Assembly (NCBI GenBank): GCA_948144175.1
Contig: CANXME010002281.1
Location: 103,501 to 167,500 of the forward strand
Origin: Closterium sp. NIES-65
Taxonomy: Eukaryota > Streptophyta > Zygnematophyceae > Desmidiales > Closteriaceae
DNA length: 64,000 nucleotides
Reading direction: 5' to 3'
Shown: positions 1-64,000 of the stretch, piece after piece
How the letters are laid out: the number at the start of each line of letters is the position of its first letter
Numbering within the stretch: the stretch's first letter is position 1
Notes under the pieces: generated by a model
Told to the model about the DNA's origin: nothing
Seen by the model: the letters and a program-made list of their open reading frames with translations, nothing else
The model's database searches: none
Program-made: the position numbers and the translations under genes

Positions 1-1
1 G

Positions 2-3000
2 GCGTTCCGGGTCTGGGGATCTCAGGCGTTTGTCCGCGACTTGTCTGCGGACAAGCTGTCCCCTCGCGCTGCTCCCTGCGTCTTCCTGGGGTTCCCCCCC
101 GACGCCCCTGGGTGGCAGTTCTACCACCCCACCTCTCGACGTGTTCTATCCTCCCAGGATGTCACGTTCGACGAGTCGGTACCCTACTACCGTCTCTTCC
201 CCTACCGCACTCCGTCCCTCCCCCCGCCCCCGCTCTTCTTGGTACCAGGTCCCCCCCCCGGTAGACCCCCTCCCCCCTCAGGGTCCTGCCCCTTCAGGTG
301 TGTCCAAGGTAGACGCGGTCGAGCCTGTCGAGGTCACTGGTGACTCTGGTGCTGCTGCGTGAGCTGAGCCTGGGGGTGCTGAGCCTGGGGGTGCGGAGTC
401 TAGAGGTGCTGAGCCTGGGGGTGCTGAGTCTGGGGGTGCTGCGCCTGGGGGTACTGAGTCTGGGGGTGCTGGGCCTGGGGGTGCTGAGCCTGGGGGTGCT
501 GGGCCTGGGGGTGCTGAGCCTGGGGGTGCAGAGCCTGGGGGTGCTGGGCCTGGGGGTGCTCCGCCTTGAGGTGCTTCGTCTCGCCGAGAGCCACTCTCCC
601 CACAGGAGCTCCGTGAGTGGTTTGCCCGGCGCTGGAGGCGTGCTGCTGGTGCTGGAGGTTCTTCGGCTGCGGAGGGTGTTGCTGCCGAGCGTCCCGGAGG
701 TACTCGTACTGTGGGTGCTGGAGCTACTTGGTCTGAGGGTTCTCCTAGAGCTGGTGCTGCTAAGGGTGTTGGCGCTGAGAGTACCGCTGGCGGTCCGGCT
801 GGCAGTGCTCCTGAGGGTGCTGCTGGAGGTTCTGGAGCTACTGGAGGTGCTGCTGGAGGTGCTGCTGGAGCGGGTACTCCTGCTGGGGGTACTGGTGCTG
901 TCACTGCTGTTTCTGGTGTCGCCACGCGGCCTCGACCGTACTTCGTTCCGCTACTGCAGCAGGTTCTTGGTCTTACACCTTCTCCTGGTCCTCCTCCTCC
1001 TCCCTTAGAGGGTCCACAGCCGGTCTCCTCACAGTCACACCTACAGCCTGCCTCCCCTTTGCCTGCTCCTTCTCCCTACGCTGGTCCGACTGGAGGTCTT
1101 ACTGAGCGTCATGAGCCTGCGTCTCGTCATGCGTCGCCTGTTCGTCCTGCGCGCACTAGTGGTCGCGGTTCGCGTCAGCGTCCGCCTCCTGTCCCTTACA
1201 CGCACCGGATGTCTCTGCGTCCGTCCACTGCTCCTCTGCGTGCCCCTTTGCCTTCTCCTCCTGCTTCCTCTCTTCCTGCTCTTGCCGACCCGGCGTCGGA
1301 CTCTCTTCGTGCTGCCAGTCCTACTGTCACGCGTCTCCTTGCTACTGCTGTCAGTGACCCTTCTTTCGAGTCTTCTGCTGCGTCTGCCCTTGTCACTGAG
1401 CTTGCGACTTTGCTGCGCGCTGTCGTCTAGACTACGCTGCTAGTCTTGTCGCTGCATCTGAGTCTGCCTGTCCTCCGTCCGTCGGGGGTGAGTGTGCCCT
1501 TGGCACGGACGTCCTTGAGGACAGGCAGGAGGAGTTACAGTGTCTGGCCGCCGCTTCACCTCATCTCGCGTCTGTACTGCTAGCCCCTAAGGGAGACCCG
1601 GATGCACTTGACATCCCGACTCCGCGCTCTTACGCGGAGGCGATAGAGGGTCCCTACTCCTCTCAGTGGCAGGCAGCTATGGATGCAGAGATGGCTTCCT
1701 GGAAGTCCACAGGCACCTACGTTGACGCTGTTCCCCCTCCTGGGGCGAACATTGTTAGTGGCATGTGGATCTTCAGGGTGAGGCGGCCACCGAGTTCTCT
1801 GCCTGTCTTCAAGGCGCGTTACGTGGCTCGTGGCTTCAATCAGCGGCAGGGGGTTGACTACTTTCAGACCTTCTCCCCCACCCCGAAGATGACCACTCTT
1901 CGGGTACTGCTGCACGTTGCTGCTCACCGTGACTACGAGCTGCACTCTCTCGACTTCAGCACTACTTTCTTCCAGGGCAGCCTGCACGAGGAGATCTGGC
2001 TGCGTCGCCCACCTGGCTTCACTGGGTCTTTCCCTCCTGGTACCCAGTGGAGTCTCCGGCGTCCAGTCTACGGTCTCCGCCAGGCGCCACGTGAGTGGCA
2101 CGACACACTGAGGACTACGCTGGCGGCACTTGGGTTTGCTCCTTCTACTGCCGACCCGTCGCTGTTTCTGCGCACTGACACCTCTCTGCCGCCGTTCTAC
2201 ATCCTCGTATACGTCGACGACTTGGTCTTTGCCACAGCTGACACTGCTGGACTCGCCTACGTGAAGTCCGAGCTGCAGAAGAGACACACGTGCACTGACC
2301 TGGGTGAACTGCGCAGCTACCTTGGCTTGCAGATCACCCGGGACAGAGCACGCCGCACCATTACCCTGACTCAGTCACACATGGTGCAGCAGGTCCTTCA
2401 GCGCTTCGGCTTCACGTACTCCTCGCCTCAGGCCACTCCTCTGCCTACTCGCCACTCGCTCTCAGCTCTGCCTTCGGATGAGTCCGTAGAGTCGAGTGGC
2501 CCGTATGCAGAGCTTGTTGGCTGCCTCATGTACCTGATGACCTGCACACGACCTGACCTTGCATACCCTCTTAGCATTCTCGCACGCTATGTTGCTCCTG
2601 GGAGACACCGACCAGAGCACATGGCTGCAGCGAAGAGGGTGTTGCGCTACTTGTGCAGTACGTCGGGCATGGGGCTAGTGCTTGGAGGGCGCAGTCCAGT
2701 GGTCCTCACTGGGCACGCGGACGCTTCTTGGGCTGACGACCAGGCTACGCAGCGGTCGTCACAGGGTTACACCTTCAGCCTTGGTTCCGGCTCTGTTTCG
2801 TGGCGGGCTACCCGCTCGTCTTCTGTTCTCGGCTCCAGTTGTGAGGCTGAGATCTACGCTGGGGCTATGGCTGCACAGGAGTTACGCTGGCTCACCTACC
2901 TGCTGACCGGCCTTGGAGAGCCGCCTCGTTCTCCTCCAGTCCTGTACGTAGACAACAAGGCCATGCTGGCCTTGTGTCGAGAGCAGCGACTGGAGCACAG

Positions 3001-3193
3001 GACAAAGCATATTGCTCTCCGCTACTTTCTTGCTCGTGAGCTACAGCAACGTGGACAGTTGCGACTTGCGTACGTGGCCTCTGAGGCCAACACTGCTGAT
3101 GTCTTCACCAAGGCACTTGCGCCTTGTGATCATCAGCGTTGTTGCACGCAGCTGGGTCTTGTACCTGTCTTGCCTCACTTGCTCACTTCTTGA
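2..3193 (+). pseudogene. copia pol remnant: integrase C-term, linker, RT, RNase H
   Basis: Comparison with the intact C2 polyprotein shows the breaks. Frame 2 from base 2 encodes the integrase C-terminal region (motifs FRVWG, ADKLSPRA, CVFLGF). An extra C in the C run near 255-262 moves it to frame 3. A Gly codon has become TGA at 361-363 inside the AEPGG pentapeptide repeats, and another TGA follows near 567. A one-base deletion near 1406 restores frame 2, which then stays open to the TGA at 3191-3193. The RT/RNase H block carries FKARYVARGF, the catalytic YVDD (about 2209-2220), and RNase H motifs TGHADASW, CEAEIYAG and DVFTKAL. RT itself looks catalytically complete; the element as a whole cannot make a full polyprotein. 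Confidence 0.88.
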
Positions 3194-3405
3194 ATTTGCT
3201 TGTACCTTCACCTATATATACTCTTGCTCTTGCTTGCTTGACTCTTGTATATCTTTATATATGATCTTGCATGTGAACTGGCCTTGTGGCCCTTGAACTT
3301 GTGCTCGGAATGTGTGGTGACTTTGTGATCCACCTTGACCTTTGCTTTGCTTTGCTTGACTGGTCTTGTGACCCCTTGTTCTCCCCCACTTTGCCTATGG
3401 GGGTG

Positions 3406-3542
3406 TGTCAGAACATTATAGCTTACTCATTTCTGTAGGCTATAGTGGGGTATCCCATAGGGGGTACAACCCAATTAGGGTTTCATATTTGTACTCACTT
3501 CATTTCATAGTTCATCCATTTTTTCACGTTCCTTTCTTCACA
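3406..3542 (+). repeat. 3' LTR of C0 with upstream polypurine tract
   Basis: It begins TGTCAGAAC right after the purine tract CTATGGGGGTG (3395-3405) and ends TTCACA. The same short LTR layout and the same purine tract occur in C1, C2 and C3. C2's LTR aligns along the whole length with a few indels and substitutions. Confidence 0.88.
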
Positions 3543-5816
3543 TATCCTTGGTTGGAGCATGTGCAAAGAGGATGTGTTTGTGCAGTCCGTAGTCACTATG
3601 TCCCCCAAATCTATGGGTGACATGCAAGGTTGACTTTTCCAAAAGAACTCTATAGGCGATCACATGCAACTCCATTTCTTCTGCTCCAGCGTGTTTCCTC
3701 GTCAGCATGACATGGTTCGAGTCCGAAGGTCCAATCGATTCGTTGAAAAGTTGATGCTTGTGGGCCCAAGCTCAATCCGTCCGTCCATTCAGCTTTGACA
3801 TTTGCACCAGCCGTCGCCCAACCACCATTGCCCTCCCCACAGTCAAATGACAGAGCAATGGAAGGAGGCACAGTTTTACTTTTACAATGCAAACTGTGTG
3901 AGCAAGGTGCAGGTAGAGAGAGTAGCTATTCAGGTGGCTAGAAAGGGGTATGGATGGATGGTGGCTATTCAGGTGGGAGCTGCTGCAGCATCGCTTGGAG
4001 AAAAAATGGGGGATGGATGGAGGAGACGGGGCAGATGTGGGAGGGGCACAGCCCCTTCAGCCCCCTCAGCCCCCTCAGCTACTACAGCCAACACTACAAA
4101 TACTAGGCTTGTGTCAGCTAACAGGCAATTGCTGGTCAAAAGACTTGTGCATGTCAATAGAAACGTTGTGGTTGTTGCGTTCACCTATCGGATCCATTGC
4201 ATCTTGTAGTGGGTTCAAATCTACGGCCCAGATTCCATCTCTGAGAAACAGTGCTCGATGGACGGTGATCAGAGCAAGGTACAGGTTATGCACCACCCGC
4301 TTCGGGACCTTCCAAGCATGCTGGTCAAGTTCGGCACCGTTTTTCAAGCCTCTGGAGGGGAGTAACGTCTTGTTGGAGTGGGAGGAGTGGCCTCAAGGCA
4401 ATAAAGCTGCTGTGAAGTTTCCTGCCAACCCGAAAGAGAGATGTTTTGGGCTTGGGATTGTGGATGAGTGCGGTGGAGCAGCAAAGAAGCGGACCCCGCC
4501 TCTTCCTCTGCGGCACACATCTGAAGCGGGAGGGAACAACAGGAGTGCTGCAAGGAGAAAAGGTTGTAAGGCAACAGGGCAGAAATCTAGTGTAGAAGCC
4601 AAACAGAGCAGAGCATGTGGGAAACTTGAAGCGAGCAGAGCGTGTGGGAAAAAGGTTGAAGAACCTCGAAGCGCCATGCAGATAGTCACACTACCGCCTG
4701 CCTGAAGGAAGCTTCCAATCGTACGCTGCCGGGCCGATATGGACTTGCTTATGGGTTTAGCCGGGTTCCTAATGGACCCTCCTACATGCACCCACTGCAC
4801 CCACTGCTCCACAGACTTAATAAATTTTGCATCTCTCGCAAGCATGTCTCTCACATGTCTTGGCAGGACTAGCAGGAAGATACGTGGGAAGGATGGGAAC
4901 ACAGATGGCTACGAGAAAATTGGCAAGTGGAGTGGTTGTGAGGGTAGTGGCGACAGCGATGGTAAGGAAAGTGGGGTGAATGATGAGAAGATGATTGAGG
5001 AGGTCACTTGCATGAGCAGGTGCAAGGACTGGTTCGAAAGCATCGACGAGGAGAGTGGTTGTGAGGGTAGTGGCGACAGCGGTGGTAATGAAAGCGGGAT
5101 GAATGGTGGAAAGATGTTAGGCGAGGTCAGTTGCACAGGCAGGTGCACAGGCTGTTGCGTTGGCAGGTGCAAGGATAGGCTTGAAAGCATCGGCGGCTGC
5201 ACAGGCAGGTGCACAGGCTGTTGCATAGGCAGGTGCAAGGATAGGCTTGAAAGCATCGGCAAGGAGAGTTGGATGTGGGGTGGCGAAGTTGCGGGAAGGA
5301 AGGAAGAGTGAGAATGGAGGGGAGGGCAGGGAGGGGAGGGAGAAGACAGTTGTTGAGTTGGTGTGCATTCAGACGGTTACCTACTCGCAACAGACAATGC
5401 TTGCTAGCCTTTGGCCATGGCGAGAGCCATTCAGTCACATTTGTGGGTAGCTACGCACGCGTGCCTGCAAGGAAACACAAGTACAGGGACACCTTGCATG
5501 TGAGGAAGTGAAAAAAGACTTGAAGAATTTATGGTTCTGCTCCATGCTAGCCATGCCACAATAGAAAGACAGTGTAATTGAATCAACTGGTCCGAGACTC
5601 GGACGGAGGGTTCCTTCCAGCATTGCCCGTCTGTTATGTGCTCAGCATGTTGCTGTAAAGCTGAAGAGGAGGAGCCTTCTTCGACGGGTGTGGCAGGGCC
5701 ATGCACACATCAAGCGATTGCAGTGGTGATTTTGACCTATTCAGTGCAATCCTAGATAGGTACCTACTTGGATATTTCACTATTACTATAACAATGTTAC
5801 GATCGGTACGTATGCA
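3543..5816. other. Host intergenic DNA, no recognised gene
   Basis: This stretch lies between C0 and the CTACT target duplication of C1. It is mixed-composition DNA with scattered small ORFs and no conserved domain that I recognise. On the minus strand, 4114-4347 could encode 77 residues that read like ordinary protein (RVVHNLYLAL, DGIWAVDLNPLQ), possibly an exon remnant, but I cannot name it. A pyrimidine- and CAG-rich patch sits at about 4050-4090. The Cys-rich repeat ORF at 4739-5311 is listed separately. Confidence 0.5.
4739..5311 (+). CDS. Hypothetical Cys-rich repeat ORF (190 codons)
   Basis: I do not recognise this protein. It opens with ATG, has a Cys/His cluster near residues 17-24 (CTHCTHC), and then contains in-frame internal repeats. 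A unit of about 43-47 residues beginning SGCEGSGDS occurs twice (about 4930-5190). Its end, CTGRCTGCC.GRCKDRLESIG, is duplicated again at about 5190-5260. The repeat lengths are multiples of three, so the frame is kept although the copies differ by substitutions. No signal peptide or membrane segment is clear. The reverse strand is also open across the repeats (4909-5262), so openness alone is weak evidence. It could be a non-coding minisatellite. Confidence that it is a gene is low. Confidence 0.2.
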   Translation: MDLLMGLAGFLMDPPTCTHCTHCSTDLINFASLASMSLTCLGRTSRKIRGKDGNTDGYEKIGKWSGCEGSGDSDGKESGVNDEKMIEEVTCMSRCKDWFESIDEESGCEGSGDSGGNESGMNGGKMLGEVSCTGRCTGCCVGRCKDRLESIGGCTGRCTGCCIGRCKDRLESIGKESWMWGGEVAGRKEE

Positions 5817-5821
5817 CTACT

Positions 5822-5931
5822 TGTCAAATGTTGTAGCCTGTAGTGAGGTTTGTCTTAGGGAGTACAGAAGTTAGGGTTTGTTATATGTACCCCAACCAAC
5901 ATCAATGGAAGCCCCATTCCTCATTCTGACA
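5822..5931 (+). repeat. 5' LTR of C1 and primer-binding site
   Basis: It starts TGTCAAATG and ends TTCTGACA. The following bases, TGGTATCAG (5932-5940), match the first nine of TGGTATCAGAGC, complementary to the 3' end of plant initiator tRNA-Met; the match then stops (CTAG in place of AGC). At 110 bp this is very short for an LTR of a full-length copia element. Confidence 0.93.
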
Positions 5932-6044
5932 TGGTATCAGCTAGGTTAGGATCCTGTGGGATCCCGTTCCTCCGTTCTCCGTTCGTACCTCCCGAGCCTG
6001 ATCCTACCTCTCGTTCGTACCAGTTTCGTTGTTACCGCGCCTAG

Positions 6045-6560
6045 TACCGAGCGTCGCGCCCGTTCCCCCCCGTCGCGTCGCGCCCGTTCCCCCCGTCGCG
6101 TCGCGCCCGTTCCCCCCGTCGCGTCGCGCCCGTTCCCCCCGTCGCGTCGCGCCCGCCTGTTACCCCCCCCGTCCCGTCGCCCTGTCCCATCGCATCGCCC
6201 TGCCCTGTCCCGTCGCCCTGTCCCGTCGCGTCGCCCTACCCCGTCGCGTCGCCCTGCCCTGTCCCGTCGCCCTGCTCCGTCGCGCCGCCCTGCCCCGTCG
6301 CGTCGCCCTGTCCCGTCGCGTCGCCCTGCCCCGTCGCGTCGCTCCCGCCCTTTCCCCCGTCGCGTCGCCCTCCCTAGGCCCTGGCCCGTCGCCCTCCCTA
6401 GGCCCTGGCCCGTCGCCCTCTCTAGGCCCTGGCCCGTCGCCCTCCCTAGGCCCTGGCCCGTCGCCCTCCCTAGGCCCTGGCCCGTCGCCCTCCCTAGGCT
6501 CTGGCCCGTCGCCCTACCCTAGGCCCTGGCCCGTCGCCCTACCCTAGGCCCTGGCCCGTC
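6045..6560 (+). repeat. GC-rich tandem arrays in the C1 leader
   Basis: The untranslated leader between primer site and gag consists of two arrays. The first, about 6045-6350, repeats a unit built on CGTCGCGTCGCGCCCGTTCC and its CCCTGTCCCGTCGC variants. The second, about 6358-6560, repeats an 18-24 bp unit containing CTAGGCCCTGGCCCGTCGCC. Two frames are open through most of it (5956-6522 and 6029-6547), encoding Arg/Pro-rich repeats. Leaders of C2 and C3 also consist of GC-rich arrays, but with different units. Confidence 0.85.
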
Positions 6561-6642
6561 GCCCTAGCCCGCTCTTCCGCTGCGACTGAGTCCTCTTCCC
6601 CCCCGGTTGTTACTCGCCTGTTCGTTCGCGTTGGTTCTCACT

Positions 6643-9600
6643 ATGGCGACTCCGCGAGTTCTTCGTTTCGACGCCGATTGTAGACCCCTTGACTTTTCCG
6701 TCTGGCTTCTTCGCGCTCGTCGTCTGTTAGAGAGTCAGGTCCAGGGGGGCGAGACCCTCTGGTCACACGCTACTGGTGACCTCCCCGAGCCCCCCGAGCC
6801 TACAGCTTTAGGCCCTGCTCCTGACGACGCTGTTACGGCTCGCTTTGCCCGTCAGCGCGCTGACCGGACGGCTTGGACGTCGCGTGACGCTGCGGCCTGC
6901 ATCGCACTCAGCAGCCTCCTCCCTGAGTCCGAGGAGGTCCACTTTACTCAGGTTCGCACCGCTGCTGCGTACCTCACTGCGATTAAGGCCCGCTACTCTA
7001 CTCCCGCTACTGTCTCTCTCGGCCGTCTTTTCCTCCCGTTCCTGTTTCCTGATCTTGCCTCGTTTGAGCGCTCTGCTGACTTGATCGCTCACCTCCGCTC
7101 GCTCGACGCTAGTTACCGCGCTGCTTGCACTGAGGCACAGCTTGCACTGCTTCCTCCCCCCATGGCGATTACTGTCTATTTCATCGCCACTAGCCTCCCT
7201 GACCGCCTTGCCTCCGTTCGTGACGCGCTTCTGCTGAAGCACCCTAGTGAGCTGACTGTCGAGGTCCTTGAGTCTGCACTCAAGGACGTCGAAAGCAACC
7301 TTCGTTCGGTAGCTGCCGCCTCTGGTACTGTGTCCCCCCCACTCTTCCACGGGTGCACAGTCCCGCAGTTACCCACCTTCACTGCCTCTCTTGCCACTGC
7401 CGCTACTGACGCGACTGCGGCTGCTGTTACGACTGCGTCGCGGTCCCGCGGCAGGGGGGGCAAGAAAGGTGGTTCCGGTGGAGGTGGAGGCGGAGGTAGC
7501 GGAGGTAGTGGGGGTGCTGTTGCGACTGGCGGTGGTGGGAGTGCAGCGTCTGGAGAGACCCCTCGTGCAGCGGCTGGTGACTCCACTGCACCTGCTGGTG
7601 GCGGCGACCCTCGAGCTCGTCAGTCGCCTCCTGTACTGCCGGCCCCGCTAGGTGGAGCAGCGGCGTGGTACCAGGCTCAGCGTCAGCAGCACCTTCAGCA
7701 GCAGCAGCAGCCCCTTTCCTCCCAGCAGCCTCAGCAGCAGCAGCGTCAGCAGCTGGCTCCGGGGTCGGGGCTGCGTCAGCCCCAGCGCGGTGCTGCTTAC
7801 CCTCCCTGCCCCTACCAGGTTCAGTCAGGTCCTCGTCGGGGCCACCCTTGTGGCCGCTTTCACCCCCCTGGTTAGTGCTTTGCTCAGCTCATTGACACGG
7901 TCCGGTTGACCTACGGGGTTGGCGGTCCTGCTCCTGACTAGCTTCCTCTGGTTCAGCGCTACGGCTCCGCTCTGTGGGGCATGTCTGCTGAGCAGTTAGT
8001 TGATCTGATTAGTGCTCCTCATGCTATGTATGCTGTTGTTGACTCTAGTGTTTCTGACTCTGTTTACTCTGGTGTTGTTAGCTTAGGTGCTAGTCTTGCT
8101 CAGTTCCCTGTTGCTAGTGTAGGTACTTGTGTAGACTCTAGACCAGCGACTACCTCAGAGGACGCTTCGCTGTCGTTCACACTGGACTCTGGAGCCTCCC
8201 ACTGCTTCTTTCGGGACAGCACGACACTTACACCACTTCCAGCGCCTGTTTCTGTAGCGTTGGCTGATCCCACTACGGGACCAGTCACTGCACGTCACAC
8301 TACCACTTTACCGTGTCCTGCTGCTCCCTCCGGGTCTCTCACTGGGTTTCACGTCCCCTCGTTCTCCCGGAACTTGGTGGGCGTGCGACCCCTCGTGAGT
8401 CAGCACGTGGGTGTGTGGTTTGAGCCTTCTGGAGAGACTGCGGTGTGTGTTGACGGAGACTCTTACCAGCCTCTTGCTACCTTTACTGCTGAGCCGGGCT
8501 CGGGTCTCTACACTCTTCACACTGGCCCGCGTGCGCCGCAGCAGCAGCCGCAGCAGCAGCAGCATCCGCAGCCGCAGCAGCAGCAGCAGCACCAGCGGCC
8601 GCACCAGCAGCCCCCCCTACTGCCACTGCCCCCGGTTCCCCCCCCCGTTCGGGTCCCCGCGTCTCACCAGGTTGCTACGTCCCCCCAGGTGTCTGTGTCG
8701 TGTCAGGTTCCTACGTCTGTTCCAGTCGCTGCGTCGTGCTCCTGCCGGTCACTTGCCCACCCCACCGTTCTGTGGCACCACCGGATGGGGCACCCGTCCC
8801 TTCCACGTCTGCGCGCTATGTCTAGTCAGCGTCTTGTCCTAGGCCTCCCACGTGTCTTGCCGTCGCTGCCGCCTTCGCTTGCGCCGCCGTGTCGTCCCTG
8901 CGTCGAGGGTAGGTTGCGCGCCACCTCTCACTCCTCCTCCCTTCGTCCGGCCACCGAGCCTTTTGAGACGCTTCACTTGGACGTCTGGGGCCCAGCCCCT
9001 CGTCTAGGCCCTGAGCGTGAGCGTTACTTTCTGGTGGTCGTTGACGACTTCTCCCGCTACACCACAGTGTTCCCTCTGGCGAAGAAGTCTGAGGTGACTT
9101 CTACGCTGATCAGGTGGTTGCTCACCACTGAGGACACTCGTGGTCGTCGTGTCAGCTGTCTCCACTCCGACCGTGGGGGTGAGTTTCGCTCCGGCATTCT
9201 CGCTGGATTCTGTCGCGAGCAGGGCATTCGTCAGTCCTGGACGCTTCCAGAGTCCCCACAGCAGAATGGGGTTGCTGAGCGCCGCATAGGCCTGGTCATG
9301 GAGATCGCCCGCACCTCCCTGACTCACGCCTGTGCCCCCCATTTTCTGTGGCCCTACGCGGTCAGGTACGCCGCGCACCAGCTGAACCTCTGGCCACGTG
9401 TCTCTCGACCAGAGGTTTCACCGACCAGTCTTTGGACAGGGTCCCCTGGTGTTGCGTCGCGGTTTCGTGTCTGGGGGTGCTTGGCTCTTGTCCGCGACAC
9501 CTCCGCGGACAAGCTCTCGCCTCGTGCCGTCCCCTGTGTCTTCCTTGGTTTCCCTGAGGACTCCTCTGACTTCACCCTTTACCACCCTCCCTCTCACCGG

Positions 9601-11215
9601 TTCTTTGACTCCCGTGACGTCCGTTTCGAGGAGTCCACTCCGTACTACGTCAGGTACCCCAGTCGAGGTCTCCCGGTTCCTCCTCCCCCCCTCTTCCTGA
9701 CTGCCGTTCCCCCTCCTGCTCCCCCGGTACAGCCTCCCCCCCCTGGTCCAGCCACGTCAGGTGTGTCCCAGGCTACCCCTCCTCCTTCGGTAGCCCCTCC
9801 GATACAGCCTCCCTCCCCACAGTCCTCCTCGCAGCGTGCCGCTGGTGCTAGCTCTCGAGAGGTTGGTGCGGCGCCTGTTCCTGTACCGGTTTCTGGTTCT
9901 GGGGGTGCTGGAGTTGGAGCTGGAGTTGGAGCTGGGGTTGGAGCTGGAGTTTCTGGTTCTGGAGTTGGAGCTGACCCGGTGGGTGCAGAGGACTCTTGTC
10001 GTCCGGGAGCTGGTGCTGGCCGCGCGGACACTGGGGGTGCTGCGTCTGGGGGTGAGGGTGCGCCTCCTTCGGGTTCAGGTGAGCCTGGGTCTGGAGCTGG
10101 TGTTAGTGCTGCCTCTGGGGGTGGTGCGCCTAGTTCTTCTGGGGTGGACTCTGGAGCTGCCGCTGCTTCGGACACTACTCTACCCCCCCACCCCTACCCG
10201 ACTAGGCACCAGGCTCGTGTTCGCCGTGCCCGTGACGAGCAGCTGGCGTTGGAGAGAGAGGAGAGGGAGTTACAGCGGCTGGAGGAGCAGCAGCAGCAGC
10301 TCGAGCCGTAGGAGCAGCAGCAGCAGCAGCAGCAGCTGGACCCGCAGGAGCAGCAGTCCCAGCAGCAGCCGCGTCCGCAGCAGCAGCAGTCGCAGCCGCA
10401 GCAGCAGCAGCCACTTCCTCCTCCTGTCTCGGGTCTTCGGATCCTTGGTCTCCCCTCCCCTTCTCCTCCCTCCTCCGCCTCTCCTCCTGTCTACGGTCCC
10501 ACGTTTCCTCCTCCTGACTCCTCCCCCGCTGTTTTCCCCAGTTCTCCGCCCTTGTCCTCTTCTCCTCCGTCTCGTTCTTGGGCTACTCGTCGCTCCCCTC
10601 GTGCTCGTCCCTCGTCTCCTGTTCCTTTCACTGACCTTCGTACTGCCTTCCTTCTTTCTAGTCCACCTCGTCCGTCTCAGTCTGTGCTTCCGTCTCCTCC
10701 TGAGTCGGCCCTCACTGTGTCGCTCCCTACTCCTGTCACTGACTACTACCGCATGTACCGTCCTGTTCTCTCTCGTGTTCTCGCCTCTCTTGCTACTCAC
10801 CCTCGTGTCTCTGTGTCCGCTCTTACTGCCGCGGTTACTGACTTTGCCTCTACCCGCCGCCTTGACTACGCCACCACGCTTGTGACTGCTCCTCCTACCA
10901 GTCCTCCGGTCGTCGGGGGTGTGTCTGCCCTTGGCTGTGACGCCCTAGAGGACAGGCAGTTTGAGCTAGAGTTCCTGGCAGCCGCTTCCCCTCATCTCTG
11001 TGCCATGCTCCTCGCCCCTGAGGGTGACCTCGACGCCCTTGACATTCCGACTCCTCGCACTTACGCTGAGGCAGTGTCAGGGCCTTGGGCCTCTCACTGG
11101 AGAGCTGCCATGGACGCAGAGATGGCCTCCTACAGATCCACAGGCACCTACGTCGATGAGGTTCCCCCCCCTGGGGCGAACGTAGTCGACGGCATGTGGA
11201 TCTACAGGGTGAAGC
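6643..11215 (+). pseudogene. C1 gag-protease-integrase-RT start, with three TAG stops
   Basis: One reading frame runs from the ATG at 6643 (MATPRVLRFDA, matching C2's MATPNVLTFDA) to the C2 insertion point. Gag covers about the first 250 codons, followed by a Gly-rich patch and a Gln-rich patch. A Cys/His box (CPYQVQ...CGRFH) is cut by TAG at 7873-7875. A second TAG is at 7939-7941 and a third at 10309-10311; in each the frame resumes at once and Gln fits the context (for example QLEP-stop-EQQQ). The protease has LDSGASH near 8190. Integrase shows HLDVWG, HSDRGGEF and SPQQNGVAE, so all three catalytic acidic residues are present. A Pro/Gly/Gln-rich linker leads into RT at AAMDAEMASY, ending at YRVK where C2 entered. 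Confidence 0.9.
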
Positions 11216-11347
11216 TGTGAAAGAGAGAACGTGAATGGAATGACTATGAAAGAAGTGAGTACAAATAGGAAACCCTAATTGGGTTGTACCCCCTATGGGA
11301 TACCCCACTATAGCCTACACAATAGTATAAGCTATATAGTTCTGACA
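11216..11347 (-). repeat. 3' LTR of C2
   Basis: Read on the minus strand it starts TGTCAGAAC and ends TTTCACA. The purine tract GCCTATGGGGGTG lies directly beside it at 11348-11360. It is identical to the 5' LTR. Confidence 0.96.
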
Positions 11348-11558
11348 CACCCCCATAGGCAAAGTGGGGGAGAACAAGGGGTCACAAGACCAGTCAAGCA
11401 AAGCAAAGCAAAGCTCAGGGTGGATCACAAAGTCACCACACATTCCGAGCACAAGTTCAAGGCCACATGGCCAGTTCACATGCAAGATCATATATAGAGA
11501 TATACAAGAGTCAAGTAAGCAAGAGCAAGAGTATATATAGGCGAAGGTACAAGCAAGG

Positions 11559-14500
11559 TCAAGAGGAGAGCAAGTGAGGCAAGACAGGCACAAGACCCAA
11601 CTGCGTGCAACAACGCTGATGATCACAAGGCGCAAGTGCCTTGGTGAAGACATCAGCAGTGTTGGCCTCAGAGGCCACGTACGCAAGTCGCAACTGTCCA
11701 CGCTGCTGTAGCTCACGAGCAAGAAAGTAGCGGAGAGCAATGTGCTTCGTTCTGTGCTCCAGTCTCTGCTCTCGACACAAGGCCAGCATGGCCTTGTTGT
11801 CTACGTACAGGACTGGAGGAGAACGAGGCTGCTCTCCAAGGTCGGTCAACAGGTAGGTGAGCCAGCGTAACTCCTGTGCAGCCATAGCCCCGGCGTAGAT
11901 CTCAGCCTCACAACTGGAGCCGAGAACAGAAGACGAACGGGTAGCCCGCCACGAAACAGAGCCGGAACCAAGGCTGAAGGTGTAACCCTGTGACGACCGC
12001 TGCGTAGCCTGGTCGTCAGCCCAAGAAGCGTCCGCGTGCCCAGTGAGGACCACTGGACTGCGCCCTCCAAGCACTAGCCCCATGCCCGACGAACTGCACA
12101 AGTAGCGCAACACCCTCTTCGCTGCAGCCATGTGCTCTGGTCGGTGTCTCCCAGGAGCAACATAGCGTGCGAGAATGCTAAGAGGGTATGCAAGGTCAGG
12201 TCGTGTGCAGGTCATCAGGTACATGAGGCAGCCAACAAGCTCTGCATACGGGCCACTCGACTCTACGGACTCATCCGAAGGCAGAGCTGAGAGCGAGTGG
12301 CGAGTAGGCAGAGGAGTGGCCTGAGGCGAGGAGTACGTGAAGCCGAAGCGCTGAAGGACCTGCTGCACCATGTGTGACTGAGTCAGGGTAATGGTGCGGC
12401 GTGCTCTGTCCCGGGTGATCTGCAAGCCAAGATAGCTGCGCAGTTCACCCAGGTCAGTGCACGTGTGTCTCTTCTGCAGCTCGGACTTCACGTAGGCGAG
12501 TCCAGCAGTGTCAGCTGTGGCAAAGACCAAGTCGTCGACGTACACGAGGATGTAGAACGGCGGCAGAGAGGTGTCGGTGCGCAGAAACAGCGACGGGTCG
12601 GCAGTAGAAGGAGCAAACCCAAGTGCCGCGAGCGTAGTCCTCAGTGTGTCGTGCCACTCACGTGGCGCCTGGCGGAGACCGTAGACTGGACGCCGGAGAC
12701 TCCACTGGGTACCAGGAGGGAAAGACCCAGTGAAGCCAGGTGGGCGACGCAGCCAGATCTCCTCGTGCAGGCTGCCCTGCAAGAAAGCTGTGCTGAAGTC
12801 GAGAGAGTGCAGCTCGTAGTCACGGTGAGCAGCAACGTGCAGCAGGACCCGAAGAGTGGTCATCTTCGGGGTGGGGGAGAAGGTCTGAAAGTAGTCAACC
12901 CCCTGCCGCTGACTGAAGCCACGAGCCACGTAACGCGCCTTGAAGACAGGCGGAGAACCCGGCGGCCGCTTCACCCTGAAAATCCACATGCCACTGACGA
13001 TGTTCGCCCCAGGGGGGGGAACAGCGTCAACGTAGGTGCCTGTGGACTTCCAGGAAGCCATCTCTGCATCCATAGCTGCCTGCCACTGAGAGGAGTAGGG
13101 ACCCTCTATCGCCTCCGCGTAAGAGCGCGGAGTCGGGATGTCTGGTGCATCCGGGTCTCCCTCAGGGGCTAGCAGTACAGACGCGAGACGAGGTGAAGCG
13201 GCGGCTAGACACTGGAACTCCTCCTGCCTGTCCTCAAGGACGTCCGTGCCAAGGGCACACTCACCCCCGACGGACGGAGGACAGGCGGACTCAGACTCAG
13301 TGACAAGACGGGCAGCGTAGTCTAGACGACAGCGCGCAGCAAAGTCGACAAGCTCAGTGACAAGGGCAGACGCAGCAGACGACTCGAAGGAAGGGTCAGT
13401 GACAGCTGTAGCAAGGAGACGCGTGACAGTAGGACTGGCAGCACGAAGAGAGTCCGACTCCGGGTCGGCAAGAGCAGGAAGAGAGGAAGCAGGAGGAGAA
13501 GGCAAAGGGGCACGCAGAGGAGCAGTGGACGGACGTAGTGACATCCGGTGCATGCCAGGAACAGGAGGAGGACGCTGACGCGACCCGCGACCACTAGCGC
13601 GCTCAGTACGAACAGGCGACACAGGACGAGACGCAGGCTCACGACGCTCAGTAAGACCTCCAGTCGGACCAGTGTAGGGAGACGGAGCAGGCAAAGGGGA
13701 GGCAGGCTGTAGCTGTGGCTGTGACCGGACAGGCTGCGGACCCTCTAAGGGAGGAGGAGGAGGAGGCGGAAGACCAAGAACCTGCTGCAGGAGCGGAACG
13801 AAGTAAGGTCGGGGCCGCGCGGCGACACCAGAAACAGCAGGAACAGTACCAGCAGCCCCGGCAGGAGTACCCACTCCAGCAGCACCTCCAGCAGCACCAC
13901 CAGAAGCTCCAGAACCTCCAGCAGCAGCACCAGGAGCACTGTCAGTCGAACCGCCAACGGCAGGCTCAGCGCCAACACCCTCAGTAGCACCAGCTCCAGG
14001 AGAACTCTCAGACCCAGCAGCTCCAGCACCCACAGTACGAGCACCGGCGGGACGCGAGGCAGCAGTACCCTCTGCAGCCGAAGAACCACCAGCACCAGCA
14101 GCACACCTCCAGCGCCTAGCAAACCACTCACGCAGCTCCTGCGGGGAGAGTGGCTCCCGGCGAGACGAAGCACCCCCAGGCACAGCACCCCCAGGCTCAG
14201 CACCCCCAGGCACAGCACCCCCAGGCTCGGCACCTCCAGGCTCAGCACCCCCAGACGCAGCACCCCCAGGCTCAGCACCCCTAGGCACAGCACCCCAAGG
14301 CTCAGCACCCCCAGGCTCAGCACCCCCAGGCTCAGCACCCCCAGGCTCAGCACCCCCAGGCTCAGCACCCCCAGGCTCAGCACCCCCAGGCTCAGCACCC
14401 CCAGGCTCAGCACCCCCAGACTCCGCACCCCCAGGCTCAGCTCCCGCAGCAGCACCAGAGTCACCAGTGACCTCGACAGGCTCGACCGCGTCTACCTGGG

Positions 14501-17500
14501 ACACACCTGAAGGGGCAGGACCCTGAGGGGGGAGGGGGACTACCGGGGGGGGGCCTGGTACCAGGAAGAGCGGGGGTGGGGGGAGGGACGGAGTGCGGTA
14601 GGGGAAGAGGCGGTAGTAGGGTACCGACTCGTCGAACGTGACGTCCTGGGAGGACAGAACACGTCGAGAGGTGGGGTGGTAAAACTGCCACCCAGGGGCG
14701 TCGGGGGGGAACCCCAGGAAGACGCAGGGAGAAGCACGAGGGGACAGCTTGTCCGCAGACAGGTCGCGAACAAACGTCCGAGATCCCCAGACCCGGAACG
14801 CCGACGCATCGCCAACCTTCCCCGTCCACAGCAGGGCTGGGGAGGTCTCCGGTCGAGAGACCCTGGGGTGGAGGTTGATCTGGTGCGCAGCGTACCTGAC
14901 CGCAAACGGCCACAGAAAATGGGGAGCAGCCGCATGCATCATGGACGTACGAGCGACGTCCATGACCATGCCAATGCGGCGCTCAGCAATCCCATTCTGC
15001 TGTGGTGAGTCCGGAAGCGTGAAGGTCTGACGGATGCCTCGTGCACGACAGTAGGCACTCAGGAGGCCAGAGGAGAACTCTCCGCCTCTGTCCGAGTGCA
15101 GACGCAAAACAGGGAAGTCAGAGCCAAAGCTCCTCCGAAGCTGGAGACGAGCTGCGCGGATCCAGTCGATCAACACCGCAGTGACCTCACCCTTGCTGCG
15201 CAAGGGGAAGACTGTGGTGTAACGCGAGTAGTCGTCAACCACCAGCAGGAAGTAGCGCTCCTGACCCTGTCCACGGACGCGGGCTGGGCCCCACACGTCC
15301 ATGTGAAGCGTCTGCAACGGGGCCTCTGTCGGAGGAAACTGGGAGGAGTGAGGGGCAGCACGCTGGCGCCCCTCGACACAGGGGACACAGGTAGGGCCAG
15401 GGCCCGGAGGAAGGGGAGGGAGAGACCGGGGAAGACCAGACACAAGGACTCGCGAGGCCATGCCTCTGAGCCGAAGCAGAGAGGGGTGGCCAAGGCGGTG
15501 GTGCCAGAGGAGGGTCTCGTGAGACAGACGACGACACGAGCAAGGGGCAGACTCAGGACCAGACCTGGACGCTGCAGCAAACACCTGACCAGACGAAGGG
15601 ACCCTACCAGACTCAGCACCTGGAGGAGAAGCAGTGGTCAGTGTGTACAGGCTCGACCCTGGCCGACGTGTAAACGTAGCCAGGTGGCGACCTGTATCCG
15701 CCTCCGTGCAGTGGGTCACCCGCTGACGAGCAGGGGTGAACTGGTGGACACCCGCATCCTGGAGGTCAGCACCACTCACCAAGTTCGTCGAGAACGAGGG
15801 GAGGTAGAGACCAGTCAGGGTGCCAGAGGGGGCCGCCGGACACGGGAGGACAGTGGAGAAGCGAGACAGGACAGGCCCCCCAGAGGGGTCAGCCAGGGAC
15901 ACCGCAACCGGCCGACTCAGCGGCGTGAGAGTGGTGCGGTCCCTAAAGAAGGAGCGAGACGCTCCAGAGTCAAGGGTGAAGGTGTGAGAGGCCGAAGCCG
16001 ACACAGTACCTGAGAGGGCAGACTCACCAGCACCTGAGAGCACAGACGCACTGGCACCTAGAGCAGCAGCCTCACTAGTACCTGACGCGGCAGTACCAAT
16101 GCCCGGGTCGGGCGGGAAACACCGGTAACAGTCATCCTCATCACTACCAGTCACAGCATACATAGCAGAGAGAATAGCATCAAAATCAAGATCATAAATA
16201 GCTACACCAGCCCTAGACAGCTCTCCCCAGCGGGGGATCTCAGCGGCCTCCGGAAACTGCTGACGCCAGGCGTCGGTCAGGCGGCCAAAGCAGCGGCGGG
16301 CTGTGTGGGCGCCTCCACACCTCTCCCCTGCACGGTCATCTGTGCGAAGAACGTAGGGGCAGGGACCAAGCGCACCACCACGCTGACGCTGCAAGTACCA
16401 CTCACGGAGCTGCTGAGGGCCGGGGACGGTGCGAGAGCGCTGCTGCTGCTGTGGCTGCTGCTGCGGCTGCTGCTGCTGCTGCTGCTGGCGCTGACCACCC
16501 CCAGAGCTGCTCCGCTGGGACGAGCCACTCCGACCCCCGCCTCCACCGCCACCCCCGCCTCCACCGCCACCCCCGTCTCCACCGCCACCTCCCCCACCAG
16601 GACCGTCGCTCCCACCGCTCCCACCGCCTCCTCCGCTACCACCTCCGCCGCCACCTCCGCCTCCACAGCCGCCACCAGTACCTCCACTCCCGCCACCACC
16701 CCCACCGCCACCCCCACTCCCCCCGCCACCCCCACCGCCTCCTCCACCGCCCCCTCTAGCTCCACCCGCTCCCTTGCCCCCTTTGCTCTTGCCAGAGCGG
16801 CGTCTGCCGCTGGGGGCAGACGCCGCGCCGACCGACTCAAAACCAGTGAGGTCGGCCGCAGCGGCAGAGGCGACAGAGGGCAGCAGGGGGGAAGGACCAC
16901 ACCCCTCAAAGATGGGGGTGCGAGGGTCACCCCGAGAGGCCCCTACAGCGACAATACTCTTCTCAGCCGCTAGCAGGGACTCCTCAAGGAGGTCGACAGT
17001 GAGAGTGGTGGGACAGACAGAGAGAAACTGGTCCCTAACGACACGAAGGGACTCAGGGAGACGGGTGACGAGAAAGTAGAGGGTGATGTACATGGGAGGA
17101 GGGTTCGCAGCGCGGAACTCAGCAGGAAGGGCAGCGCGGTAGCGGGTGTCACTAGCACGGAGGTGGGTAACGAGGTCAGCGACAGTGGGAAAGGAAGCGA
17201 GGTCAGGGAAGAGAAACGGTAGCATGAGGCGGCTAAGGGTAGCGGAGGAAGGGGAGGAGTAGCGTGCAACTACAGCGTCGTACAAGGCCTGAGCGGACTT
17301 GTACTGACTAAAGTGGGCACGCTCAGAGGAAGGGAGGTGGCGACGCACAGCAAGACGTGCAGCAGCATCGCGGGTCGCCCACTTGGAGCGAACGGCAGAG
17401 TCAGCATCAGCAGGTGGGGCAGGAACAGCGCCAGAGACAAAGTCAAAAAGAGAGACCTCATCTATCGCATCACACAGTAAGTACAGCTGCAGGTCTTCAA

Positions 17501-17564
17501 TCCAGACGGCAAAGTCAATGGCCCTTCCCTCAGCGTCAAAAGTAAGAACATTGGGGGTGGCCAT
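11559..17564 (-). CDS. C2 copia polyprotein (Gag-PR-IN-RT-RNase H), 2001 aa
   Basis: This single ORF encodes a complete copia polyprotein. I chose the ATG at 17564 (MATPNVLTFDA) because C1 starts at the matching place; the frame is open seven codons further up. In order it has: Gag (UBN2-like, about residues 1-250); a Gly-rich basic stretch to about 355; a Gln-rich patch with QQLREWY; a Cys/His box of form C-x12-C-x3-H-x4-C (CPYV...CGGAHTARRC) in place of a normal CCHC knuckle; protease with LDSGASRSFF; an HHCC zinc motif and integrase with MDVWGP, HSDRGGEF and SPQQNGIAERR; an acidic AEPGG pentapeptide repeat; RT with YVDD; and RNase H with ADASWADD, EAEIYAG and DVFTKAL. It ends with TGA. About 2000 residues is long for copia, mostly because of the repeat linkers. 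No break is visible. Confidence 0.95.
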   Translation of the reverse strand: MATPNVLTFDAEGRAIDFAVWIEDLQLYLLCDAIDEVSLFDFVSGAVPAPPADADSAVRSKWATRDAAARLAVRRHLPSSERAHFSQYKSAQALYDAVVARYSSPSSATLSRLMLPFLFPDLASFPTVADLVTHLRASDTRYRAALPAEFRAANPPPMYITLYFLVTRLPESLRVVRDQFLSVCPTTLTVDLLEESLLAAEKSIVAVGASRGDPRTPIFEGCGPSPLLPSVASAAAADLTGFESVGAASAPSGRRRSGKSKGGKGAGGARGGGGGGGGGGGGSGGGGGGGGGSGGTGGGCGGGGGGGGGSGGGGGSGGSDGPGGGGGGGDGGGGGGGGGGGGGGRSGSSQRSSSGGGQRQQQQQQQPQQQPQQQQRSRTVPGPQQLREWYLQRQRGGALGPCPYVLRTDDRAGERCGGAHTARRCFGRLTDAWRQQFPEAAEIPRWGELSRAGVAIYDLDFDAILSAMYAVTGSDEDDCYRCFPPDPGIGTAASGTSEAAALGASASVLSGAGESALSGTVSASASHTFTLDSGASRSFFRDRTTLTPLSRPVAVSLADPSGGPVLSRFSTVLPCPAAPSGTLTGLYLPSFSTNLVSGADLQDAGVHQFTPARQRVTHCTEADTGRHLATFTRRPGSSLYTLTTASPPGAESGRVPSSGQVFAAASRSGPESAPCSCRRLSHETLLWHHRLGHPSLLRLRGMASRVLVSGLPRSLPPLPPGPGPTCVPCVEGRQRAAPHSSQFPPTEAPLQTLHMDVWGPARVRGQGQERYFLLVVDDYSRYTTVFPLRSKGEVTAVLIDWIRAARLQLRRSFGSDFPVLRLHSDRGGEFSSGLLSAYCRARGIRQTFTLPDSPQQNGIAERRIGMVMDVARTSMMHAAAPHFLWPFAVRYAAHQINLHPRVSRPETSPALLWTGKVGDASAFRVWGSRTFVRDLSADKLSPRASPCVFLGFPPDAPGWQFYHPTSRRVLSSQDVTFDESVPYYRLFPYRTPSLPPPPLFLVPGPPPVVPLPPQGPAPSGVSQVDAVEPVEVTGDSGAAAGAEPGGAESGGAEPGGAEPGGAEPGGAEPGGAEPGGAEPGGAEPGGAEPWGAVPRGAEPGGAASGGAEPGGAEPGGAVPGGAEPGGAVPGGASSRREPLSPQELREWFARRWRCAAGAGGSSAAEGTAASRPAGARTVGAGAAGSESSPGAGATEGVGAEPAVGGSTDSAPGAAAGGSGASGGAAGGAAGVGTPAGAAGTVPAVSGVAARPRPYFVPLLQQVLGLPPPPPPPLEGPQPVRSQPQLQPASPLPAPSPYTGPTGGLTERREPASRPVSPVRTERASGRGSRQRPPPVPGMHRMSLRPSTAPLRAPLPSPPASSLPALADPESDSLRAASPTVTRLLATAVTDPSFESSAASALVTELVDFAARCRLDYAARLVTESESACPPSVGGECALGTDVLEDRQEEFQCLAAASPRLASVLLAPEGDPDAPDIPTPRSYAEAIEGPYSSQWQAAMDAEMASWKSTGTYVDAVPPPGANIVSGMWIFRVKRPPGSPPVFKARYVARGFSQRQGVDYFQTFSPTPKMTTLRVLLHVAAHRDYELHSLDFSTAFLQGSLHEEIWLRRPPGFTGSFPPGTQWSLRRPVYGLRQAPREWHDTLRTTLAALGFAPSTADPSLFLRTDTSLPPFYILVYVDDLVFATADTAGLAYVKSELQKRHTCTDLGELRSYLGLQITRDRARRTITLTQSHMVQQVLQRFGFTYSSPQATPLPTRHSLSALPSDESVESSGPYAELVGCLMYLMTCTRPDLAYPLSILARYVAPGRHRPEHMAAAKRVLRYLCSSSGMGLVLGGRSPVVLTGHADASWADDQATQRSSQGYTFSLGSGSVSWRATRSSSVLGSSCEAEIYAGAMAAQELRWLTYLLTDLGEQPRSPPVLYVDNKAMLALCREQRLEHRTKHIALRYFLARELQQRGQLRLAYVASEANTADVFTKALAPCDHQRCCTQLGLVPVLPHLLSS
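14166..14455 (-). repeat. 15-bp in-frame minisatellite (AEPGG repeats) in C2
   Basis: About 18-19 units of GGTGCTGAGCCTGGG-type sequence (minus strand) encode Ala-Glu-Pro-Gly-Gly pentapeptides between integrase and RT. Variants are AESGG, AVPGG and ASGG. C0 (about 361-560) and C3 (about 45170-45360) carry the same repeat with different unit numbers, so copy number is unstable in the family. The protein linker is probably flexible and tolerant of length change. Confidence 0.88.
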
Positions 17565-17585
17565 GGCAGCAGCTGGAAGTCTCAC

Positions 17586-18454
17586 CGGGCTGGGAGAGTC
17601 GGGTAGGTCAGCAGCAGAAGAACACAGCTCAGGAACAGCAGCACGGCGGCTCGGGCGGCTCGGGCGGCTCGGGCGGCTCGGGCGGTTCGGGCGGCTCGGG
17701 CGGCGGCTCGGTCGCAGCTCAGCGGCGGCTCGGGCGGCGGCGGCTCGGCGGCGGCTCGGCTGCTGCTGGGCGGCTGGGCGGCGGCTCGGGCGGCTCCGGC
17801 TCTGCGGCGCAGGCGGCGGCGGCTCGGCGGCGGCCCGGGCGGCGGCTCAGGCGGCGGCGGCTCGGCGGCGGCTCGGCTGCTGCTGGGCGGCTCGGCTGAT
17901 GCTGGGCGGCTCGGCGGGGCCGCGGAGCAGAGGGCGGCGGTGCCGCGTAGGAGAGGGCGGCGGGGCCGCGTAGCAGAGGGCGGCGGGGCCGCGTAGCAGA
18001 GGGCGGCGGAGCCGCGTAGCAGAGGGCGGCGGAGCCGCGATCGAGGGGCGGCGGGGCCGCGTAGCAGAGGGCGGCAGGGCCGCGTAGCAGAAGGCGGCGG
18101 GGCCGCGTAGCTGAGGGCGGCAGGGCCGCGACGTAGGGCGGCGGGCGGGCCGTCGAAGTAGGGCGGCGGGCGGGCCGGGACGTAGGGCGGCGGGGCCGCG
18201 ACGTAGGGCGGCGGGCGGGCCGTCGAAGTAGGGCGGCGGGCGGGCCGGGACGTAGGGCGGCGGGGCCGCGACGTAGGGCGGCGGGCAGGCCGCGACTTAG
18301 GGCGGCGAGGCCGCGCGATAGGGCGGCGGGGCCGCAAGGTAGGGCGGCTCGACAGGCCGCTAGGGAGGGCGACACGACGGGTCGCTAAACAAAAGGACGC
18401 GCGCCTCGGGGCGCGCTTTGGTGGGCCCAAGAAACAGTCCCTAGTAGGGGACCT
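17586..18454 (-). repeat. GC-rich leader arrays of C2
   Basis: The leader between primer site and gag is nearly all tandem repeat. Repeats of GGCGGCTCGG lie at about 17643-17900. Units containing GCGGGGCCGCGTAGCAGAGG lie at about 17940-18120. Units of GACGTAGGGCGGCGGGCGGG type lie at about 18125-18300. Unit lengths are largely multiples of three, and one frame stays open for 325 codons from the LTR to 17582, encoding RPTSRPRRP-like repeats. A role in packaging, translation control or as a leader peptide is possible, but nothing here proves it. Confidence 0.8.
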
Positions 18455-18466
18455 GCTCTGATTCCA

Positions 18467-18598
18467 TGTGAAAGAGAGAACGTGAATGGAATGACTATGA
18501 AAGAAGTGAGTACAAATAGGAAACCCTAATTGGGTTGTACCCCCTATGGGATACCCCACTATAGCCTACACAATAGTATAAGCTATATAGTTCTGACA
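18467..18598 (-). repeat. 5' LTR of C2 and primer-binding site
   Basis: It is identical to the copy at 11216-11347. On the minus strand it is followed by TGGAATCAGAGC (18455-18466), one base from the initiator tRNA-Met site TGGTATCAGAGC. A 325-codon leader ORF starts inside the LTR (18559) and ends at 17582, touching the polyprotein start. Confidence 0.95.
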
Positions 18599-20000
18599 GA
18601 AGCGGCCACCGGGATCTCCCCCGGTCTTCAAGGCGCGCTACGTGGCTAGAGGTTTCAGTCAGCGCGAGGGAGTTGACTTCTTTCAGACCTTCGCACCTAC
18701 CCCGAAGATGACCACTCTTCGGGTGTTACTACACGTAGCAGCACAGAGAGACTACGAGTTACACTCTCTTGACTTCTCCACTGCTTTCCTTCAGGGCAGT
18801 CTACACGAGGAGGTCTGGTTGCGTCGTCCCTCGGCCTTCACTGGCACTTTCCCTCCTGGGACCCAGTGGAGGCTGAGGCGACCTGTTTACGGTCTTCGCC
18901 AGGCCCCTCGTGAGTGGCACGACACTCTGCGTTCTACCCTCTCTGACCTTGGGTTCCAGCCGTCTTCTGCCGACCCGTCGCTGTTCGTTCGTCGTGGCTC
19001 CACACCGTTCGTTGTTCTGGTCTACGTCGACGACCTCGTTTTCGCCACTTCGGACAGGGTTGCTTTGGTAGACGTGAAGTCCGAACTGCAGAAGAGACAC
19101 ACGTGCACTGATCTTGGTGAGCTGCGCCACTACCTTGGCCTGCAGATCACCAGGGACAGAGCCGCTCGCACCATTACACTCTCACAGTCACACATGGTGC
19201 AGCAGGTCCTTCAGCGGTTCGGGCTTCAGCACTCCACCGTACAGCGCACACCTCTAGCTGTTGACCACAGACTCACTGGTCCCTTTCCTGACGAGCCGTT
19301 TGAGCCTAGTGGTCCCTACGCAGAGCTTGTGGGTTGCCTCATGTACCTGATGACTTGTACTCGCCCGGACCTCGCCTTCCCTCTCAGCATCCTTGCGCGC
19401 TTTGTTGCGCCAGGGAGACACCGTCCTGTTCACTGGACGGCAGTTGTGAGGGTGGCAAAGTACCTAGCGACTACATCAGGCGTGGGGCTAGTTCTTGGAG
19501 GGCAGCAGTCTGTCGTACTCACTGGTCACTGTGACTCCTCTTACGCTGACGACGCTGAGACTCACAGGTCTACTCAGGGGTACTGTTTTAGTCTGGGTTC
19601 TGGAGCTGTTTCCTGGCGTTCCACGCGCTCCTCTTCTGTCTCGACCTCTACAGCTGAGGCTGAGATTTACGCTGGTGCCATGGCGGCACAGGAGTTGCGG
19701 TGGTTGACCTTCTTGCTCGCCGACCTTGGTGAGCGGCCGAGCTCTGCACCGACCTTATTTACTGACAACAAGGCGTCGATCCTCCTCTGTCGTGAGCCGC
19801 GACTGGAGAGCAGAGTGAAGCACATTCACGTCAGGTACTTTCTTCTGCGAGAGTTGCAGAGGCGTGGACAGGCTCGCTTCGAGTTTGTAGAGTCCGAGGC
19901 CAACACTGCAGACATCTTCACCAAGGCGCTTCCGCCTTGTGACCACCAGAGGTGTTGTGTGCAGTTAGGCCTTGTTGACACAGGTTCTAGTCATGCGTAG
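18599..20000 (+). pseudogene. C1 RT and RNase H, downstream of the C2 insertion
   Basis: After the second GAAGC duplication the C1 frame resumes with RPPGSPPVFKARYVARGF and stays open to TAG at 19998-20000. RT carries QREGVDFFQTFAPTPK, YGLRQAPREWHD and the catalytic YVDD (about 19022-19033). RNase H has LTGHCDSSYADD, TAEAEIYAGAM, LFTDNKASI and ANTADIFTKAL. All active-site residues that I can place are intact, so this half was functional until C2 split it. It contains no internal stop, unlike the upstream half with its three TAGs. It cannot be translated with the upstream part because of the 7.4-kb insertion. Confidence 0.93.
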
Positions 20001-20207
20001 ACTTGAGTTTATTGCCTGCTTCGTCTGTACACTTACTATATATACTTGTGATCTCTTGGACTGGCCTTGTGGCCACTGTTGCTTGTGCTCAGAGTGTGTG
20101 GTGACGTTGTGATCCACCCTGAGCTTTGTTTTCTTTTGGACTGGTCTTGTGACCGTACTCTTTTTTTTTGTTTTTGCTAGACACCCCTCACTTAGGCTAT
20201 GGGGGTG

Positions 20208-20317
20208 TGTCAAATGTTGTAGCCTGTAGTGAGGTTTGTCTTAGGGGGTACAGAAGTTAGGGTTTGTTATATGTACCCCAACCAACATCAATGGAAGCCC
20301 CATTCCTCATTCTGACA
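20208..20317 (+). repeat. 3' LTR of C1 and purine tract
   Basis: It differs from the 5' LTR by one base (GGGGG where the 5' copy has GGGAG). The purine tract GGCTATGGGGGTG lies just upstream (20195-20207), as in the other copia elements here. It is followed by the CTACT target duplication. Confidence 0.95.
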
Positions 20318-20381
20318 CTACTACGGTGTACATTGTCAGCAGAACCAACACTGCAAGTATGGTACCCGTATGGCCCCGGAT

Positions 20382-20679
20382 CAGGGTCCTTGCTAGGATT
20401 TGAACCCCCCTGATGCATCAGACGGGCCCTTCGGGCCGTCTGATGCGTCAGATATTTTGCTTTTTGCGCGTCTGATGAATCAGAAATTCTCATTATTCTA
20501 TGTTTCAGTTCCAGAATAAACAAGAAATGTGTTTCTGATGGATCAGATGAAAACAAAAAACCATTTCTGATCAATCAGATGGAGTAAAAAGCCAATTCCT
20601 GGAAAATCAGATTGACAGAAAAAAAACCTGTCTGGAAACTCAGAAAAACATACAAAAATGTCTGATAGCGAGGACCCTG
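20382..20679. mobile_element. Non-autonomous hAT element (298 bp)
   Basis: Its ends are inverted repeats starting CAGGGTCCTTGCTA on the left and CAGGGTCCTCGCTA on the complement of the right. It is flanked by the exact 8-bp duplication CCCCGGAT (20374-20381 and 20680-20687), the hAT size. It encodes nothing. Inside are several palindromes of form TCTGATnnATCAGA and half sites, which recur in the hAT element at 49500-50573 and are probably transposase-binding sites. Confidence 0.9.
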
Positions 20680-20687
20680 CCCCGGAT

Positions 20688-21384
20688 ATAAGCTTATGCC
20701 TATTATAATCGCATGCCCTTGTATCTGGAGCAATGCACTTATGGCCGATCCTCATTTATAAGCGCACCCCCTGTAAAACCATGACTTTTTATAAGCGCAT
20801 ATATAATTATATTTTTTTTTATCCTGATAAACACAGTAACGGAATCCAGTTTTGCAGCGAGTCACATCCATTTTCACATTGTTTGACTCTCTCGAGGGTC
20901 TCACTGGCTTCGAGTCCAGTCAGGATGAGCTGGCACACCTGCAAAGTGACGGGCCAAGGCTCTTTTCGCCGGCAGAGCATCGCCCTCACGCGATTCTGAC
21001 TTGTGACCCTCTCACAATGCGTTTCGATTGAGATCGCAAGACTGAGATGTACAATTTGGCGCGTGTAAAATATATTTCTGTAACTGTCATTATATAAGCG
21101 CATGCGCTTAATTATAAGCGCTCCCCCTAAAAAAAACATGTTTTTATCATAAGCACAGGTGCGCTTTTATCCAGGGTGATACGGTACAAGTGATTCATCC
21201 ATTGAGTTTCCCAATGAACTGAACAAGGGAAGGGCAGTCAATCAACTTGAGGCATTTCACAACCACAGCAATATCTGGGAGAATATCACAGAGCGATGAC
21301 GGAAATGATGATGGGCCACAAGGAGTAGCGAAAATCTACAGTTTCATTCTACACTCTACTCCCTGTCATATGACTCATGTCATG
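20688..21384. other. AT-rich intergenic DNA with a repeated TTATAAGCGC block
   Basis: No gene is seen. A block of about 45 bp containing TTATAAGCGCACCCCCT occurs near 20755-20801 and again, diverged, near 21105-21165, in the same orientation. This looks like the remains of a small transposon with terminal direct repeats. The rest, up to the PP2A gene stop at 21385, shows no clear feature. Confidence 0.45.
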
Positions 21385-21651
21385 TCATCCTAAATTGTTT
21401 TCATAATCTTGCGGCCGGCCTTCTCTGCTATCCACATCCATACCCCCTTGCAACCCTCCACCGAACCCGCCTCCCCCTACCCCGCCCGTCACCGCTGCTT
21501 CTTCCAGGCGCTGCCACGTGGCGGCGCGTAGCTCCTCCACGTCAGCAGCGCGGCCCTCTTCCTCCAGGAACTGGCGCTGGCACTCGTCATAGAGCGGCTG
21601 GTCCATCTCCAGAAACATCTTGCGCACGTTGATGGTCAGCCCGTTCACCGC
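21385..21651 (-). CDS. PP2A B' exon 3, C-terminal (88 codons and stop)
   Basis: An acceptor with a long pyrimidine tract (CCCCCCAG) is followed by AVNGLTINVRKMFLEMDQ, which joins exon 2's HWNQ in phase. The B56 domain ends at FLEEEGRAADVEEL. A Gly-rich tail and a short acidic end (DYENNLG) follow, with TGA at 21385-21387. Five decayed copies of its first 30-80 bases lie upstream in the intron (21855-22655). Confidence 0.93.
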   Translation of the reverse strand, partial: AVNGLTINVRKMFLEMDQPLYDECQRQFLEEEGRAADVEELRAATWQRLEEAAVTGGVGGGGFGGGLQGGMDVDSREGRPQDYENNLG

Positions 21652-21854
21652 CTGGGGGGAAAGGAATGGGGATGAGGGGGGTGGAGAGAGAGAGAGCGAG
21701 AGAGGGGGAAGGGAAAGGGAGGAAGTGGGGGGTGGGGAAGGGAAAGGGAGGAAGTGGGGGGTGGGGAAGGGAAAGTTAGGGGAGGAGCAGAAGTCGGAGA
21801 GCAGAGGGGGAGGTGAGAGAGAAGCAGCAGAGCATGCATTGGGCAGGGGAGCAA

Positions 21855-22655
21855 CTGGTGCTGGCACTCGTCGTAAAGGGGCTGGTCCATCTCATGACAC
21901 ATGTTGCGCAAGTTGATGGTCAGCCCGTTCACCGCCTGGGGGGAGGAAAAGGGTGGGGGAGCGAGAACAGAGGGAAGAAGAAGAGTAGAAGTGGAGAGAA
22001 AGGAAGGGGAGAAGGAGCGAGCGGCAGAACACAAGGAATTGACAGGGGTTGATCCATCAACCAGAAACATCTTGCACACGTTGATGGTCAGCCTGTTCAC
22101 CGCCTGGGGGAAGGGCAGGGAGAGGGCAGTGGGGAGGGATAGGGGAGCAGAGGGGGAGAGGAGGGAGAGGAGCACAGCACAGAATGCATTGGCCAAGGCC
22201 TGGACCATCTTGAGAAACATCCTGCACACATTGATGGTCAGGCTGTTCACCATCTGGGGGGGGGAGGGAGAGCCGTGAGGAAAGAGGGGAGGGAGGGAGG
22301 AGAAGAGAACGGGAAGTAGAGAGGGAGACGAGGGAGAGGAGCTTAGCACAGTAAGCATTGGGCAAGGCCCGGTCCATCTTGAGAAACATCCTGCACACGT
22401 TGATGGTCAGGCCGCTCACCATCTGGGGGGGGGGAGGGGAGGGGAGAGAACAGCCGTGAGGGAGGGCAGGAGAGGAGGAAGATCAGGGGAGGAAAAGAGG
22501 GACAGCAAAATGGGAGAGGAGGGAAGAGAAAGAGAGAGGCAAAAGCACAGTGGGACGGAGGAGGGAGAGAAGAGGGCAAGGGAGGGAGGCAGAGCAGCAC
22601 TGCAAGCAGTGGGCCTCCGGGACTCATCACAGGGAGCCTGGTCCATCTCTCATGA
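21855..22655 (-). pseudogene. Five decayed copies of the exon 3 5' edge in intron 2
   Basis: Copies lie at about 21855-21935, 22041-22103, 22190-22253, 22350-22422 and 22610-22655. The first four keep the acceptor (pyrimidines then CAG) and encode, in the same phase, AVNGLTINLRNMCHEMDQ, AVNRLTINVCKMFL, MVNSLTINVCRMFLKM and MVSGLTINVCRMFLKM. The fifth keeps only the EMDQ-ECQ part (GAGATGGACCAG). Pyrimidine-rich spacers of about 90-220 bp separate them. One frame (22358-21645) runs open through three copies. They look like serial duplications of the acceptor region; none has the full exon or its stop. Confidence 0.85.
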
Positions 22656-22941
22656 AGGTGGGGAAGGAGTAGGGATCCCAAACCACAGGGGATGAGAGAA
22701 TATGCTTACAAGGAAAGAAGGATCGGTGACATAAACCCTCATAGCAAGGGCAGAGGTCAGCAGACAGTAGTTGTCAGCATCACGCTTTAACTCCCTAAAC
22801 CCTGGAAAATCAACTGGCAAAGCAACTGATATTTCACCTTCGCCCAACCAAAACAAATGTAGACGCTCGATTAAGCCGCCTTGAGTCGAAAGAATCGGTT
22901 AGGTCAAGAATCAACTCGACTGCTCATTTCTAGAGCAGCTG

Positions 22942-23238
22942 CTGGTTCCAGTGGTTTCAGACTGTGCTACCACCACCGTGGCCTCTCCTGTACCTGCAGC
23001 GGCAAAAGTCACTGTGCCTCGGTTCACTTGCACCATCGACTGTCTCAGGTCAGAGGCATGCCAGTTTAGACGCTGTATCACCGTACCTGGTGCCAGTGGC
23101 TTCCGTAAGTGCTACAGCCATGGCCAACCCTGTACCTGCAGCTGTCACTATACCTGGTTCCAGTGGCTTCAATTCGTTTCACAGCCACAGCCTTGCCACA
23201 CACAAGCATGTGCCACCCTACCTGGTCCCAGCAGCTTC
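22942..23238 (-). repeat. Four partial copies of the exon 2 3' edge (donor side)
   Basis: On the plus strand the motif ACCTGGTTCCAGTGGCTTC, the complement of exon 2's SHWNQ end plus donor, sits at 23320-23338. Variants lie at 22942-22958, 23085-23103, 23152-23170 and 23220-23238. Spacing is about 70-140 bp. Several keep the GT of the donor (TACCTGG on the plus strand). Sequence between them (CTACAGCCAT, TACCTGCAGC) is also partly repeated. Confidence 0.75.
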
Positions 23239-23321
23239 GGTTCGTGCTACAACCATAGGCAGTCCGTGCTACAGTCACATCCTACCACATACCTGCTAGT
23301 GCCACCCTACCGGCACCATAC

Positions 23322-23450
23322 CTGGTTCCAGTGGCTTCTGGCGTTGCGCTCGAGAGCAGCAAAGATGAGGGGCAGGATGGTGGTGCGGTTCTGAGCCACG
23401 AGCGTCACGATGTAGTCGTTGTTCCACAGGAACAGCGTCCTCTCGGCCAC
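23322..23450 (-). CDS. PP2A B' exon 2 (43 codons)
   Basis: It is bounded by acceptor TGCAG and donor GTATGG, both phase 0. It encodes [15 protein letters not shown]...SHWNQ, which continues the B56 domain directly after SSHFQ of exon 1, as in known B56 proteins. Decayed copies of its 5' edge lie at 23596-23656 and 23890-23945, and of its 3' edge at 22942-23238. Only this copy has both edges and an open frame. Confidence 0.93.
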
Positions 23451-23595
23451 CTGCATGGGGTAGGGGAGGGGGAGGGATGGCGGGGAGGGGAGAGGGGGGA
23501 AAGTGGGGGACGGGGGGCGGGTGGTGGGGGAGGAGGGTACATGAGGAGGGCATCACATGCTGATATTTTGACATATGGGCCACAGGCGTATTGGT

Positions 23596-23945
23596 TCAGT
23601 TCTGCACCACGCGCGTCATGATGTAGTCGTTGTTCGACAAGAACAGTGTCCGCCACCTGGGGGGGGGGGGGGGGGAAGGGGAGGGGGGTGTGAGCGGGTT
23701 TGAGGGGGGCGTGTGTGAGGGGGGGGGGGGGGGGGTGAGGGGGGCGCGTGTGAGGGAGGGGGGGGGGTTGAGGGGGGCGTGTGTGAGGGGGGGGGGTTGA
23801 GGGGGGCGTGTGTGACGGGAGTTTGTGTGTGCATAAATACAGTGCATGTATGAAATGCGTGGTGTGATGTATGGGCCACATATGTGTTGGTCCTGAGCCA
23901 CCAGCGTCACCAAGTTGTAGTTCCACAGGAAATTGAACACAGGTT
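23596..23945 (-). pseudogene. Two decayed copies of the exon 2 5' edge
   Basis: The copy at 23596-23656 keeps the acceptor (CCCCCAG then GTGGC) and the coding trace SNNDYIMTRVVQN, but has lost bases near its start and ends in a stop. The copy at 23890-23945 encodes FLWNYNLVTLVAQD without a clean acceptor. Both lie in intron 1 upstream of the real exon 2. Confidence 0.82.
23657..23830. repeat. G-rich minisatellite in PP2A intron 1
   Basis: This is an array of units about 25-35 bp long built on GGGGCGTGTGTGAGG and runs of 8-14 G. On the gene strand it is C-rich and sits just upstream of a decayed exon 2 acceptor, so it may have begun as that copy's pyrimidine tract. Confidence 0.75.
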
Positions 23946-24739
23946 CCAATAATTGTATTAAGCCATGCTATGTGGAGTATAGCTCGAAGCGGGGCACAGT
24001 CGACCAGATGTAATAGTCACCAGAATGACTGCGTATTCGTTTTTCCCTCAGGAATAGAGGGCTCGCTGTCCAGGCTGTTAGGAAAAGTATGCATGGCGAT
24101 GAAATATGTTTGAGACAGTACACGGTATTTACATACATGGTCGGGTATGTATGGAACAATATAAGGCATGAATACGAGCACAATGTAAGTATGGGGCAAT
24201 ATTTTGTATAAACGCGCGTATGGGACAGTGAGTGATGGTATCATACGTCGATACAATGTGTGTATGGGACAATTCATAGTAGGACACAAGGTCATGAATA
24301 TGACCCATGGCAAACCAACACAGGAAGGAGGGTGACGGTGAGGAGTTATGCGGTGGAAATGTAATCACTTATCACGCTGAAACAGTGTAGAGACCGGGGA
24401 ACTGGCCACAGGCAGAAGGGAGACACGGGGGACGCGGCCGCAAGTGGGAAAACGAAGAGCGCGTGCATGACACGTCAGCAAGACCCCACAGTATCAACGA
24501 AACCCTAAATAACGCCAAAACACCAGGATAAACAAAGACCCGCACCGACTTGAGGCGCCACACCGTGCTGAAGAACGGCGAATTCTGAGTCGACTCAGAG
24601 GTCGTCCTTTGAGATGTAAGCAGTGCTGACCGATTTCAACATTGCTCGCACTTGAATCCAGAGATCAGCATGTGAGGACTTTAGGAACATGGTGGCCTGA
24701 GGGAGCGTACCTGAGAGTGGCGAACCGCGGTACACGAGT

Positions 24740-24814
24740 GCGAGGAGCTGAGGCAGCGCGCGATTTGCTGGAACAGCTGCGTTACGACCATCTGAAACTC
24801 CGGCGCCTGCGTAA
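24740..24814 (-). pseudogene. Decayed copy of the exon 1 3' edge
   Basis: About 75 bp repeats the end of exon 1 ([25 protein letters not shown]) about 220 bp downstream of it on the gene strand. Identity to the real exon end is around 90 percent by eye. It is followed by SCTAVRHSQ and a GTACGC that could act as a donor. Confidence 0.82.
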
Positions 24815-24957
24815 TAATGCGTGACACCCCCTCACACCTCCTCGCAGCTCCGCGTACCCCCTCGCAACCCCTAACACCCTCTCTCACACCCCCTTCCACC
24901 ACTGTATCACATTTCCCGAGCACCGCAGCACACCCCAACACACCCGTCCCACCGTAC

Positions 24958-26181
24958 CTGGAAGTGAGAGGAGCTGAGGCAGCGTGCGATCTGCTGGAAC
25001 AGCGGAGTCATGACCATCTGAAACTCCGGCGCCTGCGTAAGCTCCAGAATCTCCTCCAACTCCCCAAGGAACAGCACCTCCTTCTGGCTGTTAGTTAAGG
25101 GCCAGAACTTAAGCAACCCGCGCAGCACCAAATCCGCGAGCTTCGGGTCTTTTTCCACAAACTGAGTGATGCAGTACGACAGCTGCTGGTGGTACATCGA
25201 CACGCACTTAGGCTTGTGCAGCGGAACCAGCGCGCGGACCAGGAACAACTTATGCTCCTCCTTAAGCGGCAGCGCGAACCCGTTGATAATACTCCCTAGG
25301 ATTTCCAGCAGCTCAGCGATGCCGTTATGCCGCTCCGACTCGTAGATAAACCGGTAGAATATGTTGTTAATCGCCTTGCGGATGAACGGCCGGTGCACCA
25401 TAAATTTCCCGTAAATCCGGTGCAGAATAGTCTTCAAATAGTCCCGCTCGCGAGGGTCCTCCGAGTCGAACAGGTTCAGCAGCTTTAAGATGAACTTCTG
25501 GTCCACGTAGCGCTTCGCGACCTTCGCGTCGGTCTCGTTAGAGACAACATACCTAAGCAGGAACTCGTAGACTATTTGCAGGTGCGGCCACGCGGCTTCC
25601 ATAGTCGGCTCCTCCTCCTCCGGGTCGAACGATTCCGACCCGGACATCTCGTGCGCGGACGGCGGTAACGGCCGGAAGAGATTAATCTCCAGCATGCGCG
25701 TGATGTCTTCGAATACCGCTTCGTTGAATTTCCCGGTTCCGGAATTAACGTAGTCGACTAGTTCCAGGAGCGTTTGCCGCTTAATCTCCTTCTCCTTCAC
25801 GTTTTTCATGGGGTCGTTGAAATCGAAGAGGTAAGTGCAGAGATGCAGCTTCCGAATGAATAAAGCCTGCTTTTCCTGCGGACCCACGTCTCTAAACAGC
25901 GGCAGCGGCTCCGCGAAAGGCGACGCGTTCGCCTGCGCGATCACTTCGTTGGGGTCGCGACGAACGGGAGCCGTTGGATTCGCGACGCCAGGAGGCGGAT
26001 GCGGGCCTCCCGCCTTTCCGGCGTTCCCTCCCCCTGATGCAAGCTTCCCCGAGCCCGACCGAGCAATGCCACCCCCCGCTGCTGGCGCCGCTGCTGCATT
26101 GCCTGCATCGTGCGACGCTGCCTCTGACTTACCCTGCTTTTTCCGACCCCCTGCAAACGTCTTCTTAACCGACTGAAGCAT
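24958..26181 (-). CDS. PP2A B' (B56) regulatory subunit, exon 1 (408 codons)
   Basis: B56 subunits bind the PP2A A/C core and select phosphoprotein substrates in cytoplasm and nucleus. The start is the ATG at 26179-26181 ([18 protein letters not shown]). Residues 1-75 are Gly/Ala/Pro-rich and poorly conserved. From about residue 78 the B56 HEAT-like repeat domain is clear: [77 protein letters not shown] and [12 protein letters not shown]. The exon ends SSSHFQ followed by GTACGG, a phase-0 donor. Joined to exons 2 (23322-23450) and 3 (21385-21651) it gives 539 residues, a normal plant B' length. Nearly all the conserved domain lies in this one exon. Chromovirus G1 lies about 700 bp upstream. 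Confidence 0.95.
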
Positions 26182-26884
26182 GCTAAGTCGTTTTGTGCAC
26201 TCGAAACCCTAGCCGCTAATTACTATCGACACGAAATTGCTAACGTTGTTCGGCTTCAGTCAAGCAGGAATAGCAATTCCTAGGCAAGGAGAACAGTCTG
26301 GTCATGGCCGAAACCAGAACGCGAAATTAGGTCTACACCGAAACTCGCCAGGCGTCGAGTCCAAAACGGCCTACTTCGCAAAACAAAAAGCGAAAATAAG
26401 GCGAACCAGATATGACATCCAGCGGCTCGGCTACAAGTTGCGAATCAGGCTCGTAGGATCCTGGATTGAGCCGCCATGGATTATGACAGGTGAGCTCCCA
26501 GGGTTGAAAGGATAAAGTAGATGGGGAAACGCGTCGAGATGCCAGGCGAGGGACGGTGTGACGCAAACGAATGGAATGGGGGGTATAGGGGCGATGTGCT
26601 TATAAATACACGCGGGGGAAAGTTGTATGGTGCTGGAGCGGAGTTCGTTTGAGGTTGATGCGGGGTTGGGTCCGCAAGCCGGTGTGCGCGCGGAGAGTGA
26701 AGGGGAGGGATGCGCGGAGACCAGGGAAGACTTTCCGCAGCAACTGTGGAAAATGGGGGAACGCTTGCTGCGGTTGATTGCAGGCGCAGCTGATTTGGTT
26801 GGGTGATGGTGAGGCGAGTCAGGGCGTCGTACACCCACTAACGAATACATTCAAACGGCATATGTGAGGCAAAATATTGATAAC
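26182..26884 (-). other. Upstream region of the PP2A gene
   Basis: No gene is evident between the PP2A start and chromovirus G1. It should hold the PP2A promoter and 5' UTR. I cannot place a convincing TATA box or start site. Short ORFs (such as 26431-26850 minus) look accidental. Confidence 0.4.
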
Positions 26885-27211
26885 TGTAAGGAATTTTCTC
26901 GGCATTCCTTACGGAGCCCGACTACATCGCGTACAGCAACAGCCGTTGTTCGCCCGTTACTGCAAACGGGACTTCGTCAACTTCGCGCGCACTGATTTGC
27001 CAAACCTCGCACTGCTGGCCCGGCCGTGTCGGCCTGCGCTTCGGGACTAGCCCAAGCCTCGCTGCCACCGTAGCACTAGCTAGCTCGCACGCACCGCGTT
27101 ACCGTTTGCATGTTTCGCGTATAAATGTTCGCTCATGCCTTCGCTCACATTTTGTACTCGTTTGACACCTTAGTGCAATTCTCGCTAGTTCGATTCATTG
27201 CACCCGTAACA
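26885..27211 (+). repeat. 5' LTR of G1 and primer site
   Basis: It starts TGTAAGGAATTTT and ends CCCGTAACA. A TATAAA box is at about 27119, likely the promoter. The following TTGGTATTCAGAGC is the initiator tRNA-Met primer site with one extra T. Confidence 0.92.
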
Positions 27212-27394
27212 CTTGGTATTCAGAGCCCCTTTCTTTCGGACCGCGCATCTCCGCACCCCAGGAAATCAACTTTTGATTTTTCACTCGAACTGACTCACGT
27301 ACCTTAGCACCTAGGAGCCGCTGTCCTCGCGTTCTCTCGTAATCGCATGCAGCCACGACTGCGCCTAGACTAAGACAAGCCGACGCCCTTCGAA

Positions 27395-27576
27395 ATGGCT
27401 GAACACATCGACGTCACGACTCTCACGCAGGAACACTTGAACGATCTGCTGCGACAAATCCGCGAGAGCGCCGAGGAAATCGCGACGCTGACGGCAGAAC
27501 GCTCGTCCCTGCAAAACGACCTCTCAAGAGCACAATCCCAAGCACCTGGCACTACGATTCAGCCCGCACCACAAAC
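27395..27576 (+). pseudogene. G1 Gag N-terminus, cut by the TRIM
   Basis: It begins MAEHIDVTTLTQEHLNDLL, a coiled-coil-like start also seen in G2 (MEENGDNSVRTITELHTSL). The frame runs to PAPQT at the CAAAC duplication. If the insertion is removed, it continues in phase at 32333 with SQHGSVGQPAS. Confidence 0.88.
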
Positions 27577-27718
27577 TGTCAGAATCCCAACCACTAGACC
27601 ATTGGGATAAAAGGGCTTGTTTTAGTAGCGGGTCAGTGCGCCCATAACCCCCCAGGCAAACGCTTCTGTAACCCCCCTTAGGATCGATCGGGGATCTCAC
27701 AGTGTAGCTCTACTGACA
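27577..27718 (-). repeat. 3' LTR of the TRIM
   Basis: On the minus strand it starts TGTCAGTAGAGC and ends GGATTCTGACA. It contains the A-box-like TGGTCTAGTGG near its end. It matches 27814-27883 plus 32250-32327 over its full length once the CCCAT duplication is allowed for. Confidence 0.9.
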
Positions 27719-27771
27719 CCCCCCCACACTGGGAGGCCCATGACTGAGCACAGTGGCAACGGCCAACATGT

Positions 27772-27846
27772 GCATACACCGGGATTCGAACCCGAGACCT
27801 TCGCTCTGATACCATGTCAGAATCCGAACCACTAGACCATTGGGAT
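27772..27846 (-). promoter_or_regulatory. tRNA-like Pol III promoter across LTR/primer junction
   Basis: On the minus strand the end of the 5' LTR gives TGGTCTAGTGG, fitting the tRNA A box (TRGYNNARNGG). About 38 bases on, after the primer site, the internal region gives GGTTCGAATCC, a perfect B box. A T-arm folds (TCGGG / CCCGG around TTCGAAT). TCTGA / TCAGA can form an anticodon-like stem around a 7-base loop, part of which is the primer site. The acceptor stem does not pair and U33 is missing, so it is not a working tRNA. Confidence 0.7.
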
Positions 27847-27883
27847 AAAAGGGCTTGTTTCAGTAGCGGGTCAGTGCGCCCAT

Positions 27884-30800
27884 ACTGATCTGTTGTCATC
27901 TCTTTGAGCGTTTTGGGCTCCTTGTATGTCAAGTCCACCATGGGGACGCCGGTTGCTGCACATCCTAGTACGTGTTGCTGCAAGTTGGGATGTTTGTTGA
28001 ACGCTTGTGTTGCCTGTCGTTTCCCAAACAGCACATCCAGTCCTGTCATGGTGTCCGTCCCTTGTCCTTCTCCTCCGAGCACAGTCACAGTTGGGTTGAA
28101 GTGAACCCGACGTGGAGTTGCGTCATGAACTGCCAGCTCGATCCCATCAGGTGGGTAGGCAAAGTCATAGATATGACTTGCCTCATTCTCCATTTCGTTG
28201 CTTTCAGCACCTTCAGGAATAGAGACGCCAGCTGGAGGTAAGTCACTTGCTGCACCCCCTTCTCCCTTATTGGTTGCGTCGTCAATGGGTGCATCTCCTT
28301 GATTTGCGACAACTTCCTGTCCTCGTGTGGTTGATGTGTCCGTGGACGACGTAGGCGATGGCGAGGATGCGGGAAATGAGTCCAACTCGGACCCAAAGCC
28401 TTCTCCCCCGGAAGTCCAGCCGTCGATGTGAGGTGAGACTTCTTCCATGTAGCGGTGGCGTTCGAGTACCGATTCAGCGTCCGGAATCATGAGGTCATCA
28501 AAGAAGCGAGCAGACCGTGCGTCCGTGTCAAAATCGCTTGCCAAGTCCCGCACGATCCATGCCATTCGAGTGTTGGAGAGTCCAAGGAACATCCCAATCC
28601 TTCCTCTTTGCTCGAACTTCCCAAAGCTGCATTGGGGAGGGAGGTAGTAGTAGAGGCAGCCAAAGGTCCTTGCCATTGAAACATCTGCCGCCTTTCCTGT
28701 CATCATGAAGTATGGTGAGTGTGCTGATGGGTTGCTGCTGCAGCTGATGCGGTTGTGTAATCAGGCTGCATACTCCAGTGCATAAGGCCAAAACTTAGAA
28801 GAAAGGCTGGCCCCGGTAGTCATTGCACGCACTCGGTCCATGAGTGTGCGGTTAACCCGTTCAGCGACTCCATTCTGCTGCGGCGTGTGTGGTAAGGACG
28901 TTTGGTGATTGATACCGTGAGAACTCAGGTTATCCGTGAATGCGTTTGATGTATACTCCCCCCCATTGTCCGTGCGCAAGGCAGCCAGCGGCGTCTTGGG
29001 CAGCTTGGTCTTCATCTCACGGTGCCAAGCCAAGAAAACTGCAGCCATGTCGGACCGGCGAGCCAACAGCGCCACCCACAGGTAGTTGGTGTAGTCGTCC
29101 TTGAGCGTGAGCACATAGCGAAGTGAAGGGTGAGCATCACCCAGGTCCATGATGTCGCTATGCACGAGCTCCAAAGGTCGAGTTGTGGCATTGGTACGTC
29201 CTGTGGGAAAGGGTGCCTTGCTCATTTTCCCTCGAAGACATGAGTCACATGGGGGTTTGAGAGGGTTAGTCTTGTCGGATATGGTGAGTCCTTCAACATC
29301 ACCATTTCGAAATGTTGCATCCATGGATGTGTATGATGGGTGACCCAAGCGCTTGTGGGCCATGCGGTATGTGATGGATGCATGCGCTGAAAGTGGATTC
29401 AGCCCTTTATGACCATGATCATGCGATGCGACTTCCTCATGGTAATGGTCAGATCCATGGGCAGATGCAATTGCAGGCTCATACTGCACCATGAGCACAC
29501 CATGCATGATCATTCCAACCCCAATGACCACATCCTCATCTTCAACCGCCATAGTAATCTCCGTGCGTCCGTCACCACGAGTGCGAATCTGAGCTCCTTT
29601 CGTGTGCAGCTGGCAATAGGAGAGTAGGTTGGACTTCAAGCCAGGTACGTAGAGCACATCCGTGTAGCGCACTATTGTTCCATCGAGTGCCGTTGCTCGG
29701 ATTGTTCCCGCCATCGAGCTCAACAGGTGGCTCCCGTCAGCAAGCTCCACGTAAATAGGTTCGTCCAGCTTCTCTAGACCCTCAAACCAATCCTTTTCTG
29801 AAGTCATGTGTTGGCTGCACCCGCTGTCCAGCAACCACAGCGACCCTCCGGCTGCTGGTAACATTGCTTGTGACGACCGAACCGTTGCAACGCATGTAAT
29901 GGTGCGTTTGTTGTCTCCCCCCACTGCCCCTTGCTGTTTTGACGCTTGGTTGTCATGTTTGGGGCTTTCAATCCTTCGAGGCGAGGACGAACGGCTATTC
30001 CAGGTGCGCTGGTTTGTCCTCCCTCTGTTTTGTGGTTCCCACCTTGGTGGTGACCAACCCGGGGGCGCCTTAGGACATTTGTAGAACGGGTGGCCAGATT
30101 CCTTGCAGTACCAACACACAAGGTTGGAGCGCCCTCCCCTTCCTTCGTTGGCCTTGAGTTTCTCCCCAACCGCATTCTGTCCTCCTGTTGCCGCATTTTG
30201 GTTGCCCTTTGTCTCGGTCCTCTCTTTTGCTGGTGAAGTATCTCCACGTGCTTGACCAGCCATACGGGGAGGACGTTTGTCACGGTTGGTCTTGCTGATG
30301 AGGTCTTGGTAGCGTTGTTCCTGAATCATCATTCGCTGTAGTGTGTAGCTGTCCGAGATGTCGTGTAGCATTGCCGAATGCCTCAGCTCCTCCCAATGCG
30401 GCGGCAGCCCGGTAATCAGATTTAAAGTGAATGAATCTTCATCCACCATCTTTCCCGCCGTTGCCAGCTTGTCTCGAATTGCAGTTGCCCGGTTGATGTA
30501 TTACTCCACCCTTTCTTGGCTCCCCATCTTCAGGTTGTCCAATTGCCTTTGGAGAGACGCCTTTGCCACCGAATCCTTTGCCTGGTAAGTCTCCATCAGG
30601 TACTCCCATGCTTCGAATGTCGGACTGTATGACTCTTGGAACACGTCCAGCTGTAGTTGAATGGTTGCGCTCACGCTATGTAGAAGCACCCAAAACGCCA
30701 GCGTAGCACGTTGTGAGTAATCTGCTTGCAAAGCTTCCAGCTGTTCCATTGCATCTCGCATTTCTCCATTCGCCATTGCCACTGGGTATTGTAGTGTCAC

Positions 30801-31763
30801 GAAAAACTCCCACAGATTTGTCACGCGTGCATTCATGCGAAATCGAAGAGCCCACTCTCGAAAGTTAGTGCCGTCGAACGGGGTTGTTGTGAACGCCTTG
30901 TCCACCGTTGCTCCCACCATTTTGCGTGACAGCCTGTCTTTATCTTCTTCGGTGTACTCGCAAGGAGACGGGTCGAAGAGCGTAGGCACGGTAGATGGTC
31001 GAGGTAGTTGCACCGTGCGTTGTGTCCCTTCACGTTCCACCACCTCCACTTGGTCACGTCACATAACTCCACTTGATTGCATCCCGTGCCCCATGCGCCC
31101 GATGCTTCCTGCAGGTACAGCTTCCGGTTGAGACCATTGCGCACGAGGGGGTACGACGTTGCCATAAAGGTGTGATCTGCCCATTATGGGAACTCCAATG
31201 GGATGGGTGTTAGTGGCAAGTCGATGCAGTGGGGGAGCACCAATAGTGTAGGATTCGAATCCCACACCCTCCATGCCCACATGACTGCTTCTACCGCTCC
31301 CTTCACCAATTTGCCCTCTCATATTTCTTCCCACGTCAATCCCATCACCATGTTCTCTCACATCCCTTCCACTCCCGTACTCATCATCCCACCCCGTTGC
31401 TTCCCTTTGCATGGTTGATTGAGGTTCGGGGTGGGAGCTCCCCTTTCCTTGGAAGGATGCATCCCTCCCTTGGGATGACTCTCCTCCTTGGGGTAGGCTT
31501 CCTTCCCCGGCACCTTCAATTCCTGCATCCACATTTGAAGCGCGGGTTTGGTTAGTACGCGGAGTGCTTGCATGAGACTGTCCACGGATAGATGGGTTGT
31601 TGGAATCTCGAACTTGGGCTGCCATGTTGAATTTTGCTCTGAATGACGCTTGGAGTGTCGGTGGTGCTCTTGCAATCATGTTTTCCAGGTGCTCGTGTTG
31701 AGCCAAGATTGCTTCTTCGAACGCCTCGTATCCAGCATCAACTTCCTCGTCGAACAGCGCCAT
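27884..31763 (-). pseudogene. C4 gag-protease-integrase, truncated before RT
   Basis: A single frame starts with ATG at 31763 (MALFDEEVDAGYEAF) and is interrupted by TGA (31059-31061), TAA (30501-30503) and TGA (28761-28763). Gag has the UBN2 region (FDGTNFREWALRFR, AWEYLMETYQAKD) and a classical CCHC knuckle, CWYCKESGHPFYKC. Protease has LLDSGCSQHM. The pre-integrase zinc motif (HKRLGHPS...CDSCLRGK) and integrase (HSDIMD, RTDNGGEYTS, PQQNGVAERVNR) are present with all catalytic acidic residues. After the linker it ends at KEPKTLKEMTTDQ, where RT should follow, and runs into the TRIM LTR. Confidence 0.9.
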
Positions 31764-31881
31764 GCCTTCACACCAAATGTTGCCACTTGCTATGCAGGAT
31801 TGCTAATCTGCTTACCAACGTAGATAATAAGAGTTCTGACGAAATTTCGGCAGCATGCTCCCTAGAGTAGCTCTGATACCA

Positions 31882-32249
31882 TGCTAGAAAGGCATGATGC
31901 CGGCGTTGCGGAAGCTAGATTGTAGAAAGAGCAAGACTGGAAGACTTGTACCGAAAATGGTTGAAGCGGAATGGGAGAAATGGAATTGATTTATTATGAA
32001 ACCACACAGCAGGGAATTTATCCTGTCAGCTACCCTGCCCATACCCATCCATGCACACTAATAATTGTGCCACCAATAATGGTGACTCCAATACAGGAAT
32101 ACCAATAATTCTACCCCCAGACCTCTAGACTCCAATAATTCTAGCCTTACAATAATTGTACAATTATTGTAGGCCCTGAAGTCTTATAAGGAGAACTACA
32201 GTAAAATCTAGCAGCATAAATGTTTCGTTATATGTTATATTTCTCAACA
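31882..32249 (-). repeat. 5' LTR of C4 and primer-binding site
   Basis: On the minus strand it starts TGTTGAGAAATATAAC and ends TTTCTAGCA, followed by a perfect TGGTATCAGAGC (31870-31881). The interior holds several AATAATT motifs and an inverted CAATAATTGT. No partner LTR is in the window. Confidence 0.85.
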
Positions 32250-32332
32250 CCCATAACCCTCTAGGCAAACGCGCCTGTAACCCCCCTTAGGACCGATCGG
32301 GGATCTCACAGTGTAGCTCTACTGACACAAAC

Positions 32333-33311
32333 ATCACAGCACGGAAGTGTGGGGCAACCCGCGAGCGCCGCAAGTGATGGCGTCGTCCGCCATGACGGAG
32401 ACGACGACTACGGCACGACACACCCCGACGCGACGAATGCGGCCAGGACTCAGCCTCAGGTCACGATTTTAGTGCCGGCCGGCGGATCAACTCTTTCGTC
32501 GCCGATGGCGTTAAAGCTGCAGCGTCCGCCATGCTTTGACCCAGGTCAGCGGGGTGGTCCTACCGTTTAGGCGTGGCTCTTCACGTTGAACGTTTTCTTC
32601 GACGCGAACTACGTCTCGGAGGATACGGCGAAGATTTGTTACGCCGTGTCGTTGCTGCGAGGACCCGCCATGGAATGGTGGCGCGTCATCGTCACGAAGC
32701 CGGTGGACTACGCGACTCTACCGACACGGGAAGGACAAACCGGACCCTGGGCGCCGTCGTATTTCGTGGAGGTGCCCCAGTATCGTACGTGGGACGCGTG
32801 GTGCGCAGGTCCGCGCGCTCGTTTCAAGCCAATCGCGGCTTCGATCGCAGCGCGACAGAAGCTCCGCACTTGGCGCCAACTCGGTTCCGTCCAAGACTAT
32901 ACGAGCGGATTTCTGGCGCTATGCGAGCAGGTGGGATGTATGCACGAGAGCGAGCACATCGACCGCTACATCGGCGGCCTGAAGCAGGACATCGCTCAGG
33001 AGATCCAGCTTCGCGGCGTTACCGACTTTCAAGAAATTCTCTATATGGCGGAGAAACTTGATTTCTTCCGCCGATCGAGACCGGGGTCCTACGGAAGCAG
33101 CCACTGAGGACATCGGCCTCGTGGGACGAACGAGGGCGCCACGATACGCGCTGTCACCGTAAATGCCGCTGCCGCACCGTTCAAAGGGCGCTGCTTTGCA
33201 TGCAACCGGCCGGGACATCGCAAGAGCGAATGCCCGGAAAACGCTAAGGGAAAGGGGGAAGCTGAGCAGCAGAAACAGACCAAGCAGCACGGAAATGCTG
33301 GGAGTCAGTAG
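32333..33311 (+). pseudogene. G1 Gag, rest of the protein
   Basis: It resumes in phase with 27395-27576. TAG at 32568-32570 interrupts GGPTV-stop-AWLFTLNVFFDAN, where Gln would fit. The Ty3 Gag core follows (KICYAVSLLRGPAMEWWRV, RQKLRTWRQLGSVQDYTSGF). After TGA at 33105-33107 comes a CCHC zinc knuckle, CFACNRPGHRKSEC (about 33197-33238). TAG at 33309-33311 ends this frame. Confidence 0.87.
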
Positions 33312-33370
33312 CAGACGGGCCCTCTACTGACAGGTCACGCCGCTCGCCCGACCCAACCGACCCTCACCGA

Positions 33371-36300
33371 GTGATTGTGCCGGTTCACGCAATCGACCAC
33401 ACCCGACCGAATAAGGAGGGTACTACGGTAGACAGCCCCATAGTGCCTAGTGGGAAAACCGGGACGGACTTAGTAAAATTCTTCGTAGATGGGGGAGCCA
33501 GCCACAGCCTCATCAACACTGCCACCGCACGAAAACTGCGACTGCCACTAGACAGATGTTTACCTGAGATCGACGCAAGACTGGTAGACGGCACGCCGCT
33601 GGCGATACGAGAACGCGTAGACCGGGTTCGGATTCGATGTGGGGGTAACTTCACGTTTAGCTAGGAAATGCTCGCAACGACCCTCGACGGAACCGATATT
33701 TTACTCCGGCGTGATTGGCTATGACGACACAATCCACGAATCGACTGGACGACGGGTGACTGCACCGTGCGAGTGAACGGTAACAACATCGCCTTACCTC
33801 GCTAGGGCTCACCTGAGCCTTCGTCGTAGCGTGTCAATGCGATCACGATGAAACGCGTCATAGCGGCAGGAGCTGACGTGTACGCGGTTGACATTCGGGA
33901 AGCCGAGGCAGCAGACAAAGGAGGGGATTTACAGAAACTGCTGGCCGACGTACCGAGTGATCTGGCAGCACTGTTGAAGCAGTACAGCGACATTTTCCCG
34001 GACGATTTACCGACGGGACTGCCACCTCAGCGACCGCACGACCACAGGATAGAGTTAGAACTGGGAGCACAGCCAACAGTACAGCGACAGTTCCGACTGA
34101 CCCAGCCCGAACTGGACGAACTGAGGAAGCAGCTCGATTACCTGCTCGAGAAGGAATTTATTCGCCCTAGTTCGTCGCCCTTCGCAACACCGATACTGTT
34201 CACACCGAAAAAAGACAGGGGATTTCGCATGTGCATAGATTACAGAGCACTGAACAGGGTTACCATATAATCCCGTTACCCCATTACGCGAGCCGACGAA
34301 CTGATCGACCAACTGCGCACAGCCCGGGTTTTCTCGAAAATCGACCTCCGAGGGGGTTACCACCAGATTCGCGTCAATCCGCCCGACTGCCCTAAGAGCG
34401 CATTACGAACACGCTACGGATCCTTCGAATACACCGTCATGCCCTTCGGACTGACCAACGCCCCCGCCACTTTTCAAACGACCATGAACGAAGCCTTCCG
34501 CCCGCTCTTAGATAAGTGCGTCATAGTCTACCTGGATGACATACTGATTTACAACCCTGACAGAGCACAACACTTACAGGACATCGAAGCAGCTTTTAAA
34601 ATACTGAGTGAGAACCGCTTACTGACAAAAGCGTCTAAGTGTGAGTTTTTACAGGACCGCCTGAAATTTTTGGGACACATTATTTCAGCTGCAAGAGTGG
34701 AAATAGACCCGAAGAAAATTGCGACGATTCAAGCATGGCACGCGCCGACCAACTTGGCCGAGTTGCAGAGTTTTTTGGGGTTCGTCAACTACGAGCGCCG
34801 GTTCGTCCTCGACATGGCGAAGCTGACTGCCCCGTTGACAGACCTGCTGAGGAAGGGGGTTGAGAACACGTGGGGGGAGAAAGAGCAAGCTGCCTTCTCG
34901 GCCCTCAAAAACATTTTGTGCTCACAGCCTCCAGCCAATCGCGTACGAGTCCCGCAAGCTGCACCTGCCCGAACGCAACTACCCGATACACGACCGCGAA
35001 ATGTTGGCGATCGTGCAAGCGTTCAAGGTTTGGCTGTGTTACCTGACTGGCGCCGACGTGACAATACGGACAGACCACCGATCACTACTGTACCTACGCG
35101 CCCAACCAAATCTCGATCCGCGAAAGATTCGCTGGTTGGATTACCTCGAGTCCAACTTCCACAACACGGTTACGTACAAGAAAGGCGCCTCCAACATCGC
35201 CGACGCAGTCACTCGCCCTACCGCCCATCTCCATGCCATCCTACTCGCCCAAGCCAACTCGCTTTTAACAGGCCTATTCACCCGTTTTTCACGACCGGAA
35301 ATTCACAGCAACCGGCAGAAGCTAAAGAAGTTTATTACATAAAAACAGGCACCAACCGCATCTGGGTACCCACGTACTCAGTACTGAGGGAGCTGCTACT
35401 GCAGGAGGCACACGGCGGAATTACCTCAGGACATTTTGGGGTAGAAAAAACGCGACAGCAACTGCAGCGGTATTACTACTGGCCGGAGCTGTTGACCGAC
35501 GTGCAAAAGCACGTGGACTTGTGCCCCACGTGTCAGGTAATGAAGAGCTCGAGGAAGCGGAAGGCGGGTCAATTGCAGCCGATACCACCGCCCGAGCGCG
35601 CCTGGCAGCAGGTTACCATGGACTTCGTCACATGGTTACCGTCGAAACCTGGAGGTAACGACGCGGTGATGGTCGTCGTTGACAGGTTGACGAAGATGGC
35701 ACACTTCGCTGCGTGCAAAAAGTCGATCTCAGCCGAGAAGACCGCTCGTCTGTTCATCGCAGCCGTTGTTCGCCTGCACGGGATACCAGCAGCGATTATC
35801 CGCGACAGGGACACGAAGGTCACCAGCAACTTCTGGAAGAACCTCTGGGAGCAGTTCGAGACTAGGCTACAGTTCAGTTCGTCGTATCACCCCGGGACTG
35901 ACGGTCAAACGGAGCGGACGAATCAGACGATGGAGCAGTTGATTCGTGCCACGTGCGACAACCCCACGACTTGGGAGCAGCAACTGCCGCTGATCGAGTT
36001 CGCGTACAACAACGCCACGCCAGCGACGACGCAGCAGTCCCCCTTCTACCTGAACTATGGGCAAAATCCTACAGTGCCCATGACGCCGAGTCCGGACAAC
36101 CCAACACCACGCGCACAACAATTTGCCGAAATTCTGCAAGTTGCCCGCACCAGAGCCGCAGAAGCAATAAAAAAAGCAAACGTCATCGCTAAGTGCAAAG
36201 CTGACCGCCACCGCCGCCCAGTCACATACCAGTCAGGGGATGACGTACTACTCGACACGCAAGATGTGCGACAGCCCGACGTACCAAAACTTTGACTGCG

Positions 36301-36411
36301 CTACTGTGGCCCATTCCAAATCAGCCACATGATTATGCCAGTAACCGCGCACCTACTGTTACCGACCGACTGGTACATCAGCCCTTCATTCCACGTCAGC
36401 TTGCTTCGCCC
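33371..36411 (+). pseudogene. G1 protease, RT, damaged RNase H, integrase
   Basis: Protease has FVDGGASHSLI, with Gly in place of the usual Ser after Asp. Stops follow at TFS-stop-EML and DWL-stop-RHN; the latter fits CGA to TGA. RT (from 33848) has [11 protein letters not shown], a TAA at 34268-34270, and catalytic YLDDILIY. In RNase H, roughly 25-30 codons with the first catalytic Asp are gone: the text jumps out of frame from ALKNILCS to LQPIAYESRK (about 34920). Integrase (from about 35330) has its HHCC motif (HFGVEKT, CPTCQVMKSS) and D,D,E region (VVVDRL, IRDRDTKVTSNF, YHPGTDGQTERTNQ). TGA at 36293-36295 precedes LRYCGPF, and C3 enters after LLRPYM. Confidence 0.9.
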
Positions 36412-36416
36412 ATACA

Positions 36417-36550
36417 TGTTAGAATCTAGCAGCAGGAATGAGTGCATTGAACAGAGATGTGGGTACATATGCTAACCCTAATTTGGGTTGTACCCCTTAT
36501 GGGCTACCCCACTACAGCCTACACATCACAAGCATTATCATAGTTTGACA
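36417..36550 (-). repeat. 3' LTR of C3
   Basis: On the minus strand it starts TGTCAAACTATG and ends GATTCTAACA. The purine tract CCTATGGGGGTG adjoins it at 36551-36562. Confidence 0.93.
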
Positions 36551-36809
36551 CACCCCCATAGGCAAAGTGGGGGAGAGCAAGGGGTCACAAGTCCAGTGAA
36601 GAGAAGCAAAGCAAGCTCAGGGTGGATCACAACGTCACCACACACACTGAGCACAAGCAAAGGGCCACAAGGCCAATTCACATGCAGAGGTATCTGTGCA
36701 ACAACAGCATCACAGTGATCTCTACCTAGCAAAGCAAGCAAGCAGGTATATATATAGATCACAATACAAACAAGGTCTAAAGCAAGTGAGGAAACGTAGG
36801 CACCAGGCC

Positions 36810-38050
36810 TAACAAAGTACAGAAACGCTGATGATCACCAGACGGAAGTGCCTTGGTGAATATATCAGCAGTGTTGGCCCGAGTGGTTACGTGAGCAAGA
36901 CGAAGCTGACCTCGCTACTGCAACTCTCCAGCGAGGAAGTAACGCAGAGCGATGTGCTTCGTTCTGGGCTCCAGTCTGTGCTCCTGACACAAGGCAATGA
37001 CGGCCGTGTTGTCTACGTACAACACTGGAGGAGAACGAGGCCGCTCTCCCAGGTCGGTCAGCAGGTAGGTGAGCCAGCGAAGCTCCTGTGCAGCCATGGC
37101 TGTGGCGTAGATTTCAGCCGCACAACTGGAGCCGAGAACAGAAGACGAGCGTGTAGACCGCCAAGAAACAGAGCCAGAGCCAAGGCTGAAGGTGTAACCC
37201 TGTGACGAGCGTTGTGTAGCCAAGTTGTCAACCCAAGAAGCGTCCGAGTGCCCAGTGAGGACAACTGGGCTCTGCCCTCCAAGCACGAGCCCCATGCCCA
37301 ATGTACTGCACAAGTAGCGCAGTACCCTCTTAGCAACAGCCATGTGCTCCGGTCGGTGCCTACTAGGAGCCACGTAGCGAGCGAGAAGGCCAAGAGGGTA
37401 CGCAAGGTCAGGACGAGTGCATGTCATTAGGTACATGAGGCAGCCCACTAGCTCTGGGTAAGGACCACTCGGCTCTACGGACTCGTCCGAAGGTGGAGCT
37501 GAGAGCGAGTGACCTGTAGCCGAAAGAGTGTGCTGTGGCGAGGACCAGGTGAAGCCAAAGCGCTGAAGGACCTGCTGCACCATGTGTGACTGAGTTAGTG
37601 TGATGGTGCAGTGTGTTCTGTCCCGGGTGATCTGCAAGCCAAGGTAGCTGCGCAGCTCACCCAGGTCTGTGCACGTGTGTCTCTTCTGTAGCTCCGACTT
37701 CACCAGGGCAAGAGCCTCAGTGTCAGCAGTGGCAAAGACCAAGTCGTCGACGTATACGAGGATGTAGAACGGCGGCAGCGAAGTGTCGGTGCGTAGAAAC
37801 AGCGACGGGTCAGCAGTAGAAGGCGCGAACTCAAGAGCCGCAAGTGTAGTCCTCAGTGTGTCATGCCACTCACGTGGCGCCTGGCGGAGACCGTAGACCG
37901 GCCGCCAGAGGCTCCACTGGGTACCAGGAGGAAACGACCTAGTGAAGCCAGGTGGGCGGCGCAGCCAGATCTCCTCGTGCAGGCCGCCCCGCAAGAAAGC
38001 TGTGCTGAAGTCAAGAGAGTGAAGCTCGTAGTCACGATGAGTGGCAACGT
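36810..38050 (-). pseudogene. C3 RT (partial) and RNase H
   Basis: The frame runs from the G2 insertion point (HVATHRDYELHSLDF) through YGLRQAPREWHD and the catalytic YVDD to RNase H (LTGHSDASWVDN, CAAEIYATAM, YVDNTAVIAL). TAG at 36915-36917 replaces the second Gln of ELQQRGQ. The remaining ANTADIFTKAL-like end follows in frame. Position 38046-38050 is the AACGT duplication of G2. Confidence 0.9.
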
Positions 38051-38418
38051 TGTGAGAGTACGACGGCTTATGCGAGCTATGCTTGCTTGCCTTTACTTTA
38101 TTATGCTATTTCTAGCATAGGATAATTATATGCATGCATGAATTGCTTGATTTCCTAGGCTAGGTGCTTTCCTATATTTTATTATAGTTATAGCACTGAG
38201 CTAGGTTGCGTGCACCGAATTCTGGCTTTTCGGTTGCCACCGAATTGCCTTCTACCGAATTCGGGAAGGATCTATTCGGGACGCTTCGCGACCCGCGGAA
38301 CCTTCGCGTAACACCTGGTTACGGGGCCTTGTGTCGAGCCTATATATAGCCTCGTGTTGTACCCAGGTGATCATTCAATTCAAACTCTCTTTTCTGAGCT
38401 CGATCCTAGATCCTCACA
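38051..38418 (+). repeat. 5' LTR of G2 and primer-binding site
   Basis: It starts TGTGAGAGTACGACGG and ends GATCCTCACA. A TATA box (CCTATATATAGCC) lies at about 38339-38351. A perfect TGGTATCAGAGC is at 38421-38432. The inverted ACCGAATT/GAATTCGG motifs near 38215-38265 may be regulatory. Confidence 0.95.
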
Positions 38419-38847
38419 CTTGGTATCAGAGCGTGTTCGAAGCGAAGTTTTTCTACCGCTAAAACCTAGCTTTTAAAACCGCGGGGGCGACGACGGAAAG
38501 CGCCGATTTCGGGTACGTAAACCAGTTCCGCGCTATTTTCTAACGTCCCCCTCGAACCGGTTTTCGAACACTCCTCAGGTCCAGTGGCGAAAAAGTTGGA
38601 ATTTCGACCGTTGGATCGATTCGAATCTCAACGGCCCTGGGAATTTCGACCAAAAAGGTTGGAATTTGGAGCGTCCGATCGAATTTCTTCTCAACGACCG
38701 AGATCGGACGCGAATTTCAACTAAGGGAGAATTACGCGACCTACAGATTCAGCGCTCGTCATTTCTACAGTCGATTTGACTCACAGTAAGATGACCAGCG
38801 CCTAGAATTCAATTATTTTTGTCGCACATTTTCCTGTAAATCGCCAA

Positions 38848-39555
38848 ATGGAGGAAAACGGTGATAATTCCGTACGAACAATTACAGAGTTACACACCAG
38901 CCTGGACCAGACGCGAGCGGCACTCCAGCGAATACAGGAGCTTCTCGCGAACTAGTTGGTAGCCGCCACAGCAGTAGCGACGTCAGCAGCAGCAGCGGCG
39001 ACACCGACACTTAACCCAGCAGCAGCGGCAGCGGCTACAGTGAATCTTGAGGTGGCACGTCCGAGGCTACCGGAGACGTTCAATCCGAATGCGAGAGACA
39101 CTGACGTTCGTCGATTCATTGCGACTCTCGAAATATACTTCAAGGCCGTTGGCTGTACGACCCCGACACACGATGCAATGCGGATTCGGCTCGCAGCGAC
39201 ACTGTTACGAGGCCCAGCGCTCGAGTGGATTTACAACAGCAATAAGATCCGAGGTGAGGGGTCATGGACGCAGTTTCGGGAAGCTTTAATTCAACGCTTC
39301 GAACCAATCAACTCCAGCTACATGGCGCGGCAGCAGATTCATCGACATAAACAGTTCGGCAGTGTAACACAGTACACGCAGCAGATGGAGAGCCTCTTCA
39401 ACCGAATTACCGACCTGAGCGAAGGGGAAAAAATCCAAGCGTATACTGAGGGACTAAAGATGGAAGGCCGCCAACAAGTCATTGCCGCGAACTACAACAT
39501 CTACCACGACATGGTGTGTGCAGCAGAGAGATTCGACACGATGGCGCGAATTTAA
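38848..39555 (+). pseudogene. G2 Gag with one TAG
   Basis: The ATG at 38848 starts MEENGDNSVRTITELHTSL. TAG at 38953-38955 follows 35 codons, and the same frame continues with LVAATAVATSAAAA. The Ty3 Gag core is clear: RLPETFNPNARDTDVRRFI, LLRGPALEWI, FREALIQRFEPINSSY and QFGSVTQYTQQMESLF. Coding ends with TAA at 39553-39555. No CCHC knuckle is found in either frame, which is unusual for a chromovirus Gag. Confidence 0.88.
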
Positions 39556-42500
39556 AACGCCACGACCGGCCGACAACAGGGGAAATCGCCGAGACAAATG
39601 GAGGCTCCGCGAAACAAGACTCTGCACCGACCGGGAAACTCCAGCCGAACACCCCCGAGAGTAAGAATATTCCCTCTCGAGGTTTTCAAGCCTTTAAAAA
39701 ATTCAAGGGAGATTTCAAAGCCAAGAAAAAGCCTTCAGACATTATTCAGGTACCTGAGAAGTTTGGCAAACCACTCCGGAGCGTTGAAAAGGGTCGTGCG
39801 TTCCAAGGAGTTCATATTCTCTCCCCGCAGCGTAGTGTTAAGGCTCCCCATTGCCCACAGGAGAAGCCTACACAGCTGCAAAGGCTTAAGGGAAGGTTCC
39901 AGGCCAAGACGAAGCTGAATCGGCCTCGGATAAATCCTTCTAACCCTACTCAGTTGGAAACTGAAATGGAATCAGCAGCTTCGAGCGCAGGACCGAGGGA
40001 TGATCTATTCGACGTACCCTACGATCCTATAAGCGAGACCATCTATGGTTACTCAGAGCGGCAACAACCACTATTACTCGAGGTGATCTGCAACGGGCGA
40101 CGCCTCAAGGCACTGGTGGACAGCGGTGCGTCTCACTCGGTGTGCGACAGCGGGACGTTGGAGAAAATTGGAGAATTTTGGAAAGAGACCAAGTTCTCGG
40201 CAACAATGGTGGATAATACGAAACTTCCCATCCACGGCGAAACATCACTGCAGCTGCATATAGGAGCGCTGAGGTGGAAGCCGACGTTGCCGATCACGAA
40301 CATCAAGGGTTTAGATTTCATCTTGGGCCGAGATTTCCTGAAGCGGTTCAACCCCGAGATTGATTGGGTCAACAGGAAGGCGCGCATCTACAACAACGGG
40401 AAACGAGTGGAGCTGCGAAGCTGGACGGATACAGGGAGTGTTCCTAAAACGACACTGGCACGGTTCGAACGGACAGTGAACGCGAGCAACACGGGTTACT
40501 TAGCACTGGTTATGGCAGCAGTAGAGGAGGAGAAGCTGAGTACGGAGCTACCTGCAGCAGTGAAGGAGGTCTTGGAGCAGTACAAGGATATAATGCCCGA
40601 CGACCTACCTGCAGGCGTACCCCTTGCACGCACCCACGAGCACGAGATCGTGGAGGAACCAGGTGCGAAACCCGTCTCACGTGCACCATACCGACTAAGT
40701 CCGACCGAACTGATAGACATGAAGAAACAAATAGAATATCTACTGGACAGACAACTGATCCGCCCATCCACCTCTCCCTACGGTGCACCAGTCCTCTTCA
40801 CTCCAAAACCAGACGGCAGTCTAAGGATGTGCATCGACTACCGCGCACTGAACAAACAGACAGTAAAGAACAAATATCCCATACCGCGCATAGACGACTT
40901 ACTAGATCAACTGCGTGGAGCAACAGTATTCTCGAAGTTGGACCTACGATCGGGTTACTGGCAGATCAAGATGGCAGACAACTCGGTCCACAAGACGGCG
41001 TTCCGTACCAGATACGGCTCCTACGAATACTTGGTGATGCCGTTCGGACTCTGCAACGCACCAGCAACGTTTCAGGCAGAGATGAATCACATCTTACGAC
41101 CCCTACTGGACGAGTGCGTAGTGGTGTACCTGGACGACATTCTTATCTACTCCAAGAACATGAAGGAGCACGTGGAGCATCTGCGGAAGGTGTTCGAGAT
41201 CCTGCGGAACAACAAGTTCTACGTGAAGTTGTCAAAGAGCGACTTCGCCCTGAAGAAGGTGCAGTTTCTCGGGCACATGGTGAGTGCCGAGGGCGTACAC
41301 GTGGACCCGCGGAAGATCAAAGCCGTCAAGAAATGGAAAGTACCAGAGATCGTGAAGGAGTTGCAGCAGTTCCTAGGCTTCGCCAACTACTACAACAGGT
41401 TCGTGCCGCAGTACGCTAAGATAGCAGCGCCACTGACCGACCTACTGAAAAATGATACACCCTACAAATGGGATACGCCTCATCAACAAGCCATGGAGCA
41501 ACTACAGACAGCACTGACTACAGCGCCAGTACTCATCCTACCAGATCCAGACAAGGACTACAAGGTGGAAGCAGACGCTAGTGACCAAGCAGTCAGAGCA
41601 GTACTGTTGCAGGATCACGGACGCGGTTTGCAACCCATCGCCTACCTCAGTAAGAAGTTACACGGAGCAGAACTGAACTACCCCATCCATGACAAGGAAG
41701 CCTTAGCGATAGTAATAGCCTTCAAGGCGTGGAGGTGTTACCTAGAGGGAGCCAAGACTACAGTCTATACTGACCACTGCAGTCTCAAATACCTGAAGTC
41801 GCAGCCGACGCTCTCACGACGATAGGTGCGGTGGGTGGACTTCCTGGAAACTCACTTCCACTACGACATCGTCTACAAGCCCAGGCTACACAACAAGGCA
41901 GACGGGTTGAGCCGCCCCGGACATGTAGCAGGCATCCAGCTCGACGGGATGAACCCTCTGCTCAAGGGTCTATTCCAACATGGGTACTCCGTGGACGCAG
42001 AAATCGCTACAGCACAGACCAAGAAGTTGTTACAGTGGGAGAAAGACTTAGCTGTAAGGAAGGGTTCAGGAAAGATTTGGGTACCGAATTACGCCCCGCT
42101 ACGGCAGATCCTATTGGAGGAGTTTCACGACGTACCTTACGCGGGACATTTCGGGAGCAACAAGACGTTAGCAGGGATAGCGAAGTATTACTACTGGCCC
42201 GGGATGGCAGCAAACGTGCAGCAGTTCGTCACCTCATGCGACACGTGCCAGCGGATGAAGAGCAGCAAGCAGAAAAAAGCAGGGTTACTTCAGCCTCTAC
42301 CTGTACCGGAGCAGCCATGGCAGGTCGTTAGCCTCGACTTTATCAAAGGACTTCCTTCGACCTCACGGGGGCACGATTCCATCCTCGTAGTCATCGATAA
42401 GTTCTCCAAAACGGGTCACTTAATACCGACCAACGCCACAGCTACAGCTGAAACAACTGCTCGCCTCTTCTTCGACCGCATCATCACCATCCACGGCATC

Positions 42501-43397
42501 CCCGCTACACTCATCTCAGACAGAGACCCCAAATTCACCAGTAAGTTCTGGAAGGAGCTCATGGGACTGTTGGGGACAAAGCTTGCCATGTCTTCAGCAT
42601 ACCACCCCCAGACTGACGGACAAACAGAGCGACTCAATCAAGTGGTTGAACAGTTACTGCGCACAGCTTGCAAGGACGACGCCAACCACTGGGACACACA
42701 GTTACCGACCCTAGAGTTCGCTTACAACAACGCATCACATGCGGCCACAAGGAAAACTCCTTTCTTCCTGTGTTACGGACGGGAACCACTCACACCACAG
42801 CAGCCAACCACACCGGCACACGTCCAAGCCGCACATGACTTCGTCACCAGCATGCAGCAGCTTTGGGAGAAGACTCAGCGACGACTCACCACGATGCAGA
42901 CCTCCGAGAAGCAGTATGCCGATCGTCAACGGCGTGATCACTCAGTAGCAGTCGGAGATCATGTGCTTCTTGACACGCGCAACTTGAACCTGTCTCACCT
43001 CCCATCCAAACTCCAGCCTCGCTTCTGTGGTCCTTTTCTCGTTGAAGCACAGGTCACACTCGTTACATTCCGCTTGCGCTTACCAGATATGTGGAAGCTT
43101 TACAATGCTTTCCATGTGCAGCTACTAAAGCCCTACAAGGACCCCAAGCAACAGTTCCAGGGACGACATCTCCCGCCACCACCACCTCTTCTCATACAGG
43201 ATGAACCCGAGTACGAAGTGGAGCGTGTTCTCACTCATCGGCGCCGCGGTGGCAAGACCCTCGAGTTCCTGATACGATGGAAGGGATACGACCCCACTGA
43301 GGACAGTTGGGTTGCAGAAGCTGATATGAGCAACGCACGCCGTGCTCTCAAGGACTATCTTGTCAAGCAGGGTGTTTCTCACACCACCCAGCTTTGA
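39516..43397 (+). pseudogene. G2 Pol: protease, RT, RNase H, integrase, chromodomain (one TAG)
   Basis: The pol frame overlaps the end of gag in the -1 frame; natural-looking sequence begins near [11 protein letters not shown]. Protease has [11 protein letters not shown] and FILGRDF. RT has [24 protein letters not shown] and catalytic YLDDILIYS (about 41129). RNase H has VEADASDQA and [13 protein letters not shown] at 41823-41825 falls in LSRR-stop-VRWVDFLE, where Gln is expected. Integrase has its HHCC motif (HFGSNKT, CDTCQRMKSS) and D,D,E core (DFIKGLP, SDRDPKFTS, YHPQTDGQTERLNQ). A chromodomain ends the protein (EYEVERVL, FLIRWKGYDPTEDSW), which in this group can direct integration to marked chromatin. 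TGA at 43395-43397. Confidence 0.94.
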
Positions 43398-43407
43398 GGG
43401 GGGGACG

Positions 43408-43775
43408 TGTGAGAGTACGACGGCTTATGCGAGCAATGCTTGCTTGCCTTTACTTTATTATGCTATTTCTAGCATAGGATAATTATATGCATGCATGAAT
43501 TGCTTGATTCCCTAGACTAGGTGCTTTCCCATATTTCATTATAGTTATAGCACCGAGCTAGGTTGCGTGCACCGAATTCTGGCTTTTCGGTTGCCACCGA
43601 ATTGCCTTCTACCGAATTCGGGAAGGATCTATTCGGGACGCTTCGCGACCCGCGGAACCTTCGCGTAACACCTGGTTACGGGGCCTTGTGTCGAGCCTAT
43701 ATATAGCCTCGTGTTGTACCCAGGTGATCATTCAATTCAAACTCTCTTTTCTGAGCTCGATCCTAGATCCTCACA
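43408..43775 (+). repeat. 3' LTR of G2 and purine tract
   Basis: It has the same length as the 5' LTR. The six differences are mostly C/T changes in the first 160 bases. The tract GAGGGGGGGACG precedes it (43396-43407), starting within the pol stop codon region. Confidence 0.95.
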
Positions 43776-46700
43776 AACGTGCAGTAGCAAGGACGTCCGT
43801 GCCAAGAGCCCCGACGGACGGAGGACAGACACACTCAGACTCAGCAACAAGAGTAGCGGCGTAGTCCAGACGACAAGCAACAGCAAAGTCAACAAGCTCA
43901 GTGACTAAGGCAGACACAGCAGCAGACTCAAACGACAGGTTAGTGACAACTGTGGCTAGCAGACGTGTGACAGTAGGGCTAGCAGCACGAACGCGGTCAG
44001 ACTCAGGCTCAGGAACGGTAGGCAGAGAAGACACAGGAGGGGACGGCAGGGGAACACGCTGCGGAGGAGAGGAAGGACGACGAACTACGAGGTGGGTGCC
44101 GGGGACAACCGGCTGACGCTCACGAGGAACACGACGACCAAAACGACCAGAACGGACAGGCGAGACAGGACACGGCGCAGGCTCACGTTGCTCAATAAGA
44201 CCCCCTGACTGCTCAGTGTAAGGAAAAGGAGCAGGCAGTGGTGAGCCAGGCTGTAACGGAAGACCAGTAGACGAAGGGAGACTAAGAACCTGGCAAAGTA
44301 CAGAGTTAGACGGTGGCTGAGACAACGGAGATGGCGGAGCAAAGAACAGGCACGGCTGTGCAGTGCCACCAGCACCAGCAGCTCCAGCACCCCCAGCAGC
44401 TCCAGCACCTCCACCAGCACGAGACCCCTCAGCGCCAGCTCCTCCAAGACCAACTCCTCCTGTAGCAACACCCTCAAAACCAGCACCTCTCGTCCCAGGG
44501 TTCCCAGCCTCAGTGTCACCAGTAGCAGCACCCCCAGACCCAGGGTCTCCAGCAGTAGCACCGTTAGGCTCAGCACCTCCAGCCCCAGCAGCTCCAGTAC
44601 CTCCAGTATGAGCACCTCCCGGACCAGCACCACTCCCAGCTCCAGTGACGGCAGCAGAAGTACCTCCAATGGCAGAGCGCCGAGCTCTAGAAGCGCGATC
44701 CTGCTGGCGACCGTACCAGTCGTGCAGCTGCTGAGAGGTGAGAGGTACACGCGGACGAAGGCGGCTGCTCCAAGGAGACCGCGCAATAGCAGACTCAGAA
44801 CCCTCATCGCCAGCACTCGCAGCAACTCCAGGACCTCCAGCGCCAGTACCCTCAGCAGCTCCAGAACCTCTAGCACCAGCACGCGTAGCAGCTCCAGAAC
44901 CTCTAGCTCCAGCACCCTCAGCAGCTCCAGAACCTCCAGCAGAAACAACTCCAGTAGCAGAGTCACCGCCTCCAGCGCCTCTCGCAGCAGGGCCCCTAGC
45001 TCCAGCAGCGCGACCCTGACGGCCAACGTACCACTCACGCAGCTGCTGTGGGGAGAGAGGGAGTCGACGACAAGAGTGCAGCTGCGAGGTACCAGCGGAG
45101 CGACTACGGAGACGGCTGCCCCACGGAGACTGCTCACCAGACGCCTCAGCGCTCCAAGGTATAGCACCCCCAGATTCAGTACCCCCATGCTCAGCACCCC
45201 CAGACTCCTCACGCCCAGACTCAGCACCCCAAGTCTCCGCACCCCCAAGCTCCGCACCTCTAGGCTCCGCAATCCCAGGCTCAGCACCCCTAGGCTCAGC
45301 ACCCCCAGGCTCCGCACCCCAAGGCTCAACACCCCCAGTAGCAGCACCCCGAGCAGGACCACCCTCAGCAGGACCTGAGTCACCAAAGACCTCAACTGGC
45401 GCAGGCAAGAGAGGAGGGTCTACCTGAGACACACCTGAAGGAGCAGGACCGGGAGTGGGGAGGGGGTCTACCTGGGGAGAACCTAGAGCGAGGAAGAGCG
45501 GCGGGGGGGGGAGAGGGGCAGTGCGGTAGGGGAAGAGACGGTAAAAGGGAACCGACTCGTCGAACGTGACGTCCTGAGAGGGGAAGACACAGCGCGAGGT
45601 GGGATGGTAAAACTGCCAACAAGGCGCGTCAGGGACAAAGCCAAGGAAGACACAGGGAACAGCGCAGGCGGAGAGCTTGTCCGCGGTGGTATCGCGGACA
45701 AAGGCACGAGCACCCCAGACCCGGAAACGCGACGCATCGCCAACCTTCCCCGTCCACAGCAGTGTGGGGGAGGTCTCCGGCAAGGAGAGACGGGGCCAGA
45801 GGTTGAGCTGATGCGCGGCGTACCGGACCGCAAACGGCCACAGAAAATGGGGGGCAGCCGCATGGATCATGGAGGTACGAGCGACCTCCATGACTAAGCC
45901 AATGCGGCACTCAGCAACCCCATTCTGCTACGGAGAGGCCGGAAGCTTGAACGACTGGGTGATGCCGTGCTCCTCAGAGAAGGCTGCCAAGAGGTCGGAG
46001 GAAAACTCACCACCTCTGACAGAGTGCAGACGCAGGACGGAAAACTCCGTCCCGAACCGATCGCGGAGCTGGAGACGAGTAGCGCGGATCCAAGGGATCA
46101 AAACATCAGGGACCTCACCCTTGGTGTGCAAGGGGAAAACCGTGGTGTTACGCGTGTAGTCGTCGACGAACAGCAAGAAGTACCGCTCGTGGCCCTGTCC
46201 ACGGACGCGGGATGGGCCCCACACGTCCAGGTGGAGAGCCTGCAGGGGAGCCTCTGCGGGAGGGAACGAGGAGGAGTGAGGAGCAGCGCGCTGCCGCCCC
46301 TCGACACAAGGAAGACAGGGAGGAGCAGGCGAGGGTGGGAGGGGAGGGAGAACCCTGGGGAGACCAGAGAGAAGGACACGGTGGTGCATGCTGCGAATAC
46401 GCTACACCGAGGGGTGACCAAGGCGGTGGTGCCAATGGAGGGCCTGGTGCGACAAGGCGCGACACGAGCAGGGGGCCGACAACTGACCTGACGCAGACGC
46501 AGCTACCTAAGGGGACTCAGTGGTCGGTGTGTACATTCCCGACCCCGGCTGCCGAGTGAAGGTAGCCAAGTGACGACCCATCTGAGCACACGTGCAGTGT
46601 GTCACACGCTCGTAGGCAGGGGTGAACTGGTGAACACCCGCGTCCTGGAGCGCAGAACCTACCAGAAAGTTTGTAGAGAACGAGGGGAGGTAATGACCCG

Positions 46701-47136
46701 ACAGTGTGCCGGACGGGACAGCAGGACAAGGGAGGACAGTGGAGGAGGTCGCACGGACAGGACCCCTTGAGGGGTCTACCAGGGAGACTGGAAACGGCCG
46801 ACTGAGCGGCGTGAGGGTGTTGCTGTCGCGAAAGAAGGAGCGAGAAGCACGAGAGTCAAGTGTGAAGGTGTACAAGGCCTGAGCATGCGCAGTACCAGAG
46901 AGAGCAGACTCACCAGCACCTGGAGCAGCAACCTCACCAATACCTAGAGCAGGAGACACACTAGCCCCTAGATCAGCAGCCTCACCAACACCTAGAGCAG
47001 CAAGCTCTATACCTGGGTCAGGCGGTACGCACAGGTAACAGGCACGGTCAGCACTAGTAGGTAATGCATACATGGCAGTGAGAATAGCATCATAGTCAAG
47101 AGAAAATATATCTACCCTCTGCCCAAGCAGCTCCAC
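43776..47136 (-). pseudogene. C3 Gag end, protease, integrase, linker
   Basis: Starting near 47136, a Gag end (LDYDAILTAMYALP) leads into a protease whose active site reads LDSRASRSFF, so the catalytic DSG has become DSR. A stop lies at 46507. The pre-integrase motif and integrase follow with HLDVWGP, but the second catalytic Asp is lost (HSVRGGEF for HSDRGGEF) and TAG replaces Gln in SPQQNG (near 45926). The 706-codon stretch 45891-43771 covers the integrase end, AEPGG repeats and a Gly/Ala-rich linker in which QQLREWY-type motifs recur. It then jumps from ALGTDVL directly to LLHV, a deletion of about 130 codons including the start of RT, made before G2 entered. Confidence 0.9.
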
Positions 47137-48792
47137 CCATTCGGGGAGCTCAGCCTCGTCGCCAAACTCGGTACGTCAGGCGTCGCTCAGACGAGCGAAG
47201 CACCGGGTCTGTGTGTGACTGAGCGTCCCGCAAGTCTTACGAGTCTGAGCACCAGTGCGAATGACGTACGGGTAGCGAACGGTACTCAGATACCCTCTAC
47301 TCTGAGCGTACCACTCACGAAGCTGCTGGGGCGTGCGAGACTCGCGCGGACGTCGCTGGAGCTGCATCTGGCCACCGCTTGTAGCAGCAGTAGTAGTAGT
47401 AGCAGCAGTAGCAGCACTAACAGCAGTAGCAGCAGTAGCAGCAGTAGCAGCGCGGCCACCCCTACAACACCAACTAGCGTACCACTCATTAAGCTGTTGG
47501 GGCGTGAATGACTCACGCAGACGACGCTTGAGCTGCATGTGGCCACTGTCAGTAGCAGCAGTAGCAGTAGCAGTAGCAGTAGCAATAGTAGTAGTAGCAA
47601 CACCAGCGCGTGCAGGGCAGGCGCGACAGGCGGCCAGGCCGGCAGGCACGCAGGCAGGCAGGAGGCAGGCAGGCAGGCAGGCGGCATCGCACGAACAAGG
47701 TAGGTGCTCACCAGTGATAGGCAGGGTCGGCACTCCGCGGGGCCGCAACAGCGGCCGCAGAGTAGGGCCGCGTCGGCGATAGGGCAGGTCCGCGAGAGTT
47801 GTTGCAGGGCGGGGCCGTGACAGCTGCAGGGCGGGGCGGCAACAGTGGCAGAAGGCTCCGCGGCAGCTGCTGCAGGGCGGGGCCGCGACCGCGGCAGGAT
47901 GCTCTGCGGCAGCTGCTGCAGGGTGGGGCCGCGACTACGGTAGAAGGCTCCGCGACAGCTGCTGCAGGGCAGGGCCGCGACTGTACTAAGGCGCTCCATG
48001 GCAGCTGCTGTAGGAGCGACGGTGGCAGTCAGGCAGGGGCGGCGTCCAGAGGCAGCCGCGACGCGCGAGGCTGCAGCGCGCTGCGCGAGCTGCGGGCGCG
48101 GTGCGCGGGGCTGCAGCGCGACGCGCTTAACCCTAAACGCGGCGCGCGGGGCTGCAGCGCGACGCGCGGGCAGCGAACGCGACGCGTGGGGCTGCAGCTC
48201 GACGCGCAGGCAGCGGGCGCGACGCGCGGGCAGCGGACGCAACGCGCGGGGCTGCAGTGCGACGCGCGGGCTGCGGACGCGACGCGCAGGGCTGCAGCGC
48301 GACGCGCGGGCAGCGGGCGCGTCGCGTGGGGCAGCGACCTGGCCTAACGGGCCTGAAGGGGCGGCTCGCTGGCCTGACGGGCCTGCAGGGGTGGCTAGCG
48401 GGCCTGACGGGCCTGCAGGGGCGGCTAGCAGGCCTGACGGGCCTGCAGGGGCGGCTAGCGGGCCTGACGGGCCTGCAGGGGCGGCTAGCAAGCCTGACGG
48501 GCCTGCAGTGGCGGCGCTCTGGCCTGACGGGCCTGCGGGGGCGGCTCGCGGGCCTGACGGGCCTGCAGGGACGGCTAGCGGGCCTGACGGGCTTGCAGGG
48601 GCGGCTCGTGGGTCGAATAGGCCTGCAGGGACGGCGCGTTGGTCTAGGGCAGCAGTAGGCAGCTCGAGGGCTGCAGGACGGCGCGCGCAGCGCAGCACGT
48701 CACAAGGCGAGGCAGGCAGGCGCACGTGGGGTAGCGTGGTAACCGCAACGATAGGTGAGCACGAAAAAAAAAAACGGTCCTACGGACATAGT
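47137..48792 (-). repeat. C3 leader arrays and Gag remnant
   Basis: About 48000-48330 repeats GCGCGGGGCTGCAGCGCGAC-type units, and about 48340-48640 repeats a 27-30 bp unit GCCTGACGGGCCTGCAGGGG. A 479-codon frame is open on the minus strand (48725-47286), mainly repeat-encoded. Near 47176-47748 a Gag fragment carries two copies of an RRLRESFTPQQLNEWY module and the Cys/His box CPYVIRT...CGTLSHTQTRC. The Gag N-terminal domain seen in C1 and C2 is absent. ACT/AGC trinucleotide runs (about 47390-47450, 47545-47600) and CAGG runs (47640-47690) are also present. Confidence 0.8.
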
Positions 48793-48804
48793 GCTCTGAA
48801 ACCA

Positions 48805-48938
48805 TGTTAGAATCTAGCAGCAGGAATGAGTGCATTGAACAGAGATGTGGGTACATATGCTAACCCTAATTTGGGTTGTACCCCTTATGGGCTACCCCAC
48901 TACAGCCTACACAGCACAAGCATTATCATAGTTTGACA
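48805..48938 (-). repeat. 5' LTR of C3 and primer-binding site
   Basis: It is identical to the 3' LTR except for one T/G difference. On the minus strand it is followed by TGGTTTCAGAGC (48793-48804), one base from the initiator tRNA-Met site. Confidence 0.93.
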
Positions 48939-48943
48939 ATACA

Positions 48944-49206
48944 TCCCAAGCACAAGCCAACTGCCTCGCCACCGCGCGCCATCCATGACTCGCCCTGCAT
49001 CAGAGCCGATCATCGAACCCGAAAAAATCCTGAGTCATCGGATTCGCCACCCCACGGGAATCAGGAGGATTGAATTCATAGTTCGCTGGAAGGACCGCAC
49101 GCCAACTGAAGATAGCTGGGTGCCCCTGGCCAACATTGAAAACCACCCTGCCCTGCAAGTGTACCTGAGGAGCCGGGGATTCCGCGATATACACGCACTC
49201 GCGTAG
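48944..49206 (+). pseudogene. G1 chromodomain end of Pol
   Basis: Past the C3 insertion the G1 pol end resumes: EPEKILSHRIRHPTGIRR then IEFIVRWKDRTPTEDSW, a chromodomain with its aromatic WK and DSW positions, ending TAG at 49204-49206. A purine-rich tract (TTGAGGGGGGGTGGGGGG) at about 49220-49238 precedes the 3' LTR. This shows that C3 inserted between integrase and chromodomain. Confidence 0.9.
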
Positions 49207-49499
49207 CGGAGGGGGCTTCTTGAGGGGGGGTGGGGGGCGGGTAGTGTAAGGAATTTTCTCGGCATTCCTTACGGAGCCCGACTACATCGCGTACAGCAAT
49301 AGCCGTTGTTCGCCCGTTACTGCTAACGGGTCTTCGCCAACTTCGCGCACACTGTTTTGCCAAACCTCACACTGCTGGCCCGGCCGTGACGGCCTGCGCT
49401 TCGGGACTAGCCCGAGCCTTGCTGCCAGCGTAGCAGTAGCTAGCTCGCACGCACCGCGTTACCGTTTGCATGTTTCGCGTATAAATGTTCGCTCATGCC

Positions 49500-50573
49500 C
49501 AGGCCCCTAGATTCGTTTTGAGGTAGTCTGACGCCTCAGAGTACACCCCTCTTCCTAGTCTGGCCGTCAGAGTTACCTTTTTTTTTAGTCTGAAAATTCA
49601 GACAAGCACAATTTTTTTTGTCTGAACTATCAGAGTTACTTCAAATTTTAAGATGTTCATGCAGTTTCATAACAGCTTAGTTATAATAGCATTGAAGCTG
49701 ATTACATCATACCAGCACAGATGTGCGGCCAGAAATGGGGCACTCTGATTGGCCATTTTTCAAGAGTTAGGAACACTGAGCAGTCAGGGTCGAGGTGTGG
49801 GTAACAATGCGTGATCAACTCAAAACCCTTAGACAATGGCCTCGTGCAAGTGCCAAGTGTGGCAAAGCTCACAATCAGCTGACCTGACAGCAGGCACGGT
49901 ATCGCTCGGCACTCTTCTGTGCTGGGCGCGCTGGCAGCAGCAAGAGTTTTCAACTGTGTACACCGTAGTATGTGCGTGGAATATTTTCTCCTAAAGTTGC
50001 AGCTTCGAAATTTATACTCGGTTTGGCAAGGGGAAATGATGTGCGGTTCTACTGAAGTACGAGACTCATATGTGACAAGGCTTTCGTTTGCACCAATTCG
50101 CTTTTCGCCATGTGCGAGTCGCTAAAATCGTTTTGGCCATGTGCGATTGGCTATCTAGTTTCATAATTGAAGGGTTATCATAAGCCTCCAATGAATTCGA
50201 CACTCGTGATAGTGTCGACAAAGTAGTGTATTCTGGTGCCCCATCGAGCAGTTTTATCCGGAGGAAATCGTTAGTGCTGGCCCGTACACACGTGGGTGTA
50301 TCGAAAAGAAGTTTCGAGGAAGTTTCGTTTCAATAACCTTTCATTCAAGTTGGCGGAAACCCCTGTATAACTGGTTTCATAGTGGACCCCCGAAATAAGT
50401 CTGAGGCTCAGCCTACACTACAATGACTACGCTGAAATTTCAGACAAGTCAGTTAAAAAAACTCTGAAAAATCAGACAGGGTGCATAAAAAAAAACTTCG
50501 AGTTCAGACTAGGTTAAAAAAAAGTCTGAACGGACTCTGAATCAGACTCCATAGTCTGATATCTAGGGCCCTG
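49500..50573. mobile_element. Non-autonomous hAT element (1074 bp)
   Basis: Ends are CAGGCCCCTAGAT and, inverted, CAGGGCCCTAGAT. The exact 8-bp duplication CTCATGCC (49492-49499, 50574-50581) fits hAT. No transposase ORF is found. Near both ends lie many TCTGAnnnnTCAGA palindromes and half sites, as in 20382-20679, so these two share a transposase type although their internal sequences differ. Confidence 0.92.
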
Positions 50574-50877
50574 CTCATGCCTTCGCTCACATTTTGTACT
50601 CGTTTGACACCTTAGTGCAATTCTCGCTACTTCGATTCATTGCACCCGTACGTACAGGCCCTCAGATGTCAGCGTAAAACACGCTGATTACGCTGATTTT
50701 GTAGCTCTGAATTTCGTTTTCCCTGGAAAATCAGTAAATGCTTCCATTTTGGGCTGAAATTTCAGTAAATGTGAGTTTGCCACACTAACAGTTTTGTGTG
50801 TTTCTGAACGAGTTACACTGAGGAATCAGTATACTTCAGTGCGTCACCCTGAAACGGATTTGACCGGCCGGGGGAAA

Positions 50878-50910
<33 letters not shown>
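50878..50910. repeat. Run of 33 G
   Basis: An uninterrupted G homopolymer lies inside the hAT element, preceded by GGGGGAAA. It can form G-quadruplexes and may be misassembled in length. Confidence 0.9.
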
Positions 50911-50912
<2 letters not shown>

Positions 50913-51587
50913 GCGTGTACAGGCTGTTCCTTCGCGTGATTCACGAAACCCCACACACACTTGGAATCTTCTCACATGCGCTGTATTTACAGCTAGTGCG
51001 CGCCGAACCGTTTTGCCGCGCTGGAAGCCAGAATACCAGAGAACGGCTAACCTAGTCCACAACTGCCCAATGAGAACACAGACAACACACCACTGGTGGC
51101 AGGGTCCACGCCAACACGCCAGGGATGGCAGAGTGGAGTGGGGGTGTTGTCATCTTGCCTGGGAAGACGAAAACCCTGGCCTGGACCAAGATCCCTCGTC
51201 ATCGCAGCTCGGGAGAGGGGGTACCCCCATCTGCTCCCTCATTCTGTTCCTGCACTCCTCGTGAACCCCTGCAGGAAGTGATGTTCGAGCTGAAGCAGGA
51301 GTAGCTTCTCCCTCAAGCTCGGCATGCTCTGCAGCGCTGAGCAGCCATGGCGGTTTCGACGCCCGCAGGTGACGGCCCTCCGCCCGTCGCAGGCACGAGG
51401 CCAGCCGCTATTACTGGCTTAGACTTTTTACGACGCGTTCACGCTGCTCCCGCGTTAGTCCCGCCGTCAGCTCAAGCCGTGCCGTTCCCTTCCACTGGCC
51501 CTGAGGCACCTACCATCTGGACGCAGGGCGAGTGTTCGACGCATGTAGGCGCTGCCGCTTCACCTCCTGTCGCTGCTGCATCAACTC

Positions 51588-52202
51588 GTGTCGCTGCCGC
51601 ATCAACGCCTGTCGCTGCCGCATCAACGCCTGTCGCTGCCGCATCAACTCCTGACGCTGTCGGATCTACACCTGCCGCTCCCGAACCCACACGGAACCGT
51701 CAACCTGTCGCTGCCCAAGGAAGAGCAGCCCTTTCACGCAGGCTTGAAGGCCATTTTGCAGACCAGCGACTGGCAAACCAGCTACCCCAACCTAGTCCGT
51801 CTGTGGGCTGCCGTCGCTGTACTGCCGCTCAGCACAGTCGAGTGCGAGCGCGGGTTTTCCCGCTAGAATGTGATAAAGTCGTGGCGCCGGACGAGTCTCT
51901 GCAACGCTAAGCTGGGAGATTTGATGGCGATGTCGCTGCTCGACTACGACATGGACTGGGACAAGGTGGTGGACATCTGGCGGAGTACCAGGAACAGGCG
52001 CCCCAGCAAGCGCAAGGAGCAAGCTGCGCCAGAGAAGGAGCGGGCCAAGGCCAAGTTTGTTAAGGGGAGTGGCCGCCGGCTGGTGCAGGTGGAGGAGGAG
52101 CTAGATGAGGGCATGAGTGGTTCTGCAGGCGATGACAGTGAGAGTGATGATGATGGCAGCAGTAGAAGTAGCGTTTCTTCTTCAGATGATGACATGAGCT
52201 AG
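51588..52202 (+). pseudogene. hAT transposase C-terminal (hATC dimerisation) remnant
   Basis: In frame 3, residues WQTSYPNLVRLWAAVAVL then PLSTVECERGFSR form the conserved hAT C-terminal dimerisation motif. TAG at 51864-51866 follows, and the same frame continues NVIKSWRRTSLCNAKLGDL, as hAT proteins do. A basic stretch and an acidic Ser/Asp-rich tail end at TAG 52200-52202. Upstream, 51347-51910 is open in another frame with PVAAAST repeats, so at least one frameshift is likely. A working transposase would need about 400 more residues. Confidence 0.82.
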
Positions 52203-52409
52203 TTCTCTAGTAGTACTAGTTAGGTAGGTTAGGTTAGGTATATTTATTTTGGACTTTTTTACACTGAAGGATCAGTACAGTGGAAAATTTTACCCTGACA
52301 GGATCAGTATATTGAAAACCACCAACGCTGATTTGGACACCTGGTTGGCAGGGGCACGCTGATCCATCAGCATACCCTCAAACCAATCTGAGGGCCTGCG
52401 TACGTAACA

Positions 52410-53034
52410 ATAATATAACAAACCTACCTCCAAGGCAGGTGCCCCCCATCCCCACTCCAACATCATTACTTGATTGGTATTAGCGGTTTCAGCAGTGTTG
52501 ACGAATCAAAAGATATCATATGAGACTTGGCACCAGGATTGTTTGCACATTTGGAGAATAGGGCAGATGAAAAACCCAGCCCAGCAAGGTGTGACGGGGG
52601 ACAGTTATGAGACTCAGCAACATGTGAGTACATACAACCCAACCCACCCTCACATCAATGAACAAAGTAAAGCTATTCTCAAGACACCTCCAGCCCATCC
52701 TGAGGTGACAAGATGGAACCCCCACAACACCTCCCCCTCAGCCTTGGGAATGCCGTGTGTTTATAACAAGGCTGCCATTCAAAAGGATGCCTCTACAATC
52801 ACTTTCTTTATCCCAGCCTCCTTACACCAGTCTCCTCACCTTGCGTCTGCCTCCTTAAGCCAGCCCCTCTAGCCCTTACCAGCCTAATGGATGCAAATGC
52901 GGCCATTAAATCTCTCCAGGTGCAAGCTGAACTTATCGCTGCGATGCGCTGCCTGTGCAGCTTGCTTTTCACTCAACTCAACTCTCAACTCCGAACCAGC
53001 AACGACGTCGCATTGATTCCGTCATCACAGCCCC
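52410..53034. other. Intergenic DNA between G1 and the FAM32A-like gene
   Basis: It contains the right flank of G1 and the 3' side of the FAM32A-like gene, whose stop is at 53035. A 132-codon frame at 52474-52872 has no recognisable features. No other signal is seen. Confidence 0.45.
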
Positions 53035-53481
53035 TTAGCCCGGGCCGACCTTGGGAATGTCGTGGTGCTCACTAAGATTAGCCAGGTACTTGTTGAAATC
53101 CTCCACGCGCTGCCTGTGCGACTTACTCGCGCCTCTAGCAGCCCGTTCCGCCTCGAGCTTCTCCAACTGCTCGTGATACCGCCGCTCCGCGGGCGTGCGG
53201 AGATCCTCCGCCTCCTCCTGCGCCTGCTGCTCCCCCTCTTCCTCCCCCCCCGCCTCCCCTACCGCCAACGCGCCTGATTCGTGCAATCCCGCCGCGCCGC
53301 CGCGCGCCTCTTCCTCCTTAAGCGCCGCTTCGGCGTCTCGAAGCGCTTGCAGCTGCAGCGAGTCGAGGTTAACGGCTTTCGCAGCCTTTTTTTTCTTCTT
53401 CTTGACGCCGCCTATGGACGGCAGCGCGCGGTCGCCGCCTTTCAGTTTCAGTTTACCGCCGATGACGTTGTTGAACGACAT
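53035..53481 (-). CDS. FAM32A-like nuclear/spliceosomal protein (148 aa)
   Basis: A single-exon gene from ATG at 53481 to TAA at 53035. The N-terminus has the family's basic start (GGKLKLKGG then VKKKKKKAAK), a likely nuclear signal. A long acidic coiled-coil-prone middle (residues about 42-95, Ala/Glu-rich) is followed by RTPAERRYHEQLEKLEAER. The diagnostic C-terminus is SKSHRQRVEDFNKYLANL then SEHHDIPKVGPG, close to human FAM32A (KQRVEDFN, HYDIPKV). In human spliceosomes FAM32A acts at the exon-ligation stage. The middle region is longer than in animals. The Harbinger element starts 193 bp upstream of the ATG, so it sits in or near the promoter. Confidence 0.92.
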   Translation of the reverse strand: MSFNNVIGGKLKLKGGDRALPSIGGVKKKKKKAAKAVNLDSLQLQALRDAEAALKEEEARGGAAGLHESGALAVGEAGGEEEGEQQAQEEAEDLRTPAERRYHEQLEKLEAERAARGASKSHRQRVEDFNKYLANLSEHHDIPKVGPG

Positions 53482-54096
53482 CGCGACGTCAGGATACTCG
53501 TCACCGTCTGGTGGCCGTCAGATTGGACGTCGCCGTCTGTGGCAGTCAGGCTGGTCGCAGTCTGGCGGCACGCGAACCGACGACGGGGTTGCTGCTGCTG
53601 GCACTCGAGTTTCGAGACAAACGAGTGCTGAGACCTGTGCTTTAAGATTACAACGGATCACGATTGGTGGATAAGGGCGTGTGAGGTCTTTGAAATTTGT
53701 AAAAGTTTATGTTTTTAGGGCGAATTTTAGTTTCGAACTTACAACGAAAGAAGTTCGAATTTCCTTCTATCGAAGTTCGAACATCGGGCTTACCACACTG
53801 TAAAAAATCACACACACATACAAGGTCGAACCCCGACATTCGAACTTGTAAAAACGAGCCGAGCCGCACATCAACATCATAGGTTACCCGGTTCGAGAGT
53901 CTTGACAGTGCGCCACGTCAACATTTTGCGCCTCGGTTTACAAAGACCTAGAGCTCCAACTCACCTTCCGCGCCGAGTGTGTAACCAGGGTACAAATAGC
54001 CCTCGTGGCAACACCTTGTATACTCGTCATTCGCCCAACATGACAACCCTACAGCTGGTCCGCTTTCTCCGCATCGTATGACAAGGGTACTTGCAG

Positions 54097-55290
54097 ATGG
54101 TGATGCTTCCCGTCCTCAACGCTGTTGGCACGGCACTCCCCACGCTCGTCTCGGCCTTCACTCTCAGGCAGACCCGGGTGTTCGTGCTTGGCGATCGCCT
54201 TGACGCACGTGTGCGTTGGTTTCGACTGATAACATCCCTGCCCGAGTACACTTTCTATGAGTATTTGCGGGTTGACAAACGCATTTTCGTGTACTTAGTG
54301 CGCCAGTATCAGCCCAGCCGTTTCGCTACACTTAAGCATCCTGTGCATAACTTTTTATTCGTCGCCATGGGACTTAGCAGGCTTGGGCATGGTCTCACAT
54401 TTCGCGAAATTGGGCTTCACTTCGGCTACTCTTTCTCCCACGCCCACAAGCTGTTTGCGAGGTTCGTATTTTTCGTCAACGAAGTCCTCCTGCCCAAGTG
54501 GGTCGTGTGGCCAGACATGGACATGCTGCAGTTGTTCGAGACAGAGTTTCGCCTTCAAGCCGGAATACCTGGGGTGGTAGGCGCCATGGACGGGACCTAC
54601 ATACACTGCCGTGGCATGGGACCACATTGCGAAGACTTCAGAAATAGGAAAGGTTTCTTTTCTATTATTTGCCAACTAATCTGCGACAGCATGGGTCTCA
54701 TCTGGGACTTTTTTGTAGGATATCCCGGAAGCGTCAACGACGCTCGGGTTTTCATGAACAGCCCTGCAAGAACTAAAATTGAAGGAGGAGGGATATTGGA
54801 CTACACGCTAGTAGCGGACGCTGCCTATGGATTGAGGCCCTACATCTACACACCCTATCGTGCCCTTCCCGGCATCGCACTTCCCGACCATCAGCGAGTC
54901 TGGAACCTCCAGCAGTCCCGCACTCGAATGATTGTGGAGCAGGTGAACGGGAGGCTGAAGACCAAATGGCGCATCCTGGACGGGCGCCTCGAGTGCGACG
55001 TCATCCGCGCCCCGCAGGTCGTATCCGCCTGCATCGTGCTTCACAACATCGACCTCATCCTCGGTTTCCGTCACCGCCTGAACGAACCTCGTGAGCGCAA
55101 CACTTGGTGGCTGGAAGGACCCGTTGCGGAGGCCCCGCATTTCTCGTCGCGCGATGCGGGCTTTACTCCGACTCGTCGTCGATCTCGCCTGGCGGCGTAC
55201 TTCTACGCTTCCTGGAGGCTCGGGCATCCTGAGCTCTCTCAACCATCTCTTGGGTACGTTCTAAAAACTCATCAAATTGGTCCCGCATAG
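54097..55290 (+). CDS. Harbinger (HARBI1-type) DDE transposase
   Basis: About 397 residues, uninterrupted, belonging to the DDE_Tnp_4 group that cuts and pastes PIF/Harbinger elements in the nucleus. I take the first ATG in frame (54097); the upstream ATG at 54040 runs into a stop after 13 codons. The N-terminal helical part has FYEYLRVDKRIFVYLV and LSRLGHGLTFREIGLHFGYS, a helix-turn-helix-like region. The catalytic triad is visible: Asp in VVGAMDGTYIHC, Asp in GYPGSVNDARVF, and Glu in MIVEQVNGRLK. VADAAYGLRPYI lies between. The family's KGFFSIICQ and LHNI motifs are present. The last 128 bases overlap the antisense ORF at 55163-55381. Nothing looks broken. Confidence 0.94.
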   Translation: MVMLPVLNAVGTALPTLVSAFTLRQTRVFVLGDRLDARVRWFRLITSLPEYTFYEYLRVDKRIFVYLVRQYQPSRFATLKHPVHNFLFVAMGLSRLGHGLTFREIGLHFGYSFSHAHKLFARFVFFVNEVLLPKWVVWPDMDMLQLFETEFRLQAGIPGVVGAMDGTYIHCRGMGPHCEDFRNRKGFFSIICQLICDSMGLIWDFFVGYPGSVNDARVFMNSPARTKIEGGGILDYTLVADAAYGLRPYIYTPYRALPGIALPDHQRVWNLQQSRTRMIVEQVNGRLKTKWRILDGRLECDVIRAPQVVSACIVLHNIDLILGFRHRLNEPRERNTWWLEGPVAEAPHFSSRDAGFTPTRRRSRLAAYFYASWRLGHPELSQPSLGYVLKTHQIGPA

Positions 55291-55520
55291 CCCCTTTTAC
55301 CGATTGCGCAATTATCCCCGCTATTTCAGCACACAGCACTGAATCACTTGAGTTCATGTGGTTACCAACACCACCTCCCATTGTGTCGTTGCCCGAATGT
55401 TCCTCTTCGGCACCCGCAGGCCCAGGCCGGCGGGAAACACCGCGGCCACGGAGCGCAACACCCGCGTTCGCGCCGACGACGTGTGAACGGGATGGAGATG
55501 CAGTGGCGGTGGCTGCGGAG
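55163..55520 (-). CDS. Probable 3' exon of the Harbinger Myb-like protein
   Basis: An open stretch ending TAA at 55163-55165 reads MNSSDSVLCAEIAGIIAQ then FDEFLERTQEMVERAQDA and RASRKRRSTPPGEIDDESE. Amphipathic helix, basic patch and acidic end resemble C-termini of Harbinger Myb-like proteins. It is open upstream through PAGAEEEHSGND, with no sure acceptor placed. It overlaps the 3' end of the transposase on the other strand. It could be a shadow of that gene, but its composition is protein-like beyond the overlap. Confidence 0.45.
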
Positions 55521-55719
55521 ATAACTGCAGCAACGGGAGCTAGGCTACGGGCTAGGCACGTGTGCTCGTGTGATCTCTGCGTTCTCTGTTCCTTAGTCGT
55601 TTCCTTGTGTGCACACTACTTGCTAGTTCACGGGGAAAATTGGCAAGAGTTCCACTAGGAAAAGTTCAGAATAATGGTATAATGAAGTTGGCAAAGCAAG
55701 ACTACATCAGAGCAAGCAT

Positions 55720-56560
55720 TCAGGTCGGCCAACTGCCAGCGCAGCTTGGTCGACCGCGTTCCAGCACGACTTGGTCGACCGCACTCCAGCAAGGCAAGGT
55801 CGACGGCGTGCCAACGTTGCAGGACAGCAGTGCACCCGCTTCACAGGTGCGCGCAGATGATTGGCGTGCAGAGTCCTGTCACCTCTGATCCGCCACGACG
55901 ACCTCGGGATACCACCACCGAGGTCGGGCTTGCCAACTTCGCCTGGGAGACCGTCGCGCTCCTCCGCAACACTTCGTCACCCAGGTAACCTGGTCGACCA
56001 GGCAACCATGTCGACCAGCAGATTCCATACGTGCCCGTCGACCTCCCAGGTCGACAACCACCTACGTCGACCTCACCAGGCCGACGTCCCCATCGGTCGA
56101 CCTCCTCCAGGTCGATGTCCCCTCTGGTCGACCAGCTTCTCGTCGACCAGCACAGTTGTCGGCCGACCACCCACGTCGGCCACCCGAAGCTGGCGTCACG
56201 AGGTTGACGCCCCACTGCTCGACGCCCATCTGCTCGGCGTCCTGAGTCGAGGTCGACGTCGGCCCCTCCTTCGTCGACCACAAGGTCCAGTCGACCACTA
56301 ACAGGTCGACCACCGGTCCATTAGCCGGCCGCCGAAGTCAGCTTCGCCAAGTCGGCGTCCTCCGCAGGTCGACTTCCAAGTCGACCTCCCTGAAGTCGGC
56401 GCCACCCTAAAGTCGGCGCCCGTGCAGTGGTCCCCCGTGCAGATCGACCTCCTCGTCGACCAGCTCGCCCACTGCAGCAGGTCGGCTGCTTTCCTCACAC
56501 CCGACCACGAAGTCGGCTCCGCCCAAGCGAGGACGGGGCCAATACCCAACTCCCGTTGAC
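55720..56560. repeat. GTCGAC-rich array inside the Harbinger element
   Basis: The palindrome GTCGAC and near matches (GTCGGC, GTCGAT) occur about every 20-50 bp, around seventeen exact copies by eye, mostly in CAGGTCGACC or TGGTCGACCA contexts. The block lies between the two Harbinger genes, where an intron or shared regulatory region would be. I see no coding sense in it. Confidence 0.75.
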
Positions 56561-56897
56561 AGTGGCAGCGGCGGGGGACACGTCCGGCGCAAGCGCAGAC
56601 GTAGACGGAGACGAAAATGGCTGGCGCGAAGGAGAGTGACCAGGCGAAGTCGTCACTCGGCGGGGATTGGGTGAGCGACGAGCCGACTGCGCTCGGCTTG
56701 CTGATGCCGCTACGCCATCGGGCCCTGCAGACACCGCTGATGCGGTGGTAGGAGACGCCACATCTGCCGGTGATGGGCGTCGCATAGGGGGGTGTTGGGT
56801 GGTTTCATTATTACATGCCACCTTGTTGAATGGTTGTATTAGTAGCATCAATATTAAATTATGAGCAGTAAAAAAAAAGGATCACATCAAACAGCAA

Positions 56898-57611
56898 TCA
56901 ACACTTACTAGGAATGGTACGAGCCAGAGGAGGAGACGCGGTAGTAGTTGCGGGAATCAAGGGGCCCGCGAGCGCCGGGGGACGCGCATTCGCCCGATCC
57001 CCTAGGAACCTGTCGAATATGTAATAGAAAATAGGCATTTTAGGGGGCTTCCCCTTCCCGGAAGGTTTTAACAACAAATCCGACACCTTCCGCCACTGAG
57101 CCTCCATACGGAAAACCTTGGCTTTCGTGGCTGCGAGACCATGGCGCCATCCGGGGTGACGAAGACGGACTTGCTCGTAGAGCATGACGTCCCGGTTCTG
57201 GCCTTGCAGGCGGCACAGATTCCGATATTGCTCGTCGAAGTCGTGGCGGATCCACGCCAGCTGCATGACTTCCGCCGGCTCCCACCCTTTTTTGTCGATG
57301 GGCGTCGCTGCATCGGCGTCGTCGTCGGCGCCGTCTTTGCCATGGCAGTCGATTTCGCCTGCGTCAAAGTACGCGAGGGTGTCGTCGTCAGCACCTAGAG
57401 GAGTGTTCCCGTTTGGCACACGCGCCACGATATCGTCCAGGTCGATAACTCCAAGGCGCCACGAAGCGGCCGGATCAACGGCAGCACGCCGACGCCGCTG
57501 AGGTGCGGGTGCGCGGACCGGTGCAGCACCAGATGCGGGAGTAGAGGCTGTTGGAGTGGTAGCATCGGCCGGTGTGGCAGAGCCATGGGCGCTGGTGTTG
57601 CCGTTTGTCAT
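56898..57611 (-). CDS. Harbinger Myb/SANT-like DNA-binding protein, 5' exon(s)
   Basis: PIF/Harbinger elements need a second protein that brings the transposase into the nucleus and to the element ends. This ORF has an Ala/Thr/Pro-rich start with a basic patch (PQRRRRAAVD), an acidic stretch (DDDADAATP), and a trihelix-like region: KKGWEPAEVMQLAWIRHD, YRNLCRLQGQNRDVM, VFRMEAQWRKVSDLLL, with the spaced Trp residues of SANT domains. The start at 57611 (MTNGNTSAHG) is my choice; the frame is open to 57737. It may be spliced to an exon at 55163-55520, since the usual C-terminal helix is missing here. Confidence 0.75.
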   Translation of the reverse strand: MTNGNTSAHGSATPADATTPTASTPASGAAPVRAPAPQRRRRAAVDPAASWRLGVIDLDDIVARVPNGNTPLGADDDTLAYFDAGEIDCHGKDGADDDADAATPIDKKGWEPAEVMQLAWIRHDFDEQYRNLCRLQGQNRDVMLYEQVRLRHPGWRHGLAATKAKVFRMEAQWRKVSDLLLKPSGKGKPPKMPIFYYIFDRFLGDRANARPPALAGPLIPATTTASPPLARTIPSKC

Positions 57612-58120
57612 GTCGAATGGAATTTGCGTATACAGTACACAAGTGTTGGAGAATGGTGGTATATTTGAATGTATCAAGTGCCTTCCACTCCCACAGGATT
57701 TCAAAGACATTTGGTGCGGGGGACATGGATTGGCCAAGGGCGGGAGTTTCTTTGACTGACGTCAAGACGGGCGGGACGCGTTGCCACATCGTGCTCGAAC
57801 ATGCCACGATGCTGGACACGTGGCTACCACTGTGTGCACGAATTGTGGGGTGACTTCGTTGTGCAACTTCATGCATTGGCGAAGCGCTCGCCTGTTTCGC
57901 CAGTTGTTCGGACGGGCTGCAAATCACACACGCTCGTATGAACGTGCGCACGCACGTTCCCGCCTCCGACTCGAGTCAAGTTCATATTTCAAACTCGAAC
58001 TTTTGCAGAGCCCATACAATGCTTGGTTCGCGAAGCACCCTTAGCGAAATTAGCGAAAAGGGTAACCACCCAGAGTTCGAACTTTATTTTGAACTTCTAC
58101 AAAGACCTCACACGCCCTAA

Positions 58121-59082
58121 GCTTCCAATCACGCTGCTACAGACGAGATTCAAAGAACCCCTGTCAAAAGATTTCGCTACGTGGTGAGTGGTGAGAGAGA
58201 TATTGCGGGGATGGGCGACACGCACGACGAGGAGGATGTCAGGCCAGCGCGGGAAGGAGGGTCAATTGCGTGCCCGCGGCAGAGGACGTGACAGAGTGAA
58301 AAGCTCGACCCTCCACCAGGTCCGAGAGCGATCGTGCTGACAAAAGCAGCAGCATGTACAGGCAGTCGTGAGTGGGATGTGATAACCTTGGTCTTCAAAG
58401 GCTTCACTCCGATTTACCTAGAGCCGGATAGCAAACAGCCGAGTCGAGAGGCAGCCAAGAAGTGGAGCGAGCTTGGTAACCTTGTGAACGAGAGTGTAAG
58501 GATTTACAGAATCCTTACTGAGGCACTCGTTAGCGAGGACATCCCGAGGGTCACGCGACGAACCTGTCCTTCCTATTTCGTCGCACCGAACCACCCCCGA
58601 GTCGCTTCCGCACCAATCGCATCCATCACCGAGCCATCCTCGCCCAATCTCCCCGCCTTGCTAGGACTTCCCCTTTTTAGGCCTCCTCACTTCCATTGTA
58701 TCGGAATTGAGTAATTCAGTAATCAGTCATTATCGTTATTCGTTTTACTGCGCACTCTGCAAGTTCATTCATAACAGAGAGAATTAGCGCGAAAGGTGAA
58801 AAAAACCTCGTTTTTAACATACAGCAAGAGAAAAACATACAAACGCTCACAATTAGCAAGTGCTACAAAGTTTCCTAAGTAGGCTGTCTATCTGATGGAT
58901 ACGGCCGGTAAAAGGCAATCAATTAGCCTGATACTTCTCCCAGTTGCAACCCGTCCTGATTGATATGGTCCGCTCGTCTTGATTCTCACCATGTGATTGT
59001 TAAAAAGGTGCATCCCCCAATTTATCAAACCTGCCTTTCTTCCCACAGACACTGCCGCCGCCTGAAAACAAGACCTGACTTT
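58121..59082. other. Intergenic DNA between Harbinger and the Penelope-like element
   Basis: The flank of the Harbinger insertion. An ORF at 58334-58714 (126 codons; EWDVITLVFKGFTPIYLEP) has no features that I recognise and may be chance. The remainder is AT-rich with no visible signal. Confidence 0.4.
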
Positions 59083-59562
59083 TTACGTCATCTGGCCATT
59101 TACAGATAGCCTAGGTGTCATGCAGTTGGTTCGCCGAAGAATCGGGAAGACATTCTTCGCTTTTCCGGTGAGTGTAGAGAAGGATTGTCCAGTAATTTCT
59201 TTAATCGCTGCTTCCTTGAAAACCTCCAAAGCCGTCTCAACAGCAGGAGAGGCTGGTGGAGGTGACCAGTGTTCTCGTTCTGGTAACTTGTACCCTGAGT
59301 AACAGAAAGAGTCAATGCCATTAAAAAGATACATGGTCCTAACACTCCGAAAGAAAGATGCGATTTCAGCTTCAAAAGAGGCGACACTACGAACAACAGG
59401 AACGGGTATGTATTTTAGTCCAAGGCTCAGTAGGTTGAGTTCTTTGGTGGAAAAGGAATGGGAGCTGTAGTTATGGATTCCGCGGTTAGTCACACGACAC
59501 TGCAGCTGGTACTCTGTCAACCGTCCGAAGAGTAACAGTGCATAATCATGCACGCTATCCAT
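59083..59562 (-). pseudogene. Start of Penelope-like ORF2, truncated before RT
   Basis: MDSVHDYALLLFGRLTEYQL opens the frame. SHSFSTKELNLLSLGLKYIP then FEAEIASFFRSVRTMYLF match the pattern found just upstream of RT in Penelope-like proteins, from knowledge of the family and not from a search. The frame runs into the direct repeat at about 59135 and ends TAA at 59083-59085. Full proteins are several hundred residues longer and hold RT and often a GIY-YIG nuclease. Confidence 0.5.
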
Positions 59563-60698
59563 TACTGTGGAGACGTTTTTCCGCGGCCTCCACCTCCCCC
59601 CCCGTTTTTTGGTGCAGAACCTTTGCGAGAGTTAGAACCGTTGGCGCTGCGGTTAGCAGTTTTCGAGAAGGAACGTCCCACTGTCTTAACAGCGGTGAGC
59701 TCAGCATCATCAGTCCGCTTCTTGCCGCTGCTGCCGTCACTGTTCTTGTTCTTAGCTGTAGTCTGCTTGCCGGATTTCTTAGAACTCGTGCTTTTCTTGG
59801 TCGAAGAACGAGTCTTATTATCAGCGGCGACGGAGCTTTTCCTGACATAGACACCCGACTTGTTAGGCTTAGACTTTTTGAAAGCAGGAACCTTATCCTT
59901 AACAGCATTGTCGGTCTTCTTCTTAGCGGGAGCCTTAGGAGATGACTTCTTAAGGATTTTCTCAGCCTCCTGACTAGCGATCTCACGATCCGTCGGGTCA
60001 ACAGGCAGGTTCTCAGCTTCGGTAACAGCAGCTGCTTTCTTGGCGTCAAGCTCCTCTTTTTTCTGCTTAAGAAGGACTTCAGCCATATTAGTCTCCATGT
60101 AGATCAGCGACACAGCAGTCTTAAACTCATGCAGCACTCGCGCCTTGAAGAAATCCAAACTTCCAACGAGTTTCGGGTTCTTAGCGCCGAGATCCGACTT
60201 CTTATTGAGATTAATAAAGTTGTCGATATGATGCAGGAGTGACTGATTAACAGCAGCAGCGTCGCTGAAAGCGTTGTCAGTAGCCTTCTTCTTCATGGAA
60301 ATCAGGACAGCCTGAGCATTATGGCAATAAGCCAGCCGAGCAGATTCAAGATCTTTGTCTGCTTCTTGTCGGAGCTCTTCAGAGTTACAGACGAAGTTAA
60401 AAGGCTTGATCCTGATAGAGTGCGGGATGATCCCGTTTTTCTGCTGCTCTTCCATGAAAATGAGTTGTTGTCGCAGCATACGGTACTTCATGAAATGTTT
60501 CTTAAAATCACTGATGGCTTGCTGCTTCAAGGTGTTAAAATAGGACGGAGTTGCCTGCTTTTCCAAAAAAGAGAGGTCAAAGTCTCCGATGAAATCAAAC
60601 GAATCGGACATAATGGTGTCACGAGTAGTAGAGTTGTCTTGAAAATCTTTCACCGCTTCCTGCCCAGCAAACGTCGTAGTAGCGATAGGGGTCGCCAT
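59562..60698 (-). CDS. ORF1 of the Penelope-like element (378 aa)
   Basis: I do not recognise a known domain. The N-terminal two thirds look helical and globular (FDFIGDFDLSFLEKQATPS, HFMKYRMLRQQLIFMEEQQ, SIRIKPFNFVCNSEEL, VLHEFKTAVSLIYMETN). From about residue 215 it becomes Lys/Ala/Ser-rich and strongly basic (KAPAKKKTDNAVKDK, RSSTKKSTSSKKSGK), ending Gly-rich (NGGGGGGRGK). A folded head and basic tail fits an RNA-binding protein that coats element RNA. It ends at 59562, adjoining the next ORF. It uses A/T-rich codons, unlike the GC-rich copia genes nearby. It could be an unrelated host gene, but its place between ribozyme and ORF2 argues for the element. Confidence 0.5.
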   Translation of the reverse strand: MATPIATTTFAGQEAVKDFQDNSTTRDTIMSDSFDFIGDFDLSFLEKQATPSYFNTLKQQAISDFKKHFMKYRMLRQQLIFMEEQQKNGIIPHSIRIKPFNFVCNSEELRQEADKDLESARLAYCHNAQAVLISMKKKATDNAFSDAAAVNQSLLHHIDNFINLNKKSDLGAKNPKLVGSLDFFKARVLHEFKTAVSLIYMETNMAEVLLKQKKEELDAKKAAAVTEAENLPVDPTDREIASQEAEKILKKSSPKAPAKKKTDNAVKDKVPAFKKSKPNKSGVYVRKSSVAADNKTRSSTKKSTSSKKSGKQTTAKNKNSDGSSGKKRTDDAELTAVKTVGRSFSKTANRSANGSNSRKGSAPKNGGGGGGRGKTSPQ

Positions 60699-61096
60699 GA
60701 CGATGGGAGTAATACCCGGAGCGTTAGTAGTCCCAGCAAGAGTAGCTTCTGAAGTTTAGATAGCTCTTCTCTTAGAGGGTCTGGAAGCTGAAGGAGGTTC
60801 GAATGAGAACCCCTTCACAGCTGACTGCTCTTTATCCTTGGTGAGCTTGTCGAGAGGCGAATTCCTTCGCGTAGTTCTCGAAGTTCTTGGGATTTCCAGA
60901 GTGCGGTCAGCTTTGGCGGAAGAAATCGTTGAATCTTTGGTTGCATTGAATTTATAGTTGGCCATCGTAGTGGTATCTGTAGTAAGTCCGAGTGGGCCCC
61001 AATTAGGTGCCATGAGTTTATGTGGCAGCAACTATGCTTTTTAGGTAAAAAATATGTGTAAAAGGTGCTTGCTTGTAGACCTTGTGAAGAAAAGTT

Positions 61097-61138
61097 TGAT
61101 GGTAACCGGTTTCGGCATATAGCCTTCTTCAGACCACA
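61097..61138 (-). ncRNA. Hammerhead ribozyme motif (minimal, Penelope type)
   Basis: Minus strand: the core CTGAAGA (C-U-G-A-N-G-A) is followed by a stem-loop GGC-TATAT-GCC (stem II) and then GAAAC, the second conserved block. ACCGGT can form the tiny stem III with U-U before the expected cleavage point. TGGT before the core pairs with ACCA after it for stem I. All invariant core bases that I can place are present, although one A sits between the core and stem II. Such minimal hammerheads are known from terminal repeats of Penelope-like elements, where they process element RNA. Confidence 0.65.
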
Positions 61139-61425
61139 AGGAGAAAATGAGCAAGCAAGCTACGTCAAATACCAACCCCTAGGGCTCCATCGCGTGGCAT
61201 TCCATCGCGGGGCCTGGGTGGTGGGGGGACGAAAAGAAAACAGTACAGTACAAACATGCACAAGTGATCTAACTCTTATGAGCGGAAATATGAAAATTCC
61301 CTACTCTATGCGGTAACCTCCAAGCAATAATAGCTCTCCGTGAAGAAAACACACCGTGTGACATTATACTGAGGTGACTTTTGACAGATAGCCTAGGTGT
61401 CATGCTGTTGGTTCGCCCACTTTCA

Positions 61426-61509
61426 TCATGCCCCCATTCTCTCCTCCTTAGCTTCTGCCATCATCGCCTCTAGAGCATCCACATCTGCTGGAACTGCCGC
61501 TGTCAGATT
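61426..61509 (-). CDS. Aminopeptidase P (M24B), last exon
   Basis: The acceptor CTTGCAG is followed by AATCTGACAGCGGC, encoding NLTAAVPADVDALEAMMAEA then KEERMGA and TGA at 61426-61428. E. coli PepP ends its catalytic domain with the same ENLTA pattern. Preceded by exon 61979-62039, which ends GYE in phase 0. The Penelope-like element lies about 10 bp past the stop codon. Confidence 0.88.
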   Translation of the reverse strand, partial: NLTAAVPADVDALEAMMAEAKEERMGA

Positions 61510-61589
61510 CTGCAAGACGTGGAGGGAATGGCGTGACACACATCAGGGGGGAATGAATTTATGTAGGCGTAGTGCCGTTGATGCCACAC

Positions 61590-62475
61590 ACCACCAGTGC
61601 CACCATCAACGCCTCTAAAACATCCACATCAACCACAACAGGAAAGAGTGGCACAGTGGGAATGCCTGACAAAAAAACAGAACAAAAAATAAGAGCCTGC
61701 ACTGTTTGGAAATATTGAATGTACTTGTTAATACCATTCACACCCTGTAGGGTATGAATCCTGTACTTGTGATACGCTGAATTCTCAAAACTCAGCGCAC
61801 TCCGGGTTATGAAAGGCCGAGTTTCCACTTAAAACTGCGATGCAAGCAAACTTTGGTGCAAGAACTGCTGTACACCTTTTTCAGTTGCGCAGCAACCACA
61901 CAAATAAAAAATAAGCTCAAATAAAAAATTCTGATAGATGTGTAGATGAATAGATGTGTTTGCAATGGCAACAATTACCTCATAACCGTCGGCCGTTATC
62001 AAAATGTCATCCTCTATGCGCACGCCTATGCCACGCAGGCTGAGGGAGTGAAGGAGACGGAGAGACACACACGGTAGGTGAAGGAGACGGAGAGACACAC
62101 ACGGTAGGGAAAGGATGCAATGAGGAGAACAACTAGCAGCTTCAAAATGTCATCCTCTATCCGCACGCCTTTGACCCGCAGGATGGGAAAGTGAAGGCGA
62201 GAGACAGGGATGAGGGCGGGTAGGTTGGAGAAACTGAGTTGCAGAAGTGGTTTGAGTTTATTCAAATCGCATCCGAGGGGGACAGACGGGGGAGTTGAGG
62301 GGGTTGGCGATGGGAAGACCAAATTTCCATGAAAGCTCAAGAAAGACCGACGTTAACCATATGTCCAGCTGGGGGAGAGAGGGGGGTGGGGTGGGGTGGG
62401 GTGTGTGCACTCCAGTCTCCAATACCAAACTCAGTGCTTCGGCACTTGGTCAACAAGTGGTTTTTCACCGTCCAT
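61590..62475 (-). pseudogene. Decayed exon copies in aminopeptidase P introns
   Basis: Near 61594-61660, TVPLFPVVVDVDVLEALMVAL repeats the last exon without its acceptor. Near 62149-62186, LRVKGVRIEDDILK repeats the penultimate exon's start without an AG. Near 62430-62475, VDQVPKH repeats the end of the TIEPG exon with its donor lost (CTGAGT for GTGAGT). Each copy lies on the upstream or downstream side of its real exon within about 50-200 bp. A 31-bp unit (GAAGGAGACGGAGAGACACA) is tandemly repeated at 62049-62105. Confidence 0.75.
61979..62039 (-). CDS. Aminopeptidase P, penultimate exon (61 nt)
   Basis: Acceptor CTCCCTCAG and donor GTAATT bound codons LRGIGVRIEDDILITADGYE plus one starting base. 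IRIEDD-type sequence carries the last metal-binding Glu of the M24 pita-bread fold (GIRIEDD in E. coli PepP). Phase fits both neighbours: the upstream exon ends with two bases and this one starts with the third. A decayed copy lies at about 62149-62186. Confidence 0.9.
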
Positions 62476-62531
62476 AGTTAGAAGCAGGATTACAAGCAGG
62501 GGTTTGGAATGATGGGATGGGAGTGACTCAC

Positions 62532-62587
62532 TGTTTTGGCACTTGGTCGATGTCCGGGAGATAGAGGCCTGGTTCGATTGTCAGCAC
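62532..62587 (-). CDS. Aminopeptidase P, exon with TIEPG motif (56 nt)
   Basis: Xaa-Pro aminopeptidases remove N-terminal residues next to proline; the mitochondrial ICP55/XPNPEP3 branch trims imported proteins. Acceptor ATCCCAG and donor GTGAGT bound VLTIEPGLYLPDIDQVPK plus two bases. The Glu of TIEPG is a dinuclear-metal ligand of the family. With the two exons downstream it gives the order TIEPGLY - GIGVRIEDD - ENLTA, as in PepP. The likely upstream exon is an 18-nt PLKPGV microexon at 62876-62893 or 63049-63066. Earlier exons, with the His and Asp ligands, lie beyond or cannot be found before 64000, so localisation and exact subfamily are open. Confidence 0.85.
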
Positions 62588-62688
62588 CTGGGATTGGGGA
62601 AGCACGCACGCATGATCACGAAAGAGAAGTGCTAATGTTCGACAAATGTAGGGCCCGACAGGTTTCGAATGTGAGAGGAAGAGAGCAA

Positions 62689-63127
62689 TGCACAGTCATG
62701 TGTGTCCAGCCCTGGCCAGTGCCATGCCATGCCCACCACTCATGGCACCATCTTTCCATGCATGCGACCCTAAACCTTACACCCAAAACCTTGATACCGA
62801 CAAGGTTGACAAGGAAGAAAGGCGGGCTCACCACACCAGGCTTGAGTTTTGAGGCGCCTCAAAAGGCGGGCTCACCACACCAGGCTTGAGCGGCTGAAAG
62901 GAGGAGACGGATGCACAGTCGTGTGTGTCCAGCCCTAACCAGTGCCCTGCCACGCCCCCACCAGTCATGCTACCGCCATCCATGCATGCATCCCTAAAAC
63001 CTAACCCTCTACATTGATATTGGGAAAAGGGGAAGAAAGCGAGCTCACCACACCAGGCTTGAGCGGCTGAAAGGAGGAGACGGATGCACAGTCGTGTGTG
63101 TCCAGCCCTAACCAGTGCCCTGCCATG
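62689..63127 (-). repeat. Tandem block of about 175-220 bp with an 18-nt microexon candidate
   Basis: The plus-strand phrase GCACAGTC.TGTGTGTCCAGC recurs at about 62689, 62911 and 63085. Each unit ends near CTCACCACACCAGGCTTGAG (62827, 62871, 63044). On the gene strand the second and third units read CTTTCAG, 18 nt (PLKPGV), GTGAGC, a complete microexon that would join VLTIEPG in phase (compare LEPGMVLTVEPG in E. coli PepP). The first unit lacks the acceptor. Confidence 0.7.
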
Positions 63128-63171
63128 CCATGGCACCATCCATGGATATTCATAGCATCATAAACCATGTC

Positions 63172-63560
63172 AACGCCATCCATCCCACCATCCATCCCAC
63201 CATCCATCCCACCATCCATCCCACCATCCATGCCACCATCCATGCCACCATCCATCCCACCATCCATCCCACCATCCATCCAACCATCCATGCCACCATC
63301 CATCCCACCATCCATGCCACCATCCATCCCACCATCCATCCCACCATCCATGCCACCATCCATACCACCATCCATCCCACCATCCATGCCACCATCCATG
63401 CCACCATCCATGCCACCATCCATGCCACCATCCATGCCACCATCCATCCCACCATCCATGCCACCATCCATGCCACCATCCATCCCACCATCCATCCCAC
63501 CATCCATGCCACCATCCATGTCCAGCGCCATCCATCCCACCATCCATCCCACCACCCATC
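63172..63560. repeat. 12-bp minisatellite, about 32 units
   Basis: The unit is CCATCCATCCCA or CCATCCATGCCA, with the C/G variant scattered along the array. It has no stop in several frames, which creates long apparent ORFs (MDGG, HPTI, PSMP repeats) that are not genes. It follows the last tandem block in the aminopeptidase P gene region and may lie in an intron. Confidence 0.92.
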
Positions 63561-64000
63561 ACACCACCATGCCATTATCCATTCCATCGTGTCATGTCAC
63601 CCTCAACACATGCAAAAGACGCATACAGCAGGTGAACCAAGCGCACGTTGTGATGGACTTAAAAGTGTTCAATTATACTTTGTTCAAGGAGGTATTTGGA
63701 TTACTTTTACTCTCAAAAACATGTTCCGCAGACCAGCCAGTGCCTTGATTGGAGCAAGACTGCGAATCTATTAGCAATGCACATTCGAATGCTTGTGATT
63801 CACTAAATCATTTGCCTATCAGTTCATAGGGTGCGGAGATTTGAGTGTTAAGCTTCCTTATAATACTACAGTAGCGACTACAAATCAGTGAAGTTAACTT
63901 CAGAGTGCGGAAGTATACTTAAAATGAGCAGGATGGGCTTGAAAAGAATGACAAGAGTCAAAGTTGAGCTTGCTAAAGAAACGAATAAGACCAAAAGCGA
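63561..64000. other. AT-rich DNA, no feature seen
   Basis: No exon of aminopeptidase P or other gene could be recognised in the last 440 bases, which may belong to an intron of that gene. Confidence 0.4.

Follow-up and report, generated by a model that had tools for sequence, protein, structure and literature searches.

Spare copies of exon edges in the introns of a Closterium PP2A B' subunit gene and their probable origin by local duplication

The introns of a predicted PP2A regulatory subunit gene of Closterium sp. NIES-65 contain partial copies of the gene's own exons, which a preliminary description of the locus had summarized as exon edges, with their splice sites, pushed into the neighbouring intron. 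How such copies arise, and why they should come from exon edges, are the questions addressed here. The window, that is the whole stretch of DNA analysed, is 64,000 nucleotides long. The gene lies on its minus strand, comprises three exons (Table 1) and has a predicted product of 539 residues. Judged from its sequence, it is a PP2A B' (B56) regulatory subunit gene: the B56 domain PF01603, precomputed on the listed database matches, spans the protein, and the top three matches listed (93-99% identity) are all from Closterium (NIES-65, Yama58-4 and NIES-64). The start of the deposited models P0001 (NIES-65) and P0003 (NIES-64) maps exactly to exon 1. Closterium is a zygnematophycean streptophyte alga.

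Table 1. Exons and introns of the PP2A B' gene and copies of its exon edges, in window coordinates.
Feature	Position	Strand	Length or similarity	Splice signals and remarks
Exon 1	24958..26181	-	1224 nt	
Exon 1 donor-edge copy (exon nt 1142-1219)	24737..24814	-	91% over 78 nt	
Intron 1	23451..24957	-	1507 bp	GTACGG donor, ATGCAG acceptor
Exon 2 acceptor-edge far copy (exon nt 19-64)	23889..23931	-	blastn 83%	no AG in register
Exon 2 acceptor-edge near copy	23592..23656	-	blastn 85% over 60 nt	C-tract and AG precede
Exon 2	23322..23450	-	129 nt	
Exon 2 donor-edge copy 1	23222..23238	-	14/17 nt identical	then GTAGGG
Exon 2 donor-edge copy 2	23154..23170	-	17/17 nt identical	then GTATAG
Exon 2 donor-edge copy 3	23087..23103	-	16/17 nt identical	then GTACGG
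Exon 2 donor-edge copy 4	22942..22958	-	16/17 nt identical	CAGCTG next, no GT
Intron 2	21652..23321	-	1670 bp	GTATGG donor, CCCCAG acceptor
Exon 3 further-copy remnant	22617..22651	-		repeat family and alignment; no AG in register
Exon 3 acceptor-edge copy	22355..22422	-		CCCCAG acceptor
Exon 3 acceptor-edge copy	22186..22253	-		CCCCAG acceptor; part of 169-bp tandem unit
Exon 3 acceptor-edge copy	22064..22103	-		CCCCAG acceptor
Exon 3 acceptor-edge nearest copy	21850..21935	-	89% over 95 nt	CCCCAG acceptor
Exon 3, stop codon included	21385..21651	-		

We compared the three exons, cut into 45-nt plus-strand tiles, with both introns, judging each tile against 60 dinucleotide shuffles. Tiles of exon 1 nt 1111-1224 and exon 2 nt 1-75 gave strong matches in intron 1 only, and tiles of exon 2 nt 85-129 and exon 3 nt 1-105 gave strong matches in intron 2 only. 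Against both introns, no tile was flagged in the start and body of exon 1, in exon 2 nt 46-120 (the tile at nt 46-90 came near the threshold, with 28 against a shuffle maximum of 26) or in exon 3 nt 76-195 and 211-267; a weak match (25-27 against 21) was flagged in intron 1 for the Gly-rich coding tiles of exon 3 nt 166-240. The copies adjoin their source exon on the same strand, and a minus-strand blastn search, in which exon 3 was delimited wrongly, returned no strong match (best E 0.004). Clear exon-derived copies come from the four spliced edges only and lie in the adjoining intron only, namely one for the exon 1 donor, two for the exon 2 acceptor, four for the exon 2 donor and four plus a remnant for the exon 3 acceptor, at spacings of about 67 to 291 bp.

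The claim that every splice boundary has its copies, and that these always lie in the intron next to the edge they came from, is borne out by tiling and alignments at all four boundaries, the fourth being the exon 3 acceptor, with four AG-bearing copies and the remnant. The numbers given earlier for the other edges also agree with ours once the real edge is included: five exon 2 donor edges (the real one and four copies), three exon 2 acceptor edges (the real one and two copies) and two exon 1 donor edges (the real one and one copy). The splice sites said to accompany them are less regular, as GT follows four of the five exon 2 donor edges (the copy at 22942 lacks it) and AG is present in two of the three acceptor edges. 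An intact donor is absent from the exon 1 copy, in which the blastn match ends 5 nt before the exon end and the donor is degraded, with CAG lost in register and a shifted GT present. The residues SHWNQ, reported at all five exon 2 donor edges, are retained among the copies only by the one ending at 23154; the others read SCWDQ, SHWHQ and NHWNQ.

If these copies arose as tandem blocks, intron sequence next to the edge could have been carried along, and we judged the homology of the intron parts of copy pairs against 300 composition-matched dinucleotide shuffles. For the exon 2 donor, two of six pairs (23322/23222 and 23154/23087) beat all shuffles and four do not, the intron-part score of a third pair being reached by 14 of the 300. 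Among the ten exon 3 pairs only 22422/22253 beats all 300 shuffles; the other nine, real-acceptor pairs included, do not, in a comparison that is partly uninformative because of the pyrimidine-rich composition. For the two exon 2 acceptor copies we compared the 60 nt that directly follow them; a core of 11 nt, which sits in a 27-nt repeat at 78%, beats the 300 shuffles, and the score of the whole 60-nt stretch is weak, being reached by 11 of 300. Of the earlier picture, in which an edge plus its splice site was moved into the intron, the intron-side pattern stands and the proposed unit is less well supported, as some pairs also share intron sequence.

Copies 22253 and 22422 match each other at 83% and the real edge at 52% each, and belong to a tandem array with a 169-bp unit (2.0 copies, 84% matches); by this mutual likeness and the shared unit they therefore look like copies of a copy. 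The divergence of exon and intron parts in this pair gave p=0.22 in a Fisher test. A counterpoint is the exon 1 copy, 91% identical in its exon part and without homology after the edge (score 14, shuffle mean 14.7), which for this reason is not a plain tandem block; it may have arisen by a local duplication that was not tandem, or by a tandem one that has since had its intron part lost or replaced.

We consider it probable that the copies arose by repeated short and local, mostly tandem, duplications at or across splice junctions, combined with selection for intact exons. The ends of such a duplication would fall on either side of a junction, and the doubled block would read 'exon end + GT + intron start' or 'intron end + AG + exon start'. 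The real exon would survive only where the spare copy stays in the intron, and these are the cases that selection would keep. Duplications within exons would mostly be lost, usually breaking the protein, and wholly intronic ones would go unrecognised as exon copies. A first copy would then seed further duplication, including copies of copies, and lengthen the intron, while the copies would decay neutrally with some keeping usable splice sites. The regularity of the edges would thus arise because an intact protein forces the spare exon piece onto the intron side. The selection filter and the neutrality are our inferences, as is the mutation itself, which could be slippage or repair and may involve C-rich tracts. 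In a simple simulation of one intron, restricted to tolerated duplications, 54% straddle a junction with a 500-bp intron and units of 60-300 bp; the figure is 76% for 300-bp and 22% for 1500-bp introns. Mean introns of 485-554 bp are given for four strains in PMC10407611. From the simulation and these lengths, edge copies at all four junctions would therefore need quite a number of duplications and no aimed mechanism.

Local duplications cover 24% of intron 1 and 68% of intron 2. Of the 12 other stretches of the window outside the gene, eight have a cover of 0-4%. The remaining four have 7% (1-20.7 kb), 11% (20.7-21.4 kb), 34% (60.8-64 kb, where there is a satellite) and 40% (44-48.8 kb, where ORFs contain short arrays). 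The introns of the PP2A gene are rich in local duplications, though not uniquely so; that their cover exceeds that of most other stretches is a point against our reading. A 29-bp array at 21705-21775 is wholly intronic, and a cluster of noncoding duplications lies at 61.4-63.1 kb. A Pfam scan of 20 window ORFs gave matches above the curated cut-offs for FAM32A and a DDE transposase only; none of the ORFs provided a multi-exon control gene, and no RNA family was found in the window at gathering scores.

We then turned to the proteins of related genes. A screen for internal protein repeats based on HSPs flagged three of 15 Closterium PP2A proteins, none of 105 others and two of 120 kinases. It missed some cases, P0012 among them, and was replaced by a diagonal screen, whose score is passed by seven of the 15 PP2A proteins named Closterium. 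Five of these (P0001, P0003, P0009, P0012 and P0029) hold a duplicate of at least 60% identity; that of P0032, at 48%, matches the exon 2 acceptor edge, and that of P0008 is low-complexity. Four of the 105 non-Closterium proteins pass at 24-43% identity, in a control that favours our reading, several of its proteins coming from transcript data, which are blind to exonised introns. P0001 and P0003 are the window's own gene and not paralogues. In P0012 a 17-residue duplicate precedes the 17-residue stretch and has VSL, as in its own paralogue group, where the window has VTL, suggesting on sequence that this boundary was hit independently. By eye, the gene models P0029 and P0032 contain pieces like the edges of exon 1, 2 or 3, and P0009 has its C-terminal tail duplicated, away from a splice edge. 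Taken from such models, there are signs of similar duplications in Closterium PP2A paralogues.

These data also bear on the idea that edges are copied specifically, by a process aimed at junctions such as break repair at R-loops or C-rich tracts or templated insertion. It would account for the exon 1 copy and the many other pairs without recognisable intron homology, for the involvement of all four boundaries and for the edge-like pieces of P0012, P0029 and P0032 at the same boundaries. Some pairs at the other three boundaries, however, share intron sequence, copies of copies are apparent, duplications away from edges exist, and edge copies are expected anyway given that the protein stays intact. 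We therefore regard aimed copying as improbable and prefer untargeted local duplication filtered by selection.

Whether the copies decay or are used was approached through their differences from the real exons. In 11 non-independent copies these fall 28/20/29 on the three codon positions (third-position p=0.47), one copy holds a stop and another holds gaps. The copies show no coding constraint of the kind that marks a functional alternative exon. Maintained coding copies were considered as a candidate, and the codon-position test over the 11 copies lends them no support. Taken alone, the exon 1 copy has seven differences, distributed 1/1/5, which hints at constraint, but in a small sample and with a pattern that synonymous change in the real exon could also produce. 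The copies differ from the real edges by 0-29%. Splice dinucleotides are intact in eight of the 11, or nine counting the shifted GT of exon 1, with the remnant excluded; this is close to the number expected under neutral decay, which we ourselves estimate at about 8.5 of 11 (summing (1-d)^2 over the divergences). A comparison of the 17-nt edge with the 50 nt that follow it, in the exon 2 donor array, shows the edge to be the better conserved at p<0.05 in four of ten pairs (the real edge with copies 3 and 4, and copy 2 with copies 3 and 4). Plain decay does not predict this excess, though it may reflect ascertainment because the copies are recognised by their edges.

The deposited gene models give another view of the copies. 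The window accounts for all 627 residues of P0001, in blocks that start at or in copies 23656, 22422 and 22103, and for 632 of the 634 residues of P0003, in blocks at 22637 (22637-22557), 22422 and 22091; for both we infer the exact exon ends. Six P0001 residues lie at the start of the near exon 2 acceptor copy (block at 23653-23636), a mapping that would give an 18-nt exon at 23656-23639. Residues of P0001 map to 22103-22062 and those of P0003 to 22091-22062, and both models begin residues at copy 22422, with the same 56 residues from that region. The models of the two strains draw on different parts of this DNA, and P0002, from Yama58-4, is the clean 539-residue form. According to PMC10407611, Augustus, run with hints from RNA, proteins and repeats, was combined in the annotation with RNA-based PASA transcript models, and model exons derived from copies could for this reason have RNA support. 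As the NIES-65 and NIES-64 models splice into them, the copies may be used in splicing.

It has to be weighed, then, whether the gene retains its copies as decoy or alternative splice sites that compete with the real ones, allowing isoforms or regulating splicing. The blocks of P0001 and P0003 that use copies, under an annotation that is partly RNA-based (PMC10407611), speak for this, as do the CCCCAG retained in all four full exon 3 copies, the exon 2 donor edges that outlast their next 50 nt and the 1/1/5 distribution in the exon 1 copy. The even spread of differences over codon positions in the 11 copies, with a stop and gaps, argues against it, together with the near-neutral number of intact dinucleotides by our estimate, the clean P0002 and the disagreement of the strains' models on the same DNA, as prediction noise would give. 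We find maintenance for splicing unlikely, to about the same degree as aimed copying, and retain duplication under selection for intact exons, with neutral decay, as the preferred reading. An assembly artefact or misread gene model, for which the abundant homopolymer and low-complexity sequence of the introns could be cited, is hardly credible, as copies 0-29% diverged from the real edges are not simply duplicated reads and models from the PacBio assemblies of both NIES-65 and NIES-64 (PMC10407611) share the residues from the 22422 region.

Junction-crossing duplication is itself already known; what stands out here is the density of the copies and the signs of recurrence in one genus. Intron gain by tandem genomic duplication has been reviewed (PMC3443670), and well-supported recent cases of junction-crossing duplication are few (PMC4974935). 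A tandem duplication in a potato RdRp gene extends over an intron-exon boundary and includes the polypyrimidine tract, the 3' splice site and a piece of exon, and a second, 83-bp tandem duplication lies inside an intron of that gene (PMC4974935). A new intron was detected in potato, whereas the Closterium copies sit at all four boundaries within introns that are already there, with one to four copies per boundary plus a remnant. The AGGT exon-segment duplication of the Rogers-type model likewise creates extra splice sites by short tandem duplications, but there the duplicated piece is exonic and the new intron lies in a former exon, unlike in Closterium (PMC3443670). The present gene resembles fission yeast genes in which an intron spans several tandem 24-bp AGGT exon duplicates, in that both have multiple tandem exon-segment copies with splice signals; the yeast units are exonic and those of Closterium lie at pre-existing junctions (PMC4974935). 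Splicing decoys, intronic sites that could compete with real ones, have been tied to intron retention, a role that in Closterium is only a rival explanation. Beyond these cases, among the titles and beginnings of abstracts listed, in a coverage that leaves out most subscription journals, we recognised no report of a gene whose every junction carries spare exon edges.

New introns and alternative exons have been proposed to arise by tandem duplication across a splice junction. A gene with decaying spare edges at all four junctions, together with the signs in paralogues, would make it possible to study the rate at which such copies originate, their persistence and the frequency with which they are spliced. 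Gene predictors could also turn such copies into false exons. A broader proposal, that Closterium introns grow by ongoing genome-wide copying of edges, at a rate well above that of other plants and with some copies spliced, seems to us doubtful, if a little less so than aimed copying or maintained decoys; were it true, the genus would offer a natural setting in which to study the beginnings of alternative exons and introns.

A further lead comes from a kinase family in which 119 of the 120 matches listed are named Closterium. Internal repeats scoring 45 or more occur in 39 of the 120 proteins, from which we dropped leucine-rich repeats, low-complexity N-termini and other non-kinase parts. Duplicates in the kinase region itself are found in P0173, P0218, P0234 and P0237, at 84-98%, and in P0217, P0240 and P0197, at 53-56%. 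We take these partial duplicates in predicted kinase models, from the Closterium set alone, as a lead only.

Local duplications in the window are not limited to exon edges, since a cluster of them also lies outside any recognised gene. Besides the PP2A B' gene, the sole recognised cellular gene in a Pfam scan of 20 ORFs of the window is FAM32A. Judging from its domain matches, the 402-residue ORF is a DNA transposase, and the long ORFs, whose internal arrays have the unit AGCACCCCCAGGCTC and similar, look by eye like candidate retrotransposon polyproteins.

Features of the window away from the PP2A B' gene
Feature	Position	Strand	Evidence or details
Long ORFs, 15-bp arrays inside	11562-17846	-	ORF and tandem-array listing
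Long ORFs, 15-bp arrays inside	43774-48779	-	ORF and tandem-array listing
FAM32A ORF	53038-53517	-	Pfam match, E 3.9e-14
402-residue ORF	54082-55287	+	Pfam matches DDE_Tnp_4 and Plant_tran
Clustered local direct duplications	61458-63145		77-97% identity; no recognised gene
12-bp satellite	63176-63586		34 copies, 91% matches

Among the database proteins related to PP2A B', the gene model P0034 (Closterium sp. Naga37s-1) is a fusion in which a protein kinase is joined to the PP2A B' domain (PF01603 together with PF00069/PF07714). By eye, a second protein, P0017, also continues into kinase-like sequence.
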